From NCBI GenBank assembly GCA_947442505.1, contig CANEVR010000009.1:1-57525 (forward strand): a stretch of DNA of 57,525 nt, given 5' to 3'. This DNA comes from Flavobacteriales bacterium (lineage in GTDB: Bacteria > Bacteroidota > Bacteroidia > Flavobacteriales_D > Sanyastnellaceae). This document shows positions 1 through 57,525 of this stretch, piece after piece (position 1 is the first letter of the stretch; every line of letters starts with the position of its first letter). The translations under genes and the position numbers were made by a program. The notes below the pieces were generated by a model that worked only from the letters and a program-made list of their open reading frames with translations, was not told the DNA's origin and searched no databases.

Positions 1-89
1 AGCTCCGTTACTGGGAATTTTCTTTCCGCCAAAATCTGCAACATTTTGGTGCCAACCAAGCCTGTTGCGCCTACTACTGCCACTTTCAT
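1..89 (-). CDS. asd: Aspartate-semialdehyde dehydrogenase, N-terminal fragment
   Basis: Only the first 29 codons lie in the window; the gene runs off the left edge. The translation begins MKVAVVGATGLVGTKMLQIL, the NADP-binding Rossmann start (GATGLVG) of aspartate-semialdehyde dehydrogenase. This enzyme reduces aspartyl phosphate to the semialdehyde on the way to lysine, diaminopimelate, threonine and methionine. It is divergent from the secreted protein at 145, and the two share a 55-bp promoter region. Other NAD(P)-dependent reductases begin similarly, so the call rests on a short stretch. Confidence 0.8.
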   Translation of the reverse strand, partial: MKVAVVGATGLVGTKMLQILAERKFPVTE

Positions 90-121
90 ATATGCGCCTT
101 ATGTGTTTGTTTTTAGAACTA

Positions 122-140
122 CGAAGGTAAAATAGTTTCG
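122..140. promoter_or_regulatory. Divergent -7-like boxes between asd and the lamin-tail gene
   Basis: On the + strand TAGTTTCG (133-140) stands 4 nt before the ATG at 145. On the - strand TACCTTCG (complement of 122-129) stands about 32 nt before the asd start. Each differs at one position from the Bacteroidota -7 consensus TAnnTTTG. The two boxes are nearly adjacent, so the two transcripts probably compete for the same site. Confidence 0.45.
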
Positions 141-144
141 CAGC

Positions 145-2373
145 ATGAAGAGCTTATTCACCCTTTTTATTTCGCTATTGTTTCACCTGTGCCATGGTCA
201 ATGGATGGATTCCTTTTCTGACAATTGGCCGTCGACGGGATGGAGCGGAGATCTTGATGAATTCGTCATCAACAGCAATCATCAACTTCAATCCCAATTC
301 AGTCAGCCCGGTTTTTTTCAATTGCACCATGTCCTATCTGCTGAAGAAAACAACAATGAAATTTCCTGTTTTCTCCGTCAAAACTTTGCTGGGAGTAGCA
401 ACAATTTCGGTCGTCTTTTGATTTATGATCAAGGTATACCAGACAGTGTGGGTCATAACAACAATGCGGGGGTCCGGGGTTGGGTCATTCAATGGGGCAA
501 TGCAGGAAGTGCTGACTTGATTCAAATCTTTTGGAATGATGGGCCGTTATGGGAGCCTTTGGCAGAAGTTTTCCCCATTGCCAATGGTGTATATGGCCAT
601 TTTAAACTCGTCCAAGATTCGATGGTTCATTTTTACTTTCAAGACAACGACTCCACAGATTTTTTTCCTTTGCTCCACACACCAATTCCTGAAGGATTTC
701 AACCCTCACACCTTTGTATTCAATCCCAATGCACCAGTTCCAATGTGCTCAACTTTTATTGGGACGATTTTTACTTTGGACCAAGCATCGTGCCCATTCA
801 ACCGATGAACACTGGGAAAAGAAGCATCGTTATCAATGAATTGCTCCCAGATCCCGACCCGCCCAGTCCATTTGGAAAAAGTGAATTCATTGAACTATAC
901 AACAACACGCCAGATAGCATTTGGCTTGGAGGATGGACTTTGTACAATACAACAACAGCGCATTCATTGCCCAACAAATTTATTGGACCTCATGATTACG
1001 TTATTCTTTGTCAGGCAGATGATACCGTATTTTATGAAAACCAATGCTGGGGTTTAGAAAGTTTTTCTGCCTTGACCAATACAGGTGATAGCCTCACTTT
1101 ATGCTCCCCCGATGGCAGCATCGTGGATGTCTTTCAATACAACTTGGAAACCTATCAAAATCCAAACAAGACAGAAGGAGGTTGGTCACTGGAACAGCGC
1201 AATCCCCTATTGCCCTGCTCTGGAAGTTTCAACTGGTCGGCTTGTATTCATTCCAATGGAGCCACTCCCGGAACCCACAATGCATCACTGGACTCAACCT
1301 TTCATGCACCAGAACCCATGATGATCGATTGGGGATTGGATCCACATCCACGCCTCTACCTTTGGTCCAATTTGCCATGGGAACAAGACAGCCTGACCAT
1401 TCAACTGGACAATCAGATACAAACATGGCCTTGTACCTCATCGGGCGATAGCCTCATCGTTGAACTACCCGCATATACTGAAAATACCCTACTCTCCATT
1501 GATTCTGTGGTTTTCTGCAAGCAATCATTGCCAGTTCAAATTGAAATCAATGTCCCTGTCATACAAACATTTTCTGGTCAGGATGTCCTTTTGAACGAGA
1601 TCCTTTTCCATCCCAAAGAAGGACAAAGCCCCTACATTGAACTATACAACAACAGCGATGTAAACATTGCATTGGATAAACTTTGGATTGAAAATCAAAG
1701 CGGAACGCTTCATGGTATGCAACGCCACCACCACTTTATTCGTGCACATGACCGAATAGCGTTGACTGAAAAAGAGATGCCATCCAAATGCCCCTCCGAT
1801 AGAATCCATTTGGTCACTCAATTGCCCTACATGACCATTGAAGAAGGAGTTATTTACTTGGGTCATGACTTTTACAAGATAGACACTTTGGCCTACCAAG
1901 ACAGTATGCATCATCCTTATCTCATCGATACAGAAGGAGTCTCATTGGAGCGGGTTGAAGGAGACTTGACCAAAGAGACATGGCTCTCAGCCAGCGCAGG
2001 AGAAGGAGGTCAAACACCAGGTTGTCCCAATTCACAACAATGGAATTATTCATTGAACGAAATCCAATTTCAATGCACCCCAGAATATTTCAGTCCCAAT
2101 CAAGATGGTTACCAAGACATCATTGCCTTCTCATACCAGGGCGAGCAAGCTGGAGTTGAAACCCAATTGAGGATCCTTTCCCAGGAGGGTTATGAAATGA
2201 AAACCATCTCTTCGGGAGAATGGCAAGGCCTTCAGGCCCAGTGGACATGGGATGGAACAGACAATACTCAAGTGCTTTGTCCTCCAGGATTGTACTTTGC
2301 CTTGTTGGAGGTTTGGACAGGGCAAAGTCCCCGAGCGCACAAGACCATTAAATCCTTTGTACTTTCGCCATGA
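145..2373 (+). CDS. Secreted lamin-tail-domain protein with C-terminal CHU_C/FlgD-like domain
   Basis: A 742-aa exported protein. Residues 1-18 are a signal peptide ending HGQ. Residues 20-215 form a beta-rich region of unknown family. Two lamin-tail (LTD) modules follow, at about 226-335 (VINELLPDP...EFIELYNN) and 479-590 (LLNEILFHP...YIELYNN). The C-terminus (about 645-742; FSPNQDGYQD...WDGTDN...PPGLYFALLEV) resembles the gliding-motility C-terminal or FlgD-like Ig domain of Bacteroidota surface proteins, often linked to T9SS type B sorting. It is probably cell-surface or secreted; its substrate is unknown. The gene ends 3 nt before the deacetylase start. Confidence 0.8.
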   Translation: MKSLFTLFISLLFHLCHGQWMDSFSDNWPSTGWSGDLDEFVINSNHQLQSQFSQPGFFQLHHVLSAEENNNEISCFLRQNFAGSSNNFGRLLIYDQGIPDSVGHNNNAGVRGWVIQWGNAGSADLIQIFWNDGPLWEPLAEVFPIANGVYGHFKLVQDSMVHFYFQDNDSTDFFPLLHTPIPEGFQPSHLCIQSQCTSSNVLNFYWDDFYFGPSIVPIQPMNTGKRSIVINELLPDPDPPSPFGKSEFIELYNNTPDSIWLGGWTLYNTTTAHSLPNKFIGPHDYVILCQADDTVFYENQCWGLESFSALTNTGDSLTLCSPDGSIVDVFQYNLETYQNPNKTEGGWSLEQRNPLLPCSGSFNWSACIHSNGATPGTHNASLDSTFHAPEPMMIDWGLDPHPRLYLWSNLPWEQDSLTIQLDNQIQTWPCTSSGDSLIVELPAYTENTLLSIDSVVFCKQSLPVQIEINVPVIQTFSGQDVLLNEILFHPKEGQSPYIELYNNSDVNIALDKLWIENQSGTLHGMQRHHHFIRAHDRIALTEKEMPSKCPSDRIHLVTQLPYMTIEEGVIYLGHDFYKIDTLAYQDSMHHPYLIDTEGVSLERVEGDLTKETWLSASAGEGGQTPGCPNSQQWNYSLNEIQFQCTPEYFSPNQDGYQDIIAFSYQGEQAGVETQLRILSQEGYEMKTISSGEWQGLQAQWTWDGTDNTQVLCPPGLYFALLEVWTGQSPRAHKTIKSFVLSP

Positions 2374-2376
2374 AAC

Positions 2377-3009
2377 ATGTATTTACACCAAACACCTCGA
2401 TTGATTCGTGCATTGGGCACCGACTTTTTTTGGCGCATCCCGACCGAAAAAAATGAGGTCTTCTTGACTTTTGATGATGGCCCTACACCCATCATTACTG
2501 AAAAAGTATTGGATATCTTGTCTCACCATCACGCCAAGGCAACCTTCTTTTGCATTGGCAAAAATGTGGACAATCATCCGCAATTGTTTCAAAGAATAAT
2601 GGATGAAGGGCACCAAGTGGGCAATCATACCCAAAGCCACAAAAATGGTTGGAAAACAGGATATGCACAATATTTGCGCGATGTTCTCTCCGCCAAAAAG
2701 AACAATCCATCCACCTTGTTCAGACCGCCATATGGACAAATTAGTCGCACCCAAACCAAGGCATTGCTTCAACATTACTCCATCATCATGTGGGATGTAC
2801 TCACTGGGGATTTTGATGCCACACTATCCGTCGAAACGTGCATAGACAAAGTGCTTCAACTCACCAAGCCCGGGTCCATCATCGTATTTCACGACAGCCT
2901 CAAAGCCAGTCCCATCATGTTACAAGCCCTCCCTGCAGTGTTAGATGCACTCAATCAAAGAGGCTTTCAATTTTCATCCATTCAACCACACCATGTACGT
3001 CGCTCCTAA
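2377..3009 (+). CDS. Polysaccharide deacetylase (NodB-like, CE4)
   Basis: A 210-aa CE4 deacetylase. It has the TFDDGP motif (residues 31-36, catalytic base and metal Asp), the metal-binding NHTQSH (83-88) and RPPYG (116-120). Members remove N- or O-acetyl groups from peptidoglycan, chitin-like or other glycans. No clear signal peptide is present, although residues 1-20 are mildly hydrophobic. The ATG at 2377 lies 3 nt after the previous stop, and a TACTTTCG box (2360-2367) precedes it. The 3' end overlaps the rsmA start by 17 nt. Confidence 0.88.
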   Translation: MYLHQTPRLIRALGTDFFWRIPTEKNEVFLTFDDGPTPIITEKVLDILSHHHAKATFFCIGKNVDNHPQLFQRIMDEGHQVGNHTQSHKNGWKTGYAQYLRDVLSAKKNNPSTLFRPPYGQISRTQTKALLQHYSIIMWDVLTGDFDATLSVETCIDKVLQLTKPGSIIVFHDSLKASPIMLQALPAVLDALNQRGFQFSSIQPHHVRRS

Positions 3010-3757
3010 AAAACACCTGGGCCAACACTTTTTGATTAACCCTCAAATTGCCGCAGACATTGCACAAGCTCTTACTGGGTTTGGGGGGTACCAAAAAATA
3101 CTAGAAATTGGTCCAGGTACAGGCGCTTTGACGCAACATCTATTGCAACTGCCCTATGAAACGCATGTGGTAGAGGTGGACCAACAATCCATCGTCTACT
3201 TGCACCTTCATTATCCACAACTGAAGAACCGCATTCATTCTGCCGACTTTTTAAAAATGGATCTGGTGGATTTTTCCAAAGAACCCATTGCTGTGATTGG
3301 AAATTTCCCTTACAATATCTCGTCCCAAATATTGTTTCATGTTTTGGATTTCAAGGACCATGTTCCTGAATTGGTAGGTATGTTTCAAAAAGAAGTCGCC
3401 TTGCGGGTTGCCAATGGACCTGGAACGAGAGATTACGGGATTCTCAGCGTATTAATTCAGGCTTGGTATGACGTGGAATACTTGTTCACTGTGAACGAGA
3501 ACGAGTTTAATCCACCTCCCAAAGTAAAGAGCGGAGTCATCCGAATGAAACGGAAAGAAAATTCTTCGCTGGGTTGTAATGAACAACAATTTATTCAATT
3601 GGTCAAACTGGCATTTAATCAACGCAGAAAAACATTGCGCAACTCCATCAAAAGTCTCATTGCACACAAAAATTGGGAACATGACATTCTCCAGAAACGA
3701 CCAGAGCAATTGGGGGTTGCGGAATTTATATGGCTAACCAACGAAGTTTTTTCCTAA
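2993..3757 (+). CDS. rsmA: 16S rRNA dimethyladenosine transferase RsmA/KsgA
   Basis: RsmA dimethylates two adjacent adenines in helix 45 of 16S rRNA with SAM, a late step of small-subunit assembly. The ATG at 2993 is chosen because it gives the family start MYVAPKKHLGQHFL; a longer frame reaches back to 2945 but adds non-homologous residues. SAM motif I is EIGPGTGAL, and the catalytic motif is NFPY (within GNFPYNISSQ), equivalent to N(L/I)PY of the family. At 254 aa it has the normal length. It overlaps the deacetylase gene by 17 nt. Confidence 0.95.
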   Translation: MYVAPKKHLGQHFLINPQIAADIAQALTGFGGYQKILEIGPGTGALTQHLLQLPYETHVVEVDQQSIVYLHLHYPQLKNRIHSADFLKMDLVDFSKEPIAVIGNFPYNISSQILFHVLDFKDHVPELVGMFQKEVALRVANGPGTRDYGILSVLIQAWYDVEYLFTVNENEFNPPPKVKSGVIRMKRKENSSLGCNEQQFIQLVKLAFNQRRKTLRNSIKSLIAHKNWEHDILQKRPEQLGVAEFIWLTNEVFS

Positions 3758-3789
3758 GGAAATTCATTGTCCTCAATGGTGTTATCCGT

Positions 3790-3797
3790 TACCTTTG
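3790..3797 (+). promoter_or_regulatory. -7 promoter box of fbp (TACCTTTG)
   Basis: An exact match to TAnnTTTG, 4 nt before the ATG at 3802. An ATTG at 3766-3769, 20 nt upstream, could serve as the -33 element. The predicted transcription start falls on or beside the start codon, so the mRNA would be leaderless or nearly so. Confidence 0.6.
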
Positions 3798-3801
3798 AAG
3801 C

Positions 3802-4809
3802 ATGAGCATGGTTACCTTGAATGAATTCATCATGGAGCGTCAAGCGGACTTTCCGTTTGCCTCTGGAGATTTAAGTAGATTGTTGGCAGATATTAGCATT
3901 GCCGCCAAAATCATCAACCATAAGGTAAACAAGGCTGGTCTTCAGGACATCTTGGGCGCAGAAAGCACTACCAATATTCAAGGCGAGACACAAATGAAAT
4001 TGGATGTTTTCTCTGATCAAGCCTTACTCAATGCGGTGAAATGGGGAGGACAGGTTTGCGGGGCCGGCAGTGAAGAAAACGAAAAGTATTTTGCATTCGA
4101 CCTAGAGCACTGCCGCAAGGCCAAGTATGTCATTTTGTTTGATCCATTGGATGGTTCATCCAACATTGATGTCAATGTGAGCATTGGCACTATTTTCTCC
4201 ATACACAGAAGAAAAAGTTCATTGGGTGATTTGGCCAATGTCAATGACTTTTTACAAAAAGGTTCCGATCAAGTAGCTGCCGGATATGTAATATACGGAT
4301 CATCCACCATGTTGGTCTACACCACTGGACATGGGGTTAATGGTTTTACGCTAGAACCCAGTATTGGAGAATTTTGCCTGTCACATGCCGATATGAAATT
4401 TCCAGAGACCAGCACCATGTACAGCATCAATGAAGGCAACATGGCCAGCTGTTCTAAAGGTGTTCAAACCTATGTCAACTACTGCAAGAGTGTTGACAAA
4501 AAGAACAACTTACCATACACCGCCAGATACATTGGATCCTTGGTAGCTGACTTTCACAGAAACCTCATCAAGGGAGGAATTTACATTTACCCCGGTACCA
4601 AAAAAAATACAGAGGGAAAATTGCGATTGCAATATGAATGCAATCCATTGGCCTTTATCGCGGAACAGGCGGGCGGAAAAGCATCCGATGGTAAAAACAG
4701 AATTCTTGATATCCAACCCAAAGACCTTCACCAAAGAACGCCATTTTTCATCGGACCTGTTAAAATGGTTGAAAAGGTAGAAGAATTTATTCGCGAATTG
4801 GACAACTAA
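3802..4809 (+). CDS. fbp: Fructose-1,6-bisphosphatase class I
   Basis: A 335-aa class I FBPase, which hydrolyses fructose 1,6-bisphosphate to fructose 6-phosphate in gluconeogenesis. The signature [17 protein letters not shown] is intact, containing the metal-binding Asp pair. Other family blocks include [10 protein letters not shown], the substrate-binding [11 protein letters not shown] and the C-terminal [10 protein letters not shown]. Two in-frame ATGs (3802 and 3808) are possible; the first is preferred because it follows the -7 box by 4 nt. It is probably a monocistronic start for the downstream glycosyltransferase and pyrC as well. Confidence 0.95.
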
Positions 4810-4823
4810 TCATTGTGCCATTC

Positions 4824-4831
4824 TATATTTG
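4824..4831 (+). promoter_or_regulatory. -7 promoter box before the glycosyltransferase (TATATTTG)
   Basis: An exact TAnnTTTG match 16 nt upstream of the GTG at 4848. It lies downstream of the alternative GTG at 4815, which argues that 4848 is the true start. Confidence 0.5.
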
Positions 4832-4847
4832 TAACAATTCCACTTTT

Positions 4848-5555
4848 GTGAAAAATCCATTGGTCATCATTCCCACTTACAACGAAAAAGAAAACGTTGT
4901 AAACATGATTCAAACCGTCATGAATTTGTCCATGGCGTTTGACATTTTGTTTGTGGATGATGGTTCGCCTGATGGAACCGCACAATTGATACAAGAACAA
5001 CAATCCGTTTTTCCCAATAGAATTCACCTCCTACAACGTACAGGAAAATTGGGTTTGGGAACTGCCTACATTGCGGGATTCCGTTGGGCAATAGATGAGA
5101 AGTATGATTTCATCTGTGAGATGGATTGCGATTTCTCTCATACTCCACAAGATTTGGTTAGACTGGTTGATGCCTGTCATCAAGGAGCTGACATGAGTGT
5201 AGGCTCTCGATATACCAAAGGCGGAGGAGTGGTAGATTGGCCCTTGAAAAGAAGGGTGATGAGCAAAGGAGCTGGTGTCTACGTCAATTTGGTTTTGGGA
5301 CTGGGTGTGAAAGATGCTACTGCAGGTTTTGTTTGTTACAAAAGACAAGTTCTTGAATCACTTGATCTGAGTAGTATCCGATTTATTGGTTATGCTTTTC
5401 AAATTGAAATGAAATACAAAACCAAGCGACAAGGCTTCACCATCAAGGAAGTCCCCATTGTCTTTAAAGACCGCGTCCTTGGAAAAAGTAAAATGAGTCT
5501 GAATATTTTCAATGAAGCCTTTCTCGGTGTCTTGAAAATGCGTTTAAACGGTTAA
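4848..5555 (+). CDS. Polyprenol-phosphate mannosyltransferase-like GT2 glycosyltransferase
   Basis: A family 2 glycosyltransferase resembling dolichol/polyprenol monophosphomannose synthase, which moves a hexose from a nucleotide sugar to a lipid phosphate for envelope glycan assembly. Visible motifs are IIPTYNEKENV, VDDGSPDGTA and the metal-binding DCDFSHTP, plus DATAGFVCYKR. There is no C-terminal membrane segment, so this is the short soluble form (235 aa from the GTG at 4848). An upstream GTG (4815) would add 11 residues not expected in the family. The stop TAA is followed 1 nt later by the pyrC ATG, implying cotranslation. Confidence 0.88.
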   Translation: MKNPLVIIPTYNEKENVVNMIQTVMNLSMAFDILFVDDGSPDGTAQLIQEQQSVFPNRIHLLQRTGKLGLGTAYIAGFRWAIDEKYDFICEMDCDFSHTPQDLVRLVDACHQGADMSVGSRYTKGGGVVDWPLKRRVMSKGAGVYVNLVLGLGVKDATAGFVCYKRQVLESLDLSSIRFIGYAFQIEMKYKTKRQGFTIKEVPIVFKDRVLGKSKMSLNIFNEAFLGVLKMRLNG

Positions 5556-5556
5556 T

Positions 5557-6894
5557 ATGAAAACTTTAATCAAAAATATCACTGTTGTCAATGAAGGCAA
5601 CATGGTGTTGGCTGATGTGGTTTTAGAAAATGAAATCATCGCAGATATTTGTGAGGCCAACAGTATTCCAGATGATCAATTCTCTCAAATTATTGATGGC
5701 ACTGGGAAACATTTATTGCCAGGATTCATCGACGATCAAGTGCACTTCAGAGAACCTGGGCTGACGCACAAAGGAGAAATTTACACTGAAGCAAAAGCCG
5801 CAATTGCTGGTGGAATCACCAGTTATATGGAGATGCCCAATACAGTTCCCAATACTGTCACATTTGAGGAGTTGGAAAAAAAATACCACAGGGCTTCAGA
5901 GGTGTCGTTGGCCAACTATTCTTTTTACATGGGTGCCACCCAAACCAATGCCCACTTGATGCCTGATATCGACATAAAAAATGTTTGTGGCGTTAAAATA
6001 TTCATGGGATCATCCACAGGAAATATGTTGGTGGATAATGAGGAAAGCCTGAACGCCATTTTCAAAAATGCAAAGACGTTGATTGCAACCCATTGTGAAG
6101 ATGACAAAATGATTGCCGACAATTTAGAACGCATTCAGAGACTTTACCCTGCTGGCATTCCAGTTGATCAGCACCCCATTATTCGCAATGCTGAGGCATG
6201 CTATGCCTCCTCTTCCAAAGCCATTGCATTGGCCAAAAAGCATGATGCTCAGCTGCATATACTCCATATTAGTACCGCCAAGGAAATTGACTTATTTACC
6301 AATGAAGATTTAAAAAATAAGCGAATCACAGCTGAGGCTTGTGTCCACCATCTTTGGTTCAGTGATGCAGACTATGCAACATTGGGAAGTAGAATCAAAT
6401 GGAATCCTGCAGTAAAAACGACAGATGACAGAGCCGCTATCCGACAAGCCTTGAAAGATGGGTTCATCGATGTGCTCGCAACAGATCATGCTCCCCATAC
6501 TTTGTCTGAAAAAGCCAATGCTTACGGTTCCTGTCCAAGCGGTGGGCCTTTGGTACAACATGCCCTTCCAGCATTATTGGAAATGTGCCATCAAGGTATT
6601 TTCAGTATAACTGAAGTAGTTCAGAAGGCAAGTCACAATGTTGCTCTTTTGTACAATATTGCGCAACGCGGATTTATTCGAAAAGGATATCAGGCGGACT
6701 TGGTGATGGTTGATCTCAACGCCACCTGGTTGGCTACAGATGAAAACAGTTTGTACAAATGTCAGTGGACGCCATTTCACAATACCCTATTCCACAACAA
6801 AGTGGAACGCACTTGGGTCAATGGTAGATGCGTATACAACAATGGGCAATTTGATGAACAAGTAAAGGGTCAACAACTCACTTTCCAGCGATGA
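5557..6894 (+). CDS. pyrC: Dihydroorotase (class I type)
   Basis: A 445-aa amidohydrolase that closes carbamoyl aspartate to dihydroorotate in pyrimidine synthesis. The motifs GFIDDQVHFREPG (about 56-68), MEMPNTVPNT, VKIFMGSSTGNML (carboxylated Lys), ATHCEDD, LHILHIST and ATDHAPHT supply the metal centre. The usual D-x-H-x-H-x-R reads D-D-Q-V-H-F-R, so the first metal His is Gln61. I recall the same substitution in other Bacteroidota dihydroorotases. The ATGA overlap with the DUF4296 gene is typical of this phylum. Confidence 0.93.
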   Translation: MKTLIKNITVVNEGNMVLADVVLENEIIADICEANSIPDDQFSQIIDGTGKHLLPGFIDDQVHFREPGLTHKGEIYTEAKAAIAGGITSYMEMPNTVPNTVTFEELEKKYHRASEVSLANYSFYMGATQTNAHLMPDIDIKNVCGVKIFMGSSTGNMLVDNEESLNAIFKNAKTLIATHCEDDKMIADNLERIQRLYPAGIPVDQHPIIRNAEACYASSSKAIALAKKHDAQLHILHISTAKEIDLFTNEDLKNKRITAEACVHHLWFSDADYATLGSRIKWNPAVKTTDDRAAIRQALKDGFIDVLATDHAPHTLSEKANAYGSCPSGGPLVQHALPALLEMCHQGIFSITEVVQKASHNVALLYNIAQRGFIRKGYQADLVMVDLNATWLATDENSLYKCQWTPFHNTLFHNKVERTWVNGRCVYNNGQFDEQVKGQQLTFQR

Positions 6895-7295
6895 AAGCCT
6901 TCAGCATGCTCTTAATCGCAATCTTGTGGGTGGCCTGCAACAATAACCCCACGAGCGATAAAGCCAAAATGAATGTCAAACAAACAGCAGACGTGATGCT
7001 CGAACTCAGATTGGCCAATGCTGCGTACAACCTTTACCACAATCAATTGGAAGAGAAAGACAGGGATTGGACTCCTTACCAAGCAGAAATATTCCAACGG
7101 CTTAAAGCACAACCTGAAGATTTTTCATCTTCCTTAAAAATTCACTCCCAATATCCTGACAGCATCCTTTTAATGGACAGTTTGATTTTGACTAAATTGG
7201 AAATGAAATCAAGGAAGGAGATTCAACCAGGCATTGATGCTCATCATCCCATAAAAAAGTACAAGGGACACATCCACAGACAAGGCGGTGAGTAA
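6891..7295 (+). CDS. DUF4296 lipoprotein
   Basis: A 134-aa protein with a lipoprotein signal (MKAFSMLLIAILWVAC, lipobox WVAC with Cys16) and a helical domain at about 28-105 (ELRLANAAYNLYH...YQAEIFQRL...YPDSILLMDSL) that fits DUF4296, a Bacteroidota family of unknown function. It is commonly found next to dihydroorotase, as here (4-nt ATGA overlap). It is probably anchored in a membrane. The last 29 codons overlap the 3' end of the convergent membrane-protein gene by 87 bp, which is unusually long. Confidence 0.8.
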   Translation: MKAFSMLLIAILWVACNNNPTSDKAKMNVKQTADVMLELRLANAAYNLYHNQLEEKDRDWTPYQAEIFQRLKAQPEDFSSSLKIHSQYPDSILLMDSLILTKLEMKSRKEIQPGIDAHHPIKKYKGHIHRQGGE

Positions 7296-8006
7296 TTTCT
7301 TTTTGGTCCAAAAGACAACAAAAGGAATTAAAATACACAGTAGAATCCACCCTGGACTAATCTTGGCGGAGAACCCGAGTTGAATTACCACCTCTGCCAA
7401 CAAGGCCAATAAGAAAACACCCAACCACATTGATCTACTCGATTGACTTTCTCTATTCTCATTGATATCGGTAATCATCACCAAAGCGCTAATGAGTAAC
7501 AAGGAAACAACAAAAGCGCTCCAAAAAAAATGAACCGCTTGAAACATCATGGGTATAGTGGCCCAAACAGACCAGCACCAAGCCACTGAAAAAGTCTTGA
7601 TAAAATATACATCTCTGCTCGACCAAGTAATCATTTTAAGCAATGCCTTAGGGTAATAGACCAAAGCCATCACTGCTGCTGAAACAATCATAACAATGGG
7701 CAACGCGGAAATGGATGTATGCGAACCAAGCTGGGCACTCTGAATAATATAAGCCGCTGCAGATAATACAAATCCATACAAGGTAGCAAAACGATAGGGG
7801 CTCTTACGCTGATCCTCGGGCCACCGCAAAATCAAATAAAAAAGTGCCGAAGAAATCGCGGCCATGGCAACTATGGGCATCGGTATGTGACCCATAAAAA
7901 TATTGACCATTCGTTCAGCCGTCATCCAAGCAGACATGTAAAACACCATGGCGATGCCCGATACCAATGAATAAATCCACCACCAATTGCGTTGTATTCT
8001 CTCCAT
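7209..8006 (-). CDS. Multi-pass membrane protein of unknown function
   Basis: I do not recognise a characterised family. The 265-aa protein (ATG at 8006) has about eight hydrophobic segments, with polar loops near WPEDQRKSPYR, SRDVYFIK and NENRESQSS. The layout is faintly reminiscent of UbiA-like prenyltransferase relatives, but no Asp-rich motif is present. The start at 8006 overlaps the upstream stop by one base (TAATG), so it is translationally coupled; an ATG at 8027 is possible but less likely. Its 3' end overlaps the convergent DUF4296 gene by 87 bp. Confidence 0.72.
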   Translation of the reverse strand: MERIQRNWWWIYSLVSGIAMVFYMSAWMTAERMVNIFMGHIPMPIVAMAAISSALFYLILRWPEDQRKSPYRFATLYGFVLSAAAYIIQSAQLGSHTSISALPIVMIVSAAVMALVYYPKALLKMITWSSRDVYFIKTFSVAWCWSVWATIPMMFQAVHFFWSAFVVSLLLISALVMITDINENRESQSSRSMWLGVFLLALLAEVVIQLGFSAKISPGWILLCILIPFVVFWTKKKLLTALSVDVSLVLFYGMMSINAWLNLLP

Positions 8007-9277
8007 TATTTGGTCATCAAAAAACAAAACAACCCGGTGACGGATCCCAAACTACTCCATATCATGGCTTTATTCAATCTGCGACCTCTGGCGACAGGTT
8101 CAAAGCCCTCTGCATACAAGTCATTGTATTTTAACGCATCATTGCTGATGTGGTGCTTTCGCACCCTAATCTTTCCGGGAATGTGCGCCAAAGTATACAA
8201 CATGGGTGGGCCAATGAGTGACATAATACCATCACCACCCATATAGCTAATGGTACCACAAGTTAAAAATCCAATGATTGCAGTATGCCTAGCCTGATAA
8301 CGCTGAAATGCATCCTTTTCCCCTAGTAAGAAAATACGCATTTCTTCCTTTGAATATCGATCACCCAAAGTTGTATCCGGTGCATAAAATATCATCTCCT
8401 TGCCCGCCTTTGTCACACTAAAAATCTCACTGCGGTGCATTTCAATTTCTTTCCACTTTCCATACACGCCGCGGTATCTAATCTTAACCAACAACGTAGA
8501 GTCTAAAAAAACCTCTCCCCTCATTTCTCTTCCATTCATCAATTGAATCTCATCCTGGAATTGACTCTGATCCACAACGCCGTCCTTTCCCTTGGTCAAA
8601 ACCATTTCTTTTTCCTTCCATCGTTTAAACTGGTAAACCCATCCTGCAGTAACCACAAAATCTTGATCGCCTGACTGTTGATCCTGTTGAATCAAATAAC
8701 CCAATTTCAAATTCTGATTTTTGCTCAGCTCTTTGCTTAACCCTCCCTGCCATCGCCAACTGGTATATTGCAGATTGGTTGAATTAAAAAACAACTCATG
8801 AGAGGTGTAAATGTTGAGCTTTTTTGTCACTTCGTATTTCAATGAAACCCTTGCTCTGCTTACCGTTCTTGTATCCAAATCTACCTTGTCTGAAAAATCA
8901 AAATTGGACTGGCCCCATTGTTGTCGCAACATCATACCCAATTCCCAATCGCCCACGTTTAATTCCCCTGACAATCCCAAACCCCATCTTTGTCGGTAAC
9001 TCAGGTATTCCCAATCTTGTCTAATACCCGCTCTCCATTCAGCCTGCAATTGGATACCCTTTGCAATTTTTTGTTGAACACCAATATCTGAAAAAGCGCC
9101 AACCATGCGGGTTCCATTTTCATCCAACCGCAATTCTGGGGCAACATAAAACGTTCGACCATCCTTGCCATCAAAACTGACTTTGGTGGAAAACCATGCC
9201 CCGGCATCTTTGGAATATTGGGCATCAACGCGGATGCCAATAAACAAAAATAAGACGACTAGTTTAAAATTTTTCAT
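8006..9277 (-). CDS. DUF2490-type outer-membrane barrel fused to a C-terminal membrane domain
   Basis: A 423-aa protein. Residues 1-19 are a signal peptide ending VDAQ. Residues about 20-225 alternate as amphipathic beta strands (YVAPELRLDENG, YLSYRQRWGLGL, LNIYTSHELFFN, LKLGYLIQQDQQSG), as in DUF2490 outer-membrane barrels. A second module (about 230-330) carries LMNGREMRGEVFLDSTL...SEIFSVTKAGKEMIFY, a strand-rich motif common in Bacteroidota proteins of unknown role. Residues 332-367 and 404-421 are hydrophobic segments. Fusing a barrel to probable transmembrane helices is odd. It overlaps the lipoprotein gene by 14 nt. Confidence 0.72.
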   Translation of the reverse strand: MKNFKLVVLFLFIGIRVDAQYSKDAGAWFSTKVSFDGKDGRTFYVAPELRLDENGTRMVGAFSDIGVQQKIAKGIQLQAEWRAGIRQDWEYLSYRQRWGLGLSGELNVGDWELGMMLRQQWGQSNFDFSDKVDLDTRTVSRARVSLKYEVTKKLNIYTSHELFFNSTNLQYTSWRWQGGLSKELSKNQNLKLGYLIQQDQQSGDQDFVVTAGWVYQFKRWKEKEMVLTKGKDGVVDQSQFQDEIQLMNGREMRGEVFLDSTLLVKIRYRGVYGKWKEIEMHRSEIFSVTKAGKEMIFYAPDTTLGDRYSKEEMRIFLLGEKDAFQRYQARHTAIIGFLTCGTISYMGGDGIMSLIGPPMLYTLAHIPGKIRVRKHHISNDALKYNDLYAEGFEPVARGRRLNKAMIWSSLGSVTGLFCFLMTK

Positions 9278-9683
9278 AAACCACCATGGGATCCAATTCT
9301 TTGACCTGATCTCTCTCCGTAACTTTTGCAGAGATCACAATTGACATGGGTGACAAAGCTGCCGTTTGTGTAGCTGATGTATCCTGCGAGTAGGTGTAGA
9401 TGGTATAATCCCCCTTTCTTAGTCCCGTAAATGAAAACTCTCCTTTGTAATTGGTAACAACTTTTTCATCGGGCGAAATATGATCTCCATATACAATATA
9501 GACCTCTTGATCGGCTGCTGGAATCTGGTCATCCAATGCTGTAGAAGGATTGTTTAAGACATTTCTAAACTCTTTATTCACCATCCCTTTGATTGTGGCC
9601 AAGCCGCCCTCACCTGCTTCCTTTTGACACTGCGAAAAAAGCATGGCGGCGCCAATTGCAATGGATAAAATGTACTTTTTCAT
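9264..9683 (-). CDS. Putative lipoprotein with carboxypeptidase-regulatory-like fold
   Basis: A 139-aa protein starting MKKYILSIAIGAAMLFSQCQKE, with a lipobox (FSQC, Cys17). The remainder looks like one Ig-like or transthyretin-like module (VTNYKGEFSFTGLRKGDYTIYTYS), as in carboxypeptidase regulatory domains. The ATG at 9683 is chosen over 9704 because a TATGTTTG box lies 8 nt upstream of it and inside the longer frame. It is first in an overlapping three-gene envelope operon with the DUF2490 fusion and the membrane protein. Confidence 0.78.
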   Translation of the reverse strand: MKKYILSIAIGAAMLFSQCQKEAGEGGLATIKGMVNKEFRNVLNNPSTALDDQIPAADQEVYIVYGDHISPDEKVVTNYKGEFSFTGLRKGDYTIYTYSQDTSATQTAALSPMSIVISAKVTERDQVKELDPMVVYEKF

Positions 9684-9691
9684 ATCTCTTT

Positions 9692-9699
9692 CAAACATA
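9692..9699 (-). promoter_or_regulatory. -7 promoter box of the envelope operon (TATGTTTG)
   Basis: On the - strand this TAnnTTTG match is 8 nt before the ATG at 9683. It overlaps the codons of a longer reading frame, which supports the shorter start. Confidence 0.55.
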
Positions 9700-9709
9700 A
9701 TCATTTTTT

Positions 9710-10423
9710 TTAAATCACAAGCCTGTTGTGCACAGGAATTGCCAATGCCGCCACTGAAAGTTGCACATTCTTAATTTGGACCAAAGCCTTATAACACTGC
9801 TCCAATGTTGCACCCGTTGTCACCACATCGTCAAGTAACAAAATGTGTTTTCCTTCCCAACGTTTAGGATCAACCACCTCAAATGGATTCTGCTCTGTCG
9901 CATTTCGCAAGATTCGCGACTTCAAGGTTTGACTCTTGCTTCCCTTTCTCTTCATCAATACATCCTGCACCAATGGAATGTTCCAATGCTCACTCATGGG
10001 CCTTGCAATACAATCACATTGGTTGTAACCGCGCTTCCTTTTCTTCTCTGGCGTGAGCGGCACGGTAATCATCACATCCCAGTTTGGTCTTCCGTATTGC
10101 CACTCAATTTTCTGAGCCCACCACTTCCCCAAAGCAGCGCCTACTTGTGGCTGGTGTCGGTATTTCAAACTGTGCAAAGCATCTCTGACAGGTCCACTCT
10201 TTTCCATTTTCAAAAAAACCCATTGCTCTTCCCAAGAACATCGACCAAAAAAAATCTTCTTCATTTGAAGATGATTCAGCATCATCAAAGTATGGGGCAA
10301 AGCATGCAAACACCGCATGCAAATACCCTCTTCATGTTGGTACAAATCCCATCCACATTGGGCACAATTTCGGGGATAAAAAAGCCGAAACAAGGCAAAT
10401 AAGTATTGCGACATCTTTTGCAT
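9710..10423 (-). CDS. comF: ComF-family phosphoribosyltransferase-like protein
   Basis: A ComF/GntX-type protein, implicated in DNA uptake in competent bacteria. From the ATG at 10423 it is 237 aa. A four-Cys zinc finger (CAQC...CMRC, residues 20-38) is followed by VPLTPEKKRKRGYNQCD and the PRPP-binding loop LLLDDVVTTGAT. A frame back to 10546 would cross the divergent panD start, so the later ATG is preferred; it follows a weak AATTTTG box. ComM, another uptake-related protein, is encoded at 50.6 kb, but no pilus genes are visible. Confidence 0.85.
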   Translation of the reverse strand: MQKMSQYLFALFRLFYPRNCAQCGWDLYQHEEGICMRCLHALPHTLMMLNHLQMKKIFFGRCSWEEQWVFLKMEKSGPVRDALHSLKYRHQPQVGAALGKWWAQKIEWQYGRPNWDVMITVPLTPEKKRKRGYNQCDCIARPMSEHWNIPLVQDVLMKRKGSKSQTLKSRILRNATEQNPFEVVDPKRWEGKHILLLDDVVTTGATLEQCYKALVQIKNVQLSVAALAIPVHNRLVI

Positions 10424-10503
10424 GACACAAAATTTCAAAGAACCCCGTTCACCCGCAAGCATCATATAAGGCGCATATATTTTCTCAATTGCTTTGATAT
10501 GCG

Positions 10504-10511
10504 TACTTTTG
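10504..10511 (+). promoter_or_regulatory. -7 promoter box of panD (TACTTTTG)
   Basis: An exact TAnnTTTG match 7 nt before the first of two consecutive ATGs (10519 and 10522). Confidence 0.58.
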
Positions 10512-10521
10512 CGGGCACATG

Positions 10522-10878
10522 ATGACCATTGAAGTTTTAAAATCAAAAATTCACCGGGTAACGGTCACGGAAGCGGACCTCAACTACATCGGTAGCATCA
10601 CCTTAGATCCTTTGTTGATGGAAGCCGCCAATATGATAGAAGGTGAAAAGGTTCACATTCTCAATTGCAACAACGGCGAGCGTTTTGAAACATACATCAT
10701 TACCGGCGAACGCAACTCTGGAGTTGTCTGTTTAAATGGTCCTGCTGCAAGACGCGTGGCTGTAGGAGATATCGTTATTGTTTGTTCATACGCATCCATG
10801 GAATTTGAAGCTGCAAAAACCTTCAAGCCGTGGATTGTTTTCCCCGATACTGCATCCAATAAAATTTTAGTACCATGA
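10522..10878 (+). CDS. panD: Aspartate 1-decarboxylase proenzyme
   Basis: PanD makes beta-alanine from aspartate for pantothenate and CoA. It self-cleaves at Gly24-Ser25 to form the pyruvoyl group; counting from the ATG at 10522 the NYIGS motif places these residues at exactly 24-25, which favours the second of the two adjacent ATGs. Other conserved blocks are [26 protein letters not shown] and [15 protein letters not shown]. At 118 aa it is of standard length. The stop overlaps the UPF0104 start by 4 nt (ATGA). Confidence 0.95.
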
Positions 10879-11876
10879 TCAAGGGCATTAAATACGCCCT
10901 TTTTCTTTTCATAGGCATTGGACTAGCATACTATGCCTCTAAAGACGCTGACTTTGATACCATTTGGGATGCAGCAACACACTTGAATTGGGGGTGGGCA
11001 TTTTTATCCATGTTGGCCAGTTACGTGGCCATGATGTTCCGCGGATGGCGTTGGCGCATTTTGATTGAACCTTTGGGTTACACCACACGTGCCTCAAGTC
11101 CCGTGCACGCCGTTGCTTTTGGTTATTTGATGAATGATCTCATTCCCCGCTCCGGTGAGGTAGCGCGCTGTGCAGTCCTCAACAAATCTGAAGAAATTCC
11201 CATGGACAAATTGGTAGGGACTGTCATCCTTGAAAGATTGGTGGACACCTTAAATCTATTGATGGTTATCGCATTGGTTTCTTGGCTCCAATCAGATGCG
11301 CTTGTTGCTCTTTGGGACAAAATCACTGATGCCAAAGCAGCCGTTCCTGGTCAAGCTCAAGAAAAAAACTATTTGTTAACCTATATCCTTTTTACCGGAA
11401 CATTGGTCACGCTAATCGGTTGGTGGGCCTTAAAAAAACTCCAACACATCGCATTTTTTGGTAAAATCTATCAATTTGCTTTGGGCGTATTGGATGGATT
11501 AAAGTCCATTTTAGCGCTCAAACAAAAAGGTTGGTTTACCATTCACACCATCGGTATTTGGGTTTGCTGGCTGCTCATGGCGTATTTCATGATGAAGGCT
11601 TTGGCCGAAACCAATTACATGAACATGGCCGATGCCCTATTCTTTTTGGTAGCGGGTAGCTTTGGAATGGTGGTTCCTACCCAAGGCGGATTGGGAGCCT
11701 ACCACTTGACTTCCAAATGGGGATTTGAGGCGCTGGGCTATGCTGGAACTTTGGGATTAACCTTCGCTTGGATTTCATGGGTGGGAAAGACCGTTGTTGA
11801 AATCATCGTTGGCGTTCTTGGTTTTATTATTTTAGATCAACGCGCAAAAAAGAAAATCGTTGATACCACAGCTTGA
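10875..11876 (+). CDS. UPF0104 / lysylphosphatidylglycerol-synthase-TM-like membrane protein
   Basis: A 333-aa polytopic inner-membrane protein with about eight hydrophobic segments and the UPF0104 hallmarks [16 protein letters not shown] and [12 protein letters not shown], plus a C-terminal [10 protein letters not shown]. The family covers the membrane (flippase-like) half of MprF; members without the catalytic domain have no assigned substrate. It is coupled to panD (4-nt overlap) and to rfaE2 (17-nt overlap). Confidence 0.85.
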
Positions 11877-12327
11877 TCAATGGAAAAAAGAGGGTAAAAA
11901 GATTGTTTTTACCAATGGTGTTTTCGATATCCTGCATGTCGGTCATGTCACTTATTTGCAACAAGCCAAATCCCTCGGAGATGTGCTCATTGTTGGATTA
12001 AATGATGATGATTCAGTAAGAAAACTGAACAAAGGTCCTGAAAGGCCCATCAACGATGAGCAATCACGCAAAAAAGTATTGGAAGCCTTACGTGCAGTAG
12101 ACGGGGTGGTCATTTTCAAGGAAGAAACTCCCTTGGCATTGATACTTTCTATTCAACCAGATGTGTTGGTCAAAGGTGGCGATTACGATCCCGATCAAAC
12201 AGATTCTGCTCATAAGCAATACATGGTGGGATCCAAGGAAGTTAGATCATGGGGCGGGTCCGTGCAAGTCATTGATTTTGTTCCCGGATTTTCAACGACA
12301 TCCGTAGTCAATAAACTCAAAGCTTAA
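11860..12327 (+). CDS. rfaE2: D-glycero-beta-D-manno-heptose 1-phosphate adenylyltransferase
   Basis: A nucleotidyltransferase of the RfaE domain II type, which makes ADP-heptose for lipopolysaccharide core. It has the N-terminal FTNGVFDILHVGH (HxGH adenylate motif), VGLNDDDSV, ERPINDEQSR and VKGGDY. No ATG is available before the conserved TNGVFD block; after the in-frame stop at 11833 the best candidate is TTG at 11860 ([12 protein letters not shown]...). The gene overlaps the UPF0104 gene by 17 nt and ends directly against the convergent TonB gene. At 155 aa it lacks the kinase half, as is common outside Proteobacteria. Confidence 0.92.
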   Translation: MIPQLDQWKKEGKKIVFTNGVFDILHVGHVTYLQQAKSLGDVLIVGLNDDDSVRKLNKGPERPINDEQSRKKVLEALRAVDGVVIFKEETPLALILSIQPDVLVKGGDYDPDQTDSAHKQYMVGSKEVRSWGGSVQVIDFVPGFSTTSVVNKLKA

Positions 12328-13068
12328 TTACTGCGCTGAGAAGCGAAAAACAATGGTCCCATTTTGATTGGGTTTGCCCAAAGCAGCGTTGAACCGCCAT
12401 TTCTTGGCATGCGCCAAACTCTCATCCATCAGACATTCAAAGTTTGTAGATGAAGGATCAATGCTGGCCGATTTGACTTGTCCTTTGTCATCTACTACAA
12501 CATTCACTTTAACCATTCCTCCTTGTTTACAGCGATAAGTAGGCTTTGGTCCATTGCTTACCGTTCTTCCCGCCAAACTCCATTCTGCAGTTACCGCGCC
12601 TGCGGTATTCTTTCCTGATGGTGGATTGGGATCTTTGTCTGGATTCGGTTTGGGGTCTGGTAAATTGGACGGATTCCGCTCAGGTTTGGGGTCATTCTTG
12701 TGCTTTTCCTTCAATTCATCAAACGTGCGCTTGGCGTATTCCTCAGGAGACATTTCACTGCGTTGTCCAGTATGATCATACACGCCATCTCCCAACTCAG
12801 CACCTTCCATGGACATCACGTTTCGCAAAGGACCTTCATCTTCACTGCCATTGGCAGAAGGGGTTTCCTCTTCAAATTGCAAAGGAATTTCTTCCGTCAC
12901 AACCTCCTGCTGATCTTGGTCAAAAGCATCGTAGCCATTGGAAGTAGTGAAGAAGACGATGGCCGTTGTGAAAACCTGAATAGAAACTGCTATCAGGAGC
13001 GCCTGCATGGCCCATTTCCATCCACCTGAAGGTCTTTCTGACAGTATAAAATCTAGGTTTGTCTTCAC
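12328..13068 (-). CDS. TonB-like energy transducer
   Basis: From a GTG at 13068 the protein is 246 aa: a short cytoplasmic start (VKTNLDFILSERPSG), one transmembrane helix (about 18-38), an acidic stretch, a Pro/Lys/Asp-rich spacer (PDPKPNPDKDPNPP) and a C-terminal TonB-like module (GGMVKVNVVVDDKGQV...KKWRFNAA). It would link proton motive force to TonB-dependent receptors such as the one at 41-43 kb. The frame stays open back to 13251, but that would overlap the divergent Cys-rich gene; a TACCTTTA box 4 nt before the GTG supports the shorter form. No ExbB/ExbD is nearby. Confidence 0.8.
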   Translation of the reverse strand: MKTNLDFILSERPSGGWKWAMQALLIAVSIQVFTTAIVFFTTSNGYDAFDQDQQEVVTEEIPLQFEEETPSANGSEDEGPLRNVMSMEGAELGDGVYDHTGQRSEMSPEEYAKRTFDELKEKHKNDPKPERNPSNLPDPKPNPDKDPNPPSGKNTAGAVTAEWSLAGRTVSNGPKPTYRCKQGGMVKVNVVVDDKGQVKSASIDPSSTNFECLMDESLAHAKKWRFNAALGKPNQNGTIVFRFSAQ

Positions 13069-13072
13069 CCAA

Positions 13073-13080
13073 TAAAGGTA
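13073..13080 (-). promoter_or_regulatory. -7-like box of the TonB-like gene (TACCTTTA)
   Basis: On the - strand this one-mismatch TAnnTTTG box is 4 nt before the GTG start at 13068. It decides the start of this gene. Confidence 0.5.
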
Positions 13081-13118
13081 AACTGATTTTTGATTGAATA
13101 AAAATTCAATTTTCAGCT

Positions 13119-13126
13119 TATATTTG
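13119..13126 (+). promoter_or_regulatory. -7 promoter box of the Cys-rich gene (TATATTTG)
   Basis: An exact TAnnTTTG match 17 nt before the ATG at 13144. The leader is short and A-rich. Confidence 0.55.
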
Positions 13127-13143
13127 TTTAAATACTCAAAACA

Positions 13144-13461
13144 ATGAAAAAGATTTTTGCATTCGTAGCCTTCATGATTTTGATGGCTGGTGTGGCTTCT
13201 GCTCAAACGCAAAACGCTGCCGCTAATACCAATACTGAAAAGAAAGAACAAGTGATCAAGGAGAAAAGCTCTTGCGGTAAAGCAGAGAATGGTAAAGCTT
13301 GTTGTTCAAAGGACAAAGGAGTAACGGGTTCAACTGAAAAAGCTGCTTGCTGCTCTAAAGGTGAGAAAAAAGAAGGTGCTGCTTGTTGCTCTAAAGACCA
13401 AAAGAAAGAAGGTGGCAAGTGTTCTGGTGATGGAAAAAAAGAAGAAACTCCAAAACCCTAA
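13144..13461 (+). CDS. Small exported Cys-rich repeat protein
   Basis: I do not recognise a family. The 105-aa product has a clear signal peptide (cleavage likely after VASA, residue 20). The mature part is Lys/Glu/Gly-rich with eight cysteines: one in SSCGK, three CCSK repeats (ACCSKDK, ACCSKGE, ACCSKDQ) and one in KCSGD. The CC pairs are spaced about 12-16 residues apart. Such spacing would suit soft-metal binding or disulfide cross-linking in the periplasm; this is inference. It has its own promoter and terminator, so it is monocistronic and divergent from the TonB-like gene. Confidence 0.75.
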   Translation: MKKIFAFVAFMILMAGVASAQTQNAAANTNTEKKEQVIKEKSSCGKAENGKACCSKDKGVTGSTEKAACCSKGEKKEGAACCSKDQKKEGGKCSGDGKKEETPKP

Positions 13462-13482
13462 TCTTATCCAACGATAATATGA

Positions 13483-13505
13483 AAAGCCGCAATCGATGCG
13501 GCTTT
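13483..13505 (+). terminator. Rho-independent terminator of the Cys-rich gene
   Basis: A 9-bp perfect stem AAAGCCGCA / TGCGGCTTT with a 5-nt loop, followed by a T tract, 21 bp after the stop codon. Confidence 0.9.
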
Positions 13506-13536
13506 TTTTGTATCCTCGTCATTGTTTCAATTAGAA

Positions 13537-13631
13537 CCTATTCCGGCTATCCGTTCCAAGTCCTCGGGCCGCTGCGCGGCCCTGCGGGCTTTCCACTGCT
13601 ATCCGGGGTATGGCGTTCCTATTCGGCTATC
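13537..13631. repeat. GC-rich intergenic element with a strong hairpin
   Basis: This sits in the 192-bp gap between the Cys-rich gene and the response regulator. It is far more GC-rich than its surroundings and contains the perfect hairpin GGGCCGC-TGC-GCGGCCC (13566-13582). Near-identical direct repeats flank it: CCTATTCCGGCTATC (13537-13551) and CCTATTCGGCTATC (13618-13631). It resembles dispersed intergenic repeats I recall from other Bacteroidota. Whether it is repeated elsewhere in this genome cannot be seen from one window. Confidence 0.55.
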
Positions 13632-13653
13632 TCAGCCTTTGAATTACCATTTT

Positions 13654-14343
13654 CTAAAAACCAAAACCAATGTTCAGGTCGCTCTCCACTTGTTCAATGG
13701 CTGGATCTTTACCTTGACTGTCCAAGTATTTCAAAGCAAACTGGGCAATGTCATTTCGATTCCATTGGTCCATATTGCAATCAAAAATCTGAAGCAATGC
13801 TTTGAGATCTTTTTGCGACAACTTGGCTCTTTTCTCTGAATCGTAAAGAAACACCGAAATGACCGCCAAGGAGGCCAATGACGGTTTGGTCAAGAGATCC
13901 TTCAGAGAAGGATCCGCATCAATCAAACTCCAAATTGCGGGCAGCAATGAGGTAGATTGGGTATTGCTCTGGTATTTCTCCACTGCATTCTTTAAGCAAA
14001 TGCGCAAATCATGTTCATCCCAAGGCTTGGCCACATAGCGATAAATCTCACCCTTATTGATGGCATTGACAACGGCTTCGATATCGGCATAGCCCGTCAC
14101 CAAAATGCGCACTGATCGCGGGAAATCTGGAAGAATCATTTCAAAAAATTCAACCCCAGAGATGTCTGGCATTTTCTGATCGGACAAAATAACAGGGACC
14201 TCATTTTGGTTCAGATACTCCACCGCTTCGCGTGCAGATGTGGTGGTAAAGACATCGTATTCTCTTCTGAATAAAGCTTTAAAAGCTACCAAGTTGTTTT
14301 CCTCATCGTCTAGATAGAGGATTTTAATTTTTTCTTCGCTCAT
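13654..14343 (-). CDS. Response regulator with receiver domain and uncharacterised C-terminal domain
   Basis: A 229-aa protein. Residues 5-120 are a complete receiver domain: acidic pair LDDEE (12-14), phosphoacceptor Asp55 (ILSDQKMPD), Thr83 (LVTGYAD) and Lys106 (AKPW). It is of the type found in RpfG-like regulators (QKMPDISGVEF, GEIYRYVAKPWDEHDL). Residues 125-229 match no output domain I know: no HD-GYP and no DNA-binding helix-turn-helix. It is last in the ThiF-acyltransferase-kinase operon, and its start overlaps the kinase stop by 4 nt, so it is very likely the partner of that kinase. Confidence 0.88.
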   Translation of the reverse strand: MSEEKIKILYLDDEENNLVAFKALFRREYDVFTTTSAREAVEYLNQNEVPVILSDQKMPDISGVEFFEMILPDFPRSVRILVTGYADIEAVVNAINKGEIYRYVAKPWDEHDLRICLKNAVEKYQSNTQSTSLLPAIWSLIDADPSLKDLLTKPSLASLAVISVFLYDSEKRAKLSQKDLKALLQIFDCNMDQWNRNDIAQFALKYLDSQGKDPAIEQVESDLNIGFGF

Positions 14344-16388
14344 AGGTTTGAATGGTTAGCGTTTATAGGCAATAAGATGGTGAAGCTCGTTCCTTTGTTC
14401 CATTCACTATCGATGTGAATTTCACCGCCGTGTTCTTGAACTATTCCCAGGACAATCGAGAGGCCAAGACCCGTTCCTTCTCCCACTTGTTTGGTGGTGA
14501 AGAAAGGGTCAAATATTTTCTTTCTGACCTCTTCCTTCATTCCAGTTCCATTGTCTTTTACAACAATTTTAATAAACTCATTTTCTTGAGTGGTAGACAC
14601 ATCAACCAATCGATCTTGAATCGCACGATTGTCTTTCTTGGTGGCATGAACGGCGTTTGCAATAAGGTTCATGAGCACTTGATTGAGTTTTCCCGGGTAA
14701 CAATGAATTTGGGGCAAGGCGGTATCCAAGTGTGTTGATAGGGTTACTTCTTTGGACGTGATATTCTTCATGACCATTAAGGTAGAGGTGATGCATTCAT
14801 TGACATCAGCGAGAACCAAAGCATCTCTATCCATGCGGGAGAAAACGCGCAAGGAGCGCACGATATCTGCTGTGCGTTTAGAACCCTCATCGATTCCCTG
14901 AAGAAGCTGATAAATTTCCTTTTGAAGGTAGTCGACATCCAGCTCTTTGTATTTCTGTTGAAGGGCATTCCATTTGGATTGCAGGTCATCCATGGGTAAA
15001 CTTGGATTAATCTGGGAAATAATCTCAATCAGTTCATCAACATCCCGCTTCAGGGGTTGAACATTGGAACGAACAAAGTTAACGGGGTTATTGATTTCAT
15101 GCGCGATACCGGCCGTCATTTGACCCAACGATGCCAATTTTTCAGATTCTACGAGTTGCTTCTGGGTCAACTGCAAATTGGCCAATGTTTTTTCGAGATC
15201 ATGATTGGTAGAAGTAATTTCTCTCGTTCTGGCCTCAACTTCCTTTTCAAGGATGGCATTTTGTTCATGAATAAGACGCTGATTTTCCTCCATCATCAAA
15301 ATAGCCTGCGCCTGCGACGCCTCCTTTTCCCGCTTCAAGATATTAATTCGATCCGCTAATGCTAGAGAGAGGAGGATGGCTTCGATCATTACACCTATAG
15401 GTAAAAAATATTTCGTAACACTCGAATAAGTAATTACGCCGTAATCTTTTAATGCAAATACAGTGACACCAATCAAAAAAGTTGAAAAAGCAACCATAAA
15501 ATAGATTGCAGGTCTGTACCCTTTTTTCATGGCGTTATAGGCCGCTATCAATAATAAAATAGAAAGACTCGCATTGGCATTAATGAGATTAAAACTAAAA
15601 TCGTTAAAATCCAATAATAAAAAGAGAAAAACCAAAAGGTAGGAGCAAATTGACAAAATAGAAATCCTATAAATCCAAATTGAGTACTTCTTAATCGATA
15701 GAAATTCTAAAGCAAAATATATGGTAATTAAACCGCTCATTGAACCAAAAAACAAAACCCACTCGCTTTTGTATGGCAAAATATCTTTTAAAAAAAGTTC
15801 AAGTTGACCAAAAAGACACAACTGTGTTAAGAGGAGAATTAATACAAAAAAGACATAGATTAAATAAATCAGATCTTTTGTGCTTAAGTATATAAAAACG
15901 TTATACAATAAAACTGATAACATAATACCGATAAAAAAGAAAAAGAAATTTTCTATTTCATTGTTATCCTTCTTTATCTGATCAATCTTTTTAAATGAAA
16001 AAGGTGCAATTATTGGCGTTTTAGACTTTATTCTTATCAATAAGGAGTCTACCCCCATTTCATTTATTAAGGTTTGAGAATATCCGAGGTTACTCGATTT
16101 TAATAGCGTTAAATGACCGTAGTCTAAAGCAATAAAATCTACTGAATCTAACAAAGGATTCTCTACCGATATTGCAAGCTGAGAGTTGTATAGCTCAGTA
16201 ACTAAAAAATATCTTGATTGATTGCTCAATCCCAAATTAACAAAGTGATTCGATAAAGCTTTGAATGCGTTGCAATCTTTAATTATTTCTTCTGGCAAAT
16301 TCTCTTCACCATGATAAACTGCAATTGATTGAGAATACGCATATCCTGATAACAAAATCAAAAAACATAAGATTAATCTTTGTTTCAT
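14340..16388 (-). CDS. Sensor histidine kinase with 7TMR-DISM sensory half
   Basis: A 682-aa kinase. A signal peptide (1-19) is followed by an extracytoplasmic region (20-145, DISMED2-like), seven hydrophobic helices (about 147-345), a coiled coil (350-410), a dimerisation/phosphoacceptor region with His430 ([17 protein letters not shown]) and a HATPase domain with N577 (LMNLIANAV), DNGTGM (612-617) and GEGTGLGL (637-644). The 7TMR-DISM family is thought to sense small extracellular ligands such as carbohydrates. Base composition changes within the gene: 15901-15960 holds 11 G/C of 60, against 26 of 60 at 14881-14940. It is coupled on both sides by 4-nt overlaps. Confidence 0.92.
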
Positions 16389-17080
16389 ATATCGAAATGA
16401 ATTTTCAAATTCTTACCTCTATCATTGAATTCTTGAGCAAAAACTTTACTTGTCCTTAAATTCATTATTTTCTCTTGCTCTTCCAATTTTGCATTGGATA
16501 AATCAAACTTATCTTGAAGAAAATTAATTGTACTCATCCACCGTTCATCTGGAAATGGAAATTTCCCCTTTTGGCCAAGACTTTCAAAAGCTCTAAAACC
16601 ATAGTCATCTGCAAATCTTGAAACAAAAGGAGAGCAGAAGGTAAATACACTTTTAGGCGGTAAAAATGCTGCCGCCGCAATTGAAGTTCTTATGATATGC
16701 TCACTTCCAAGTCCCAATCCTGCTACTGCCCTGGAGTTCCATAAACCAGCTATCTCAACTATTCCGCCATTAACTCTAGCCCAATCATCAATGACAACAT
16801 ATATTTTGGGCTCTAATTGACTTAAAAAAGACTGCAGTGGTAGCGGTTCTATTCCATCCCAAATGTGAAGTCTAGCTCCGCCGAAGCAAATACTTCTATC
16901 CAATGACTCAGCAACAAGCAAATAAACCGAATCCAAACTTCTCCAATAATCGTAACCTTTTGAAAGCGAAACACCATTCAACAACAATACTTCTTCATGA
17001 CCATGAATGTATTTCGCTACAGTATCCTGATCATCTGTAGCCTTTAAAAATCTCAATCTAACCTCATTGATATCTGACAA
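16385..17080 (-). CDS. GNAT/LuxI-fold-like acyltransferase (possible N-acyl amino acid synthase relative)
   Basis: A 231-aa protein that I place tentatively in the acyltransferase superfamily containing LuxI-type and FeeM-type N-acyl synthases. Support comes from the order of blocks: GGARLHIWDG (67-76), VEIAGLWNSRAVAGLGLG followed by a helix IRTSIAAAA (108-138), SVFTFCSPF (144-152) and a GFRAF...LG...GKFPFPDE block (161-179), like the GFxxxGxP end of such enzymes. A Leu/Lys/Glu-rich tail follows. No signal peptide is seen. The stop overlaps the kinase start by 4 nt, and the start is 3 nt after the ThiF-like gene. The reaction and substrate are unknown. Confidence 0.5.
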   Translation of the reverse strand: MSDINEVRLRFLKATDDQDTVAKYIHGHEEVLLLNGVSLSKGYDYWRSLDSVYLLVAESLDRSICFGGARLHIWDGIEPLPLQSFLSQLEPKIYVVIDDWARVNGGIVEIAGLWNSRAVAGLGLGSEHIIRTSIAAAAFLPPKSVFTFCSPFVSRFADDYGFRAFESLGQKGKFPFPDERWMSTINFLQDKFDLSNAKLEEQEKIMNLRTSKVFAQEFNDRGKNLKIHFDI

Positions 17081-17083
17081 AGT

Positions 17084-18103
17084 CTATAGATGTTTAAGGT
17101 TATCGCAATTTATATATGCACGTTGACTTATGAGCTCTTCCCCAAGCAAAATTCTTCTTACCACATTTGCGGTATTTCCCGCTCCACTAACGACGTCCTC
17201 AGCTAGTTGAGGCCAAGAGCTTATTGACTTTCCAATTTCAGTGAACGAATAAATTGATCGATCTGAGGCATTACCAATCTCACAAAATTCAGCTATAATT
17301 CTCCCCACATTCAACTTCAATTCTTCTTCTGAATAATCAACGAAATTCATCAAATAAGAAGAGTATTGATTTTCCAAGGAATAATTCTCAATATCCAACA
17401 TCCCTCTATCACTAGTATGCATTACCAATGGAATCCCATTCCGTTTCGCATATTGACGCAATAAAATCTTAATTCTTAAAGAATCGCATTCATCAATTAC
17501 TAAATCTAAATCTGTCGATGATTTACCGAAAAAACTTTCTGCGTTTACCTCATTAACTCCTTCATTAAAAATTTCAACATCAATAAATGGATTTGACTCT
17601 TTAATCCACCTATATACCAAATCTATCTTACTTTTTCCGACATCAAAAACACCCCAATCAATTCTATTGGTATTTGACAAGTCCAATGTGTCATAATCTG
17701 CGATTTTAACTTTTCCACAAATTCCCTCCATAACGAGCGTTTTAACTATTGAACATCCAACTGATAGCCCAACAACTCCGACGGTTTTGGCCAATAATTT
17801 TAGTTGTTCAGACGAGTTAATCTTGTAATTGTTCCGTGTGTACTTAATGGCGTTAAAGATGTCCTTTCCATGCGTTATTAAAATGGAGTTACGCCATGGA
17901 TAATACACAAAAACTGAGGATGTTGGAACATTATGATTTTCAATTTGTCTCCAATCAGCTCTCCTATGCAATGATGTAAGAGTTGGGTTACTCTGCAATT
18001 CCTTTATTTCTTGTTCTATCAAACAATTAATAGAGACATTCACTCCTGAGCCAGAAAGAAACGAAATGGCCCCATCAAAATCTAAAAAAACAATCTCTTC
18101 CAT
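17084..18103 (-). CDS. ThiF/E1-like adenylyltransferase (Rv1355c-type) protein
   Basis: A 339-aa protein with a ThiF/MoeB/E1-type ATP-binding fold: VGVVGLSVGCSIVKTL (108-123) as the nucleotide loop and DYDTLDLSNTNR (136-147) with the characteristic Asp and Arg. A SDRGMLDIENY block (231-241) and a C-terminal VVRRILLG (314-321) resemble the ThiF part of Rv1355c-family proteins, which I recall as often also carrying a nitroreductase domain; none is present here. Residues 1-100 are a separate N-terminal region. No CxxC zinc pairs and no ubiquitin-like partner gene are evident. It is first gene of the operon, and its coding sequence is AT-rich. Confidence 0.72.
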   Translation of the reverse strand: MEEIVFLDFDGAISFLSGSGVNVSINCLIEQEIKELQSNPTLTSLHRRADWRQIENHNVPTSSVFVYYPWRNSILITHGKDIFNAIKYTRNNYKINSSEQLKLLAKTVGVVGLSVGCSIVKTLVMEGICGKVKIADYDTLDLSNTNRIDWGVFDVGKSKIDLVYRWIKESNPFIDVEIFNEGVNEVNAESFFGKSSTDLDLVIDECDSLRIKILLRQYAKRNGIPLVMHTSDRGMLDIENYSLENQYSSYLMNFVDYSEEELKLNVGRIIAEFCEIGNASDRSIYSFTEIGKSISSWPQLAEDVVSGAGNTANVVRRILLGEELISQRAYINCDNLKHL

Positions 18104-18105
18104 TC

Positions 18106-18128
18106 AATGGCTAAACTAGCTAGCCATT
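18106..18128. promoter_or_regulatory. Inverted repeat at the promoter of the ThiF/kinase operon
   Basis: Perfect 8-bp arms AATGGCTA (18106-18113) and TAGCCATT (18121-18128) are separated by 7 nt. On the - strand the repeat contains TAGTTTAG (complement of 18111-18118), a one-mismatch -7 box 7 nt before the ATG at 18103. It therefore looks like an operator that a dimeric regulator could occupy to block or control the operon. It lies in the 108-bp region shared with the divergent gene at 18212. Confidence 0.5.
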
Positions 18129-18211
18129 AACTAAATCACACCTTAAGTAATATTTGATATCAACGTTAAATGGTTCATTTCATTATATTTACTATTCTTA
18201 AACTCCACCGT

Positions 18212-19315
18212 ATGAAAAATAGAAAAACACTTGGAAAGGACTTTTCAAAAATTGTCTTTCCTACATGGGATGAAATCGTGTATTCATTTCTTAGTCAAAA
18301 TCTGAACAATGACCCAATAGCAAGTTCAGAGTACTTTAAAACTTTCTTCGACAAAATCGATAAAATCAGAAATATCGGATTTGGAAACCACATTGCAGAA
18401 ACTATGATGATCGCAGTAGATGCCAAAGCATTGGATTCTCCTGAGGTTTCTAAACAAGAAATTTATGATTTATTGAAAAAATCAATGAATGAAATCAATG
18501 AATTCTTTTCTGTTTTTGAACTCACATCTGGAAATTTCATTGAGGTAGATTCCACTATTGAGAATAAACTTGGAATCAAGCCAGAGTATTTTTCAATTCC
18601 CAATCTTTTTGCATTGAACCCTGATATTCAGTTATATCATAAGGCGGATGTTTGTCAGGTAATAAGATGGGCTGGAATAGCATATGCCGTTCTTGGATTA
18701 CCAAATTTTAAAATTGACAACTTCAGTGACTATTACAAAATCTCTTTCAGGGTTCCAACAAATCTAAGTTCTCATGAATCTTTGAGATCAAAGAACTTTG
18801 TTACTTTAGAAAAAAAATGCTTTCTGTTTTGCGACACGCCATCGCAATCCCTGAAATTCCCTAAATATCATTTCGATAGGTGGAGTATTTATGACGCCGA
18901 AAACTTTACTCACGTTCAACCCCTTTTCATTTCAACACCTGATCAAACAGATAAACTCAACTCCCTTGCTTATCTAATGAACGCATTTCTACTCGATATT
19001 AGTCCTAAGTATTTACTCATGTTGAATCAAAAAAGATTCACTGATAGAAACAAAGAAGTTTCCAATAACATTAATGCAAACATTGAACACCATTTTGGTA
19101 TTTCTAACTATTTCTCAGAAAATCAAATAGCGGATTCATTTGCAAAAACTATCAGAAATAAAGTTCATAGTATGTCATTAAAATGGGACTTTATACAGGA
19201 GGCTCTTCCGATTAATTCAGATCAACAAGCCCTAGAAACGTGCGCTAGATTTGGTTTGACCCCCATCCCATCCAAAATTGAAAACTTAATTTATAGTTGC
19301 ATCTCATTCGAATAA
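18212..19315 (+). CDS. Uncharacterised 367-aa protein divergent from the ThiF/kinase operon
   Basis: No characterised family recognised. The predicted soluble protein (ATG at 18212, preceded by TATATTTA at 18184-18191; an ATG at 18170 is less likely) has a central alpha/beta region with DIQLYHKADVCQVIRWAGIAY and DYYKISFRVP, possibly PAS-like, then LAYLMNAFLLDISPKYLLML and DSFAKTIRNKVHSM. It ends with a block FGLTPIPSKIENLIY. I have an impression of similar long conserved blocks in other Bacteroidota hypotheticals but cannot name one. No helix-turn-helix, signal peptide or membrane segment is evident. AT-rich, like the operon opposite it. Confidence 0.68.
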   Translation: MKNRKTLGKDFSKIVFPTWDEIVYSFLSQNLNNDPIASSEYFKTFFDKIDKIRNIGFGNHIAETMMIAVDAKALDSPEVSKQEIYDLLKKSMNEINEFFSVFELTSGNFIEVDSTIENKLGIKPEYFSIPNLFALNPDIQLYHKADVCQVIRWAGIAYAVLGLPNFKIDNFSDYYKISFRVPTNLSSHESLRSKNFVTLEKKCFLFCDTPSQSLKFPKYHFDRWSIYDAENFTHVQPLFISTPDQTDKLNSLAYLMNAFLLDISPKYLLMLNQKRFTDRNKEVSNNINANIEHHFGISNYFSENQIADSFAKTIRNKVHSMSLKWDFIQEALPINSDQQALETCARFGLTPIPSKIENLIYSCISFE

Positions 19316-19325
19316 AATGCATCCC

Positions 19326-19358
19326 TTCGAAAATTTCGAAAACCAGCTCCGGCTGGTT
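19326..19358 (+). terminator. Palindrome plus rho-independent terminator
   Basis: A perfect 7+1+7 palindrome TTCGAAAATTTCGAA (19326-19340) abuts a second stem AACCAGC / GCTGGTT (19341-19347 and 19352-19358) followed by a run of T. The second is a good intrinsic terminator for the 18212 gene. The first is either an extended terminator stem or an operator for the XRE gene starting at 19381. Confidence 0.75.
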
Positions 19359-19380
19359 TTTTTGTACCCATGTTTGTCTC

Positions 19381-19827
19381 ATGAATAAAACAACCATCAA
19401 AAACATCAAAAAATCCAAAATCCCCAAAAACATGATCAGATATCCTAAAATCAGAGAATTCAGAATTCTTCACGACCTCAAACAAGAATTCATCGCAGAA
19501 AAACTCGGCATCTCTCAACCTGAATACTCCCGACTCGAATGCGGATTCCGCAAAGCCCGACTCGAAGATTTTAGAACACTCGCCAAAATCTATGATGTCC
19601 ACATCAATATTCTCATGGTCCGTGACCAAGAATCCGTTTACGATCGTCCAAAAAAACGCCCCATCTCTCCTTCCATCCTCGCCGATGAACAAATCATGAG
19701 CCTTCTCGACCAACACGCACAAATCCTATCCTTCCTCAAACAATCCAATATCGAATCCCAACAAATCATCCAAAAACTCATCCCATTCCAAAACTCCAAC
19801 ACCTCCTCCTATAACACCAACCCTTAA
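19381..19827 (+). CDS. XRE-family helix-turn-helix regulator
   Basis: A 148-aa DNA-binding protein. After a Lys-rich leader (1-17) residues about 22-75 form an XRE helix-turn-helix: REFRILHDLKQEFIAEKLGISQPEYSRLECG, with LGISQPEYSRLE as turn and recognition helix. Residues 100-140 (SLLDQHAQILSFLKQSNIESQQIIQKL) could form a coiled coil for dimerisation. The ATG at 19381 follows a CATGTTTG box by 4 nt; ATG at 19432 is an alternative. It has its own terminator, so it is probably a single-gene unit, and it might act on the inverted repeats at 18106 or 19326. Confidence 0.82.
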   Translation: MNKTTIKNIKKSKIPKNMIRYPKIREFRILHDLKQEFIAEKLGISQPEYSRLECGFRKARLEDFRTLAKIYDVHINILMVRDQESVYDRPKKRPISPSILADEQIMSLLDQHAQILSFLKQSNIESQQIIQKLIPFQNSNTSSYNTNP

Positions 19828-19859
19828 ATTTTATCTCTCTCCCCTTTTTCCTTCACCAA

Positions 19860-19889
19860 TAAAGGAGATTCTCCACCGAATCTCCTTTA
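19860..19889 (+). terminator. Rho-independent terminator after the XRE gene
   Basis: A perfect 12-bp stem TAAAGGAGATTC / GAATCTCCTTTA with a 6-nt loop, 33 bp after the stop. The T tail is short, but the stem is strong. Confidence 0.8.
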
Positions 19890-20012
19890 TTTACCCCTCT
19901 TCTCATTTTCGCTTCTTATTTTTATTCACTTTTTTACAGCTGATAATCAGCGACTTAAAAACTTTTTCAACATTTTTTGTAACCTTTCTTTTACCCCTCA
20001 CGTTCAATCCAT

Positions 20013-20024
20013 CAACAACAACAA
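20013..20024 (+). repeat. CAA repeat in the 5' leader of the degenerate receiver gene
   Basis: CAACAACAACAA lies in the leader 13 nt before the ATG at 20037, and the same 12-mer recurs inside codons 4-8 (20048-20059). Unstructured CAA tracts often promote translation. It is exactly complementary to a GTT tract in the 3' region (20531-20545). Confidence 0.8.
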
Positions 20025-20036
20025 ACACAAACAGTC

Positions 20037-20504
20037 ATGAAAACAAGCAACAACAACAAAGTAATGGTCCTCTCCACCAACGCTACTTTTACCAACGATG
20101 TAAAGTGCGCTTTGAACCAAAACTTTGATGTACTAGAAGTACACAACACTCAAGACGCTCTTGATGCTCTTCTTCCTGAACAAGTTCAAGTAGTAGTCGT
20201 TGATCAAATGCTTGATCAAACCACCGGCGAAAGCTTCCTTTCTACTCTTCGCCTTCAATTCCCTCAAGTGAAAAGCGTTTTCGTTGTTCAAAACAGCGCA
20301 GACCTCAACTGGGAATCTTTGGTAAACAATGCCAATCCCTTCCGTGTAGTTTCTGTTCCTGTTAACCTTACCACCTTGGCCAAACATGTAACTGATGCCG
20401 CTAACCAATACAATAAAGAATTTGAATGTGAGCAAAACCTTGAGCAATTGAACCGCCAGAACCAACAAATGCAGTTCCTTTTAACGCAAAGCTTGCTCTC
20501 TTAA
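20037..20504 (+). CDS. Stand-alone degenerate receiver-domain protein
   Basis: A 155-aa protein folding like a CheY receiver (KVMVLSTNATFTNDVKCAL...VQVVVVDQMLD...VKSVFVVQNSA...FRVVSVPVN), with a Gln/Asn-rich helical tail (130-155). The phosphoacceptor position (Asp56) remains, but the acidic pair after strand 1 is Ser-Thr (13-14), the strand-4 Thr/Ser is Gln, and the strand-5 Lys-Pro is Val-Pro (107-108). Normal Mg-dependent phosphorylation is therefore unlikely. The leader is CAA-rich and the codon choice looks regular, suggesting good expression. It is bounded by terminators on both sides, so it stands alone; no kinase is adjacent. Confidence 0.8.
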   Translation: MKTSNNNKVMVLSTNATFTNDVKCALNQNFDVLEVHNTQDALDALLPEQVQVVVVDQMLDQTTGESFLSTLRLQFPQVKSVFVVQNSADLNWESLVNNANPFRVVSVPVNLTTLAKHVTDAANQYNKEFECEQNLEQLNRQNQQMQFLLTQSLLS

Positions 20505-20530
20505 GATGCTATCCTGACTGTGTCGGATAT

Positions 20531-20545
20531 GTTGTTGTTGTTGTT
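20531..20545 (+). repeat. GTT repeat in the 3' untranslated region
   Basis: Five GTT units directly precede the terminator of the receiver gene. They are complementary to the CAA tracts at 20013 and 20048 of the same transcript and overlap the stop codon of the convergent DUF4924 gene. Confidence 0.8.
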
Positions 20546-21092
20546 AATTCAGGGCGGCCTTTTGGTCGCCTTGTTTCATTTTAAAATAATGCCCACTCAA
20601 TGATGCCAGCATCTGAGAAAAAGTGCCCATAGCACTCTCCGTCTCCGCTGAAATGGACTCCCTTCTCAATCGCAATACCAATAGTCCATACAATGCGTGC
20701 AGGCACAACTCAACCTCATTTTGACTTACCCCTTTGGAACGCCCTATGTACTCTTCCAAATTGGGTCGCGCGGATTCATACAACTGAATGTAATCCGCAT
20801 CCTTCCATACCTTCAATAAAGTCTGGTGCAAGTAGGTAAGTTCCGCCAATATCTCTTCCAAAGCTGTTAAATGACCCCGCTTCTCAATTTTCTCGGACTT
20901 CATATCCCGAATCAATTCCAGAAACCACTTGCGCTCCTCAGCTTGCTGCGACTCTTCCTGGGTCAATGTCGTAATAAAACCCTCGAGCGCATCCGCATCA
21001 AAATTTACCGCACGCAACAAATCCTCCATCTGCCACATAAATAACAAATACTCCGCTGCCCCACTCAAATATTTCTGATGCGCAAATACCAT
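20544..21092 (-). CDS. DUF4924 family protein
   Basis: A 182-aa helical cytoplasmic protein of a Bacteroidota-specific family of unknown function. It is recognised by the start HQKYLSGAAEYLLFMWQMEDLLRAV, by a central ELTYLHQTLLKVWKD, and by VELCLHALYGLLVLRLR near the end. The ATG at 21092 is used rather than the GTG one codon upstream. It begins 2 nt after the OmpH-like stop, so it is coupled. The last codons carry a terminator hairpin used by the opposite transcript. Confidence 0.87.
   Translation of the reverse strand: MVFAHQKYLSGAAEYLLFMWQMEDLLRAVNFDADALEGFITTLTQEESQQAEERKWFLELIRDMKSEKIEKRGHLTALEEILAELTYLHQTLLKVWKDADYIQLYESARPNLEEYIGRSKGVSQNEVELCLHALYGLLVLRLRRESISAETESAMGTFSQMLASLSGHYFKMKQGDQKAALN
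20553..20570 (+). terminator. Intrinsic terminator inside the DUF4924 3' end
   Basis: Stem GGCGGCC / GGTCGCC (one G-U pair in the + strand RNA) with a TTTT loop and a T-rich tail. It terminates the + transcript of the receiver gene yet lies within the coding sequence of the convergent gene. Confidence 0.7.
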
Positions 21093-21094
21093 CA

Positions 21095-21721
21095 CTACTT
21101 CTTTTTCTCTTGTTGATACTCCTCATTCAATCCCTTCAATACCTCCGAGGTTACATTAAAAGCATTGTTGCCATACAATACAATGGGAATGCCCTCTTGA
21201 TAGTTCAGCACAAAATCAATGTTCTTCATTTTGACATATCGATCCAAATATCTCTTTACCCTGTTGTTCAAGTCTATTGTCATGGCCTCCTTCTTGGCGG
21301 CGATATCCTCAGACATCTTGGCATCTATCTGCTGTAACTCTCCTTGCAGTGTGGCCAATCGCTCCTCTACCACACGTGCCTCATCCTCCGGCAATTGTTT
21401 GCTGTTGGCATACTGCAATAAATCTTGCGCCTCCTTTTCTCTTTTGGCATACTCCCTCTGAAACTCAGCATCAGCCCCTTTCAGGCTGCTTTGCAAACGA
21501 ACTTCTTGATCTTTGATGTATTGGTAATGCATATTGATGCTGTCCCCATTGACATAGGCCACAACCGCTGACTTCACATTGGCTGTGTCTTGAAATGCCG
21601 ATGCTTCTGGAGCATCCGGAAGCGCTGCGGGCAAATCTCCATTGTGCTGGTTCCAAAATAAATAACCCAACGCTCCAAATTGCACCGCCATCACAGCTAT
21701 GATCCAAATATTCTTTTTCAT
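21095..21721 (-). CDS. OmpH/Skp-like periplasmic protein
   Basis: A 208-aa protein with one N-terminal membrane anchor or signal (NIWIIAVMAVQFGALGYLFW), a strand AVVAYVNGDSINMHYQYIKD and a long charged coiled coil (about 75-165), then strands IDFVLNYQEGIPIVLYGNNAFNVT. That is the Skp/OmpH pattern (VDSVLNKY...YKD...). Such proteins chaperone outer-membrane proteins in the periplasm. The ATG at 21721 overlaps the preceding stop by 4 nt, which favours it over 21748. It is the middle gene of a three-gene operon. Confidence 0.82.
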   Translation of the reverse strand: MKKNIWIIAVMAVQFGALGYLFWNQHNGDLPAALPDAPEASAFQDTANVKSAVVAYVNGDSINMHYQYIKDQEVRLQSSLKGADAEFQREYAKREKEAQDLLQYANSKQLPEDEARVVEERLATLQGELQQIDAKMSEDIAAKKEAMTIDLNNRVKRYLDRYVKMKNIDFVLNYQEGIPIVLYGNNAFNVTSEVLKGLNEEYQQEKKK

Positions 21722-21951
21722 TCCTTTGGTTTTATCGTTCCAAGCCATTCATGCATCTTGTGCATCTGCTCTATCATTTGTTCTGCGTTAGCAATAATCC
21801 AATCCTGAACCGCCGGCAAATCGTACAACTCTTTGTCAAACTTAAATCCTTGCTTGCATCGTCCACCCTCTATTTCCACAATGTACTTCCCGTTGTACTC
21901 ATGTACAACCATTCGCAAATGTGGATGAGGAATTTGTGCTACCAAACGCAT
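21718..21951 (-). CDS. Small conserved hypothetical protein
   Basis: A 77-aa protein (VAQIPHPHLRMVVHEYNGKYIVEIEGGRCKQGFKF...) with a beta-rich N-terminal half and a C-terminal helix rich in Met and Glu (MIEQMHKMHEWL). No named family recognised. It is kept as real because the stop overlaps the OmpH-like ATG by 4 nt and a TAATTTCG box sits a few nt before its ATG. No signal peptide is visible. Confidence 0.7.
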   Translation of the reverse strand: MRLVAQIPHPHLRMVVHEYNGKYIVEIEGGRCKQGFKFDKELYDLPAVQDWIIANAEQMIEQMHKMHEWLGTIKPKE

Positions 21952-21965
21952 GGGACGAAATTATA

Positions 21966-23198
21966 TTAGGATGGTGTCCCAGACACAGTTATTTTTTTAA
22001 TTCTTCTAACAATCAGCAATGAAATCAATGTGAAAAAAACAGCCAAATAGCCTACCCAATGATAATTTTTCAGTGGGGCGTATTGATCCTCTTGCGAAAT
22101 AATCAATCCAGCGATAATGGCACTGGTGCCGCTGGCCAAACTTTGGGCACTGCTGTTTAAACTCATAAAACCCGCACGCTGCGCAGGGTTCACCAAAGCA
22201 GATATAATGGTATTGGCGGGAATCATTCGACCTGAAATAAACGTAAAAAAGAATACGGCAATAAAAAGCACCACGTACAATGGTACTTGCGAAAGGTGGG
22301 TGTTGGCAAGCATTGTTAAGCAGGACATCCAAGCAAAAATGGTGAACACCCTAAATCTTCCCCAACGGTCCACGGCCTTGCCGATGGCTATGCCTGACAT
22401 CACTGTAGCCGCTCCTCCTGTTATGTATATGTACTTGATTTGACTTTGTTCCAAGCCCACATTATTGATCATAAATGGAGTCAAAAAACTAATCACCGTA
22501 AATTGCCCCAATACCAACATCACGGTAAACAACAAAGCATTGCGCTGTGCTGCAGATCCCAAAACGGATTTTATTGTGGCCAAAGGCTGAAAGGGAGTTG
22601 TCTTGTTCAAATGTGCCTGAATGGGCGGCAAGATTTTAATCGCCATCACCAAAACCAAAAAGCTCACTCCACTAACGACATAAAAGGGAACATGCCAATT
22701 GTTGTCAAATGCATCCACCAAGACCAATGCCAGCGGCACTCCCAAAACTGCCGCCAAGGAAAAAGACAATGTAACCATTCCCATGGCCTTCCCGCGTCGC
22801 TCTATCGGAATCAAATCGCCAACGATAGACATGACCAATCCACCCAATAAACCTCCTGTCAGCCCAGTTAATATCCTTGTCCCTACAAACAGATAATAAT
22901 TTAAATCAGGGTCTGGTGTATTGGGGACCACGGCAGAAGACAATGTTCCTAACATAAAACCCATATAAGCCACCATTAATGCCTTTTTACGATCCAAATT
23001 GTCCAAATAAAAAACACCCAAAAAAGAAGAGAAACCGGCTGCTAGCCCATATGAGGACACTAAGAATCCATAAGCACCAGGACCAATCATGAGCTCCTTT
23101 TTCAGGATATCACCCATGGGCATCATGATCATAAAATCCACGATATTGGTGAACTGAATGGCTGCCAAAATCAACAAAATATTTCGCTCTTGCCGCAT
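21966..23198 (-). CDS. Major facilitator superfamily transporter
   Basis: A 410-aa MFS permease with about 12 transmembrane segments. Loop motifs include LDNLDRKKALM (between TM2 and TM3, the G-x3-D-R-x-G-R-like motif), ERRGKAMGMV (second half of the cytoplasmic loop) and GKAVDRWGRFRV in the C-terminal half. The sequence resembles the drug/sugar H+ antiporter group, but no substrate can be inferred. The start is 2 nt after the FemAB-like gene, so both are likely on one mRNA. Confidence 0.88.
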   Translation of the reverse strand: MRQERNILLILAAIQFTNIVDFMIMMPMGDILKKELMIGPGAYGFLVSSYGLAAGFSSFLGVFYLDNLDRKKALMVAYMGFMLGTLSSAVVPNTPDPDLNYYLFVGTRILTGLTGGLLGGLVMSIVGDLIPIERRGKAMGMVTLSFSLAAVLGVPLALVLVDAFDNNWHVPFYVVSGVSFLVLVMAIKILPPIQAHLNKTTPFQPLATIKSVLGSAAQRNALLFTVMLVLGQFTVISFLTPFMINNVGLEQSQIKYIYITGGAATVMSGIAIGKAVDRWGRFRVFTIFAWMSCLTMLANTHLSQVPLYVVLFIAVFFFTFISGRMIPANTIISALVNPAQRAGFMSLNSSAQSLASGTSAIIAGLIISQEDQYAPLKNYHWVGYLAVFFTLISLLIVRRIKKITVSGTPS

Positions 23199-23200
23199 GA

Positions 23201-24439
23201 TTATTTCGGCAAAAGTAGGGTCAATTTTTCCTCAACCTCTTTTTTCCAAGGCTGACGCATGCCCTGCGGGTTATATTCAATGGATCCCGTTAACCAACGA
23301 ACGGCAAGATTTGTCAAGGGTTGCGCATGTCTTAGTGATGCAGAATAATTTACAGGCAAAGCACCCAATGCCGACTTCATTTCAATAGCGGTTCGTCCAA
23401 AAACGATTCTAGGCACTTTATGATTGATGCCCAATTCCACATAATCGTACAATATGCGCGAGTACAAATAATGCGTTTTGTTTTTTGCGTAATCAAAACC
23501 CACCACATGGGCCTCCATCTCCTCTTCTCCAATAATGGCGGTTGAAAAACCCACGACCTCTCCTGCTAAAGTGTAAGCGTTAAAAATCATTTTGTCTTTT
23601 AAACCTACTTTCATTTGAATCAATGCATCAGCCGTCAACTGTTGCCAGCGGTGACTAGCTCGGCGATATACTTGCTCATACAGCGGATACCATTCATCTC
23701 TTCTAGCACTGATGGTGTATTCATTCCATACCTCTTGAATCAATTGACTAGAGCGGGCTTTGGCTGTTTGCGCTTTGGATCTAAATTTACTGGATAGGTC
23801 ACTGAGGTAATGGTCAAAATTGGTCCATTCCTGGGGAATAGGCAATACCATAATGGGGTCCGCCTCCATTGTGGCAAAACCACAACCATTCAACGCTCGC
23901 TGTAAATCCTTCCGTTGTTCATGGAAATCCTTGATCAAACAAATGTTTACCTTCCAGCCTTGGCTGCGCAAATCCACTACCTTCTTGTTCATGGACAAGC
24001 ACAATATTTCTGATTGTACCTCCAGTGAAACGCCTTCCTTAAAAATAAAACCATGCTCTCCTGACACAAATGGATTGCCCATTAGCAATACCCATTGGGA
24101 GGCTCCTCGCCTCTGCCACTTCTGTATTACCCACTGTCTTAAACCCACACATTGATCCGCATCTATCGGTAAGGATTGACTGGTAAAAGATGAAAGAAAT
24201 AAAACAGCCCAGCCAATGGGCTCTCCCTTTTGCCTGTAAAGACAATACATCATTTTGTAGTGCCCCTCCAACGAAGTGAGATAGGCCGGAGATAAAAAAA
24301 TACTGGACGATTGAATTTGCTGAAAGTCTTTGGGGATGTCTTGCCAATGGTCTTGCCAAGCCACTTCCAATTCATGGTTGTCATCCACCCATGCCCATTG
24401 GCAAGCCTTTCTTGCCATTTCCTTCAAACTTCCAACCAT
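23201..24439 (-). CDS. FemAB-like GNAT-fold acyltransferase
   Basis: A 412-aa protein whose C-terminal 200 residues match the GNAT-like FemAB group found in Bacteroidota: EWYPLYEQVYRRASHRW, MIFNAYTLAGEVVGFSTAI, AHVVGFDYAKNKTHYLYSRILYDYVELGI and IVFGRTAIEMKSALGALP. The N-terminal half is less clear. The family includes aminoacyl or acyl transferases acting on cell-wall precursors; the substrate here is unknown. The ATG at 24439 is chosen because a TAGCTTTG box lies 5 nt upstream; the frame extends to 24517 across a divergent promoter. Coupled to the MFS gene. Confidence 0.75.
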   Translation of the reverse strand: MVGSLKEMARKACQWAWVDDNHELEVAWQDHWQDIPKDFQQIQSSSIFLSPAYLTSLEGHYKMMYCLYRQKGEPIGWAVLFLSSFTSQSLPIDADQCVGLRQWVIQKWQRRGASQWVLLMGNPFVSGEHGFIFKEGVSLEVQSEILCLSMNKKVVDLRSQGWKVNICLIKDFHEQRKDLQRALNGCGFATMEADPIMVLPIPQEWTNFDHYLSDLSSKFRSKAQTAKARSSQLIQEVWNEYTISARRDEWYPLYEQVYRRASHRWQQLTADALIQMKVGLKDKMIFNAYTLAGEVVGFSTAIIGEEEMEAHVVGFDYAKNKTHYLYSRILYDYVELGINHKVPRIVFGRTAIEMKSALGALPVNYSASLRHAQPLTNLAVRWLTGSIEYNPQGMRQPWKKEVEEKLTLLLPK

Positions 24440-24444
24440 TTGTG

Positions 24445-24452
24445 CAAAGCTA
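24445..24452 (-). promoter_or_regulatory. -7 promoter box of the FemAB-like gene (TAGCTTTG)
   Basis: An exact TAnnTTTG match on the - strand, 5 nt before the ATG at 24439. A TTG 22 nt further upstream (complement of 24475-24477) could be the -33 element. Confidence 0.58.
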
Positions 24453-24460
24453 ATATCGTT

Positions 24461-24468
24461 TACCTTTG
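24461..24468 (+). promoter_or_regulatory. -7 promoter box of the 24518 gene (TACCTTTG)
   Basis: An exact TAnnTTTG match with TTTG at 24439-24442 (18-nt spacer) as a -33 element. The transcript would start near 24473, about 45 nt before the ATG at 24518. The box interleaves with the - strand promoter of the FemAB-like gene. Confidence 0.58.
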
Positions 24469-24517
24469 AATGAAACAATTGGACGGGCAACTTGTTCCCT
24501 CCAACAAGAATTAACAC

Positions 24518-25186
24518 ATGCTTGAGATTCCATACAACATGCCCATGGTTTTTGCAGCCTTGGGAATCATTTTGACCAGTCTACTTCCCTTGTGGAAAAG
24601 CCTTGATAAAAAAACCAAAAACAATACCCACTTCTTTGCTTTGGCTTGGGTGCTATGGGGATTGTTTCAAAGCGTACTTTCTCTTAACCGCTGGTATATG
24701 GACAGAAAAGGGGGTTACCTTCATTTTCTTTATCCTTGGATTTTGCTGGTCTTCATCATTTGGTTTGTTTTATATACCAAAAAAGGTCTCCGTTGGTCCA
24801 ACAGCATCCATGCCCGTTGGCTTTTTGCTCCTTCGATTGCTTCCGCGTCATTGATTCCACTCTATTATGGTCTTCTCGAATACAAACAAGTATCAAACTT
24901 GCTTTGCACTCCATTGATCTATATCATCCCTTTTCTGGGGATGCTCGGGCTGATATTGTGGGGCAAATTCAACGCTGGAATAATCCGAACCGTGCACTTA
25001 CTCATTCTTATCAGTATTGCAGCGCAAATGATATTGGGCTACGGTGGAATTCCCAATGCCAACCAAGCTTGGGATTATGCCAATCCCAACTATGCCTTTC
25101 AACATTTTCCTTACACGTTGATGCCCAACCTCATTTACCCATTGATGGCTCTTTTCAGCGCCATCGGGATTTCAAGAGGCAAATAA
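24518..25186 (+). CDS. Small polytopic membrane protein of unknown function
   Basis: A 222-aa protein with about seven hydrophobic segments, polar joints at KSLDKKTKNNTH and LNRWYMDRKGGY, and a conserved-looking C-terminus with NYAFQHFPYTLMPNLIYPLMALFSAIGI. Three in-frame ATGs lie within the first ten codons (24518, 24539, 24545); the first is used. No family recognised. It ends directly against the convergent yfhO-like gene with no gap. It has its own promoter and a 14-codon reading frame in its leader. Confidence 0.72.
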   Translation: MLEIPYNMPMVFAALGIILTSLLPLWKSLDKKTKNNTHFFALAWVLWGLFQSVLSLNRWYMDRKGGYLHFLYPWILLVFIIWFVLYTKKGLRWSNSIHARWLFAPSIASASLIPLYYGLLEYKQVSNLLCTPLIYIIPFLGMLGLILWGKFNAGIIRTVHLLILISIAAQMILGYGGIPNANQAWDYANPNYAFQHFPYTLMPNLIYPLMALFSAIGISRGK

Positions 25187-27850
25187 TCAACGTCTTTTGT
25201 AGGCCAAGAAAGTTGTTCCTAATAACAACAAAATCATCATCACAGAACCGATGCTTGATAAATTGGTCCCTGTCTTCCAAACTGCTGGTTCAAATTTCCA
25301 TTCCACTTGATGTTTTCCGGCAGGAACTACTGCCGATCGAAGAATAAAATTGACTTGCGCTGTTTGTACCAATTGACCATCGATGTAGCAATTCCATCCT
25401 TCGGGATAGTATATTTCCGAGAATACTGCAGTCCTATTGGATTTTGTATTTGTTGCGTAGACCAAGTGATTGGGGGCATATTGGGTCAATGCTATTTGAT
25501 CCAAACTATCTGCTGTTGAGGAAACCAACTGGTTCGAAAAATTTTCGTTCACTACCAACTCTTTCTTGGGGTTTAACATGGACAATGCTTGTATTTCTTC
25601 ATTGGCATTTTTGACAACATTCAATTTTTCGACAAACCAAGCCGCACCACATGCATTGGGATTGATCAAAGGTGGGTTTTCCGCATTGTAAACCACGTAT
25701 TTGGCATTGAGCATATTGAGTACTGGGGTATTTTCAAATGCCCCCTGTTGCTTTCCAGCGCGCAAAGAATCTATCATGTCCTTCATCTCTGGCTGTATGC
25801 AAAACTCTATCACCTCTTGGTAGCGTTTTAGTTTGGCTCCATGATAACCTCCTATGCTCTTATGTAAATAACTTACATCCGCATTATTGAAAGGGTTTTT
25901 TAATGTGAATACACGGTAATGCGAGGATAAGTTCAATGCGGCAAAAGAAGCAATTTGATCTTTTACCTCTGCATTTTTATATGTTTTCCAATTTTGGTCC
26001 TCTCCCATTGCCTGGACTATGGCCTGTTTGCTCTGGGCCCATCCTTTCGCATCTCCTTTTTCATTCTCCAGAATAAACAAATCTGATTGGGTTGGAATCA
26101 CAGGAACGTTCTTTTCATCTGCCTTTACATAACGAACATACTTGCCCTTCTCCTTGTCATTGCTGAGGTATCTTCTACAAACGCTCCATTGGTCTGCCCA
26201 AATCATCAAACCCATAATGACCAAAACAGGAAGTTGTAATTTAGACCAACGCAACATCACAACAGCGCATCCCAAAAGCAAAAAGACAAATAACACTGCT
26301 CTCTGTACATCCGCCGTATACATATTGATTCGGGCATCAACAACAGCTGTTTCCACTTTATCTACCAAGGACATTTCCTGAGGAGAGATGGCATTTGGAT
26401 TCTTGATAACCTCAAACTGCACCAGTCGATTGGTAATCTTATCTGTTTCATCCTCTGTCTCAAAACTGCCAATCATTTTGGGTTGTACCATCATCAATAA
26501 AATCACCGCCAAAATACCACCAGATACCATCAGCCATTTTTTACCGATCTCCTCCCATTTCATTTTTTGCTCCAGCATTTGATTCAACATCAAGCCGGCC
26601 ATGCTCACCCAAGCAATGGGCAAAAGCATCAGAATCATCTTGGAATCTCTGAATTTCTTGTACATGGGGAAATGATGAATGAAAAAATCATTCAGACCTG
26701 TCATGTCTTTTACGCTCAGTCCCAAAGCTAACAGAGTAGCAGCTAGGAATGCCCACTTGATGTTGTCTTTTAAGAAAACCAATGACAGTAGTGTAAATAC
26801 AACCGCAAACCAACCAAAATAAAACGCACCACCACTGCTGCTTTGTCCGCCCCAGTATGGATCCATGACCTCAACAATGGGTTTAATGTCCCTTTTCACT
26901 CCCTTTAAGGATTCAGGGGCATTCATTTTAAAATATCCATTGGCACCACCAAATGCATTGGGGAATAAAATGCTCCAGCGTTCGGCCTTGCCGTAATTGT
27001 AATCCAAGATGTAATCCTCTTTCAAACCTACCTGATCCTTGGAGTCCTTTTCTTTGTTATCTGCTGTAATGGTCAAATCGCTGCTTCCGCGCGTTGTGTA
27101 CTTGCTGTATTCATAGGTGGTGAGCAAATTGCTGGAGCTAGGCAAAATGGCAATAACGGCAGCCAACAAGACCATAACCATTGAAACCGCTGCTTTTTTG
27201 AACGCCTTGGACACTATATCCATTGCCAAAAGCGTCAAGAAAACCAATGCCAATAAAATACCTGCATAATACGTCATCTGCAAATGGTTGGCTGTGATTT
27301 GACAGCCCATGAATAAGGCAAACAAAGCCCAGCCCAAATACGATTGACTGCGCATCGAATAGATCATGGCTCCAAGCATTGGGGCGATGAAAGCGATGGC
27401 CATTACTTTGGCCGTATGTCCCGCTCCTAAATACAAAACATTCACCGTGGACAATCCAATGGCCAATCCCATCAACATGGCCACCCATGGTTTTACGCGC
27501 AAAAACAAACCCAAAAAATATCCGCCAAGCAATGCTACAAACAAAGTACCCACTGCACCCGGAAGACCCATTCTAAACAACAAAATAAACCATCTGAAAA
27601 CATTGGCATTGTGTTCTGTAGAAATTTGATATGCCGGCATACCACCAAACATGCTATCCGTCCAAAGTGCTTCTTCCCCTTGCATCATGCGGTAGTCCAT
27701 GGTTTCTTTGGACATCCCTTTCCAATTATCGATATCACCTTGTCTCAAATCATACCCATCCATTATTGGAGAAAAGTAAGCCACGGAAACGACCAAAAAC
27801 AAAACAATGGCCAGTACATGGGGCAAGGAGTTTAGAAGAATTTTTTTCAT
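25187..27850 (-). CDS. yfhO: YfhO-family integral membrane protein
   Basis: An 887-aa YfhO-type protein, related to large GT-C-like glycosyltransferases thought to act in glycosylation of cell-wall polymers or lipids. It has a dozen or more membrane helices, an early periplasmic loop with Asp residues (GYDLRQGDIDNWKGM), LTTYEYSKYTTRGSSDLT after TM clusters, a large soluble domain (about 560-850; HYRVFTLKNPFNNADVSYLHKSIGGYHGAKL) and a last anchor helix. It lies 2 nt after DUF4834 and forms the end of the gldA operon. Confidence 0.87.
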   Translation of the reverse strand: MKKILLNSLPHVLAIVLFLVVSVAYFSPIMDGYDLRQGDIDNWKGMSKETMDYRMMQGEEALWTDSMFGGMPAYQISTEHNANVFRWFILLFRMGLPGAVGTLFVALLGGYFLGLFLRVKPWVAMLMGLAIGLSTVNVLYLGAGHTAKVMAIAFIAPMLGAMIYSMRSQSYLGWALFALFMGCQITANHLQMTYYAGILLALVFLTLLAMDIVSKAFKKAAVSMVMVLLAAVIAILPSSSNLLTTYEYSKYTTRGSSDLTITADNKEKDSKDQVGLKEDYILDYNYGKAERWSILFPNAFGGANGYFKMNAPESLKGVKRDIKPIVEVMDPYWGGQSSSGGAFYFGWFAVVFTLLSLVFLKDNIKWAFLAATLLALGLSVKDMTGLNDFFIHHFPMYKKFRDSKMILMLLPIAWVSMAGLMLNQMLEQKMKWEEIGKKWLMVSGGILAVILLMMVQPKMIGSFETEDETDKITNRLVQFEVIKNPNAISPQEMSLVDKVETAVVDARINMYTADVQRAVLFVFLLLGCAVVMLRWSKLQLPVLVIMGLMIWADQWSVCRRYLSNDKEKGKYVRYVKADEKNVPVIPTQSDLFILENEKGDAKGWAQSKQAIVQAMGEDQNWKTYKNAEVKDQIASFAALNLSSHYRVFTLKNPFNNADVSYLHKSIGGYHGAKLKRYQEVIEFCIQPEMKDMIDSLRAGKQQGAFENTPVLNMLNAKYVVYNAENPPLINPNACGAAWFVEKLNVVKNANEEIQALSMLNPKKELVVNENFSNQLVSSTADSLDQIALTQYAPNHLVYATNTKSNRTAVFSEIYYPEGWNCYIDGQLVQTAQVNFILRSAVVPAGKHQVEWKFEPAVWKTGTNLSSIGSVMMILLLLGTTFLAYKRR

Positions 27851-27852
27851 GG

Positions 27853-28107
27853 TTATTTATCGTCTTTGATTTCTATATAATCGACATACTCACCTACCGG
27901 TGTTTGATTTTTTTTGGGTGAGGGCTGCGCCGTTGCTTGTCTTTGTTGACGTTCAAGCTCTTCGCGGGTTTTATTCATGGCGTAATTCACACTCATGCGC
28001 GCAATCATCCTTAGCACATAACTGATAAAAATAATCCACAACAATATTCTAATCACCCCCCACAATGATGCTGAATAAATCGGGGTTTCAAAAGCCGAGT
28101 AGATCAT
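27853..28107 (-). CDS. DUF4834 family membrane protein
   Basis: An 84-aa protein with one or two hydrophobic segments (LWGVIRILLWIIFISYVLRMI), a basic and Gln-rich linker, and a C-terminal GEYVDYIEIKDDK. The GEYVD(Y/F) ending is characteristic of DUF4834, a Bacteroidota family usually adjacent to yfhO, as here. Function unknown. Its start overlaps gldA by 4 nt. Confidence 0.85.
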   Translation of the reverse strand: MIYSAFETPIYSASLWGVIRILLWIIFISYVLRMIARMSVNYAMNKTREELERQQRQATAQPSPKKNQTPVGEYVDYIEIKDDK

Positions 28108-29015
28108 TTCTCCATTATGGTTAAGTCTTTGAAAATGTCTTCCAAACGTTGTTCCTTCTGATTCATGGTAAGAACTACCCTTCCCTCCTCGTTCATTTTT
28201 CTAGCAATGTCTATTCGATTATCCACACCCAACTGAACGTCCAACTCCCATTTTAATGGTCCAACGTTGTTGACTTTTAATACACCGGAAATACTCTTTA
28301 AAACATTTTCACCTATGGGCCCATCCAATTCAATGGAAATTTTATTGATTCCGCTGGTTTGTTTCAATTCTTGGATGGACTTATCAGCGATTAATTTTCC
28401 GTGGTTGATGATGAGTGCTCTGGAACAAATGGCCTCTACTTCCTGCATGATGTGCGTTGAAAACATTACCGTTTTCTCTTGACCCACATTTTGAATAAGG
28501 TTTCTAATTTCTATCAATTGATTGGGGTCCAATCCGCTGGTAGGCTCGTCCAAGATGAGCACCGCTGGATCATGAATCAGCGCTTGGGCCAATCCCACAC
28601 GCTGGCGGTATCCTTTTGATAAAGCGCCAATGCGCTTGTGCGCCTCTAATCCCAATCCCACACGGTCAATCATATCACCAACACGATTAGAAACTTTATC
28701 CAATCGATAAATACCAGCGATAAATGAAAGGTATTCTTTGACATACATCTCCAGATACAATGGATTGTGTTCAGGAAGATAGCCTATCAGCCTTCGAGAA
28801 TCCATGCTTTGAGAAACCACATCAAAACCATTCACTGAAACTTCACCTTTTGTAGCCGGTATAAAAGAAGTAATGATTTTCATCATGGTACTTTTACCAG
28901 CACCGTTGGGGCCCAAGAAACCCACGATTTGACCCTTTGGAATTTCAAAGGAAACTGCATCTAAAGCCCATTGTGGACCATATTGCTTGGAAACATTTTT
29001 TACGATAATCGACAT
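28104..29015 (-). CDS. gldA: GldA, gliding-motility ABC transporter ATPase
   Basis: A 303-aa ABC ATPase. It has Walker A GPNGAGKST (35-43), the signature ALSKGYRQRVGLAQAL, Walker B AVLILDEPTSGLDP, and the segment IGYLPEHNPLYLEMYVKEYL typical of GldA. GldA with GldFG forms an ABC transporter needed for gliding in Flavobacterium johnsoniae; gldF and gldG are not in the window. Some flavobacteria keep gldA away from gldFG. A TACCTTTG box lies 19 nt before the start. Confidence 0.85.
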   Translation of the reverse strand: MSIIVKNVSKQYGPQWALDAVSFEIPKGQIVGFLGPNGAGKSTMMKIITSFIPATKGEVSVNGFDVVSQSMDSRRLIGYLPEHNPLYLEMYVKEYLSFIAGIYRLDKVSNRVGDMIDRVGLGLEAHKRIGALSKGYRQRVGLAQALIHDPAVLILDEPTSGLDPNQLIEIRNLIQNVGQEKTVMFSTHIMQEVEAICSRALIINHGKLIADKSIQELKQTSGINKISIELDGPIGENVLKSISGVLKVNNVGPLKWELDVQLGVDNRIDIARKMNEEGRVVLTMNQKEQRLEDIFKDLTIMEK

Positions 29016-29034
29016 CTCTTTTCAGCCTTCTGAA

Positions 29035-29042
29035 CAAAGGTA
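29035..29042 (-). promoter_or_regulatory. -7 promoter box of the gldA operon (TACCTTTG)
   Basis: An exact TAnnTTTG match on the - strand, 19 nt before the gldA ATG. Confidence 0.55.
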
Positions 29043-29080
29043 AACGATGCCGAACCTTTTACAAAATGTAAATCCCTGCG

Positions 29081-29088
29081 TATCTTAG
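29081..29088 (+). promoter_or_regulatory. -7-like box of the FIST gene (TATCTTAG)
   Basis: One mismatch from TAnnTTTG, 4 nt before the ATG at 29093. The gldA box lies about 40 nt away on the other strand, giving a compact divergent promoter. Confidence 0.45.
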
Positions 29089-29092
29089 TAAA

Positions 29093-30214
29093 ATGAAAGT
29101 GGAACAGTGCATTTGGACTGCTGACGGACAATGGAGCAATGTATCTCCTGCCCTCGATTCAGCACAATTGGTTTTTATATTTATTGGAATCGATTTAAAA
29201 AATCAAGATCAATTATTGGTGACACTAAGGGATCATTATCCCCATGGAACTCTGATTTTTTGCAGTACTGCGGGTGAGATTGCTGGAGACAAAATATTGG
29301 ATGAAAGCGCCGTTTGCACAGCCATTCACTTCGAAAAAACAACTATAAAAATTCACCGACAAATCATTACGGATTCTGCCGACAGTGCTCTTTGTGGACA
29401 GAATATAGCCGATGCCCTGGCTGGCCCGGATTTGAAAAGTATATTTATTTTGAGTGAAGGAACACTAACCAATGGAGACTTCCTCATCCAAGGTGTTAAC
29501 GAACACTTACAACAACCTGTTCTCATTACTGGCGGTCTAGCTGGAGATGCTGGAAGATTTACCCAAACCTTTGTAGGAGTAAATGAAATGCCGCAGCCAG
29601 GTATCATTGCAGCTGTTGGTTTTTATGGCAATCATATTGAAATTGGTCATGGATCTCAAGGAGGATGGACTGAATTTGGACCTATCCGAACTGTAACATC
29701 TTCTGACAAAAATGTCCTTTACACATTGGACAATACCAATGCTTTAGAATTGTACAAGCGTTACTTGGGTGAACGTGCAGAAGAATTACCGGGGTCAGCC
29801 TTGCTTTTCCCTTTGTGCATCATCAATGATGATGGAACGCAACTTGTTCGTACCATTCTTAACATAGATGAAAAGACCGGATCAATGACATTTGCTGGTA
29901 ATTTGCCACAAGGTTCAAAAGTTCAATTTATGATGGCCAATTTTGACCATCTAATAGAAGGAGCTGAAATGGCCGCGGCTGAAAATGACGCACTCAAAAA
30001 TCCTTCTTTGGCCATATTAATCTCATGCGTGGGAAGGCGCATCGTATTGGGTCAACGCACAGAAGAAGAGTTGGATGCTGTGATTGAACGCATCGGAGAA
30101 GAAACCACCTATTGCGGTTTTTACTCCAATGGCGAAATATCACCTTTAAAAGATTCAACGACATGTGCTTTGCACAATCAAACAATGACCATAACCACTT
30201 TCAAAGAATTCTAA
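29093..30214 (+). CDS. FIST N / FIST C domain sensory protein
   Basis: A 373-aa soluble protein with a FIST_N domain (about 25-200: LIFCSTAGEIAGD, VLITGGLAGDAG, FVGVNEMPQPGIIAAVGFYG) and a FIST_C domain (about 215-355: ALELYKRYLG, FPLCIINDDG, GNLPQGSKVQFMMAN, ALILISCVGRR-like SLAILISCVGRR, TYCGFYSNGEISP). FIST domains are thought to bind small ligands such as amino acids and usually occur with signalling proteins. Here it is followed directly by purN (TAATG overlap), with no kinase or cyclase adjacent. Confidence 0.9.
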   Translation: MKVEQCIWTADGQWSNVSPALDSAQLVFIFIGIDLKNQDQLLVTLRDHYPHGTLIFCSTAGEIAGDKILDESAVCTAIHFEKTTIKIHRQIITDSADSALCGQNIADALAGPDLKSIFILSEGTLTNGDFLIQGVNEHLQQPVLITGGLAGDAGRFTQTFVGVNEMPQPGIIAAVGFYGNHIEIGHGSQGGWTEFGPIRTVTSSDKNVLYTLDNTNALELYKRYLGERAEELPGSALLFPLCIINDDGTQLVRTILNIDEKTGSMTFAGNLPQGSKVQFMMANFDHLIEGAEMAAAENDALKNPSLAILISCVGRRIVLGQRTEEELDAVIERIGEETTYCGFYSNGEISPLKDSTTCALHNQTMTITTFKEF

Positions 30215-30780
30215 TGATTAGATTGGCTATTCTTGGTTCTGGTTCTGGATCCAATGCCTTAAATATTATTGAACAATCCAAGGACAGGAAAGATGTCCAA
30301 GTGGGTTTGATTATTTGCAATGTCGCGGGTGCTGGCATTCTTCAGCATGCGCAAAACAACGGAATTCCTGCTGTTCAAATGAGCAACAGTGAGCTAAATT
30401 CAGAACTAGCCCTGCTTGATCTGCTGAAAGAGCATCACATAGATTGGATTATTTTAGCTGGTTTTCTTCGGAAAATTGGCTCAAATATTTGTCAAGCTTT
30501 TCCCAATAAAATCATCAATATCCATCCCGCGCTATTACCCAAATATGGCGGAAAAGGAATGTATGGTCATTTTGTTCATGATGCTGTTTTTCAAAACAAA
30601 GAAACCCAGTCAGGGATTACCATTCATTATGTCAATGAGCATTATGATGAAGGCAATATCATTGCGCAATTCACTGCAGAACTTGCCCCAACTGATTTAC
30701 CAAAGGACATTGAGTCCAAAGTCAGGGCGCTAGAAATGGCGCATTTTCCTACGGTTATTTTTGAAACGGTTTTAAAGTGA
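30214..30780 (+). CDS. purN: Phosphoribosylglycinamide formyltransferase
   Basis: PurN transfers the formyl group of 10-formyl-THF to GAR in purine synthesis. Motifs are ILGSGSGSNA (phosphate loop), INIHPALLPKYGGKGMYG (catalytic Asn and His), and SGITIHYVNEHYDEGNIIAQ (catalytic Asp). The ATG at 30214 overlaps the FIST stop by one base and gives the family start MIRLAILGSGSGSN; the frame extends further upstream within the FIST gene. At 188 aa it is normal. It overlaps the esterase start by 4 nt. Confidence 0.94.
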   Translation: MIRLAILGSGSGSNALNIIEQSKDRKDVQVGLIICNVAGAGILQHAQNNGIPAVQMSNSELNSELALLDLLKEHHIDWIILAGFLRKIGSNICQAFPNKIINIHPALLPKYGGKGMYGHFVHDAVFQNKETQSGITIHYVNEHYDEGNIIAQFTAELAPTDLPKDIESKVRALEMAHFPTVIFETVLK

Positions 30781-31691
30781 AAAAAAACATGCTGCTTTGT
30801 GGTCTTGGGTTATTGACCTTGACCTCATTTGTTGCAGGACAAAAGCCCAATGCATCCGTTGGAAGTATTGATTTCATACCTGCGCTATCTTCCCGTTTTG
30901 TGGATGCAAGATCCATTGCCATTTGGCTCCCGCGTGGCTATTCTCCCCATAAAAAGTATAAGGTGATTTATTTACAAGATGGGCAAAACCTCTTTGATTC
31001 GAGCACCACTTGGAATCACCAAGAGTGGGGTGTCGATGAGCACCTGCAAGAATTGATCGATAATAAGCAAATTGAACCTTGTATTGCTGTTGGCATTTGG
31101 AACAACGGATCAAAAAGGCACATTGAATATTTCCCGCAAAAACCATTTGAATCTTTGGACCATCAGTTCCAAGATTCTTTGATTCACCAGGCCAAAAGAA
31201 ACGCTGAAACACCCATGTTTGCTGGAGAAATCATCTCAGATAACTATCTATTATTCCTCACCAAGGAATTAATTCCATACGTTGAGCAACGCTACAGCGT
31301 AAGTCACAAGGCCAAAGACCGCATGATCGCAGGTGCCAGTATGGGGGGGCTCATATCTTGGTATGCCGCTTTAAAATATCCGAGAATCTTTGGAAATGCT
31401 GCTTGCTTTTCTACGCATTGGCCAGGAATTTGGCCTGCTGATGATCCCAAGAAGAAGATTTTTCAAGCATTTTTGAATCATGCCCAATCTCATCCATCTA
31501 AAAAGACCCGTTGGTATTTTGACCACGGGACAGCAGGCCTTGATCAATACTATGATGCCTATCAAAAAGCCATGGACGCTGTATATATGAAGAATCGACA
31601 TTTCAAAAGTCTGGTTTTTGAGGGATTCGACCACAGTGAAATGGCTTGGTCTCATCATTTCGAACAAGCCATCATCCATTTGTGGAAATAA
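30777..31691 (+). CDS. Secreted esterase (alpha/beta hydrolase, Esterase D/Fes-like)
   Basis: A 304-aa exported hydrolase starting at GTG (GTGA overlap with the purN stop). Signal peptide 1-21 ends FVAGQ. Features include VIYLQDGQNLFDSSTTW, WGVDEHL, the nucleophile elbow GASMGG (catalytic Ser), and likely acid/base D...H in the C-terminal part (GFDHSEMAW). It resembles the putative-esterase family of Fes, feruloyl esterases and S-formylglutathione hydrolases, so a carbohydrate ester or siderophore ester is plausible. Confidence 0.87.
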   Translation: MKKNMLLCGLGLLTLTSFVAGQKPNASVGSIDFIPALSSRFVDARSIAIWLPRGYSPHKKYKVIYLQDGQNLFDSSTTWNHQEWGVDEHLQELIDNKQIEPCIAVGIWNNGSKRHIEYFPQKPFESLDHQFQDSLIHQAKRNAETPMFAGEIISDNYLLFLTKELIPYVEQRYSVSHKAKDRMIAGASMGGLISWYAALKYPRIFGNAACFSTHWPGIWPADDPKKKIFQAFLNHAQSHPSKKTRWYFDHGTAGLDQYYDAYQKAMDAVYMKNRHFKSLVFEGFDHSEMAWSHHFEQAIIHLWK

Positions 31692-31715
31692 AAAAGGGAG
31701 CCTAAGCTCCCTTTT
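31692..31715. terminator. Bidirectional intrinsic terminator
   Basis: A perfect 10-bp stem AAAAGGGAGC / GCTCCCTTTT with a 4-nt loop and A/T tracts on both sides, placed between the convergent esterase and T9SS genes. It begins one base after the esterase stop. Confidence 0.9.
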
Positions 31716-31733
31716 CATTTGATTCAAAACCGA

Positions 31734-34565
31734 TTATTTCTCGATAACCAATCGCTTGGTCATTTCCTTTCCATTCCATTTTACATTGACCATGTACAAT
31801 CCAGACGCCCAATCAGAGGCTACTGGCACTTCAATCAACTTACTGCCCTCAGAGAAATAGGTTGAGGCCCAAACACGGGCACCCAAGTTGTTGTATACTT
31901 CAACTTTGGCCTCGGTTTCCATGGCATCTTGACCGATAATGGTGAAAGTAACATCCATCACTGGGTTTGGATAAATAGCAACATCAGTAGTTCCAAAATC
32001 AACCATACCTGCTGATTGATCTTCAGCTAATAAAGCCATTCCGCTGCCAACTGTTCTCAAACATTCCGTAGTCCCCCATTCTCCCATGTTTCCACTAGCA
32101 TGTACAGCGCGAACACGAACATTGTAGACTTTACCAGGACCCATTCCAGGAACATTGTTCAAGAACAATACACTTGCAAAGTTGGCTGTGTTGGCATAAA
32201 CTGCTGGAGCTGCAGATGGCAGTGTCTGTGTAAATTCCCATTGATAATACAAAGCTCCGCAAACTGCGCGACTCATGGAAATCGGCTGATTGGTGGCCTT
32301 TACGGCAGGACAACGATCCGCTAAGCGAAGAGAAGTAGTAGACTCAGTGTTCAATGTAAAAGAACATGTTGAGGTAGGTTCTGCAATGATTGAACTGAAG
32401 TTGCCTGCAGCATCGGGTAAAGAATAAACCACTCCTACGTTCAATGCGTAATTAATTGCACTTCCTGTATTATTTGGAGCCACTAAAGTTCCCAAACGAG
32501 CAATTACAGTTCCACTATTTGGCGTTGTATAAGTGTATGGTGTCAAGTTTAAATTGACACTGTTTTGAGATGCTGACAACATGTTTATGCTGTAGCTGGT
32601 GGCATTGGCACGATACGCAACTTTGTAGCTGCTGCATACACTAGTGTAAACTCCTGTTCCGTTAGAATAATAATTGTCACAAGTAGACTCTACGAAGTGA
32701 TGGAAACAAATTTTTGCAGAATTATTGGAAGTTCCGCTGTTTCTGTGTAACGCAACATAGTAAGCTTGCCCTACCTCCAACTGATCATAAATCAATGTTT
32801 GATTTCCAGAAGTCACTTCGTTTTCAGTAGCAATCAACTCCAAACATCCATTGTTATCTCTGTACAATTGTAGGGTATTGTTTCCTGTTGCTGCAGACAG
32901 ACCAACGCGCAATGCATTGTATTGGGCAGTAATTGCATACCACAAGTCGGGACCATTTCCGTCAATGACAGGAGAATCAGTTCCATTATTCAAATTGGCT
33001 GAGAACATATTGCCAGCAACACAAACGGGATAAACATTGGTGTTCACAGCCGTTGAGGCGATTGCTCCAGGAGTCAACCCTTCATCCACTTGGCCATTAC
33101 AATTGTCATCCACACCGTTGCACAATTCGATGCCTGGTACTGAGCAAGAACCATCATCTTCTGTTGCAACTTCATTGTAATTACAAGCTGAAGGGTCAGT
33201 ACATCCCGAAATTTCTAACCCATCACAAACACCATCTTGATCGACATCACTGTTACAAACTCCTTGGCAGTCTAAAAACTCATTCTCTGGGAAAGTACAT
33301 GAATTGTCGTCATCGGTAGCTACTGGGTTGTAATTACAAGCCAAATCATCCGTACATCCTGCAATTTCCAATTCGTTGCAAATTCCATCTTGGTCTGTGT
33401 CATTGATACAAGTTCCAAAACAATCTACAAAATCACTCTCTGGATAAGTACATGAGTTATCACTGTTGGTGGCCGTTGGGTCATAATTACATGCAGCTAG
33501 ATCCGTACAACCGGCCACCTCTAACTCATCACAAATTCCATCTCCGTCAACATCGTTGTTACAAACGCCTTGACAATCCACAAATTCATTTTCTGGGAAA
33601 GTACAAGAGTTATCGCTATCAGTAGCTTCTGGATTGTAGTTACAAGCCAAATCGTCTGTACATCCTGCAATTTCCAATTCATTGCAAATTCCATCTTGAT
33701 CAGTATCGTTCAAACAAGTTCCATCACAATTCAAATACGCTTGTTCAGGATACAGACATGAACCATCATTCAAGGTAGCCAACGGGTCAAAATTACATGC
33801 TGTATTATCTGTACATCCTTGAACATTGCAACTGGGTTCCACACCATCACAATTGTCGTCAATTCCATTGTCACAAATTTCTTCTGCCAATGGGTTAACG
33901 TTGGCATCATTGTCATCACAATCTCCCGCCTCAACCGATAATCCTAGTGTAAATTCACATGCCTCAATCACACTGCCTGCATCACCATAGCCATCACCAT
34001 CCAAATCAGCAAAGAATATTGAACCTTGACCTTCGTCGATGGCATCGTTACAGTTGTCGTCAATTTGATTACACACTTCATCTGCAGCAGGATTAACATC
34101 AGCATTGTCATCATCACAATCTGTTGGCTCATCGCTGTACCCATTTGGCATGGCACATGTGTCCAGTGTGTTAGTGAAACCTGAATATCCATCACCATCA
34201 AGGTCTGCGTAGTAGGTGGAAGACAAATTCTCGTCAATCAAACCATCACAGTTGTTGTCAATGGCATCACATATTTCTATGGCTGCTGGATTGATGTCCG
34301 CGTTGTTGTCATCGCAATCGACATCTGCAGTGAAACCATCATTGTCCAAATCGTTGTCCGATTCTGGTTGCTGGAATCCTTGAGTCAAAATAATATCACC
34401 ACCGGATAAGGTAGTAACAAATGTTTCACCTACGCTCCAAGAAACGTATGTTCCGTTCACCGTTGCCGCGTTGCCTGCAGAGACAATGGCGGTAGGTGAG
34501 AATGATTGTGCCATCAAAAAAAACGGAGACAAAATGGCTAGACAAAATGTAAAAATGTTTTTCAT
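31734..34565 (-). CDS. Large T9SS-exported protein with MopE-like and CTD/DGIC repeats
   Basis: A 943-aa secreted protein. Signal peptide 1-19; a conserved start domain (VSWSVGETFVTTL...LTQGFQQPE) seen in many T9SS proteins; three MopE-type calcium/metal-binding units (about 75-245; DCDDNNADINP...CDAIDNNCDG) with a fourth partial at about 485; then about five tandem units of some 50 residues (about 247-480) reading GCTDxxACNYNP...DGICNELEI. The distal half contains a region with fibronectin-like segments. The C-terminus (YPNPVMDVTF...GLYMVNVKWNGKEMTKRLVIEK) is a T9SS type A sorting domain. Probably surface-attached and calcium-binding. Confidence 0.87.
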   Translation of the reverse strand: MKNIFTFCLAILSPFFLMAQSFSPTAIVSAGNAATVNGTYVSWSVGETFVTTLSGGDIILTQGFQQPESDNDLDNDGFTADVDCDDNNADINPAAIEICDAIDNNCDGLIDENLSSTYYADLDGDGYSGFTNTLDTCAMPNGYSDEPTDCDDDNADVNPAADEVCNQIDDNCNDAIDEGQGSIFFADLDGDGYGDAGSVIEACEFTLGLSVEAGDCDDNDANVNPLAEEICDNGIDDNCDGVEPSCNVQGCTDNTACNFDPLATLNDGSCLYPEQAYLNCDGTCLNDTDQDGICNELEIAGCTDDLACNYNPEATDSDNSCTFPENEFVDCQGVCNNDVDGDGICDELEVAGCTDLAACNYDPTATNSDNSCTYPESDFVDCFGTCINDTDQDGICNELEIAGCTDDLACNYNPVATDDDNSCTFPENEFLDCQGVCNSDVDQDGVCDGLEISGCTDPSACNYNEVATEDDGSCSVPGIELCNGVDDNCNGQVDEGLTPGAIASTAVNTNVYPVCVAGNMFSANLNNGTDSPVIDGNGPDLWYAITAQYNALRVGLSAATGNNTLQLYRDNNGCLELIATENEVTSGNQTLIYDQLEVGQAYYVALHRNSGTSNNSAKICFHHFVESTCDNYYSNGTGVYTSVCSSYKVAYRANATSYSINMLSASQNSVNLNLTPYTYTTPNSGTVIARLGTLVAPNNTGSAINYALNVGVVYSLPDAAGNFSSIIAEPTSTCSFTLNTESTTSLRLADRCPAVKATNQPISMSRAVCGALYYQWEFTQTLPSAAPAVYANTANFASVLFLNNVPGMGPGKVYNVRVRAVHASGNMGEWGTTECLRTVGSGMALLAEDQSAGMVDFGTTDVAIYPNPVMDVTFTIIGQDAMETEAKVEVYNNLGARVWASTYFSEGSKLIEVPVASDWASGLYMVNVKWNGKEMTKRLVIEK
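33100..33830 (-). repeat. Coding tandem repeat encoding the CTD/DGIC units
   Basis: About five DNA copies of roughly 150 bp encode units beginning GCTDxxACNYNPxAT and ending DxDGICxELEIA. Alternate copies are more alike (units 2 and 4, units 1 and 3), suggesting duplication of a two-unit block. They carry the acidic and Cys residues of the region. Confidence 0.75.
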
Positions 34566-34617
34566 ATGTGCTGAATTGTTGGCAATTTAATTCAATTTCG
34601 CCAAATATCAAAAAAAA

Positions 34618-35637
34618 TTACAATTTCCCCAAACGGCCCTTTTTGAACACATTACGCTTTGGCTGTTGGGCTTTTCGTAATTTTCTTTGTTCTTCTTCTG
34701 GCATTTTAATCACCTCATGACAAGCTTCTGAACAACAATTGCTATAATTCTCCTTGCAAGTTGGGCATTGTATAAATAAAATGTGACAACCCAAATTGGC
34801 GCAATTGGTATGTTTATCAAACGGGGAACCGCACTGATGGCATTGGGCGATAACATCTTCCGAAATGCGCTCTGCCAATCTTTCATCGAAAACAAAATTA
34901 ACCCCCTTGAATTTATTGGTCAAGCCTTGACTTTTGGCATCCCTGGCATATTTGATAATGCCTCCCTCCAAATGATAGACATTTTTAAAACCCAAATGCT
35001 TCATGTAGGCCGATGCCTTTTCGCATCGAATACCACCGGTGCAATACATGACCAAATTCTTCTCCTTGTTGTCCTTCAATAAGTCTTCTGCCACCTGTAA
35101 CTCCTCTCTAAATGTATCTACATCTGGTAGAATTGCCCCTTCAAAGTGACCCACCTCGCTCTCATAGTGGTTGCGCATATCCACGAGAATTGTATTGGGA
35201 TTATCCGTCATTTCATTGAAGGCCTGCGCGTTCAAATATTCACCCGTATTGGCAGGATCAAACGATGCGTCATCCAAACCATCCGCAACAATTTTCTTGC
35301 GTAGTTTGACCTTGAGCATGTAAAAACTATGCGAATCATCCGCCACTGCTGTATTTAACCTGACCTGATCAAGTGCCGGAAAAGAGAATAAAAACGACTT
35401 GAATCTTTCAAAATTCTCTGTGGGAACCGATACCTGAGCGTTTATTCCTTCTTCGGCTATGTAAACCCTTCCCAAGACCCCAAGGGAAAAAGCTTTTTGA
35501 TAAAACGTATCTCGAAAATCAGCTGGATCCTCAATTTTAAAATACTTATAAAAAGAAACCGTGGTTCTTAGAATATTGTCATTGGTCATTTGAGCTTTCA
35601 GTACTCTCCTGTCCATTAAATTGTAAAGTCTTTTCAT
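34618..35637 (-). CDS. trhO: tRNA uridine(34) hydroxylase TrhO (rhodanese type)
   Basis: A 339-aa YceA/TrhO protein, which hydroxylates U34 of tRNA to ho5U with oxygen. It has the N-terminal acylphosphatase-like part ([18 protein letters not shown]), the rhodanese domain with active-site loop CTGGIRC, and a C-terminal Cys-rich segment (CHQCGSPF...[28 protein letters not shown]) that likely binds zinc. The ATG at 35637 follows a TAGTTTTG box by 29 nt. Strong match by pattern to the family. Confidence 0.93.
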
Positions 35638-35666
35638 AGCGGGTATAAGCGTAGATTATACAGATG

Positions 35667-35674
35667 CAAAACTA
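35667..35674 (-). promoter_or_regulatory. -7 promoter box of trhO (TAGTTTTG)
   Basis: An exact TAnnTTTG match on the - strand, 29 nt before the ATG at 35637. Confidence 0.5.
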
Positions 35675-35690
35675 CATGAAGCGTCAAAAA

Positions 35691-35712
35691 AAAAGGCCCT
35701 TTCGGGCCTTTT
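35691..35712 (-). terminator. Intrinsic terminator after ahcY
   Basis: A 9-bp perfect stem AAAAGGCCC / GGGCCTTTT with a 4-nt loop, 16 bp after the ahcY stop, with T tracts on the - strand RNA side. Confidence 0.88.
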
Positions 35713-35728
35713 TCATTTGAAAAACTGA

Positions 35729-37039
35729 TTAATACCTGTATTGGTCATTCTTAAATGGACCTTCAACTGCTACGCCAATATACTCAGCTTGATCTGGGGT
35801 TAAAACCTCCAATTCTACACCAATTTTGGCCAAATGCAAATGAGCAACTTTCTCATCCAAATGCTTGGGCAATACATAAACCTTGTTCTCATATTTATCA
35901 TGGTTCTGCCACAACTCCAACTGAGCCAATGTCTGATTGGTGAATGAATTACTCATCACAAAAGATGGGTGACCTGTTGCGCAACCCAAATTAACCAAAC
36001 GACCTTCTGCCAAAACAATGATGTCCTTTCCGTCAATGGTGTATTTGTCTACTTGTGGTTTAATGATGTCTTTGGTCGCACCATAATTATCGTTTAACCA
36101 AGCCATGTCAATTTCATTGTCAAAATGGCCAATGTTACACACCACTGCATTGTGCTTCATGTTTTTGAAATGGCGGTCAACGATAATCTTGTGATTACCG
36201 GTTGCTGTAACGATAATGTCCGCTTCAGCGATGGCTGTGTCCATCTTCTTAACCTCATAACCTTCCATTGCAGCTTGCAAAGCGCAGATTGGATCGATTT
36301 CAGTCACGATAACACGTACACCTGCATTTTTCAAAGAGTCCGCTGACCCTTTTCCTACATCACCATATCCAGCGACAACAGCCACTTTCCCGGCCATCAT
36401 CAAATCTGTAGCACGTCTCAATGCGTCTACCAATGATTCTCTGCACCCGTATTTGTTATCAAACTTGGACTTGGTTACGCTATCATTGATATTGATTGCT
36501 GGCAACAACAAGCTTCCGTTTCTCTCGCGGTCATACAAACGCAAAACACCGGTTGTTGTTTCTTCAGAAATACCACGGATACCAGCCACCAACTCAGGGT
36601 AACGATCAAAAACCATATTGGTCAAATCTCCACCGTCATCCAAAATCATATTCAACGCTTGTCCTTCTGGAAAAGCATGCAATGTCTGCTCAATACACCA
36701 ATCAAACTCTTCTTCATTCATTCCTTTCCAGGCATAAACAGGAATACCTGCATCGGCAATGGCTGCTGCGGCGTGGTCCTGCGTAGAAAAGATGTTACAT
36801 GAACTCCAAGAAACATCTGCTCCCAACTCAACCAACGTCTCAATCAAAACCGCTGTTTGTATGGTCATGTGCAAACATCCTGCGATGCGTGCCCCTTGTA
36901 ATGGCTTGCTTGCGCCAAATTCTTCACGCAAGGACATCAATCCCGGCATCTCAGCTTCTGCCAATTTAATTTCTTTGCGACCCCATTCTGCAAGGCCCAT
37001 GTCCTTAACTTTGTAGTTCATCTTGGTTTCAGTTAACAT
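35729..37039 (-). CDS. ahcY: Adenosylhomocysteinase
   Basis: A 436-aa NAD-dependent S-adenosylhomocysteine hydrolase, which splits SAH to adenosine and homocysteine in the methyl cycle. Motifs are [32 protein letters not shown], the NAD-binding [14 protein letters not shown] and the C-terminal DQYRY. Start: ATG at 37039 follows a TATCTTTG box by 17 nt; ATG at 37021 (MNYKVKDMG) is an alternative. Confidence 0.96.
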
Positions 37040-37056
37040 ACTTTTTTAATTTGATA

Positions 37057-37064
37057 CAAAGATA
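37057..37064 (-). promoter_or_regulatory. -7 promoter box of ahcY (TATCTTTG)
   Basis: An exact TAnnTTTG match on the - strand, 17 nt before the ATG at 37039. Confidence 0.58.
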
Positions 37065-37101
37065 TGCTGTTAGAACGCTCAACAAAAATGGAATCTTTTT
37101 G

Positions 37102-37710
37102 ATGATCAGGGAATTAGTTATCAATGACGTTCAAGTTAGGATTTGGCACAGCGCTGCGCCCGCACCCGTAGTGGATCACCCTATTCGGTCCCAAAGACTT
37201 CACCCGCATCGACAAGCTGAGTTTGATATGATAGCGGCTCTTATGCCCCATCCTTGGTCGTGGGATGATATCACAAAAGATCAACTAGGAAAACCCCGTC
37301 TTAAAAATGGAAATCCCCAAATTGGCATCAGTCATTCCAACGGAATTGGCTGCTTTGCCTGGTCGGACAGAGATTTTGGTATTGACATTCAAACACCTCA
37401 TCCCAGTATTTTCAAAGTACGAAACAAATATTGTCATCCCAAAGAATTGGAATTTTTGAGGAATGAAGTAGCGGATTCCCGTCATCTCATGCTATGGTCT
37501 GCCAAGGAGGCCATTTACAAGTTTTATGGCCATGGTATTGATTTTAGCCATGACCTCATAGCACAACCCTTTCAAGAATCTGACGACAAGATTTCCATAG
37601 TGTGCCACATTGATAAAGACAAATGCATTACTTTTAGTGTCTATTGCTTGCAGCAAGAAAATTTTATTCTCACCATAGCCCAAACGTTCAATCATGAAAA
37701 CCACATTTAA
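37102..37710 (+). CDS. 4'-phosphopantetheinyl transferase superfamily protein
   Basis: A 202-aa Sfp/AcpS-type enzyme moving the phosphopantetheine arm of CoA to a carrier protein. Motifs are GKPRLKNGNPQIGISHSNG, FGIDIQ (Mg-binding Asp) and WSAKEAIYKFYG (the WxxKEA(Y/I)xK motif). The ATG at 37102 is chosen because it follows a CTTTTTG box and gives the normal length; the frame extends to 37051. It overlaps the next gene by 17 nt. No carrier-protein or polyketide/peptide synthase gene is visible here, so it may serve fatty-acid or other carriers. Confidence 0.88.
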   Translation: MIRELVINDVQVRIWHSAAPAPVVDHPIRSQRLHPHRQAEFDMIAALMPHPWSWDDITKDQLGKPRLKNGNPQIGISHSNGIGCFAWSDRDFGIDIQTPHPSIFKVRNKYCHPKELEFLRNEVADSRHLMLWSAKEAIYKFYGHGIDFSHDLIAQPFQESDDKISIVCHIDKDKCITFSVYCLQQENFILTIAQTFNHENHI

Positions 37711-39517
37711 TTCATTTCTTACCTTCTGCTTATTGACGTTGTATTTTTTTACAACTGGTCAAGACACCATCGTTTGGCAAGAAAATTTTAGCAATGGCAT
37801 CCCAGCCGGTTGGGTTAATGAAGAATCCAATGGCGCAAGTTGGGAATACCGCGGACCAAGCACCATCCCAGACAATACCATTGGCTCAAGAGGTGCTTGT
37901 ACCATTAATTTCATGGGAGAGCCCATGAATAGCACGTCACAAAGCAATGGTTTCATCATTTTTGATTCAAACTATTGGGACAACGATGCCCTACCTTGTG
38001 TGCCTGGCAACTTTGGAACTGGCCCAGTTCCTGGACCACATTTGGCTCATCTCACTACGACCAGTATTGACCTAAGCAACGTTCAATATGCCGCATTGGA
38101 ATGGGAACAATATGTCAGGTTTTATCAAGGAAATACACGTGTTGAAGTGAGCGTCAACCAGAGCAGCTGGTCTCCACTTTATGCCAATAACATCCCTCTG
38201 GCCGCTTCAACGTCCAATGCGGAAAACAAAAGAATTTATCTTGGAAACAACATTTGTGGCAATGCAGATGTCCGTTTCAGATTTGTCTATGATGGTCTCT
38301 ACTATTTCTGGATGTTGGATGATATCAAAGTGGTTGAGGTGGCCACCAACGACTTAAAAATCAATTCGACCAATTACGGCGATTTTGATTTCCTTGATCC
38401 AGCCCACCCAACAGGCTTTGAATGGATGGAATACAGTATTTACCCTGCGCCTATGTCTCCAACATTGAAATTCAGTGCACACATTGAAAATTGGGGGGGC
38501 GTGCCACAAACTGCATGCGGATTGAATGCACAGGTATTTTCTGATGCTACCAATACCTTGTTGTACAATGGAACAACAACAGATTTTGTTACCATTCCTG
38601 TGGGTGGCTCTGCTGAAATAAGAGCAGGCCTATTTGCTATGGCACAAGACACAGGAAATTACTCCATCCATTACAGTACACTTCAGAATGAAACGGATGT
38701 ATTTGAAGACAACAATTTGGATACCGCACATTTCAGAATCTCGCCTTGTGTTCTTGCCAGAGATCATGGGGTAGTCAATGCGTTGTATGAGGGATCAGAA
38801 GTTTTTTGGGACAATAATTTTGAAATGGGAAATATTTTTCTTCCCACTTATGACATGCCCGTTTCAGCCATTTCTGTTGCACTTGGAGACAACGCTGATA
38901 TCAACGCAACGTTCAGAGGAAAAATTCATTCTTTTCAATATGGAGATTCTTTGGTGACACAATTCATTGCAGAAACACCCATCTCCAACATTGATCCCAA
39001 TCAACTGAATGCGGTTGGGGAGCAAGCCAAATTTCACTATTTGAATTTTACTGATACAGTTGTCCTTCAAGCCAACACACCCTATTGGATTACGGTAGAA
39101 AGTGATGCGGGAACCAACAACCTTCCCATTGCCATGAGCCATCCAGCGGATGTATATACCAGTTGGATCAAAAACAATGATGGATACTTTTTTCTTTCTA
39201 ACATTCCACTTATCCGCATACAATCATGCATGGATACAGGAAACGCGAATCCGGATACTACCACCTCGGTTCCTGTGATTGATTGGTCTCAATGGGTATT
39301 ATTCCCTAATCCAGCAGAAAACAAATTGTTCATACAAGGAATTAACATTGGTAATGAATATAGTTTTGTGATCATGGACGTGGCGGGTAGAAAGATAGAA
39401 GAGGGGCAATACAATCCGCAACAAGGAATCAATGTTGAACAGCTTCAAAAGGGCTACTATCAACTGATCATTTTCAATGAGAACAAAAAGAAAGTCGTTT
39501 CGTTTATTAAAAAATAA
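37694..39517 (+). CDS. T9SS-exported protein with choice-of-anchor-J-like lectin domain
   Basis: A 607-aa secreted protein. Signal peptide 1-22; residues 25-215 (WQENFSNGIPAGWVNEESNGASWEY...YYFWMLDDIKVVEV) resemble the MAM/choice-of-anchor-J jelly roll found in adhesins and cleaved adhesin domains. A middle beta-rich region follows; the C-terminus (VLFPNPAENKLFIQG...VMDVAGRKIEEG...GYYQLIIFNENKKKVVSFIKK) is a T9SS type A sorting domain. The start lies within the transferase gene (17-nt overlap), and the stop overlaps the GH3 ATG by one base. Confidence 0.85.
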   Translation: MKTTFNSFLTFCLLTLYFFTTGQDTIVWQENFSNGIPAGWVNEESNGASWEYRGPSTIPDNTIGSRGACTINFMGEPMNSTSQSNGFIIFDSNYWDNDALPCVPGNFGTGPVPGPHLAHLTTTSIDLSNVQYAALEWEQYVRFYQGNTRVEVSVNQSSWSPLYANNIPLAASTSNAENKRIYLGNNICGNADVRFRFVYDGLYYFWMLDDIKVVEVATNDLKINSTNYGDFDFLDPAHPTGFEWMEYSIYPAPMSPTLKFSAHIENWGGVPQTACGLNAQVFSDATNTLLYNGTTTDFVTIPVGGSAEIRAGLFAMAQDTGNYSIHYSTLQNETDVFEDNNLDTAHFRISPCVLARDHGVVNALYEGSEVFWDNNFEMGNIFLPTYDMPVSAISVALGDNADINATFRGKIHSFQYGDSLVTQFIAETPISNIDPNQLNAVGEQAKFHYLNFTDTVVLQANTPYWITVESDAGTNNLPIAMSHPADVYTSWIKNNDGYFFLSNIPLIRIQSCMDTGNANPDTTTSVPVIDWSQWVLFPNPAENKLFIQGINIGNEYSFVIMDVAGRKIEEGQYNPQQGINVEQLQKGYYQLIIFNENKKKVVSFIKK

Positions 39518-41016
39518 TGGGCATCAAATCCCGAATAGCCCGACCGTTAGCGCGGTGGATGCGCAATAGAATCATGCAAGAGGCCATGAAAGCCTCTGAG
39601 CACCAAAAGAATTGTTTGATGCAATTGATTCAAGATGCGCGCCATACCCAGTATGGTCAGGATCATCAATTTGAAAATATTCAATCCTATTCAGATTTTG
39701 TAGCACGAAATCCCATTCATGAATATGAAGATCTCTTGCCTTACATCCAAGATGTAAAACAAGGGAAGAAAAATGTTCTGTGGCCTGGTTTGCCCATGTA
39801 CTTGGCAAAAACTTCAGGTACCACAGCCGGAGCAAAATACATTCCCATCAGCAAGGAAAGTATGCCCAGCCATATTTCAGCTGCGCGAAATGCATTATTG
39901 TGTTATATCGCAACTAGCGGAAATGCAGAATTTGTAGATGGGAAAATGATATTTCTTCAAGGAAGTCCCATTTTGGACTACTTGCCATCCGGCATTGCAG
40001 TGGGTCGTCTCAGCGGCATAGTTGCCCATCATGTTCCCAAGTATCTTCAAAAGAATCGACTGCCGAAATACGAAACCAATTGCATCGAGGATTGGGAAAC
40101 CAAGGTTGATACCATCACGCGAGAGACACTTGACCAAGACATGCGATTAATCTCAGGCATCCCCAGCTGGGTTCAGATGTATTTTGAAAGATTGATTGGC
40201 CAAAGTGGAAAGGAAAATATCAAATCCATTTTCCCCAATTTCAGTTTGTTTGTGTACGGAGGCGTTCATTACGAACCATACCGAAAAAAAATGGAGTCGC
40301 TCATGGGTGGCAGAATTGACACAGTTGAAACCTTTCCGGCAAGTGAAGGATTCTTTGCCTACCAAGATGACATTCACCGCGATGACTTATTGCTCAACAC
40401 CAATGCTGGTATTTTTTATGAGTTCATTGAGGTGTCCAAATACCACGATGCACAACCTCTGCGCGTTCCCCTTTGGGAAGTAAAAGAGAATGTACAATAT
40501 GCCCTGATTCTAAGCACCAATGCGGGTTTGTGGAGTTACAGCATTGGAGATACTGTCAAATTTACCAGCGTTGCTCCTTATCGAATTAAAGTGACGGGTC
40601 GCATCAAACACTATACGAGCGCCTTTGGAGAGCATGTCATTGCAGAAGAAGTGGAAAACGCCATGCAATCCGCATTAAAAGAATTTGACTTTATTGCCAA
40701 TGATTTTCATGTTGCACCAAAAGTCAACGTGCAGGATGAATTGCCCTACCATGAATGGTTTATTGAAAGCGAGGAAATTCCTGCAAACAGCGCGAACATT
40801 GCTCAATTTTTGGATGATAAAATGACGGAGCAAAACATTTATTACAAAGATTTGATTGAAGGAAAAGTGTTGCAACCATTAAAAATCAAATGGCTTCCAG
40901 AAGGATCCTTTCATCAAGCCATGAAAGCAGGTGGAAAGCTCGGTGGGCAAAACAAGGTGCCTCGTCTTGCCAATCACCGAGATTTCGCTGATTTACTCAG
41001 CCAATCGCCATCTTAA
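39517..41016 (+). CDS. GH3-family acyl-acid amido synthetase-like protein
   Basis: A 499-aa member of the GH3 (auxin-responsive) ANL superfamily. It has the ATP loop LAKTSGTTAGAKYIPIS (around 100), FLQGSPILDYLPSG, a second block VETFPASEGFFAYQ, an STNAGLWSYSIGDTVKFT motif, and a hinge ISKYTSAFGEHV-type SAFGEHVIAEEV. In plants GH3 enzymes join amino acids to carboxylic hormones through adenylates; bacterial homologues are little studied. Coupled to the T9SS protein gene by TAATG. Ends with a 24-bp convergent overlap with the TonB receptor. Confidence 0.87.
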   Translation: MGIKSRIARPLARWMRNRIMQEAMKASEHQKNCLMQLIQDARHTQYGQDHQFENIQSYSDFVARNPIHEYEDLLPYIQDVKQGKKNVLWPGLPMYLAKTSGTTAGAKYIPISKESMPSHISAARNALLCYIATSGNAEFVDGKMIFLQGSPILDYLPSGIAVGRLSGIVAHHVPKYLQKNRLPKYETNCIEDWETKVDTITRETLDQDMRLISGIPSWVQMYFERLIGQSGKENIKSIFPNFSLFVYGGVHYEPYRKKMESLMGGRIDTVETFPASEGFFAYQDDIHRDDLLLNTNAGIFYEFIEVSKYHDAQPLRVPLWEVKENVQYALILSTNAGLWSYSIGDTVKFTSVAPYRIKVTGRIKHYTSAFGEHVIAEEVENAMQSALKEFDFIANDFHVAPKVNVQDELPYHEWFIESEEIPANSANIAQFLDDKMTEQNIYYKDLIEGKVLQPLKIKWLPEGSFHQAMKAGGKLGGQNKVPRLANHRDFADLLSQSPS

Positions 41017-43236
41017 GCCGATATAGCTCATTCTTCCAAAAGCAGGGGCGTAAGCAAAATTGGCGTCCAAGTCAATATTTTCTCCTGAACCATTGCTGTA
41101 CAAAACCATGCGGTTTTGTTTGAAATTAAATAGATTCTCCACACCCACGTATACATCCCAACGCTCTTCTCTGGCCAAAGAAACTTGCCCATTGATGATC
41201 CAAAATGCCGGAGAAACTGCGGGCATCTGACCTTCCCATTGGCTTCCTGTCAAGTCAGGTAAGCGCTGGCCGTCGTTCCATTTTGCTGTAAGGTCAAACA
41301 TCCATCTTTTGTCTTGCTCAAACATTTTTGTACTATAAGCCAAATTAACAAAAAATCTGTTCTTGCTAATAAAAGGCAGCGAGCGATTGCCGTCCTGGTA
41401 ATCCACCCGATTGTCCACCCATCGATAAGCCAAACGAAGATCCAAACGCTTGATTGGAGAACAAAAAGCCTCGGCCTGCGCAGTAGTGGATACGCTTTTT
41501 CCCTCTAGCGGATATACGCGCAAAACTCCTGATTGATCCCAATCCATGACGACCTGTTGCTTAAAATTGGTCTGGAAGGCATCAATCGTTACTCCAGCCT
41601 TACGATAAAACATTTTTGTATCATAGGACAACACTACTCCTTTGTTCCAGGCTTCTTCCATGGGAAGACCCAGAGGATATTGCGGTTGATTGGCAACACC
41701 TTGAATGCTCAGCATCCTGTTGCTGGCCAAAAAGCCGGGTTGATCCATGATCACATTGGCGGTTCTGCGACCCAAGCCGGTCATCCATTTGAGATGCAGG
41801 CCTTCTGCCAAAGTAAAACGGGTGTGCAAACGCGGTGTGACCAAAAACCCATACAAATTGTGCCATTCCGCGCGGGCTCCGGCTATGATTTGAATTTCAT
41901 CGTGGTGGTTCCAGGCCCACTCTGCCATTCCTCCTTGAACGCGTTCATGACGATCCCAAGCGCCATGGGTGGTGTAATACTCTTGGTATTGGTCGTCCAA
42001 GAAATTCCATCCATAGGTCAATTTCGCGTGCTCCGTCATTTGAATTGCATGCAAGAAAACCAAGCGGAGGGTTTGTTGTCTGCCTGAGTAATTCTTTACT
42101 CCTTCCCAATTCCATTTGGACAACTGCTGAGAGAAAGAAACCTGCGTTCCAATGCTTTGCTCGCGATCACCTTCATGTTCAGGTTCAAACACCCAACCAT
42201 TCTTGGCATCTACATTCCATTTCCATTGGTTGTTATTCATGACAACCAATGGTAAATCCAAATGGCCTGAAGTTCCTGCCTGAGTGATATATTGCAAACC
42301 TTGTACTGCGTAATCGCCGCGAAATCCTTCACTACTCTCTATTGCTGCATGCAGGCGGCCATTGTATTCATCTCCTAAGGGATTGTCCAAAAAACCGTCG
42401 TGGTTCATGTCAAAACGACCATTGTTCTTGGCATAATGCGTCATCCAATCCCAATGAAAATGCTCACCCAATTGATGACGACTGACGGTATTCAACTCAT
42501 AGCGACCCTGATTGCCGGCATAGGCATTGAGAAAAAACTTCTCCTTCATTTCCTGGGCCTTGTGCGCCACATTGATTTGACCTGCGATGCTCTCGTAACC
42601 CGGCAAGACAGAACCTGCTCCCTTGGATATCGCTATTTCCCTGATCCATGGACCAGGAACCCAGCCCAGACCGTAAACGGTATTCAATCCACGCATGTTG
42701 GGCACATTGTCACCCATCAATTGTGCGTACTTGCCATCCAGACCCAACATCTTGATTTGTCTGGTTCCTGTTATGCCATCGGTGTAAGATCCATCCACAC
42801 TAGCGTTGGTTTCGAAACTCTCTGAGAGATTGCAGCAAGCGGCCTTGCACAATTCTTTCTCCGTGACGGTTTGAAACAATTGCGGATCTTTCCCATGCAT
42901 GTGCTGGGTGCCGTATTGATCATGAATATCGATTCGTTTCATGTCCAAACCTTTCATGAGAATGGTCAAATCTGCGTTGCCTTTCACAACAACAAGGGCA
43001 TCTTCAAATCCGACATAGGAGACCTTGAGGGTATCATGATTGGGAATTCTTCCTATGGTGAATTTCCCATTTTCATCGGCCAATGTACCTGCTCGGCTAT
43101 TCTTCCAAACTACTGCACAAAAGGCCAAAGGCTCCTTGGTGTCTTTGTCCAATACCACTCCCTTGACGGGCGCAGTTTGGGTCATCCCCACCATCACTAT
43201 GATGAGGAGATGAGATAAAATGAGCAACCTTTTCAT
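40993..43236 (-). CDS. TonB-dependent receptor of the metal-handling operon
   Basis: A 747-aa outer-membrane receptor. Signal peptide 1-19, a carboxypeptidase-regulatory module (22-95: VKGVVLDKDTKEPLAFCAVVWKNS), a plug region (115-225) with an unusual Cys cluster CKAACCNLSESFETNASVDG, and a beta barrel with MLGLDGKYAQLMGDNVP and a terminal aromatic strand (MSYIGLRWRLAE). I recall the CKAACCNL(A/S)ESFETN block from Bacteroidota receptors next to HMA-domain genes, which fits the HMA gene directly upstream. The substrate is probably a metal ion or complex; which metal is unknown. Confidence 0.87.
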   Translation of the reverse strand: MKRLLILSHLLIIVMVGMTQTAPVKGVVLDKDTKEPLAFCAVVWKNSRAGTLADENGKFTIGRIPNHDTLKVSYVGFEDALVVVKGNADLTILMKGLDMKRIDIHDQYGTQHMHGKDPQLFQTVTEKELCKAACCNLSESFETNASVDGSYTDGITGTRQIKMLGLDGKYAQLMGDNVPNMRGLNTVYGLGWVPGPWIREIAISKGAGSVLPGYESIAGQINVAHKAQEMKEKFFLNAYAGNQGRYELNTVSRHQLGEHFHWDWMTHYAKNNGRFDMNHDGFLDNPLGDEYNGRLHAAIESSEGFRGDYAVQGLQYITQAGTSGHLDLPLVVMNNNQWKWNVDAKNGWVFEPEHEGDREQSIGTQVSFSQQLSKWNWEGVKNYSGRQQTLRLVFLHAIQMTEHAKLTYGWNFLDDQYQEYYTTHGAWDRHERVQGGMAEWAWNHHDEIQIIAGARAEWHNLYGFLVTPRLHTRFTLAEGLHLKWMTGLGRRTANVIMDQPGFLASNRMLSIQGVANQPQYPLGLPMEEAWNKGVVLSYDTKMFYRKAGVTIDAFQTNFKQQVVMDWDQSGVLRVYPLEGKSVSTTAQAEAFCSPIKRLDLRLAYRWVDNRVDYQDGNRSLPFISKNRFFVNLAYSTKMFEQDKRWMFDLTAKWNDGQRLPDLTGSQWEGQMPAVSPAFWIINGQVSLAREERWDVYVGVENLFNFKQNRMVLYSNGSGENIDLDANFAYAPAFGRMSYIGLRWRLAE

Positions 43237-43581
43237 TTAGTGATCTTCTAAAGAACGGTACTTGCAACAACCATGTACACGGCTGTATTGCTCATCAGTA
43301 GCAGTTGATTTTTCTGTATCATAGCCTGCTTCATTCAGCAACTGATGCAGCTTTGAATCCGCGATTTTAGATGGTTTGTAAATGACCTTAATCTGGTGCG
43401 AAGACAAATCATAATCTACAAAAACGACTCCTTTTACATCAAGGGCATTTTCGATTGTTTTCTCACACATTCCACACACACCCGCCACCCAAAACTGGGT
43501 TTCCATTGTTTTGGGCTGCTTCTGCGCCCAAACGCTCATTCCAATACAAAGAAGGAATAAGACCAAAATATTTTTTTTCAT
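43237..43581 (-). CDS. Exported heavy-metal-associated (HMA) domain protein
   Basis: A 114-aa protein. Signal peptide 1-19 (SVWAQ), then an HMA fold (28-90) with the metal motif GVCGMCEKTIENAL (CxxC), as in copper chaperones and MerP. A further C-terminal HGCCKYRS adds a Cys pair. As an exported form it would deliver or scavenge copper, mercury or zinc in the periplasm. Adjacent to the TonB receptor (TAA then ATG with no gap). Confidence 0.88.
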   Translation of the reverse strand: MKKNILVLFLLCIGMSVWAQKQPKTMETQFWVAGVCGMCEKTIENALDVKGVVFVDYDLSSHQIKVIYKPSKIADSKLHQLLNEAGYDTEKSTATDEQYSRVHGCCKYRSLEDH

Positions 43582-43625
43582 GATAATTTACTTATTGTTT
43601 TAAATGACAAATTGCTTCAAAAGAA

Positions 43626-44018
43626 TTAAGCAACATTTTCATCATAAAACAATAAAGACCGATGGACCAGGTAACGCTTGCCATTGGCTATTGGCGGAGC
43701 ATGATTATGCGGTTCGGCAAACGTCTGAAACATGAAGATAAAAGACGGTGGGATAGAGAAAAATGTCTCTTGTGGGACCACCGCAAAGAACACCTTGGAA
43801 ACCATTGAAGCTGGAGTCCAATCATCCACATTCAAATGAATCGATGCTTCTTCACAGGCATTCCCGACTCCCGCATGGTGATCATCCTCACAACAATCGT
43901 CTGGTTGGATAAACCAAGATTGCTCAGAACCGCAACAGCAAGCATGAAAATAGACCGTTGGGCTAAAGGCCACAGCAAGATGCAGAACGATAATGCCGAT
44001 TAATTTCCAACGGTGCAT
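43626..44018 (-). CDS. HYC_CC_PP-like exported Cys/His-rich protein
   Basis: A 130-aa protein starting with a hydrophobic signal (LIGIIVLHLAVAFSPTVYFHACCCG). Cys/His-rich patches HACCCGSE and DDCCEDDHH and a later PHNHAPP suggest metal coordination. The pattern fits the HYC_CC_PP family, common in Bacteroidota beside heavy-metal TonB receptors. It begins the operon; the start ATG is 4 nt after a TATCTTTG box. Confidence 0.75.
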   Translation of the reverse strand: MHRWKLIGIIVLHLAVAFSPTVYFHACCCGSEQSWFIQPDDCCEDDHHAGVGNACEEASIHLNVDDWTPASMVSKVFFAVVPQETFFSIPPSFIFMFQTFAEPHNHAPPIANGKRYLVHRSLLFYDENVA

Positions 44019-44022
44019 GATA

Positions 44023-44030
44023 CAAAGATA
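44023..44030 (-). promoter_or_regulatory. -7 promoter box of the metal operon (TATCTTTG)
   Basis: An exact TAnnTTTG match on the - strand, 4 nt before the ATG at 44018. Nearby on the + strand, TATCTTTA (44087-44094) serves udk. Confidence 0.58.
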
Positions 44031-44086
44031 AAAAATATCTAATCAATTGAACCGGGTTGAAAAAGGATAAAAATCTATGCCCTGAT

Positions 44087-44094
44087 TATCTTTA
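44087..44094 (+). promoter_or_regulatory. -7-like box of udk (TATCTTTA)
   Basis: One mismatch from TAnnTTTG, 4 nt before the ATG at 44099. It supports that start over an upstream TTG at 44057. Confidence 0.5.
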
Positions 44095-44098
44095 CCCC

Positions 44099-44716
44099 AT
44101 GGAACCCTTTATTGTAGGTATTGCTGGAGGCAGCGGCGCAGGAAAGACCACCTTCTTGCGGGCGTTGATGAATCATTTCACCCATGGACAAGTGGCGCTT
44201 GTCTCTCAGGATAATTATTACAAACCCAAGTCGCTGCAAAGCGCGGATGAAAATGGCGTCATCAATTTTGATTTGCCGTCCAGCATTGACGATGCGCATT
44301 TTGTCAAGGACATGGACGATTTGTCCAAAGGGAAGTCCATCACCAAGGTGGAGTACAACTTCAACAATCCTGCATGGGAGCCCCAGTCCATCGTGGTTGA
44401 GCCTGCACCTATTATTGTGATGGAAGGATTATTTGTGTTTCATTTTCCGGAGATCATGAACCGCCTGCACTACCGGGTTTACTTGGACGCAGATGTTGAT
44501 TTGCGCTTGCAGCGCAGGGTGAACAGAGACGGCAAGGAGCGTGGCTACCCCGAGCACGAAGTCCGCTACCAATGGGACAATCATGTGAGGCCAGCCGAGT
44601 TGCAATACTTGGAACCCTATAAGCAGCAATGTGAGTTGATTGTATTGAATGACCACAGCTATGAAATTGGATTGCGCGTTTTGGTGGAATCGATTGAAAA
44701 AAGAATTGTTGGATAG
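44099..44716 (+). CDS. udk: Uridine kinase
   Basis: A 205-aa P-loop kinase phosphorylating uridine and cytidine for pyrimidine salvage. It has the P-loop GIAGGSGAGKTT (8-19), VSQDNYYKP, FDLPSSIDDAHF, VVEPAPIIVMEGLFVF (Walker B-like) and RLQRRVNRDGKERGY. Start at ATG 44099 (MEPFIVGIAGGSG), not the TTG at 44057. GC content is a little higher than in neighbouring genes. Confidence 0.93.
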   Translation: MEPFIVGIAGGSGAGKTTFLRALMNHFTHGQVALVSQDNYYKPKSLQSADENGVINFDLPSSIDDAHFVKDMDDLSKGKSITKVEYNFNNPAWEPQSIVVEPAPIIVMEGLFVFHFPEIMNRLHYRVYLDADVDLRLQRRVNRDGKERGYPEHEVRYQWDNHVRPAELQYLEPYKQQCELIVLNDHSYEIGLRVLVESIEKRIVG

Positions 44717-44755
44717 AACAAGGATCTTTTTCTTTTGTTATAGAGAAAAAACACC

Positions 44756-45106
44756 ATGAAGAAAATATTTGTATTGGCCAATTGTGGCACCTGTCAGCGC
44801 ATTTTGAATGACTTGGGAACCAAGACCAAGGGGTATGAAATCCAGGACATCAAGACAGAGAAAATTGCGGCCAAGGATTTGGACGAGATGAAGAAATTGG
44901 CGGGAAGCTATGAGGCGTTGTTCAGTCGCGTTGCGATGAAATACCGTTCCATGGGATTGAATGAGATGGAGTTGACGGAGAAAGATTACCGCAAGTACAT
45001 TTTGGAGGAGTACACGTTTCTAAAGCGCCCGGTAGTGGTGAACGGTGATCAAATCTTTATTGGCAATAGTAAGAAAGTTGTGGAGGCAGCGAAGGAGGGG
45101 ATGTGA
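44756..45106 (+). CDS. ArsC/Spx-like thioredoxin-fold protein
   Basis: A 116-aa member of the ArsC/YffB/Spx family. It starts KKIFVLANCGTCQRIL, with the redox pair CxxC (CGTC), and keeps the C-terminal FLKRPVVVNGDQIFIGNSK block (the RP motif that positions the substrate). Members reduce arsenate or bind RNA polymerase (Spx). The role here is uncertain, since no arsenic genes are adjacent. It ends 7 bp from the convergent RAYT gene. Confidence 0.85.
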   Translation: MKKIFVLANCGTCQRILNDLGTKTKGYEIQDIKTEKIAAKDLDEMKKLAGSYEALFSRVAMKYRSMGLNEMELTEKDYRKYILEEYTFLKRPVVVNGDQIFIGNSKKVVEAAKEGM

Positions 45107-45113
45107 ATCCACT

Positions 45114-45512
45114 TTATTTTCTCCTATATCTCGCCTGACTGCCATGTCGTCGCTTTTGATTTCGGATATAAGAATGCACAATGGGCACTGCTTCATCGCC
45201 CAATGCCTTGGCCCAAAATCCATCTTGCCATTTGAAATGCTCCGGAATCAAGTTGTTTTTATTGACAAAATAAGAAGTACTTCCTTTTACCTGCTGCATA
45301 ATTGTAGCCAACGCAACATTTGGATTCAGCAAAAATAAAGCATGCACATGGTCTTGCATTCCATTGATTACACGGACAGGGCATCCCATTTTCTCAAATT
45401 GCTCCCGCATGTGTTGATGAATCTGACTTTCAACTTCGTGTTGAAAAAAAAAAGACCGGTACTTGGTGGACCATCCCGCGTGGATCCAAATGCGAACATA
45501 AGAGTTGGGCAT
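45114..45512 (-). mobile_element. REP-associated tyrosine transposase (Y1/IS200-like), short form
   Basis: A 132-aa Y1 transposase: IWIHAGWSTKYR start, HUH motif in MQDHVHALFLL (His-x-His), IMQQVKGSTSYFVN, WQDGFWAKALG, and a candidate catalytic tyrosine in VPIVHSYIRNQKRRH. The C-terminus is short and very basic. This is the pattern of REP-associated transposases (RAYTs), usually single-copy and domesticated. REP hairpins lie 137 bp upstream of its start (45649-45740), as expected for a RAYT-REP pair. Confidence 0.85.
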
Positions 45513-45648
45513 AGCGAAAATATTTATCGCAAAACTATTTCGAAGAAATTCTCAAGCACAAAATTGACGCCTATAAACTATGGGTATCTCAAGCCACTGC
45601 TATTCACATAATAAACCCGGCTGCCGTCCATTCTATCCCCCTTTATCC

Positions 45649-45740
45649 CCGTGGACTTCAGTCCACGGCTCACCTATTCTCCGTGGGCTGAAGCCCACGG
45701 CCACGCTGAAGCCCACGGCCACGCCTAAGCCCACGGCCAC
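45649..45740. repeat. REP hairpins and 18-bp tandem repeats beside the RAYT gene
   Basis: Two perfect palindromes, CCGTGGACTTCAGTCCACGG (45649-45668) and CCGTGGGCTGAAGCCCACGG (45681-45700), both with 8-bp stems and 4-nt loops. The second runs into an 18-bp tandem repeat, GCTGAAGCCCACGGCCAC (45687-45704 and 45705-45722), with a third, variant copy (45723-45740). The block is GC-rich, precedes the DMT transporter promoter, and is next to the RAYT gene. Confidence 0.85.
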
Positions 45741-45750
45741 ATCCTACCCT

Positions 45751-45758
45751 TACCTTTG
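45751..45758 (+). promoter_or_regulatory. -7 promoter box of the DMT transporter (TACCTTTG)
   Basis: An exact TAnnTTTG match 6 nt before the ATG at 45765, starting 10 bp after the last REP repeat. Confidence 0.58.
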
Positions 45759-45764
45759 CCTCAA

Positions 45765-46652
45765 ATGTCCTCAAAAACCATCGCTCACTTTCTCCTCTTC
45801 GCCGTTGCACTCATCTACAGCGCCAACTATGTTTGGGCCAAAGAGGTGATGCCCCATCCGATTCCGCCCAACGCGTTTATTCTATTGCGTGCGGCTGGTG
45901 CTACCGCATTGTTCTGGATTTTTCTTAAAAAATATTGGATTCTTCCTTCCCGGCAAGATCTCGTGCGACTTGCACTGTGCGGTCTGTGTGGGGTGACCAT
46001 CAACCAACTCTTCTTCTTCAATGGTCTAGCCATAACCGCTCCCCTCCATGGCGCCATCATCATGATTCTCACCCCTATTATTGTCACCTCTTTCTCCATT
46101 TTCGTGTTGAAACAAAAGACAACTTGGATTCAATGGTCGGGTATTGGCATTGGTCTCTTGGGAGCCATTGGTTTTATCGGTTATGGCAAAAACAATCCCA
46201 TGAGTGGTGCTTCTGCCTTGGGCGACCTTTTCATCCTCATCAATGCCGTCTCCTACAGCTTCTACCTCATCATGGTAAAACCGCTCATGTCCAAATACCA
46301 CCCGTTGAGCATCATCCCTTGGGTATTCACCTTTGGCTTGATTGGCGTACTCCCTTTTGGCTGGTCTGAACTTTCGCAAAACATCCATTGGAACCTCGCT
46401 CCGCATCAATGGGCCATTGTGGCTTTTGTCGTGGTCTGCGTTACTTTCATGACCTACCTCTTCAACATCATCGCCATCCAAAAACTGTCTCCCACCCACG
46501 CAGGTGTTTACATCTATCTGCAACCGCCTATCGCGGCAATCTTCAGCGTATGGGCGGGTTTTCCAGTGGCCGACCTATTCAGCATCCCAAAAATCACTTT
46601 CACAGCGATGATCATTATCGGTGTATTTGCGGTAAGCCGAAACACCCAATGA
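45765..46652 (+). CDS. EamA/DMT-family transporter
   Basis: A 295-aa inner-membrane protein with about ten hydrophobic segments and two EamA repeats. First half: FLLFAVALIYSANYVWAKEVMP, FILLRAAGATALFWI; second half: GDLFILINAVSYSFYLIMVKPLM, LSPTHAGVYIYLQPPIAAIFSVWAG. DMT transporters move metabolites or drugs; no substrate can be assigned. ATG at 45765 is used; a TTG inside the -7 box is unlikely. Confidence 0.9.
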   Translation: MSSKTIAHFLLFAVALIYSANYVWAKEVMPHPIPPNAFILLRAAGATALFWIFLKKYWILPSRQDLVRLALCGLCGVTINQLFFFNGLAITAPLHGAIIMILTPIIVTSFSIFVLKQKTTWIQWSGIGIGLLGAIGFIGYGKNNPMSGASALGDLFILINAVSYSFYLIMVKPLMSKYHPLSIIPWVFTFGLIGVLPFGWSELSQNIHWNLAPHQWAIVAFVVVCVTFMTYLFNIIAIQKLSPTHAGVYIYLQPPIAAIFSVWAGFPVADLFSIPKITFTAMIIIGVFAVSRNTQ

Positions 46653-46691
46653 TATTGTTAAATTCACTTTAAGATTGAATGAATGTTTGTT

Positions 46692-46708
46692 TCGCAAGTA
46701 ACTTGCGA
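46692..46708. repeat. Perfect 17-bp palindrome just before the 46711 gene
   Basis: TCGCAAGT-A-ACTTGCGA ends 2 bp before the ATG at 46711. In RNA it would form an 8-bp hairpin abutting the start codon; as DNA it could be an operator. It may also be a dispersed intergenic repeat. Confidence 0.6.
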
Positions 46709-46710
46709 GA

Positions 46711-49700
46711 ATGATTTCAAAGAAAAAAATTACAGCTCTCCTTTTATTTATTTTATCTTTTAATACAATTATTTTCGCGCAATGGCGATCCTCAACACCC
46801 TATGCAGGGACGTTGCAGGACATTGTCTTTGTTGACCGTCAAACAGGTTATGCCTGCGGACAAGCTACTGGCGTAGGTACTTGTGTAAGCACCGCTTCCA
46901 TTCTTAAAACCATGGACGCAGGAAAAAACTGGACCCGGATGAATACAGGAACCAGTGTCCAAATGAACAAAATGTTCTTTCTTGATGCCTACACGGGTTG
47001 GGCCATTGGCGCTTCAAGTACAGTGATCAAAACCACAGATGGTGGTGTAAACTGGAGTACGCAAACGACAGGTATCGGTTCAGGGCTAAACGACATTCAC
47101 TTTCCAACTGCTACTACGGGTTTTGTAGTCGGACCCAGCGGCGCATTGCGCAAATCGACCAACGGCGGTTCTTCTTGGACCACCATTGCTTCTGGCGTCA
47201 CCACTACGCTAAATGGCGTTTACTTTGTGAATGCCAATACGGGATTCATCGTAGGTGCCAGCGGCGTGGTGAGGAAAACCACCAATGGCGGAACTTCTTG
47301 GACCACTGTTTTTACAGGAACCGACTTCTTCAAATCGGTTTATTTCAGCGACGCCAACCACGGCATCATCATGACTCCCTATAAATTTTACATCACTGAA
47401 AATGGAGGGACTTCTTGGACTTCCATTGATGGCGATCCATCATGGCTGATTCTTAAAATGAAATTTGTCACTCCCGAAATTGGCTTTGCCGTTTCAGATC
47501 CGGGTTTGTTATTAAAAACAACAGATGGCGGATATACTTGGAGCACAGCAGCATTAGATCCCTCTGCCTCATGGCTATCGTTATCTTTCATTGACGATCA
47601 AAATGGTTGGGTTTGTGGGAACATTGCTCAAATAGACAAAACAAACGACGGAGGGAATACATGGACCAATTGTAACATTGGTCTAAGCACGCGCATTCTT
47701 AGCCTACATTTTAAAAACAGAACCACCGGGCTCATGGTGGGATACAATGGAAAATTGTACCGAACAGAAAATGCAGGTCTCACTTTTACCAAACAGCCCA
47801 CTGGTGTTGACGAAACGCTGCTTTCTGTTCAATGGATAGATGATATGCAAGCCCTGGCCGTAGGGGATTCTGGAACAATTCTCAAAACAGACGACGCCGG
47901 AATCAGTTGGTCTAAAATACAACACAATTTTAACTATGTCATGGACGATATCTGGGTGGTGGATTCGCTTTATGCCTATATAGCGATGACCAATGGTCGT
48001 GTACTCAAAACCACCGATGCAGGTGAAACATGGACCTATCAAACCACCACTTCCACCGTCCCATTTACCTGCATCCACATGCTCAACCGAGATGTAGGAA
48101 TGGTTGCCGGAAGCAATGAGGTCTATAAAACGACCAATGGCGGTTTGTCCTGGGTTCCAATGAATACCGGAATCCTCTTAAACACGGGAATTGAAGATGT
48201 ATGGATGATTGATGAAAACATCGCCTATGTCGGAAGCGGTTTTGGAAAGGTTCACAAAACCCTCAATGGCGGGACCTTGTGGGAAGGGATTTATCCAACT
48301 TCCAACACCAATGCGGAGATTGATCAGATGCAATTCTTTAGCGAAAACGAAGCATTCTTTTCCCGTCTCAGTAGCCAAAGCAGAACCATTGATGGTTGCG
48401 TCAATATTGGTTCTGAATCCACTGCTTGCCTGGCCAACAATGGTGGGATGAACACCATTCACCTGCCCGAATATGGTTGGGGATTTGCCGGAGGCGGTTT
48501 ACAAGGAGTGTTTCACACGTTGCAACAAAGTACAATTTACAATTGTAGATTACAAGACACCAGTTATTGTTCCGGTAGCAAAATACTTATTGGTTTCAAC
48601 GCCACAGGGCTTATGTTGAGTACCCATGTCTTCACTGCTCAATTGAGCAATGCCAACGGCAGTTTTGCTAATCCTACCAATATTGGAACTTACACGTTGA
48701 TGATGCCCACAGCAATGGCTTCTGGAGTCATTACTTGCACGCTTCCTGCCATGGCCAATGGAACACATTACCGTGTTCGCGTCATCTGCGACAATCCTGC
48801 CATGACCAGTCCAGACAATGGATATGATGTACGCATTATCAACAGCCACACACCCTCATTGACTTTGATGGTTAATGAAAATGGGGATTGCAATGAGAAG
48901 AACTATACCGTTCAAGCCATTCCTCAAAATGGTGGCATTTTCCCCATTTACACTTGGCAAATCAATGGACAAACACAAAATGGTTTTTCACCCATGTACA
49001 GCTATAGCAATGTACAGGACACCATTCAATTGACTGTCAGTATGAACAGCTCTTTGCTTTGTGTTACATCAGACAACCCAACCGCTTCAGTGGAATTATT
49101 GCCGGGAACGGGAAATCCCAACGTGCAGCTTGGTGAAGACATGGCCGTTTGCTTCAACTCTTCTGTTGTTCTTGAAAACAACACGACTGGTTCTCCGGAA
49201 TGGACCATCAATGGTGAATTGTACAACAATACCGCCAACAGCATCGAATGGATGGCAACCCAAGATGCACAAATCACGTTAACCATTACAGACAGCTATG
49301 GCTGTCAAGGGTCAGACACACTTGAGGTTATTGCTCAATCTTTGCCGACTGCAGACTGGAACATCGATGATGTTTTTTGCGCAGATGACAGCGCCGTCTT
49401 TTCTGTTGAAGCAGATTCTACTGTAGCCATTATTGGATTTTCGTTTCCTGATATCGTCAGCCTTACTCCAACGCAATACCTCATTCCCAATCCCACGAGC
49501 GGAATCCTGATTGCTTATCTGACAGACAATAACAATTGTTCAAATTCAGATACCACAGCCTTTTCCATCTCAGACCAACCCTCACTTGATTTATCCGTAT
49601 ACAGCATTCCTTGCGTTGGCGATAACGCTATCTTGATGTTATCTACAGATGAAAATATTATTCAATGGAGCGAAAACAACATTGACTCCATCGGAAATCA

Positions 49701-50490
49701 ATTGTACGCTTTTCCGTTAACAGATTCTTTGACCATAACCGCGTCGGTTACCAACAGTGATGGTTGTATCCAAAGTCAAAGCGTTTTCGTTGACCCATTT
49801 GCACTTCCGACTTTAATTCTTCCCGAATTCGTTTCGCTGTGCTTGGGTGATACGACATCTTTTGTCATTCCCAACAACAATCTCAATTTGACGTGGGAAA
49901 ATAACCCTAGCATTGTCACCTTGGATAGCATTGCATTCGATGTGTTCCCCATTGAAGATACCGACTTCACGATTTCAGCATCAGACAGCAATGGCTGTTT
50001 CACCTCAGCCACGATATTATTAGATGTACTTCCTTTGCCTGAGATACCTACTCTAGATCTGAACGACAACATTCTTTCTTTGACCAACAGCTCTGGTTTA
50101 TGGGTTGATTGGTACATGAATGGAGATCTCTTGTTGAGTTCTATTGTTGACTCTTTTGAGGTGAACACCAATGGAAACTACCAAGTAATTGTTACCAATG
50201 ACAACGGGTGTTCCGCCACCTCTGATATCTTCATTGTTGAATTGGTCAATATAGCTGAAACTGATGCAACCCAAATAGAATGGATGTACAATAACCACCA
50301 ACTCATCCCAAGTGTTACAATTTTCTATCCTGTAGATATTGTATTGTTTGACAACTCAGGAAAACGTGTTTGTGAGATCAATCAAGGCCAATCGCCTATT
50401 GCATTGCCAGTCGATCTATCAACGGGAATTTACATTTTACATTACCATGGGAAGGGATTGCGCGGGGTAACCAAGCTGTTTATTCCATAA
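46711..50490 (+). CDS. 1259-aa T9SS-exported protein with BNR/YCF48-like propeller and Ig-like region
   Basis: A large secreted protein. Signal peptide about 1-23 (FNTIIFAQ). Residues 30-600 contain about a dozen repeats of the YCF48/BNR type, each with a GWA(I/V)G...(I/V)(L/F)KTTDGG(V/T)(N/S)W motif, forming beta propellers. Residues about 640-1180 are beta-rich Ig/PKD-like segments (SDTLEVIAQSLP, DSNGCFTSATILLDVLPLP). The C-terminal 75 residues (VLFDNSGKRVCEINQGQSP...GIYILHYHGKGLRGVTKLFIP) fit a T9SS type A sorting domain. Probably an adhesin or polymer-binding surface protein. Confidence 0.87.
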   Translation: MISKKKITALLLFILSFNTIIFAQWRSSTPYAGTLQDIVFVDRQTGYACGQATGVGTCVSTASILKTMDAGKNWTRMNTGTSVQMNKMFFLDAYTGWAIGASSTVIKTTDGGVNWSTQTTGIGSGLNDIHFPTATTGFVVGPSGALRKSTNGGSSWTTIASGVTTTLNGVYFVNANTGFIVGASGVVRKTTNGGTSWTTVFTGTDFFKSVYFSDANHGIIMTPYKFYITENGGTSWTSIDGDPSWLILKMKFVTPEIGFAVSDPGLLLKTTDGGYTWSTAALDPSASWLSLSFIDDQNGWVCGNIAQIDKTNDGGNTWTNCNIGLSTRILSLHFKNRTTGLMVGYNGKLYRTENAGLTFTKQPTGVDETLLSVQWIDDMQALAVGDSGTILKTDDAGISWSKIQHNFNYVMDDIWVVDSLYAYIAMTNGRVLKTTDAGETWTYQTTTSTVPFTCIHMLNRDVGMVAGSNEVYKTTNGGLSWVPMNTGILLNTGIEDVWMIDENIAYVGSGFGKVHKTLNGGTLWEGIYPTSNTNAEIDQMQFFSENEAFFSRLSSQSRTIDGCVNIGSESTACLANNGGMNTIHLPEYGWGFAGGGLQGVFHTLQQSTIYNCRLQDTSYCSGSKILIGFNATGLMLSTHVFTAQLSNANGSFANPTNIGTYTLMMPTAMASGVITCTLPAMANGTHYRVRVICDNPAMTSPDNGYDVRIINSHTPSLTLMVNENGDCNEKNYTVQAIPQNGGIFPIYTWQINGQTQNGFSPMYSYSNVQDTIQLTVSMNSSLLCVTSDNPTASVELLPGTGNPNVQLGEDMAVCFNSSVVLENNTTGSPEWTINGELYNNTANSIEWMATQDAQITLTITDSYGCQGSDTLEVIAQSLPTADWNIDDVFCADDSAVFSVEADSTVAIIGFSFPDIVSLTPTQYLIPNPTSGILIAYLTDNNNCSNSDTTAFSISDQPSLDLSVYSIPCVGDNAILMLSTDENIIQWSENNIDSIGNQLYAFPLTDSLTITASVTNSDGCIQSQSVFVDPFALPTLILPEFVSLCLGDTTSFVIPNNNLNLTWENNPSIVTLDSIAFDVFPIEDTDFTISASDSNGCFTSATILLDVLPLPEIPTLDLNDNILSLTNSSGLWVDWYMNGDLLLSSIVDSFEVNTNGNYQVIVTNDNGCSATSDIFIVELVNIAETDATQIEWMYNNHQLIPSVTIFYPVDIVLFDNSGKRVCEINQGQSPIALPVDLSTGIYILHYHGKGLRGVTKLFIP

Positions 50491-50584
50491 AAATTATAGG
50501 AATAAAAAACATTAACCCATTGTAACAAAAGGGGATGCGTTTCTATGCGCATAACCTTTTCTTGTGTAGTCCTGAAAAACAACT

Positions 50585-50592
50585 TCCCTTTG
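50585..50592 (+). promoter_or_regulatory. -7-like box of comM (TCCCTTTG)
   Basis: One mismatch from TAnnTTTG, 4 nt before the ATG at 50597. Confidence 0.45.
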
Positions 50593-50596
50593 CGAC

Positions 50597-52120
50597 ATGT
50601 TTGTCAAATCATTTGGAAGTGCCGTTTTCGGAATTGATGCCAATACCATCACCATCGAGGTGCAAGTAGAGCGTGGTGCTCACTTGATGATGGTGGGGTT
50701 GCCAGATACTGCAGTAAAGGAATCCATGCAGCGCATCAGGGCCGCGTTGAGTAATTTGGGGTACAAGAATCTTGTGAGGAACATTACCATCAACATGGCG
50801 CCTGCAGACTTGAGGAAGGAAGGAGCTGCTTATGACTTGCCTGTGGCGTTGGCGATGTTGGCGGGTACTGAACAAATGCTGTTTGATGAGCTAGATCAAT
50901 ATATCATCATGGGAGAGCTGTCCTTGGATGGGTCCTTGCGGTCCATCAAGGGCGCTCTACCTATGGCATTGCAGGCAAAAAAGGAAGGTTTTAAGGGCAT
51001 TATCCTTCCTGCTTGCAACGCCGAAGAAGCAGCCATTGTCGATGGGATTGATGTCTTACCTGTAAATACACTCACAGAGGTTGTTGACTTTTTTAACAAC
51101 GAAAAGAAAATCACCCCGCTGCAATCCAGCCTTACACAATTGCTCTCCACTACCATCAACCGTTATCGACTGGACTTCAAAGATGTCAAAGGGCAAATGA
51201 ATGTCAAGCGTGCCTTTTTAATTGCTGCGGCAGGTGGACACAACCTCCTGCTCATAGGACCTCCCGGTGCCGGCAAGACCATGTTGGCCAAAAGACTACC
51301 CTCTATACTTCCCCCACTCTCCATGCAGGAAGCGTTGGAAGCGACCAAGATTCACAGCGTGGCTGGCAAGCTCAGAAACAAGTATGGGTTGATTGTTGAA
51401 CGCCCTTTTCGAAGCCCGCACCACACCATCTCGGACGTTGCCCTCGTGGGTGGGGGAAGTATCCCACAACCCGGTGAAATATCATTGGCCCACCACGGCG
51501 TATTGTTCTTGGATGAATTGCCAGAATTCAAAAGAACGGTATTGGAAGTGTTGCGGCAACCTTTGGAAGACCGGGTAGTAACCATTTCGCGCAGCAAATT
51601 CTCTGTAGATTTTCCAGCAGGATTCATGCTCATTGCCTCTATGAATCCGTGTCCGTGTGGATACTACAACCACCCCGAAAAAGACTGTGTCTGTGCACCC
51701 GGTGTAGTACAGCGGTACTTGAATAAAATCAGTGGTCCCTTATTGGACCGCATTGACTTGCATGTGGAAGTTACTCCGGTAGCCTTTGACGAATTAACCG
51801 CGCAAGTGGAGGAGGAAAGTTCAGATAAAATCAGGGAAGCTGTCATTGCCGCGCGTTGTATTCAATTGCAACGTTGTAATATGCCCAACGCCAATCTCCA
51901 GAGCCAAGATTTGAAAAAACATGCTGCTTTGAATCAGACTTGTCAAGGGATTCTGAAAACAGCCATGGAACGGTTAAAACTATCGGCACGATCCTATGAC
52001 CGCATCATTCGGGTAGCAAGAACCATTGCCGATTTGGAGGCATCGCCTCACATCCAATCCCACCACATCGCTGAGGCCATCAATTACCGAAGTTTAGACC
52101 GCGAGAATTGGTCGGGTTAA
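50597..52120 (+). CDS. comM: YifB/ComM-family Mg-chelatase-like AAA+ ATPase
   Basis: A 507-aa protein with an N-terminal Lon-like S16 domain (about 1-165; VEVQVERGAHLMMVGLPDTAVKES, KGAAYDLP-type EGAAYDLPVALAML), then a Mg-chelatase-like AAA+ domain with Walker A GPPGAGKTML (about 220), PFRSPHHTISDVALVGGG, Walker B LFLDELPEF and a Cys-rich CPCGYYNHPEKDC loop, and a C-terminal helical part (SARSYDRIIRVARTIADL). ComM is a hexameric branch-migration helicase for integrating DNA in transformation. Confidence 0.94.
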   Translation: MFVKSFGSAVFGIDANTITIEVQVERGAHLMMVGLPDTAVKESMQRIRAALSNLGYKNLVRNITINMAPADLRKEGAAYDLPVALAMLAGTEQMLFDELDQYIIMGELSLDGSLRSIKGALPMALQAKKEGFKGIILPACNAEEAAIVDGIDVLPVNTLTEVVDFFNNEKKITPLQSSLTQLLSTTINRYRLDFKDVKGQMNVKRAFLIAAAGGHNLLLIGPPGAGKTMLAKRLPSILPPLSMQEALEATKIHSVAGKLRNKYGLIVERPFRSPHHTISDVALVGGGSIPQPGEISLAHHGVLFLDELPEFKRTVLEVLRQPLEDRVVTISRSKFSVDFPAGFMLIASMNPCPCGYYNHPEKDCVCAPGVVQRYLNKISGPLLDRIDLHVEVTPVAFDELTAQVEEESSDKIREAVIAARCIQLQRCNMPNANLQSQDLKKHAALNQTCQGILKTAMERLKLSARSYDRIIRVARTIADLEASPHIQSHHIAEAINYRSLDRENWSG

Positions 52121-52130
52121 GCTTTTAACG

Positions 52131-52138
52131 TACCTTTC
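52131..52138 (+). promoter_or_regulatory. -7-like box of the GNAT gene (TACCTTTC)
   Basis: One mismatch from TAnnTTTG, 4 nt before the ATG at 52143, in the short gap after comM. Confidence 0.48.
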
Positions 52139-52142
52139 CACC

Positions 52143-52613
52143 ATGGCAATGGATGGGATAATCATCGAAAAATGGAACTGGGTTAATTTGCAACAACACT
52201 ACCCTGCTTTTTTTGAATTGTACGTAGAAAATACCCAAGGGCATGAGTTGGAAAAAACCATTTCAGTGGAATACATCCAAAAAAAAGCCGAACAGCTTCC
52301 CGCACTTTTTGAAAACAATCAGATCATTTTTCTCGCTGCATTAAACAACAATCAACTCGTTGGCTTTCTCTGGGCCTTTCCCAGAACCTTTATCGAAACG
52401 CAGCGCATCTGCATCAATGCCATCATCGTCAACGAAAATTACCGTGGCTTAAAAATTGGCGAACGCCTCATGACTGCTTTAGAAAATGAAGCGCATCAAT
52501 TGGGCGTTTCTGAAATCGATGTGGCCACGGCCTCCTTCAAACAAGACACCATCGCCTGGTACCAAAAATTGGGTTATCTACCTGAAAGGGTTCAACTCTT
52601 CAAAAAAATATAA
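52143..52613 (+). CDS. GNAT-family N-acetyltransferase
   Basis: A 156-aa single-domain GNAT. Strand 4 (RICINAIIVNENYRGLKIGERLM) contains the acetyl-CoA pyrophosphate loop (R-G-L-K-I-G, the Q/R-x-x-G-x-G/A motif), followed by a helix and VATASFKQDTIAWYQKLGYLPE. The N-terminal part (residues 1-70) is variable, so the acceptor (protein, amino acid, drug or other) is unknown. Stop TAA is 2 nt before the kinase start. Confidence 0.87.
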   Translation: MAMDGIIIEKWNWVNLQQHYPAFFELYVENTQGHELEKTISVEYIQKKAEQLPALFENNQIIFLAALNNNQLVGFLWAFPRTFIETQRICINAIIVNENYRGLKIGERLMTALENEAHQLGVSEIDVATASFKQDTIAWYQKLGYLPERVQLFKKI

Positions 52614-52615
52614 GC

Positions 52616-54076
52616 ATGCTTTGGGGTTTCACTTTACGCACGCGCATCTACCTTTCCATGTTGGCCATCTTGGCATTGGCATTTTTGGTCACCGGTATCG
52701 TAGCCATCTACAGTGACATCGAGCAAAACAAAGCTTTTAAGCAAGAAGCATTGGAGCGCAAAGAAAAGTCTGTTCGCGCATCTCTCGACTACTTCTTGAT
52801 TCACGAAGGCGGACACATGTCTCCAGATAGTGTTGCCTATAAATTTGCGGATAAAATCTGTGAGTTGGCTGATGTACACCAAATGTTCATTGGCCTCTTT
52901 GATTTACAGGGTGAATACCTCATCTCCAACAACAGTGCATACCTAGACTCTCTTCAAATTCCAGCCGTTGTTCCACTGCCCATTTTGAAAAGCATTCAGC
53001 ATGGTTATGACAAAAAACTTCTTTTTGAAGAATACCAACATGAGGGCTATACACTAGCCTATTGGCTATTCAGCGACATCGATGGACACCCCATTGCCAT
53101 CATTGCCATGGATTATTCCAATGCCGATGAAGAATCAAAAGATGTAAAGGATTTTTTACTCGGAGTGACTGGATCCTACCTTGTTCTCTTCTTCATTGCA
53201 GCTGTCATTGCCTTTATTCTTTCCCGGTATATCACGCGCTCCCTTCGCACCATTGCACAGCGAATGAAGTCTACGGATCTTTCTCAAAACTTTGAACCCC
53301 TGCATTGGGAATACCAAGACGAAATTGGAAATCTTGTTGTAGAATACAACAAAATGCTCTCCGTTCTCAAAATCAGCGCAGACCAACTCGCCGAAAAAGA
53401 ACGTGAAGGCGCCTGGCGTGAAATGGCCCAGCAAATTGCCCATGATATCAAGAATCCGCTGACTCCCATGCGGCTTCGGGTTCAGCACCTGAAAAGGCAA
53501 TTTGACAATGAAGACAAAGAACAATTTCAATCGCACCTTTTGGTTTTTATTCAAACGATGACGGAACAAATTGACGCACTGGCCAACATTGCCAATACAT
53601 TTAGTCAACTTGCCCGCGCTGAAACTTTGGAAATGGAGAAAATATCACCTGAGATTTTCTTCCAATCACTAACCACTTTTTACAAAGATGAAGATTGCTC
53701 CATCGATGTATTTGTCAGCAATCCAAATGTATCCATTTCAGCCAATCACAATGCCTTACACCGCATCGCTACTAACCTCATCACCAATGCCATTCAGGCC
53801 AAAAAAGATGGAGTCAATATGCACATTGATGTTAAAATGGCTCAGCATTTTGGGAAAGTATTTGTTGTTATTCAAGACAACGGTCAGGGCATTCCTGAAA
53901 ATATGATGGGTCAACTTTTTCAACCCAAATTCACTACCAAGAAAACAGGTTCAGGCTTGGGATTGGCCACCGCAAAAGCATTGATGGAAAAGATGAATGG
54001 CCAGATCTTGTGCAAAAGCCGTGACCAAAAAGGAACGAGGTTCTATTTGATTTTTCCTATTGTTGAGGGTGCGTAG
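52616..54076 (+). CDS. NtrY-like sensor histidine kinase
   Basis: A 486-aa membrane kinase. TM1 (about 12-34), an extracellular sensory region (35-185), TM2 (about 190-213), a HAMP-like linker (about 214-262), a HisKA-like box WREMAQQIAHDIKNPLTPMRLRV (His in AHDIKNPLTP), N-box RIATNLITNAIQAKKDG, and G boxes DNGQGIPENM and GSGLGLATAKAL. The LTPMRL motif is characteristic of NtrY-type kinases. There is no neighbouring response regulator gene. Coupled to the GNAT gene; its 3' end overlaps the convergent cyclase gene by 20 bp. Confidence 0.88.
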   Translation: MLWGFTLRTRIYLSMLAILALAFLVTGIVAIYSDIEQNKAFKQEALERKEKSVRASLDYFLIHEGGHMSPDSVAYKFADKICELADVHQMFIGLFDLQGEYLISNNSAYLDSLQIPAVVPLPILKSIQHGYDKKLLFEEYQHEGYTLAYWLFSDIDGHPIAIIAMDYSNADEESKDVKDFLLGVTGSYLVLFFIAAVIAFILSRYITRSLRTIAQRMKSTDLSQNFEPLHWEYQDEIGNLVVEYNKMLSVLKISADQLAEKEREGAWREMAQQIAHDIKNPLTPMRLRVQHLKRQFDNEDKEQFQSHLLVFIQTMTEQIDALANIANTFSQLARAETLEMEKISPEIFFQSLTTFYKDEDCSIDVFVSNPNVSISANHNALHRIATNLITNAIQAKKDGVNMHIDVKMAQHFGKVFVVIQDNGQGIPENMMGQLFQPKFTTKKTGSGLGLATAKALMEKMNGQILCKSRDQKGTRFYLIFPIVEGA

Positions 54077-54806
54077 GATAAATGACTGGACGTGATGGCG
54101 CTGCATCCATAGCAAAAGCGGGCGGTTGTAAATAAAGACAATACAATCCATCTGAAATTCCGTTATCCACAAAAATCATTTCTGATATGGTTGCTTCCGT
54201 TCTGACATGGTTGGGATAACCCCAAAATGCGTGGTGACAGGCCAAAGCTCCTCCATCCTCTTCTCTGTCTACGCTGGGTAAATCTACCAACAGATGCAAG
54301 ATACCCAGGCGGTTTAACTCCAAGCCCACCTTGGATTCCAAATATGGAAAATTGGTATTGCTGTAATTCTTGGATTTCTTGTCATCACCATTGGGAAGCG
54401 TTCTAATAATCAAAGCCAAAGGAGCATGCGCCTCCACTTCCTTTTGAATTTGCGACCACCGCACAATTTCATCCTCCCCTTCCTTTTGTGGTGCTACGGT
54501 AATCAATAATGCATGTGCGATATAGGGACCTTTCCAGTTGGCAATCGGGTATTGATTTGAGTCAATGTGCCCATAAGTTTCCGTATGCGTTCCATGACCA
54601 TGAGGATTGAAAAAAACATTGAAGAAATTGACTTTTCCTCCCAGTTGTATACTGCCCACAAAGCCATTCTCCATAACAGGGGAAATCACTGGAGGCGCAA
54701 CATACCATGCTTTTGGACCATTCACCGACATTGGAATGGACAAGTCATGAGGTGATGAAAAATCAGCTTCCCACATGACTCCATGATGGACATAATTCAA
54801 TGTCAT
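54057..54806 (-). CDS. Cyclase-family metal-dependent hydrolase (kynurenine formamidase-like)
   Basis: A 249-aa protein of the cyclase/KynB group, which usually cleaves formamides or amides with zinc or manganese. It has the metal site NPHGHGTHTETYGHI (HGTHxExxxH type), SIPMSVNGPKAWYV near the N-terminus, LVDLPSVDREEDGG and a C-terminal HHAFWG. The ATG at 54806 overlaps the LytM-like stop by 4 nt (ATGA), so it is preferred over 54851. Confidence 0.87.
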   Translation of the reverse strand: MTLNYVHHGVMWEADFSSPHDLSIPMSVNGPKAWYVAPPVISPVMENGFVGSIQLGGKVNFFNVFFNPHGHGTHTETYGHIDSNQYPIANWKGPYIAHALLITVAPQKEGEDEIVRWSQIQKEVEAHAPLALIIRTLPNGDDKKSKNYSNTNFPYLESKVGLELNRLGILHLLVDLPSVDREEDGGALACHHAFWGYPNHVRTEATISEMIFVDNGISDGLYCLYLQPPAFAMDAAPSRPVIYPTHPQQ

Positions 54807-55633
54807 GGGGCAATGAAAGGAATGGGATTCACTGGTTGTCCTGAATGCCAAAGTTCAAAACGCAAATGGGGAAACTGAAGACCCTGGGTGGGTTGACCCA
54901 CAGATCCCAATAAGTCGCCGGCAAAAATCAAATCACCAACACGGTGCGTAACTTGATTCAAATTACCATAGACTGATACCCATCCATCGCCATGACTCAA
55001 TACCATTTGATACGCATTTCTGCCCATAGGAACCAGACTCAAAACCCTGCCATCTGACACGGCAGAAACTGGAGAACCTTGAGGCGAGCCAATGTTTACC
55101 CCAAAATCACTGGCATCTTTGTTTTTCAGAATCTGGCCTTTCAGGGGAACCACAAACTCCTGTTTGGAAAAAACCAACGGACGCTTGGATTTCTTGGTGC
55201 GCATCTCCGTATCAAACAATGAATCCGCTTCTGTCCATTCCAACTTGGTGGTCTTCATCTCAGAAGTATCCACCGCATGGCGCACGATATCACCTGCCAA
55301 AATGGTTTGAACGCTTTGCAAATAAGCTTGGTTCTGCTTCAAAGCCCTGCTCAATGAATCAGCTTTGATTCGCGCATCACGCGCCTGCTCACGGTACTCA
55401 ATGTCCACATATCCAGGAACCAAATAAACTTTGAGCGGCGTAAAGGCCACCAACAAATAAATGATGAATCCGAATACCAAGAGTAAACCACCAAACATAA
55501 CAATCACGTTCATCGGTGTCAAGGAATAACTGAACCGCTCTTCAAAGGTGTTTTCATTGAGCAAGGTTAGCCTAAACCGAGACTTCAGTTTCTTGAGTAA
55601 TTTTCTCCTTCTTGGTCGGCGTTCTCTTTTCAT
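54803..55633 (-). CDS. LytM/M23-like envelope protein with altered active site
   Basis: A 276-aa protein. Basic N-terminus (RERRPRRRKLLKKLKSR), one TM helix (41-64), a coiled-coil linker and a C-terminal M23/LytM fold (163-276). The zinc ligands are not conserved: at the HxxxD position Phe177 and Asn180 occur (SDFGVN), His214 remains (LSHGDG) and the HxH is His256-x-Arg258 (HLRFEL). It is therefore probably inactive, like EnvC-type regulators of amidases. It is divergent from the sprE-like gene. Confidence 0.82.
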   Translation of the reverse strand: MKRERRPRRRKLLKKLKSRFRLTLLNENTFEERFSYSLTPMNVIVMFGGLLLVFGFIIYLLVAFTPLKVYLVPGYVDIEYREQARDARIKADSLSRALKQNQAYLQSVQTILAGDIVRHAVDTSEMKTTKLEWTEADSLFDTEMRTKKSKRPLVFSKQEFVVPLKGQILKNKDASDFGVNIGSPQGSPVSAVSDGRVLSLVPMGRNAYQMVLSHGDGWVSVYGNLNQVTHRVGDLIFAGDLLGSVGQPTQGLQFPHLRFELWHSGQPVNPIPFIAP

Positions 55634-55711
55634 TGAAAAATTCAGAATTCCTACAAATTAAAGCAGGAAAATGAAATAAATTTGGACTTTTAGGGTTTTA
55701 TCCAATTTTTA

Positions 55712-57525
55712 ATGACCAAAAGAAACTTAGCCTATCCATTACCATTTATCATTTTGATGATGGTGCTTTGGGCATGCACCAATAAAAAGGATGGCGTGGC
55801 TTACAGAGCATACCACAACACCACGGCGCATTACAATGGTCACTTCAATGCGGATCAAGCCATGTTGCAGGCTGAAACCAAAATTCGCTCCAATACCATT
55901 GAGGACTTTGACAGCATTCTTTCTGTCATTGCGCTGGGCAGTCCTGAGGGAGGGCAAGCCGCACTTGAGGATTTGGAAAGAGTCATTTCCAAAACGGAGA
56001 AAGTAATTAAGAAACACACCATCACAGGAGAGCAAAAAAAGAGCATTAAAAAACCTTATTACAACAGGTGGATTGATGAGAACTATATTCTGCTTGGCAA
56101 GGCCCACTACTATAAAAAAGAATATGATGTAGCGGAGAAACTGTTTCAGTTTGTTTACAAGAAATATACAGACCCCAACGCCATCGCCATGGGAGCCGCC
56201 TGGCTTTCCATCAGTTTGATGACGCAAGATGAATACAGCAAGGCCATTCAAATTTTATCGAAAGAAGAGTTGAACCCAACTGCTTTGGAGCCAAAAACCA
56301 AGGTTTTTTACCACTCCACATTGGCTGAATTGTATATTAAAACCAAAAAATGGGACAAGGCCAAAGACCAGCTCAACAATGCCCTCACTGCCACAAAAAA
56401 GAAAAAAGAAAAAGCGCGTCTCTACTTTGTATTGGGCCAAATCTATGAGCACTTGGAGGAGTACAGCAGTGCGCAAAACCAATACCTCAAAACGCTAGAC
56501 TCCAAACCAAATCCTGAGCTTGAGTTTCAAGCAAAAATGAAAAAAGCACTCAATGCCATTCGCAATGGTTCTAGTGCACTCATAGCGCGTCAGGAACTAT
56601 TGGAGATGTTGGAAAATATCAAATACAGCGATTACAAAGATCAGATTTACTTCACACTTGCCCTAATGGAAGAAGAGCAGGGCAATGAAGGTGAGGCTAA
56701 AAAGTTGTATAATAAGTCCATTCGCTCCAGTAAAAAAAATAAAAAACAAAAAGGAAAATCCTTCTTGAATTTGGCAGACCTGCACTTTGATGATCAGGAA
56801 TACGTCTCAGCTCAAAGCGCATATGATAGCACGCAAAAATTGATTGACCCCAAACACCCGAGAATTGAAGAGATCAAAGGAAGAGCCAAAAGCCTTACTG
56901 AATTGGTCTCCTATCTCAATGCCATTGAAAACGCAGACAGCCTGACCAGAATTTGCGCACTTGATCCCCCAGCACAGCTGAATGAGATGAAAAAAGTGCG
57001 CGAAATTTTAATTGCCAAAGAAGAAGCCAAAAGAGCTGAAGAGGCCCGATTGGCCGCTGAACGACAAGCTGAAGCGCTGGCCAACAGCATCCCAGGCGGA
57101 TTTTGGTGTTATAATAAAGAACAACGAACCAAAGGATATGAAGAGTTCTTGTCCTATTGGGATGAACGGCCATTGAAAGACAACTGGCGACTCAATAGCA
57201 AGTTGGCCCAGATGAATGACATCCCGGATGAGCGACCCAATGCCTCAACCGAAGGAACAGAAAATGCAGACAATAGCGCGGAAAAAAGCATTGCCTCTGC
57301 CGATGATTTATGGTTGAAATTGCCCTGCAAAGATGATAAAGCGATGAAGGCCCTGATTGTGGGAAGAGAAGAGGGCTACTACAAAGCGGGGTTGGTTTAC
57401 AAAGAAGATTTGAATGACCCTTCCAGCGCCATTCAAATTTGGGAGAAAGCACTTAATGCTTTAAAAGACAACGATTACACCCCATTGACCTATTACCAAA
57501 TCTATCGCACCTATTGGAACATAGA
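55712..57525 (+). CDS. sprE: SprE/PorW-like TPR lipoprotein (partial, T9SS component)
   Basis: The reading frame is open from the ATG at 55712 to the window edge (604 residues) with no stop, so the gene continues to the right. It starts with a lipoprotein signal (FIILMMVLWAC; Cys22), then TPR-like helices (NYILLGKAHYYKKEYDVAEKLFQF, ARLYFVLGQIYEHLEEYSSAQNQYL, DQIYFTLALMEEEQGNEGEAKKLY). The block GGFWCYNKEQRTKGYEEFLSYWDERPLKDNWR resembles the SprE/PorW signature. SprE is an outer-membrane-associated T9SS component needed for gliding and secretion, which fits the T9SS cargo genes here. Confidence 0.85.
   Translation, partial: MTKRNLAYPLPFIILMMVLWACTNKKDGVAYRAYHNTTAHYNGHFNADQAMLQAETKIRSNTIEDFDSILSVIALGSPEGGQAALEDLERVISKTEKVIKKHTITGEQKKSIKKPYYNRWIDENYILLGKAHYYKKEYDVAEKLFQFVYKKYTDPNAIAMGAAWLSISLMTQDEYSKAIQILSKEELNPTALEPKTKVFYHSTLAELYIKTKKWDKAKDQLNNALTATKKKKEKARLYFVLGQIYEHLEEYSSAQNQYLKTLDSKPNPELEFQAKMKKALNAIRNGSSALIARQELLEMLENIKYSDYKDQIYFTLALMEEEQGNEGEAKKLYNKSIRSSKKNKKQKGKSFLNLADLHFDDQEYVSAQSAYDSTQKLIDPKHPRIEEIKGRAKSLTELVSYLNAIENADSLTRICALDPPAQLNEMKKVREILIAKEEAKRAEEARLAAERQAEALANSIPGGFWCYNKEQRTKGYEEFLSYWDERPLKDNWRLNSKLAQMNDIPDERPNASTEGTENADNSAEKSIASADDLWLKLPCKDDKAMKALIVGREEGYYKAGLVYKEDLNDPSSAIQIWEKALNALKDNDYTPLTYYQIYRTYWNI

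Follow-up and report, generated by a model that had tools for sequence, protein, structure and literature searches.

The window, a stretch of 57,525 nucleotides from a Flavobacteriales bacterium, contains a minus-strand operon of four genes. The coordinates and the 3-nt and 4-nt junctions given for it in the earlier note were confirmed. The operon and its surroundings contain the following features:

13654-14343, minus strand: response regulator gene, 229 aa, with a 4-nt overlap
14340-16388, minus strand: kinase gene, 682 aa, with a 4-nt overlap
14340-15385, minus strand: kinase half of the kinase (HisKA, HATPase_c), outside the exchanged block
15386-16388, minus strand: sensor half of the kinase (beta domain and 7TM), inside the exchanged block
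16385-17080, minus strand: acyltransferase gene, 231 aa, beginning with TTG and separated from the E1 stop by 3 nt
17084-18103, minus strand: ThiF/E1 gene, 339 aa (Pfam ThiF, E 3.7e-21)
18170-19315, plus strand: divergent protein, 381 aa, family unassigned, no confident Pfam or NCBIfam match
19297-19827, plus strand: XRE/HTH_3 regulator (HTH_3, E 1.3e-9), conserved flank outside the exchanged block
20037-20504, plus strand: second receiver-domain protein (Response_reg, E 4.9e-6, just under the Pfam cut-off), conserved flank
15386-19313: exchangeable cassette of kinase sensor half, acyltransferase, cyclase and divergent gene

The kinase belongs to the RetS-type 7TMR-DISM receptors and has a RetS-like periplasmic beta domain. 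Its initial description as a 7TMR-DISM kinase is borne out by Pfam matches to 7TMR-DISM_7TM (E 1.9e-34), HisKA (E 9.2e-8) and HATPase_c (E 3e-24). The model of the sensor half has a pLDDT of 87.9, and Foldseek places the RetS periplasmic domain (3jyb) on top with an E of 2.5e-5, a TMt of 0.68 and a TMq of 0.30, the latter because the beta domain alone aligns. Among the sensor's weak fold matches is human WLS (E 7e-4, TMq 0.40, rmsd 13.8), which was not counted. The periplasmic beta domain, seven-helix domain and kinase core are common to RetS-type kinases; however, the window kinase differs from these in its linked synthase and hypervariable sensor. The sensor half is proposed to be the ligand-binding part. 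The response regulator contains a receiver domain (Response_reg, E 3.6e-17) and a C-terminal part of about 100 aa that matches no known domain or output domain, in agreement with the unknown C-terminal domain noticed previously.

The 231-aa acyltransferase has no Pfam match at E values up to and including 1, and its best matches in NCBIfam (E 0.033) and in a PDB sequence search (E 0.79) are non-significant. Its AF2 model (pLDDT 93.8) falls within the GNAT/LuxI superfamily, the placement on which the original interpretation depended, with FeeM nearest by both Foldseek and VIA-align. In Foldseek against the PDB, FeeM (2g0b) is the best match (E 5.9e-8, ranks 1-5) and the AHL synthase BjaI is at rank 6 (E 4.4e-7). 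FeeM is also top in VIA-align (Z 16.9, 180 aligned), with a lead of less than 1 Z over the short general GNAT 1xeb (Z 16.1, 146 aligned); LasI and BjaI have Z scores of 15.1 and 14.7. Judged by the predicted model, the protein is a FeeM-like N-acyltransferase with a GNAT fold, and it is proposed to be the signal synthase. Of the earlier label "LuxI/FeeM-like", the FeeM part stands and the LuxI part applies to the fold only; LuxI family models are unmatched. An AHL synthase proper was rejected since a LuxI-type NCBIfam match is absent and FeeM is nearer in fold. FeeM, of the FeeM/NasY N-acyl amino acid synthases, is the closest solved fold, but the identity in the structural alignment is just 11-14%, and the window acyltransferase is set apart from that family by being co-inherited with a receptor kinase.

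The ThiF protein matches NCBIfam NF005901 with an E of 1.9e-85 (residues 49-335 onto 56-337 of 722), which is under the model's whole-protein cut-off. Residues G112, S114, G116, D136, D138, N144, N146, R147, K159, C206 and D207 are invariant in 17 sequences, the window's among them, and are also present in four actinobacterial TrzS-type proteins. D207 shares its alignment column with M. attenuatum D218 and M. manitobense D234. The ATP-site Asp (D217 of M. smegmatis TrzS) is present as D207, an equivalence by motif and position only because the M. smegmatis sequence is outside the alignment. By its sequence, the ThiF protein corresponds to the cyclase half of oxazolone synthases of the Rv1355c/TrzS type. 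The two upstream genes, previously read as adenylate-forming and acyl-transfer enzymes, can now be specified as a TrzS-family cyclase and a FeeM-fold acyltransferase.

The Rv1355c/TrzS family cyclises N-acyl amino acids to oxazolones. Relatives of the window cyclase yield N-acyl oxazolones in vitro (PMC12856293, PMC10404671), and these products are mostly retained in cells and readily hydrolysed (PMC12856293). In the window an acyltransferase with a FeeM/LuxI fold adjoins the cyclase; the acyl-oxazolone synthases TrzAS, TyzACB and OxzAB likewise combine a FeeM-like N-acyltransferase with a ThiF-type cyclase. TrzS has a fused FDO, as do many Bacteroidota relatives, whereas the window cyclase stops at 339 aa without the fused nitroreductase (FDO) half; therefore, it is filed as an FDO-less relative and not as a full acyl-oxazolone synthase member. 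A search of its own genome with an Algoriphagus FDO half as query, run without a positive control, found no FDO elsewhere.

The association of these genes is conserved. With the acyltransferase as the sole query, the kinase lies in the same gene run in 11/11 non-self genomes, the co-occurrence that the earlier note had proposed to check. The 30 other loci fetched via relatives each form a single run on one strand. All of them contain the acyltransferase (cut in one), 29 the kinase (the exception breaks off with its contig) and 29 the cyclase (missing in L055); the cyclase-acyltransferase order is reversed in L054, L056, L057 and L062. The cyclase is present in 49 of the 50 good Algoriphagus genomes, and the order cyclase-acyltransferase-kinase-regulator is found in 51/52 Algoriphagus loci, the remaining one being cut. 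Acyltransferase and kinase also occur together in 50/52 named Bacteroidota loci with room. A chance neighbourhood is rejected by this recurrence in all three sets. The unit is absent from the 20 loci of other phyla (0/20), and a 7TMR-DISM kinase with regulators was found joined to the synthase genes in 0/19 actinobacterial loci. The GNAT profile misses the actinobacterial acyltransferase, so the GNAT count of 0 there is uninformative and the kinase absence is the informative part. The coupling to a 7TMR-DISM kinase and regulators separates the window unit from TrzAS, TyzACB and OxzAB. Genes in the loci are our own longest-ORF calls instead of annotations, the profiles for the locus searches were derived from the loci themselves, and the scan of genome contigs covers the best 80 of at least 532 confirmed relatives. 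Each species was represented by a single available genome.

Part of family f4 lacks the cyclase or has another enzyme in its place, including an ICMT-type methyltransferase at the cyclase position in three genomes; therefore, not every member can have an oxazolone as its ligand. The f4 locus set comprises 30 of 40 matches, 15 of the 30 with a cyclase inside the 1.5-kb flanks, and the 12 wider stretches taken were mostly picked for an absent neighbouring cyclase. The family f3 sets leave out genera g19, g24 and g300; L282-L284 were also unused, and L295 was left out with its kinase undetected in the fetched stretch.

These replacements bear on a reading in which the E1 and GNAT proteins act on a protein substrate such as the kinase, by ubiquitin-like conjugation or acylation. 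PADLOC E1-E2 models do give weak matches to the ThiF domain, the best with an E of 3.8e-9; however, the Rv1355c family match is far better (E 1.9e-85), the nearest fold of the acyltransferase is FeeM, and a methyltransferase at the cyclase position does not fit, so that such a function is highly improbable. In a Pfam scan of nine window proteins, E2, JAB and ubiquitin-like domains are all absent, and a bacterial ubiquitin-like E1-E2 system was rejected since its partner genes are absent from these nine.

In the window's genus, for which there are draft assemblies only, part of the operon has been exchanged as a block. The block at 15386-19313 has a GC content of 33.3% versus 43% on either side, the lowest against all 268 stretches of the same length (step 200 bases). 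In DNA comparisons it has no similarity to genomes G298 or G296, with similarity on both sides. The ThiF protein, acyltransferase and sensor half are replaced in G298, while the kinase half and receiver are 95-100% identical to those of the window: the kinase half has 95% protein identity to both G297 and G298, and the receiver identity to G298 is 1.0 to two decimals. The flank from 19314 on has 84% DNA identity to G298. One border of the low-GC block is inside the kinase gene, between the sensor and kinase halves, and the divergent gene at 18170-19315 lies within the block and was exchanged along with the operon in the window's genus. G297 and G298 differ in the same parts (cyclase 39%, acyltransferase 32%, sensor 31%) versus constant kinase (99%), receiver (99%) and flanks (95% DNA); the correlations in the set giving these identities leave out L055, L059 and loci missing a gene.

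The same exchange is seen in Algoriphagus. From 54 cyclase-bearing genomes 52 loci were read, G370 (split) and G376 (at a contig end) being the exceptions; L065, which also reaches a contig end, does not enter the correlations. Over the resulting 51 loci (1275 pairs) the acyltransferase and sensor correlate with r = 0.95, or 0.94 given kinase and RR, and the sensor correlates with its own kinase half with r = 0.23. L088 and L089 are 98-99% identical in cyclase, FDO, kinase and RR and share 46% in the acyltransferase and 28% in the sensor; their DNA similarity ends 13 bp short of the acyltransferase start codon, returning at kinase residue 367. Among six pairs mapped by blastn, five of them picked for a big kinase-sensor difference, the right border is at kinase residues 356-368, the sensor/kinase boundary, in five, and the sixth is of the same type without a break. 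The border in the window's genus is at the matching place. The left border varies, being 13 bp before the acyltransferase, at its codon 3 or at codons 53-60.

Five acyltransferase types and four sensor types show zero mismatches in the 51 loci, T4 and T5 having S3 in common. The best kinase+RR tree gives 19 acyltransferase-type and 14 sensor-type changes; 23 of its 48 inner branches are starred, and these alone force 1-8 changes per type. At type cuts of 0.50-0.60 the two partitions are identical (3-4 types), and at finer cuts of 0.65-0.80 agreement falls to an ARI of 0.76-0.77, each sensor cut having been picked to agree best with the given acyltransferase cut, as were the kinase and E1 cuts. 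Independent pairs on supported branches are concordant in 6/6 cases (p 0.031). The FDO is absent with sensor types S1/S2 (7/7) and present with S3/S4 (44/44), a concordance with 2 independent pairs on supported branches. In two further genera the sensor again correlates best with the acyltransferase. In the one with the order GNAT-E1-HK the sensor correlation is 0.93 for E1 versus 0.95 for the acyltransferase; in g17 these values are 0.88 versus 0.90, and 0.76 for the kinase half.

Acyltransferase and sensor are usually adjacent, so one recombination tract carries both and linkage adds to the correlation; gene adjacency explains part of the pattern. It is very unlikely that linkage is the whole explanation, with a recombination hot spot swapping the stretch and no functional match between synthase and sensor. 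Although a single tract would take both genes, the border falls at the sensor/kinase boundary in five of the six pairs and in the window's genus, and no type mismatch occurs despite 14-19 inferred switches. The C-terminal part of E1 (271-360), beyond the FDO, also tracks acyltransferase identity, modestly (partial r 0.33 vs 0.18-0.22 for the FDO). Moreover, the sensor/kinase split is absent in three Algoriphagus 7TMR-DISM control kinase groups, which are small (5-6 loci each). Sensor and rest correlate in the controls with r = 0.95 and a mean gap of 0.09 over 34 of 35 pairs (one dropped, with both copies in a single genome), versus 0.43 and 0.45 for the linked kinase; r is raised in two of the groups because distant copies are mixed. 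The cleanest group, g805, gives 0.97 and 0.12 versus 0.34 and 0.46. Fast evolution of any 7TMR-DISM sensor is rejected, since the control sensors track their own second halves.

Co-exchange of synthase and sensor would be predicted likewise for an autoinducing antibiotic, in which an antimicrobial N-acyl product is sensed by the kinase and turns on immunity or production. Nisin is an antimicrobial product sensed in this way by the kinase of NisRK. N-acyl tyrosines such as the stieleriacines modulate community composition or are antimicrobial, according to PMC12856293, which also favors this possibility. However, in neither the window nor the Algoriphagus loci is a further gene inserted between cyclase and regulator, the cyclase is in nearly all good Algoriphagus genomes (49/50), and the unit comes in few types, whose kinase and regulator are constant. 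An antibiotic role is therefore considered unlikely.

It is quite probable that the operon is a pherotype-like autoinducer circuit of the quorum-sensing type, in which the acyl-amino-acid product is the kinase ligand. The FeeM fold, the kinase co-occurrence and the joint exchange of synthase and sensor support the signalling module originally suggested for these genes. The FeeM-like enzyme would transfer an acyl chain onto an amino acid, and the ThiF enzyme would adenylate the free carboxylate and close the ring to give an N-acyl oxazolone, in the window pathway without the desaturating FDO that is fused in many relatives. The product in the window organism is probably this oxazolone. The neutral, AHL-like product may exit the producing cell and act on others, the partner kinase recognising it directly through the RetS-type beta domain and/or the seven-helix bundle and handing phosphate to the response regulator(s), which would set the output. 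Synthase and sensor half would be matched to each other as a "pherotype" and move between species as one cassette, with apparently old, divergent and maintained alleles on a common kinase half and regulator. More broadly, the balance tips slightly towards acyl-oxazolones and tailored cousins (methyl esters, free acids) being the autoinducers of a widespread pherotyped Bacteroidota family. This family would have a constant core of FeeM-like synthase, 7TMR-DISM receptor kinase and receiver proteins, and a variable chemistry slot holding a cyclase, a cyclase-FDO, an ICMT-/UbiE-like methyltransferase, a FAD oxidase or nothing.

LuxM/LuxN-type AHL circuits also pair a synthase for an acyl-type autoinducer with an adjacent membrane histidine kinase, but their synthase and receptor families differ from those of the window unit, which adds a ThiF cyclase and cassette exchange. 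In the pherotype systems agr, ComQXP and pneumococcal comCD, the genes for the signal covary with the sensor half of the receptor, and the kinase half is conserved. The window unit has this pattern of co-exchange; however, those signals are peptides, whereas a fatty-acyl amino acid product is predicted in this Bacteroidota unit. The literature searched contains no description of this Bacteroidota signalling system, and the available parts of the acyl-oxazolone literature report no receptor for oxazolones. Acyl-oxazolones were discovered within recent years, and their physiological role is "a major unresolved question" according to the 2025 TrzAS paper (PMC12856293). A synthase tied to a receptor kinase and swapped jointly with it names a receptor and predicts specificity groups, and the question becomes testable in culturable Algoriphagus. 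If true, the circuit would be a new signal class and an AHL-like language for Bacteroidota, a new ligand type for 7TMR-DISM receptors and a biological role for acyl-oxazolones; the tailoring slot would offer a ready-made set of predicted chemistries for the signal.

The divergent 381-aa protein is found in 10/120 genomes of the order, its own genome counted. Separate receiver genes like that at 20037-20504 are also near the operon in other loci.

The window carries the four-gene run that the earlier note described, on one strand, with the genes 3 nt apart at one junction and overlapping by 4 nt at the other two. It lies on contig C9 of a 2.64-Mb genome in 106 contigs. The unit and its neighbours are:

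17084-18103, minus strand: ThiF/E1-like cyclase
16385-17080, minus strand: acyltransferase of 231 aa
14340-16388, minus strand: 7TMR-DISM histidine kinase
13654-14343, minus strand: response regulator
13144-13461: small protein rich in cysteine, in which a CCSK motif recurs, directly downstream of the operon
18170-20504: divergent 381-aa protein of a family without assignment (18170-19315, plus strand), an XRE regulator and a small receiver protein

Pfam agrees with the proposed identities of three of the genes (ThiF; 7TMR-DISM_7TM with HisKA and HATPase_c; Response_reg). The acyltransferase has no significant sequence match in Pfam, NCBIfam or a PDB sequence search. Its structure model (46 sequences, pLDDT 93.8) supports the suggested LuxI/FeeM-like fold. 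FeeM is the top match both by Foldseek (E 5.9e-8) and by VIA-align (Z 16.9, rmsd 2.9, 180 aligned); in the latter a short general GNAT is less than 1 Z behind and AHL synthases come next at Z of at most 15.1. FeeM and BjaI, an AHL synthase, are also the two folds to which TyzA is reported to be closest (PMC10404671).

The cyclase is an Rv1355c-family protein (NCBIfam NF005901, E 1.9e-85 over residues 49-335), and its ATP-site residues, D207 among them, are conserved in an alignment with relatives. TrzS and the N-acyltransferase TrzA are reported to yield N-acyl tryptazolones (PMC12856293), TyzACB yields tyrazolones (PMC10404671) and stieleriacines are the subject of a third study (PMC12479983). 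A cyclised, saturated oxazolone builds up in TrzS reactions under O2 limitation or when the nitroreductase-type desaturase (FDO) is mutated, according to PMC12856293. By analogy, such a compound might be the product of an FDO-less cyclase like that of the window.

The kinase has the membrane sensor of seven helices that had been proposed, with the model helices counted as seven over residues 135-344 when two short ones are taken as one. The sensor half also includes a beta domain at about residues 22-134 (model pLDDT 87.9), and the top PDB matches of this half are RetS periplasmic domains. The regulator is, as noted earlier, a receiver with an undefined C-terminal stretch. Many relatives have a longer downstream gene, the single one scanned being REC-HisKA-HATPase, and a separate receiver is often divergent from the unit or nearby.

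The association is conserved. As the sole query, the acyltransferase has matches in 12 of 296 Bacteroidota genomes; excluding the window's own, the kinase is in the same gene run in 11/11 and the cyclase is present in 10/11. A wider sample consisted of 80 named loci found by cyclase, the best 80 of 532. Of its Bacteroidota loci, 52 offer room of 4.2 kb or more, and 50 of these have both acyltransferase and 7TMR-DISM kinase, while the kinase is in none of the 19 Actinomycetota, two Bacillota and one Pseudomonadota loci (20 of these 22 with room). Both Bacteroidota exceptions are Saprospiraceae records. One, L141, encodes cyclase and acyltransferase fused in a single 632-aa protein (6409-8307), and no matching kinase was found at this locus. 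In a genus taken to be Algoriphagus, and so named here, the cyclase occurs in 54/72 genomes (49/50 good genomes), and the full unit is present in 51 of 52 loci read, the remaining one being cut.

Acyltransferase and sensor vary together in Algoriphagus (51 loci, 1275 pairs; 946 pairs for FDO). Mean identity is 0.84 for the kinase, 0.80 for the regulator, 0.61 for the cyclase, 0.56 for FDO, 0.55 for the acyltransferase and 0.38 for the sensor. The correlation between acyltransferase and sensor identities is 0.95, or 0.94 given kinase and regulator (Mantel p 0.0005, the floor with 2000 shuffles); the sensor correlates at 0.23 with its own kinase part and at 0.54 with the cyclase. When the unit is read in 30-residue windows, correlation with the acyltransferase rises abruptly where that protein begins, remains at 0.64-0.96 as far as kinase residue 360 and has dropped to 0.24 by residues 391-420. 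Loci L088 and L089 share 97.1% DNA identity until 13 bp before the acyltransferase, no similarity from there to kinase residue 367, and 91.2% after it. Of six pairs compared, five have their right border at kinase residue 356-368 and the sixth is a same-type pair; the position of the left border ranges from upstream of the acyltransferase start to codon 60 of that gene, and in L103/L109 the cyclase also differs.

Five acyltransferase types (T1-T5, 65% cut) and four sensor types (S1-S4, 45% cut) show no mismatched pairings over the 51 loci. The two partitions are identical at cuts of 0.50-0.60 and have an ARI of 0.76-0.77 at 0.65-0.80; the best agreement is 0.25 for the kinase and 0.36 for the cyclase. 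The best kinase-regulator tree, with 23 of 48 inner branches starred, requires 19 acyltransferase-type and 14 sensor-type changes (least possible 4 for five groups; shuffled mean 27.0). All seven FDO-less loci are T1/T2 with S1/S2 and all 44 FDO loci are S3/S4, a concordance with only four FDO changes and two testable independent pairs. Residues 271-360 of the cyclase-FDO protein (L060 numbering) follow acyltransferase identity more closely than other parts do (partial r 0.33), and columns 288, 293 and 356 track type; this may be a substrate-binding adaptation.

Three other Algoriphagus 7TMR-DISM kinase groups have a sensor-rest correlation of 0.95 and a mean gap of 0.09 (34 pairs). For the linked kinase, these genome pairs give 0.43 and 0.45. 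In genus g4 (acyltransferase-cyclase-kinase order, 17 loci) the sensor correlates at 0.95 with the acyltransferase, 0.93 with the cyclase and 0.54 with the kinase; in g17 (cyclase-acyltransferase-kinase, 19/20 loci) the values are 0.90, 0.88 and 0.76. Linkage therefore accounts for part of the pattern. The acyltransferase is the best sensor correlate in all three sets whichever gene is nearer, with a small lead over the cyclase in g4 and g17.

A similar exchange is seen in the window's genus. DNA identity between the window and genome G298 is 90% over 13043-15385 and 84% over 19314-22820; no similarity was detected between 15385 and 19314. G297 and G298 are 95% identical to either side of this gap, and within it their sole match is a 71-bp stretch (76%) of the divergent gene. 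Protein identities for cyclase, acyltransferase, sensor, kinase and receiver are 0.39, 0.32, 0.31, 0.99 and 0.99 for G297-G298; 0.39, 0.31, 0.32, 0.95 and 1.0 for window-G298; and 0.57, 0.61, 0.64, 0.76 and 0.94 for G298-G296. One allele type is found in the window, in G297 and in G301, which is more distant; G298, G296 and G300 (cut within the acyltransferase) have the other. The two types are thus at odds with the relationships from kinase and flanks. These are draft assemblies in which assembly error is possible, yet two alleles whose borders match are seen across the window, G297, G298 and G296. GC content is 33.3% in the block against 43% in its neighbours, and 0/268 windows of equal size are as low. 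The divergent 381-aa protein is exchanged along with the operon in this genus. Its gene also lies close to that of the cyclase in L046 (two copies), L176, L212, L213, L218 and L219; for L214, L216 and L217, the short flanking stretches contain no cyclase.

The idea of a synthase-sensor module has held up: the unit is real and conserved, and the genetic evidence for a synthase-receptor pair is unusually strong. The best reading is a putative pherotyped autoinducer circuit, and the main rival is an autoinducing antibiotic. As a circuit, the unit is of a known kind, that of acyl-signal circuits with membrane kinases; its signal chemistry is probably new for this role.

The proposed chemistry slot of the unit varies in family f4, where 38/117 genomes have the acyltransferase and 15/30 loci have the cyclase within 1.5 kb. 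Twelve loci, chosen mostly for absence of cyclase, were fetched wider. All retain acyltransferase, kinase and receivers, and the slot between them varies: no recognised gene in six (L253-L257, L260), an ICMT-type methyltransferase in two (L258, L263; also in G126), a UbiE-like methyltransferase in two (L261, L262), an FAD oxidase in one (L259) and a cyclase-FDO in one (L264). The ICMT-type proteins match the PEMT model too. ICMT enzymes methylate carboxylates, the group on which the cyclase also acts, which would fit tailoring of one N-acyl amino acid. Genome G570 has a tandem pair of acyltransferase genes beside the kinase (locus L251).

The earlier note knew of no description of this exact combination, and none is among the matches listed in the open-access literature; the OxzAB paper (de Rond 2021) and the 2009 survey of E1-like proteins could mention such neighbourhoods. 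The available text of the TrzAS and TyzACB papers (PMC12856293, PMC10404671) contains no word starting with "kinase". The TrzAS authors remark that oxazolones resemble AHLs and that c-di-GMP genes are nearby (PMC12856293). The cyclase-FDO genes of Nocardia (L118:10077-11948) and Mycobacterium (L178:3353-5266) are followed by a gene of 623-637 aa, which from its position is probably the c-di-GMP gene noted beside trzAS in PMC12856293. In Brevibacillus, the cyclase genes (L160:7674-8858 and L186:3639-4784) adjoin an ORF of 283-290 aa and lie upstream of two genes resembling topoisomerase/gyrase subunits; a histidine kinase, which in L160 is of the PAS type, lies roughly 2 kb upstream.
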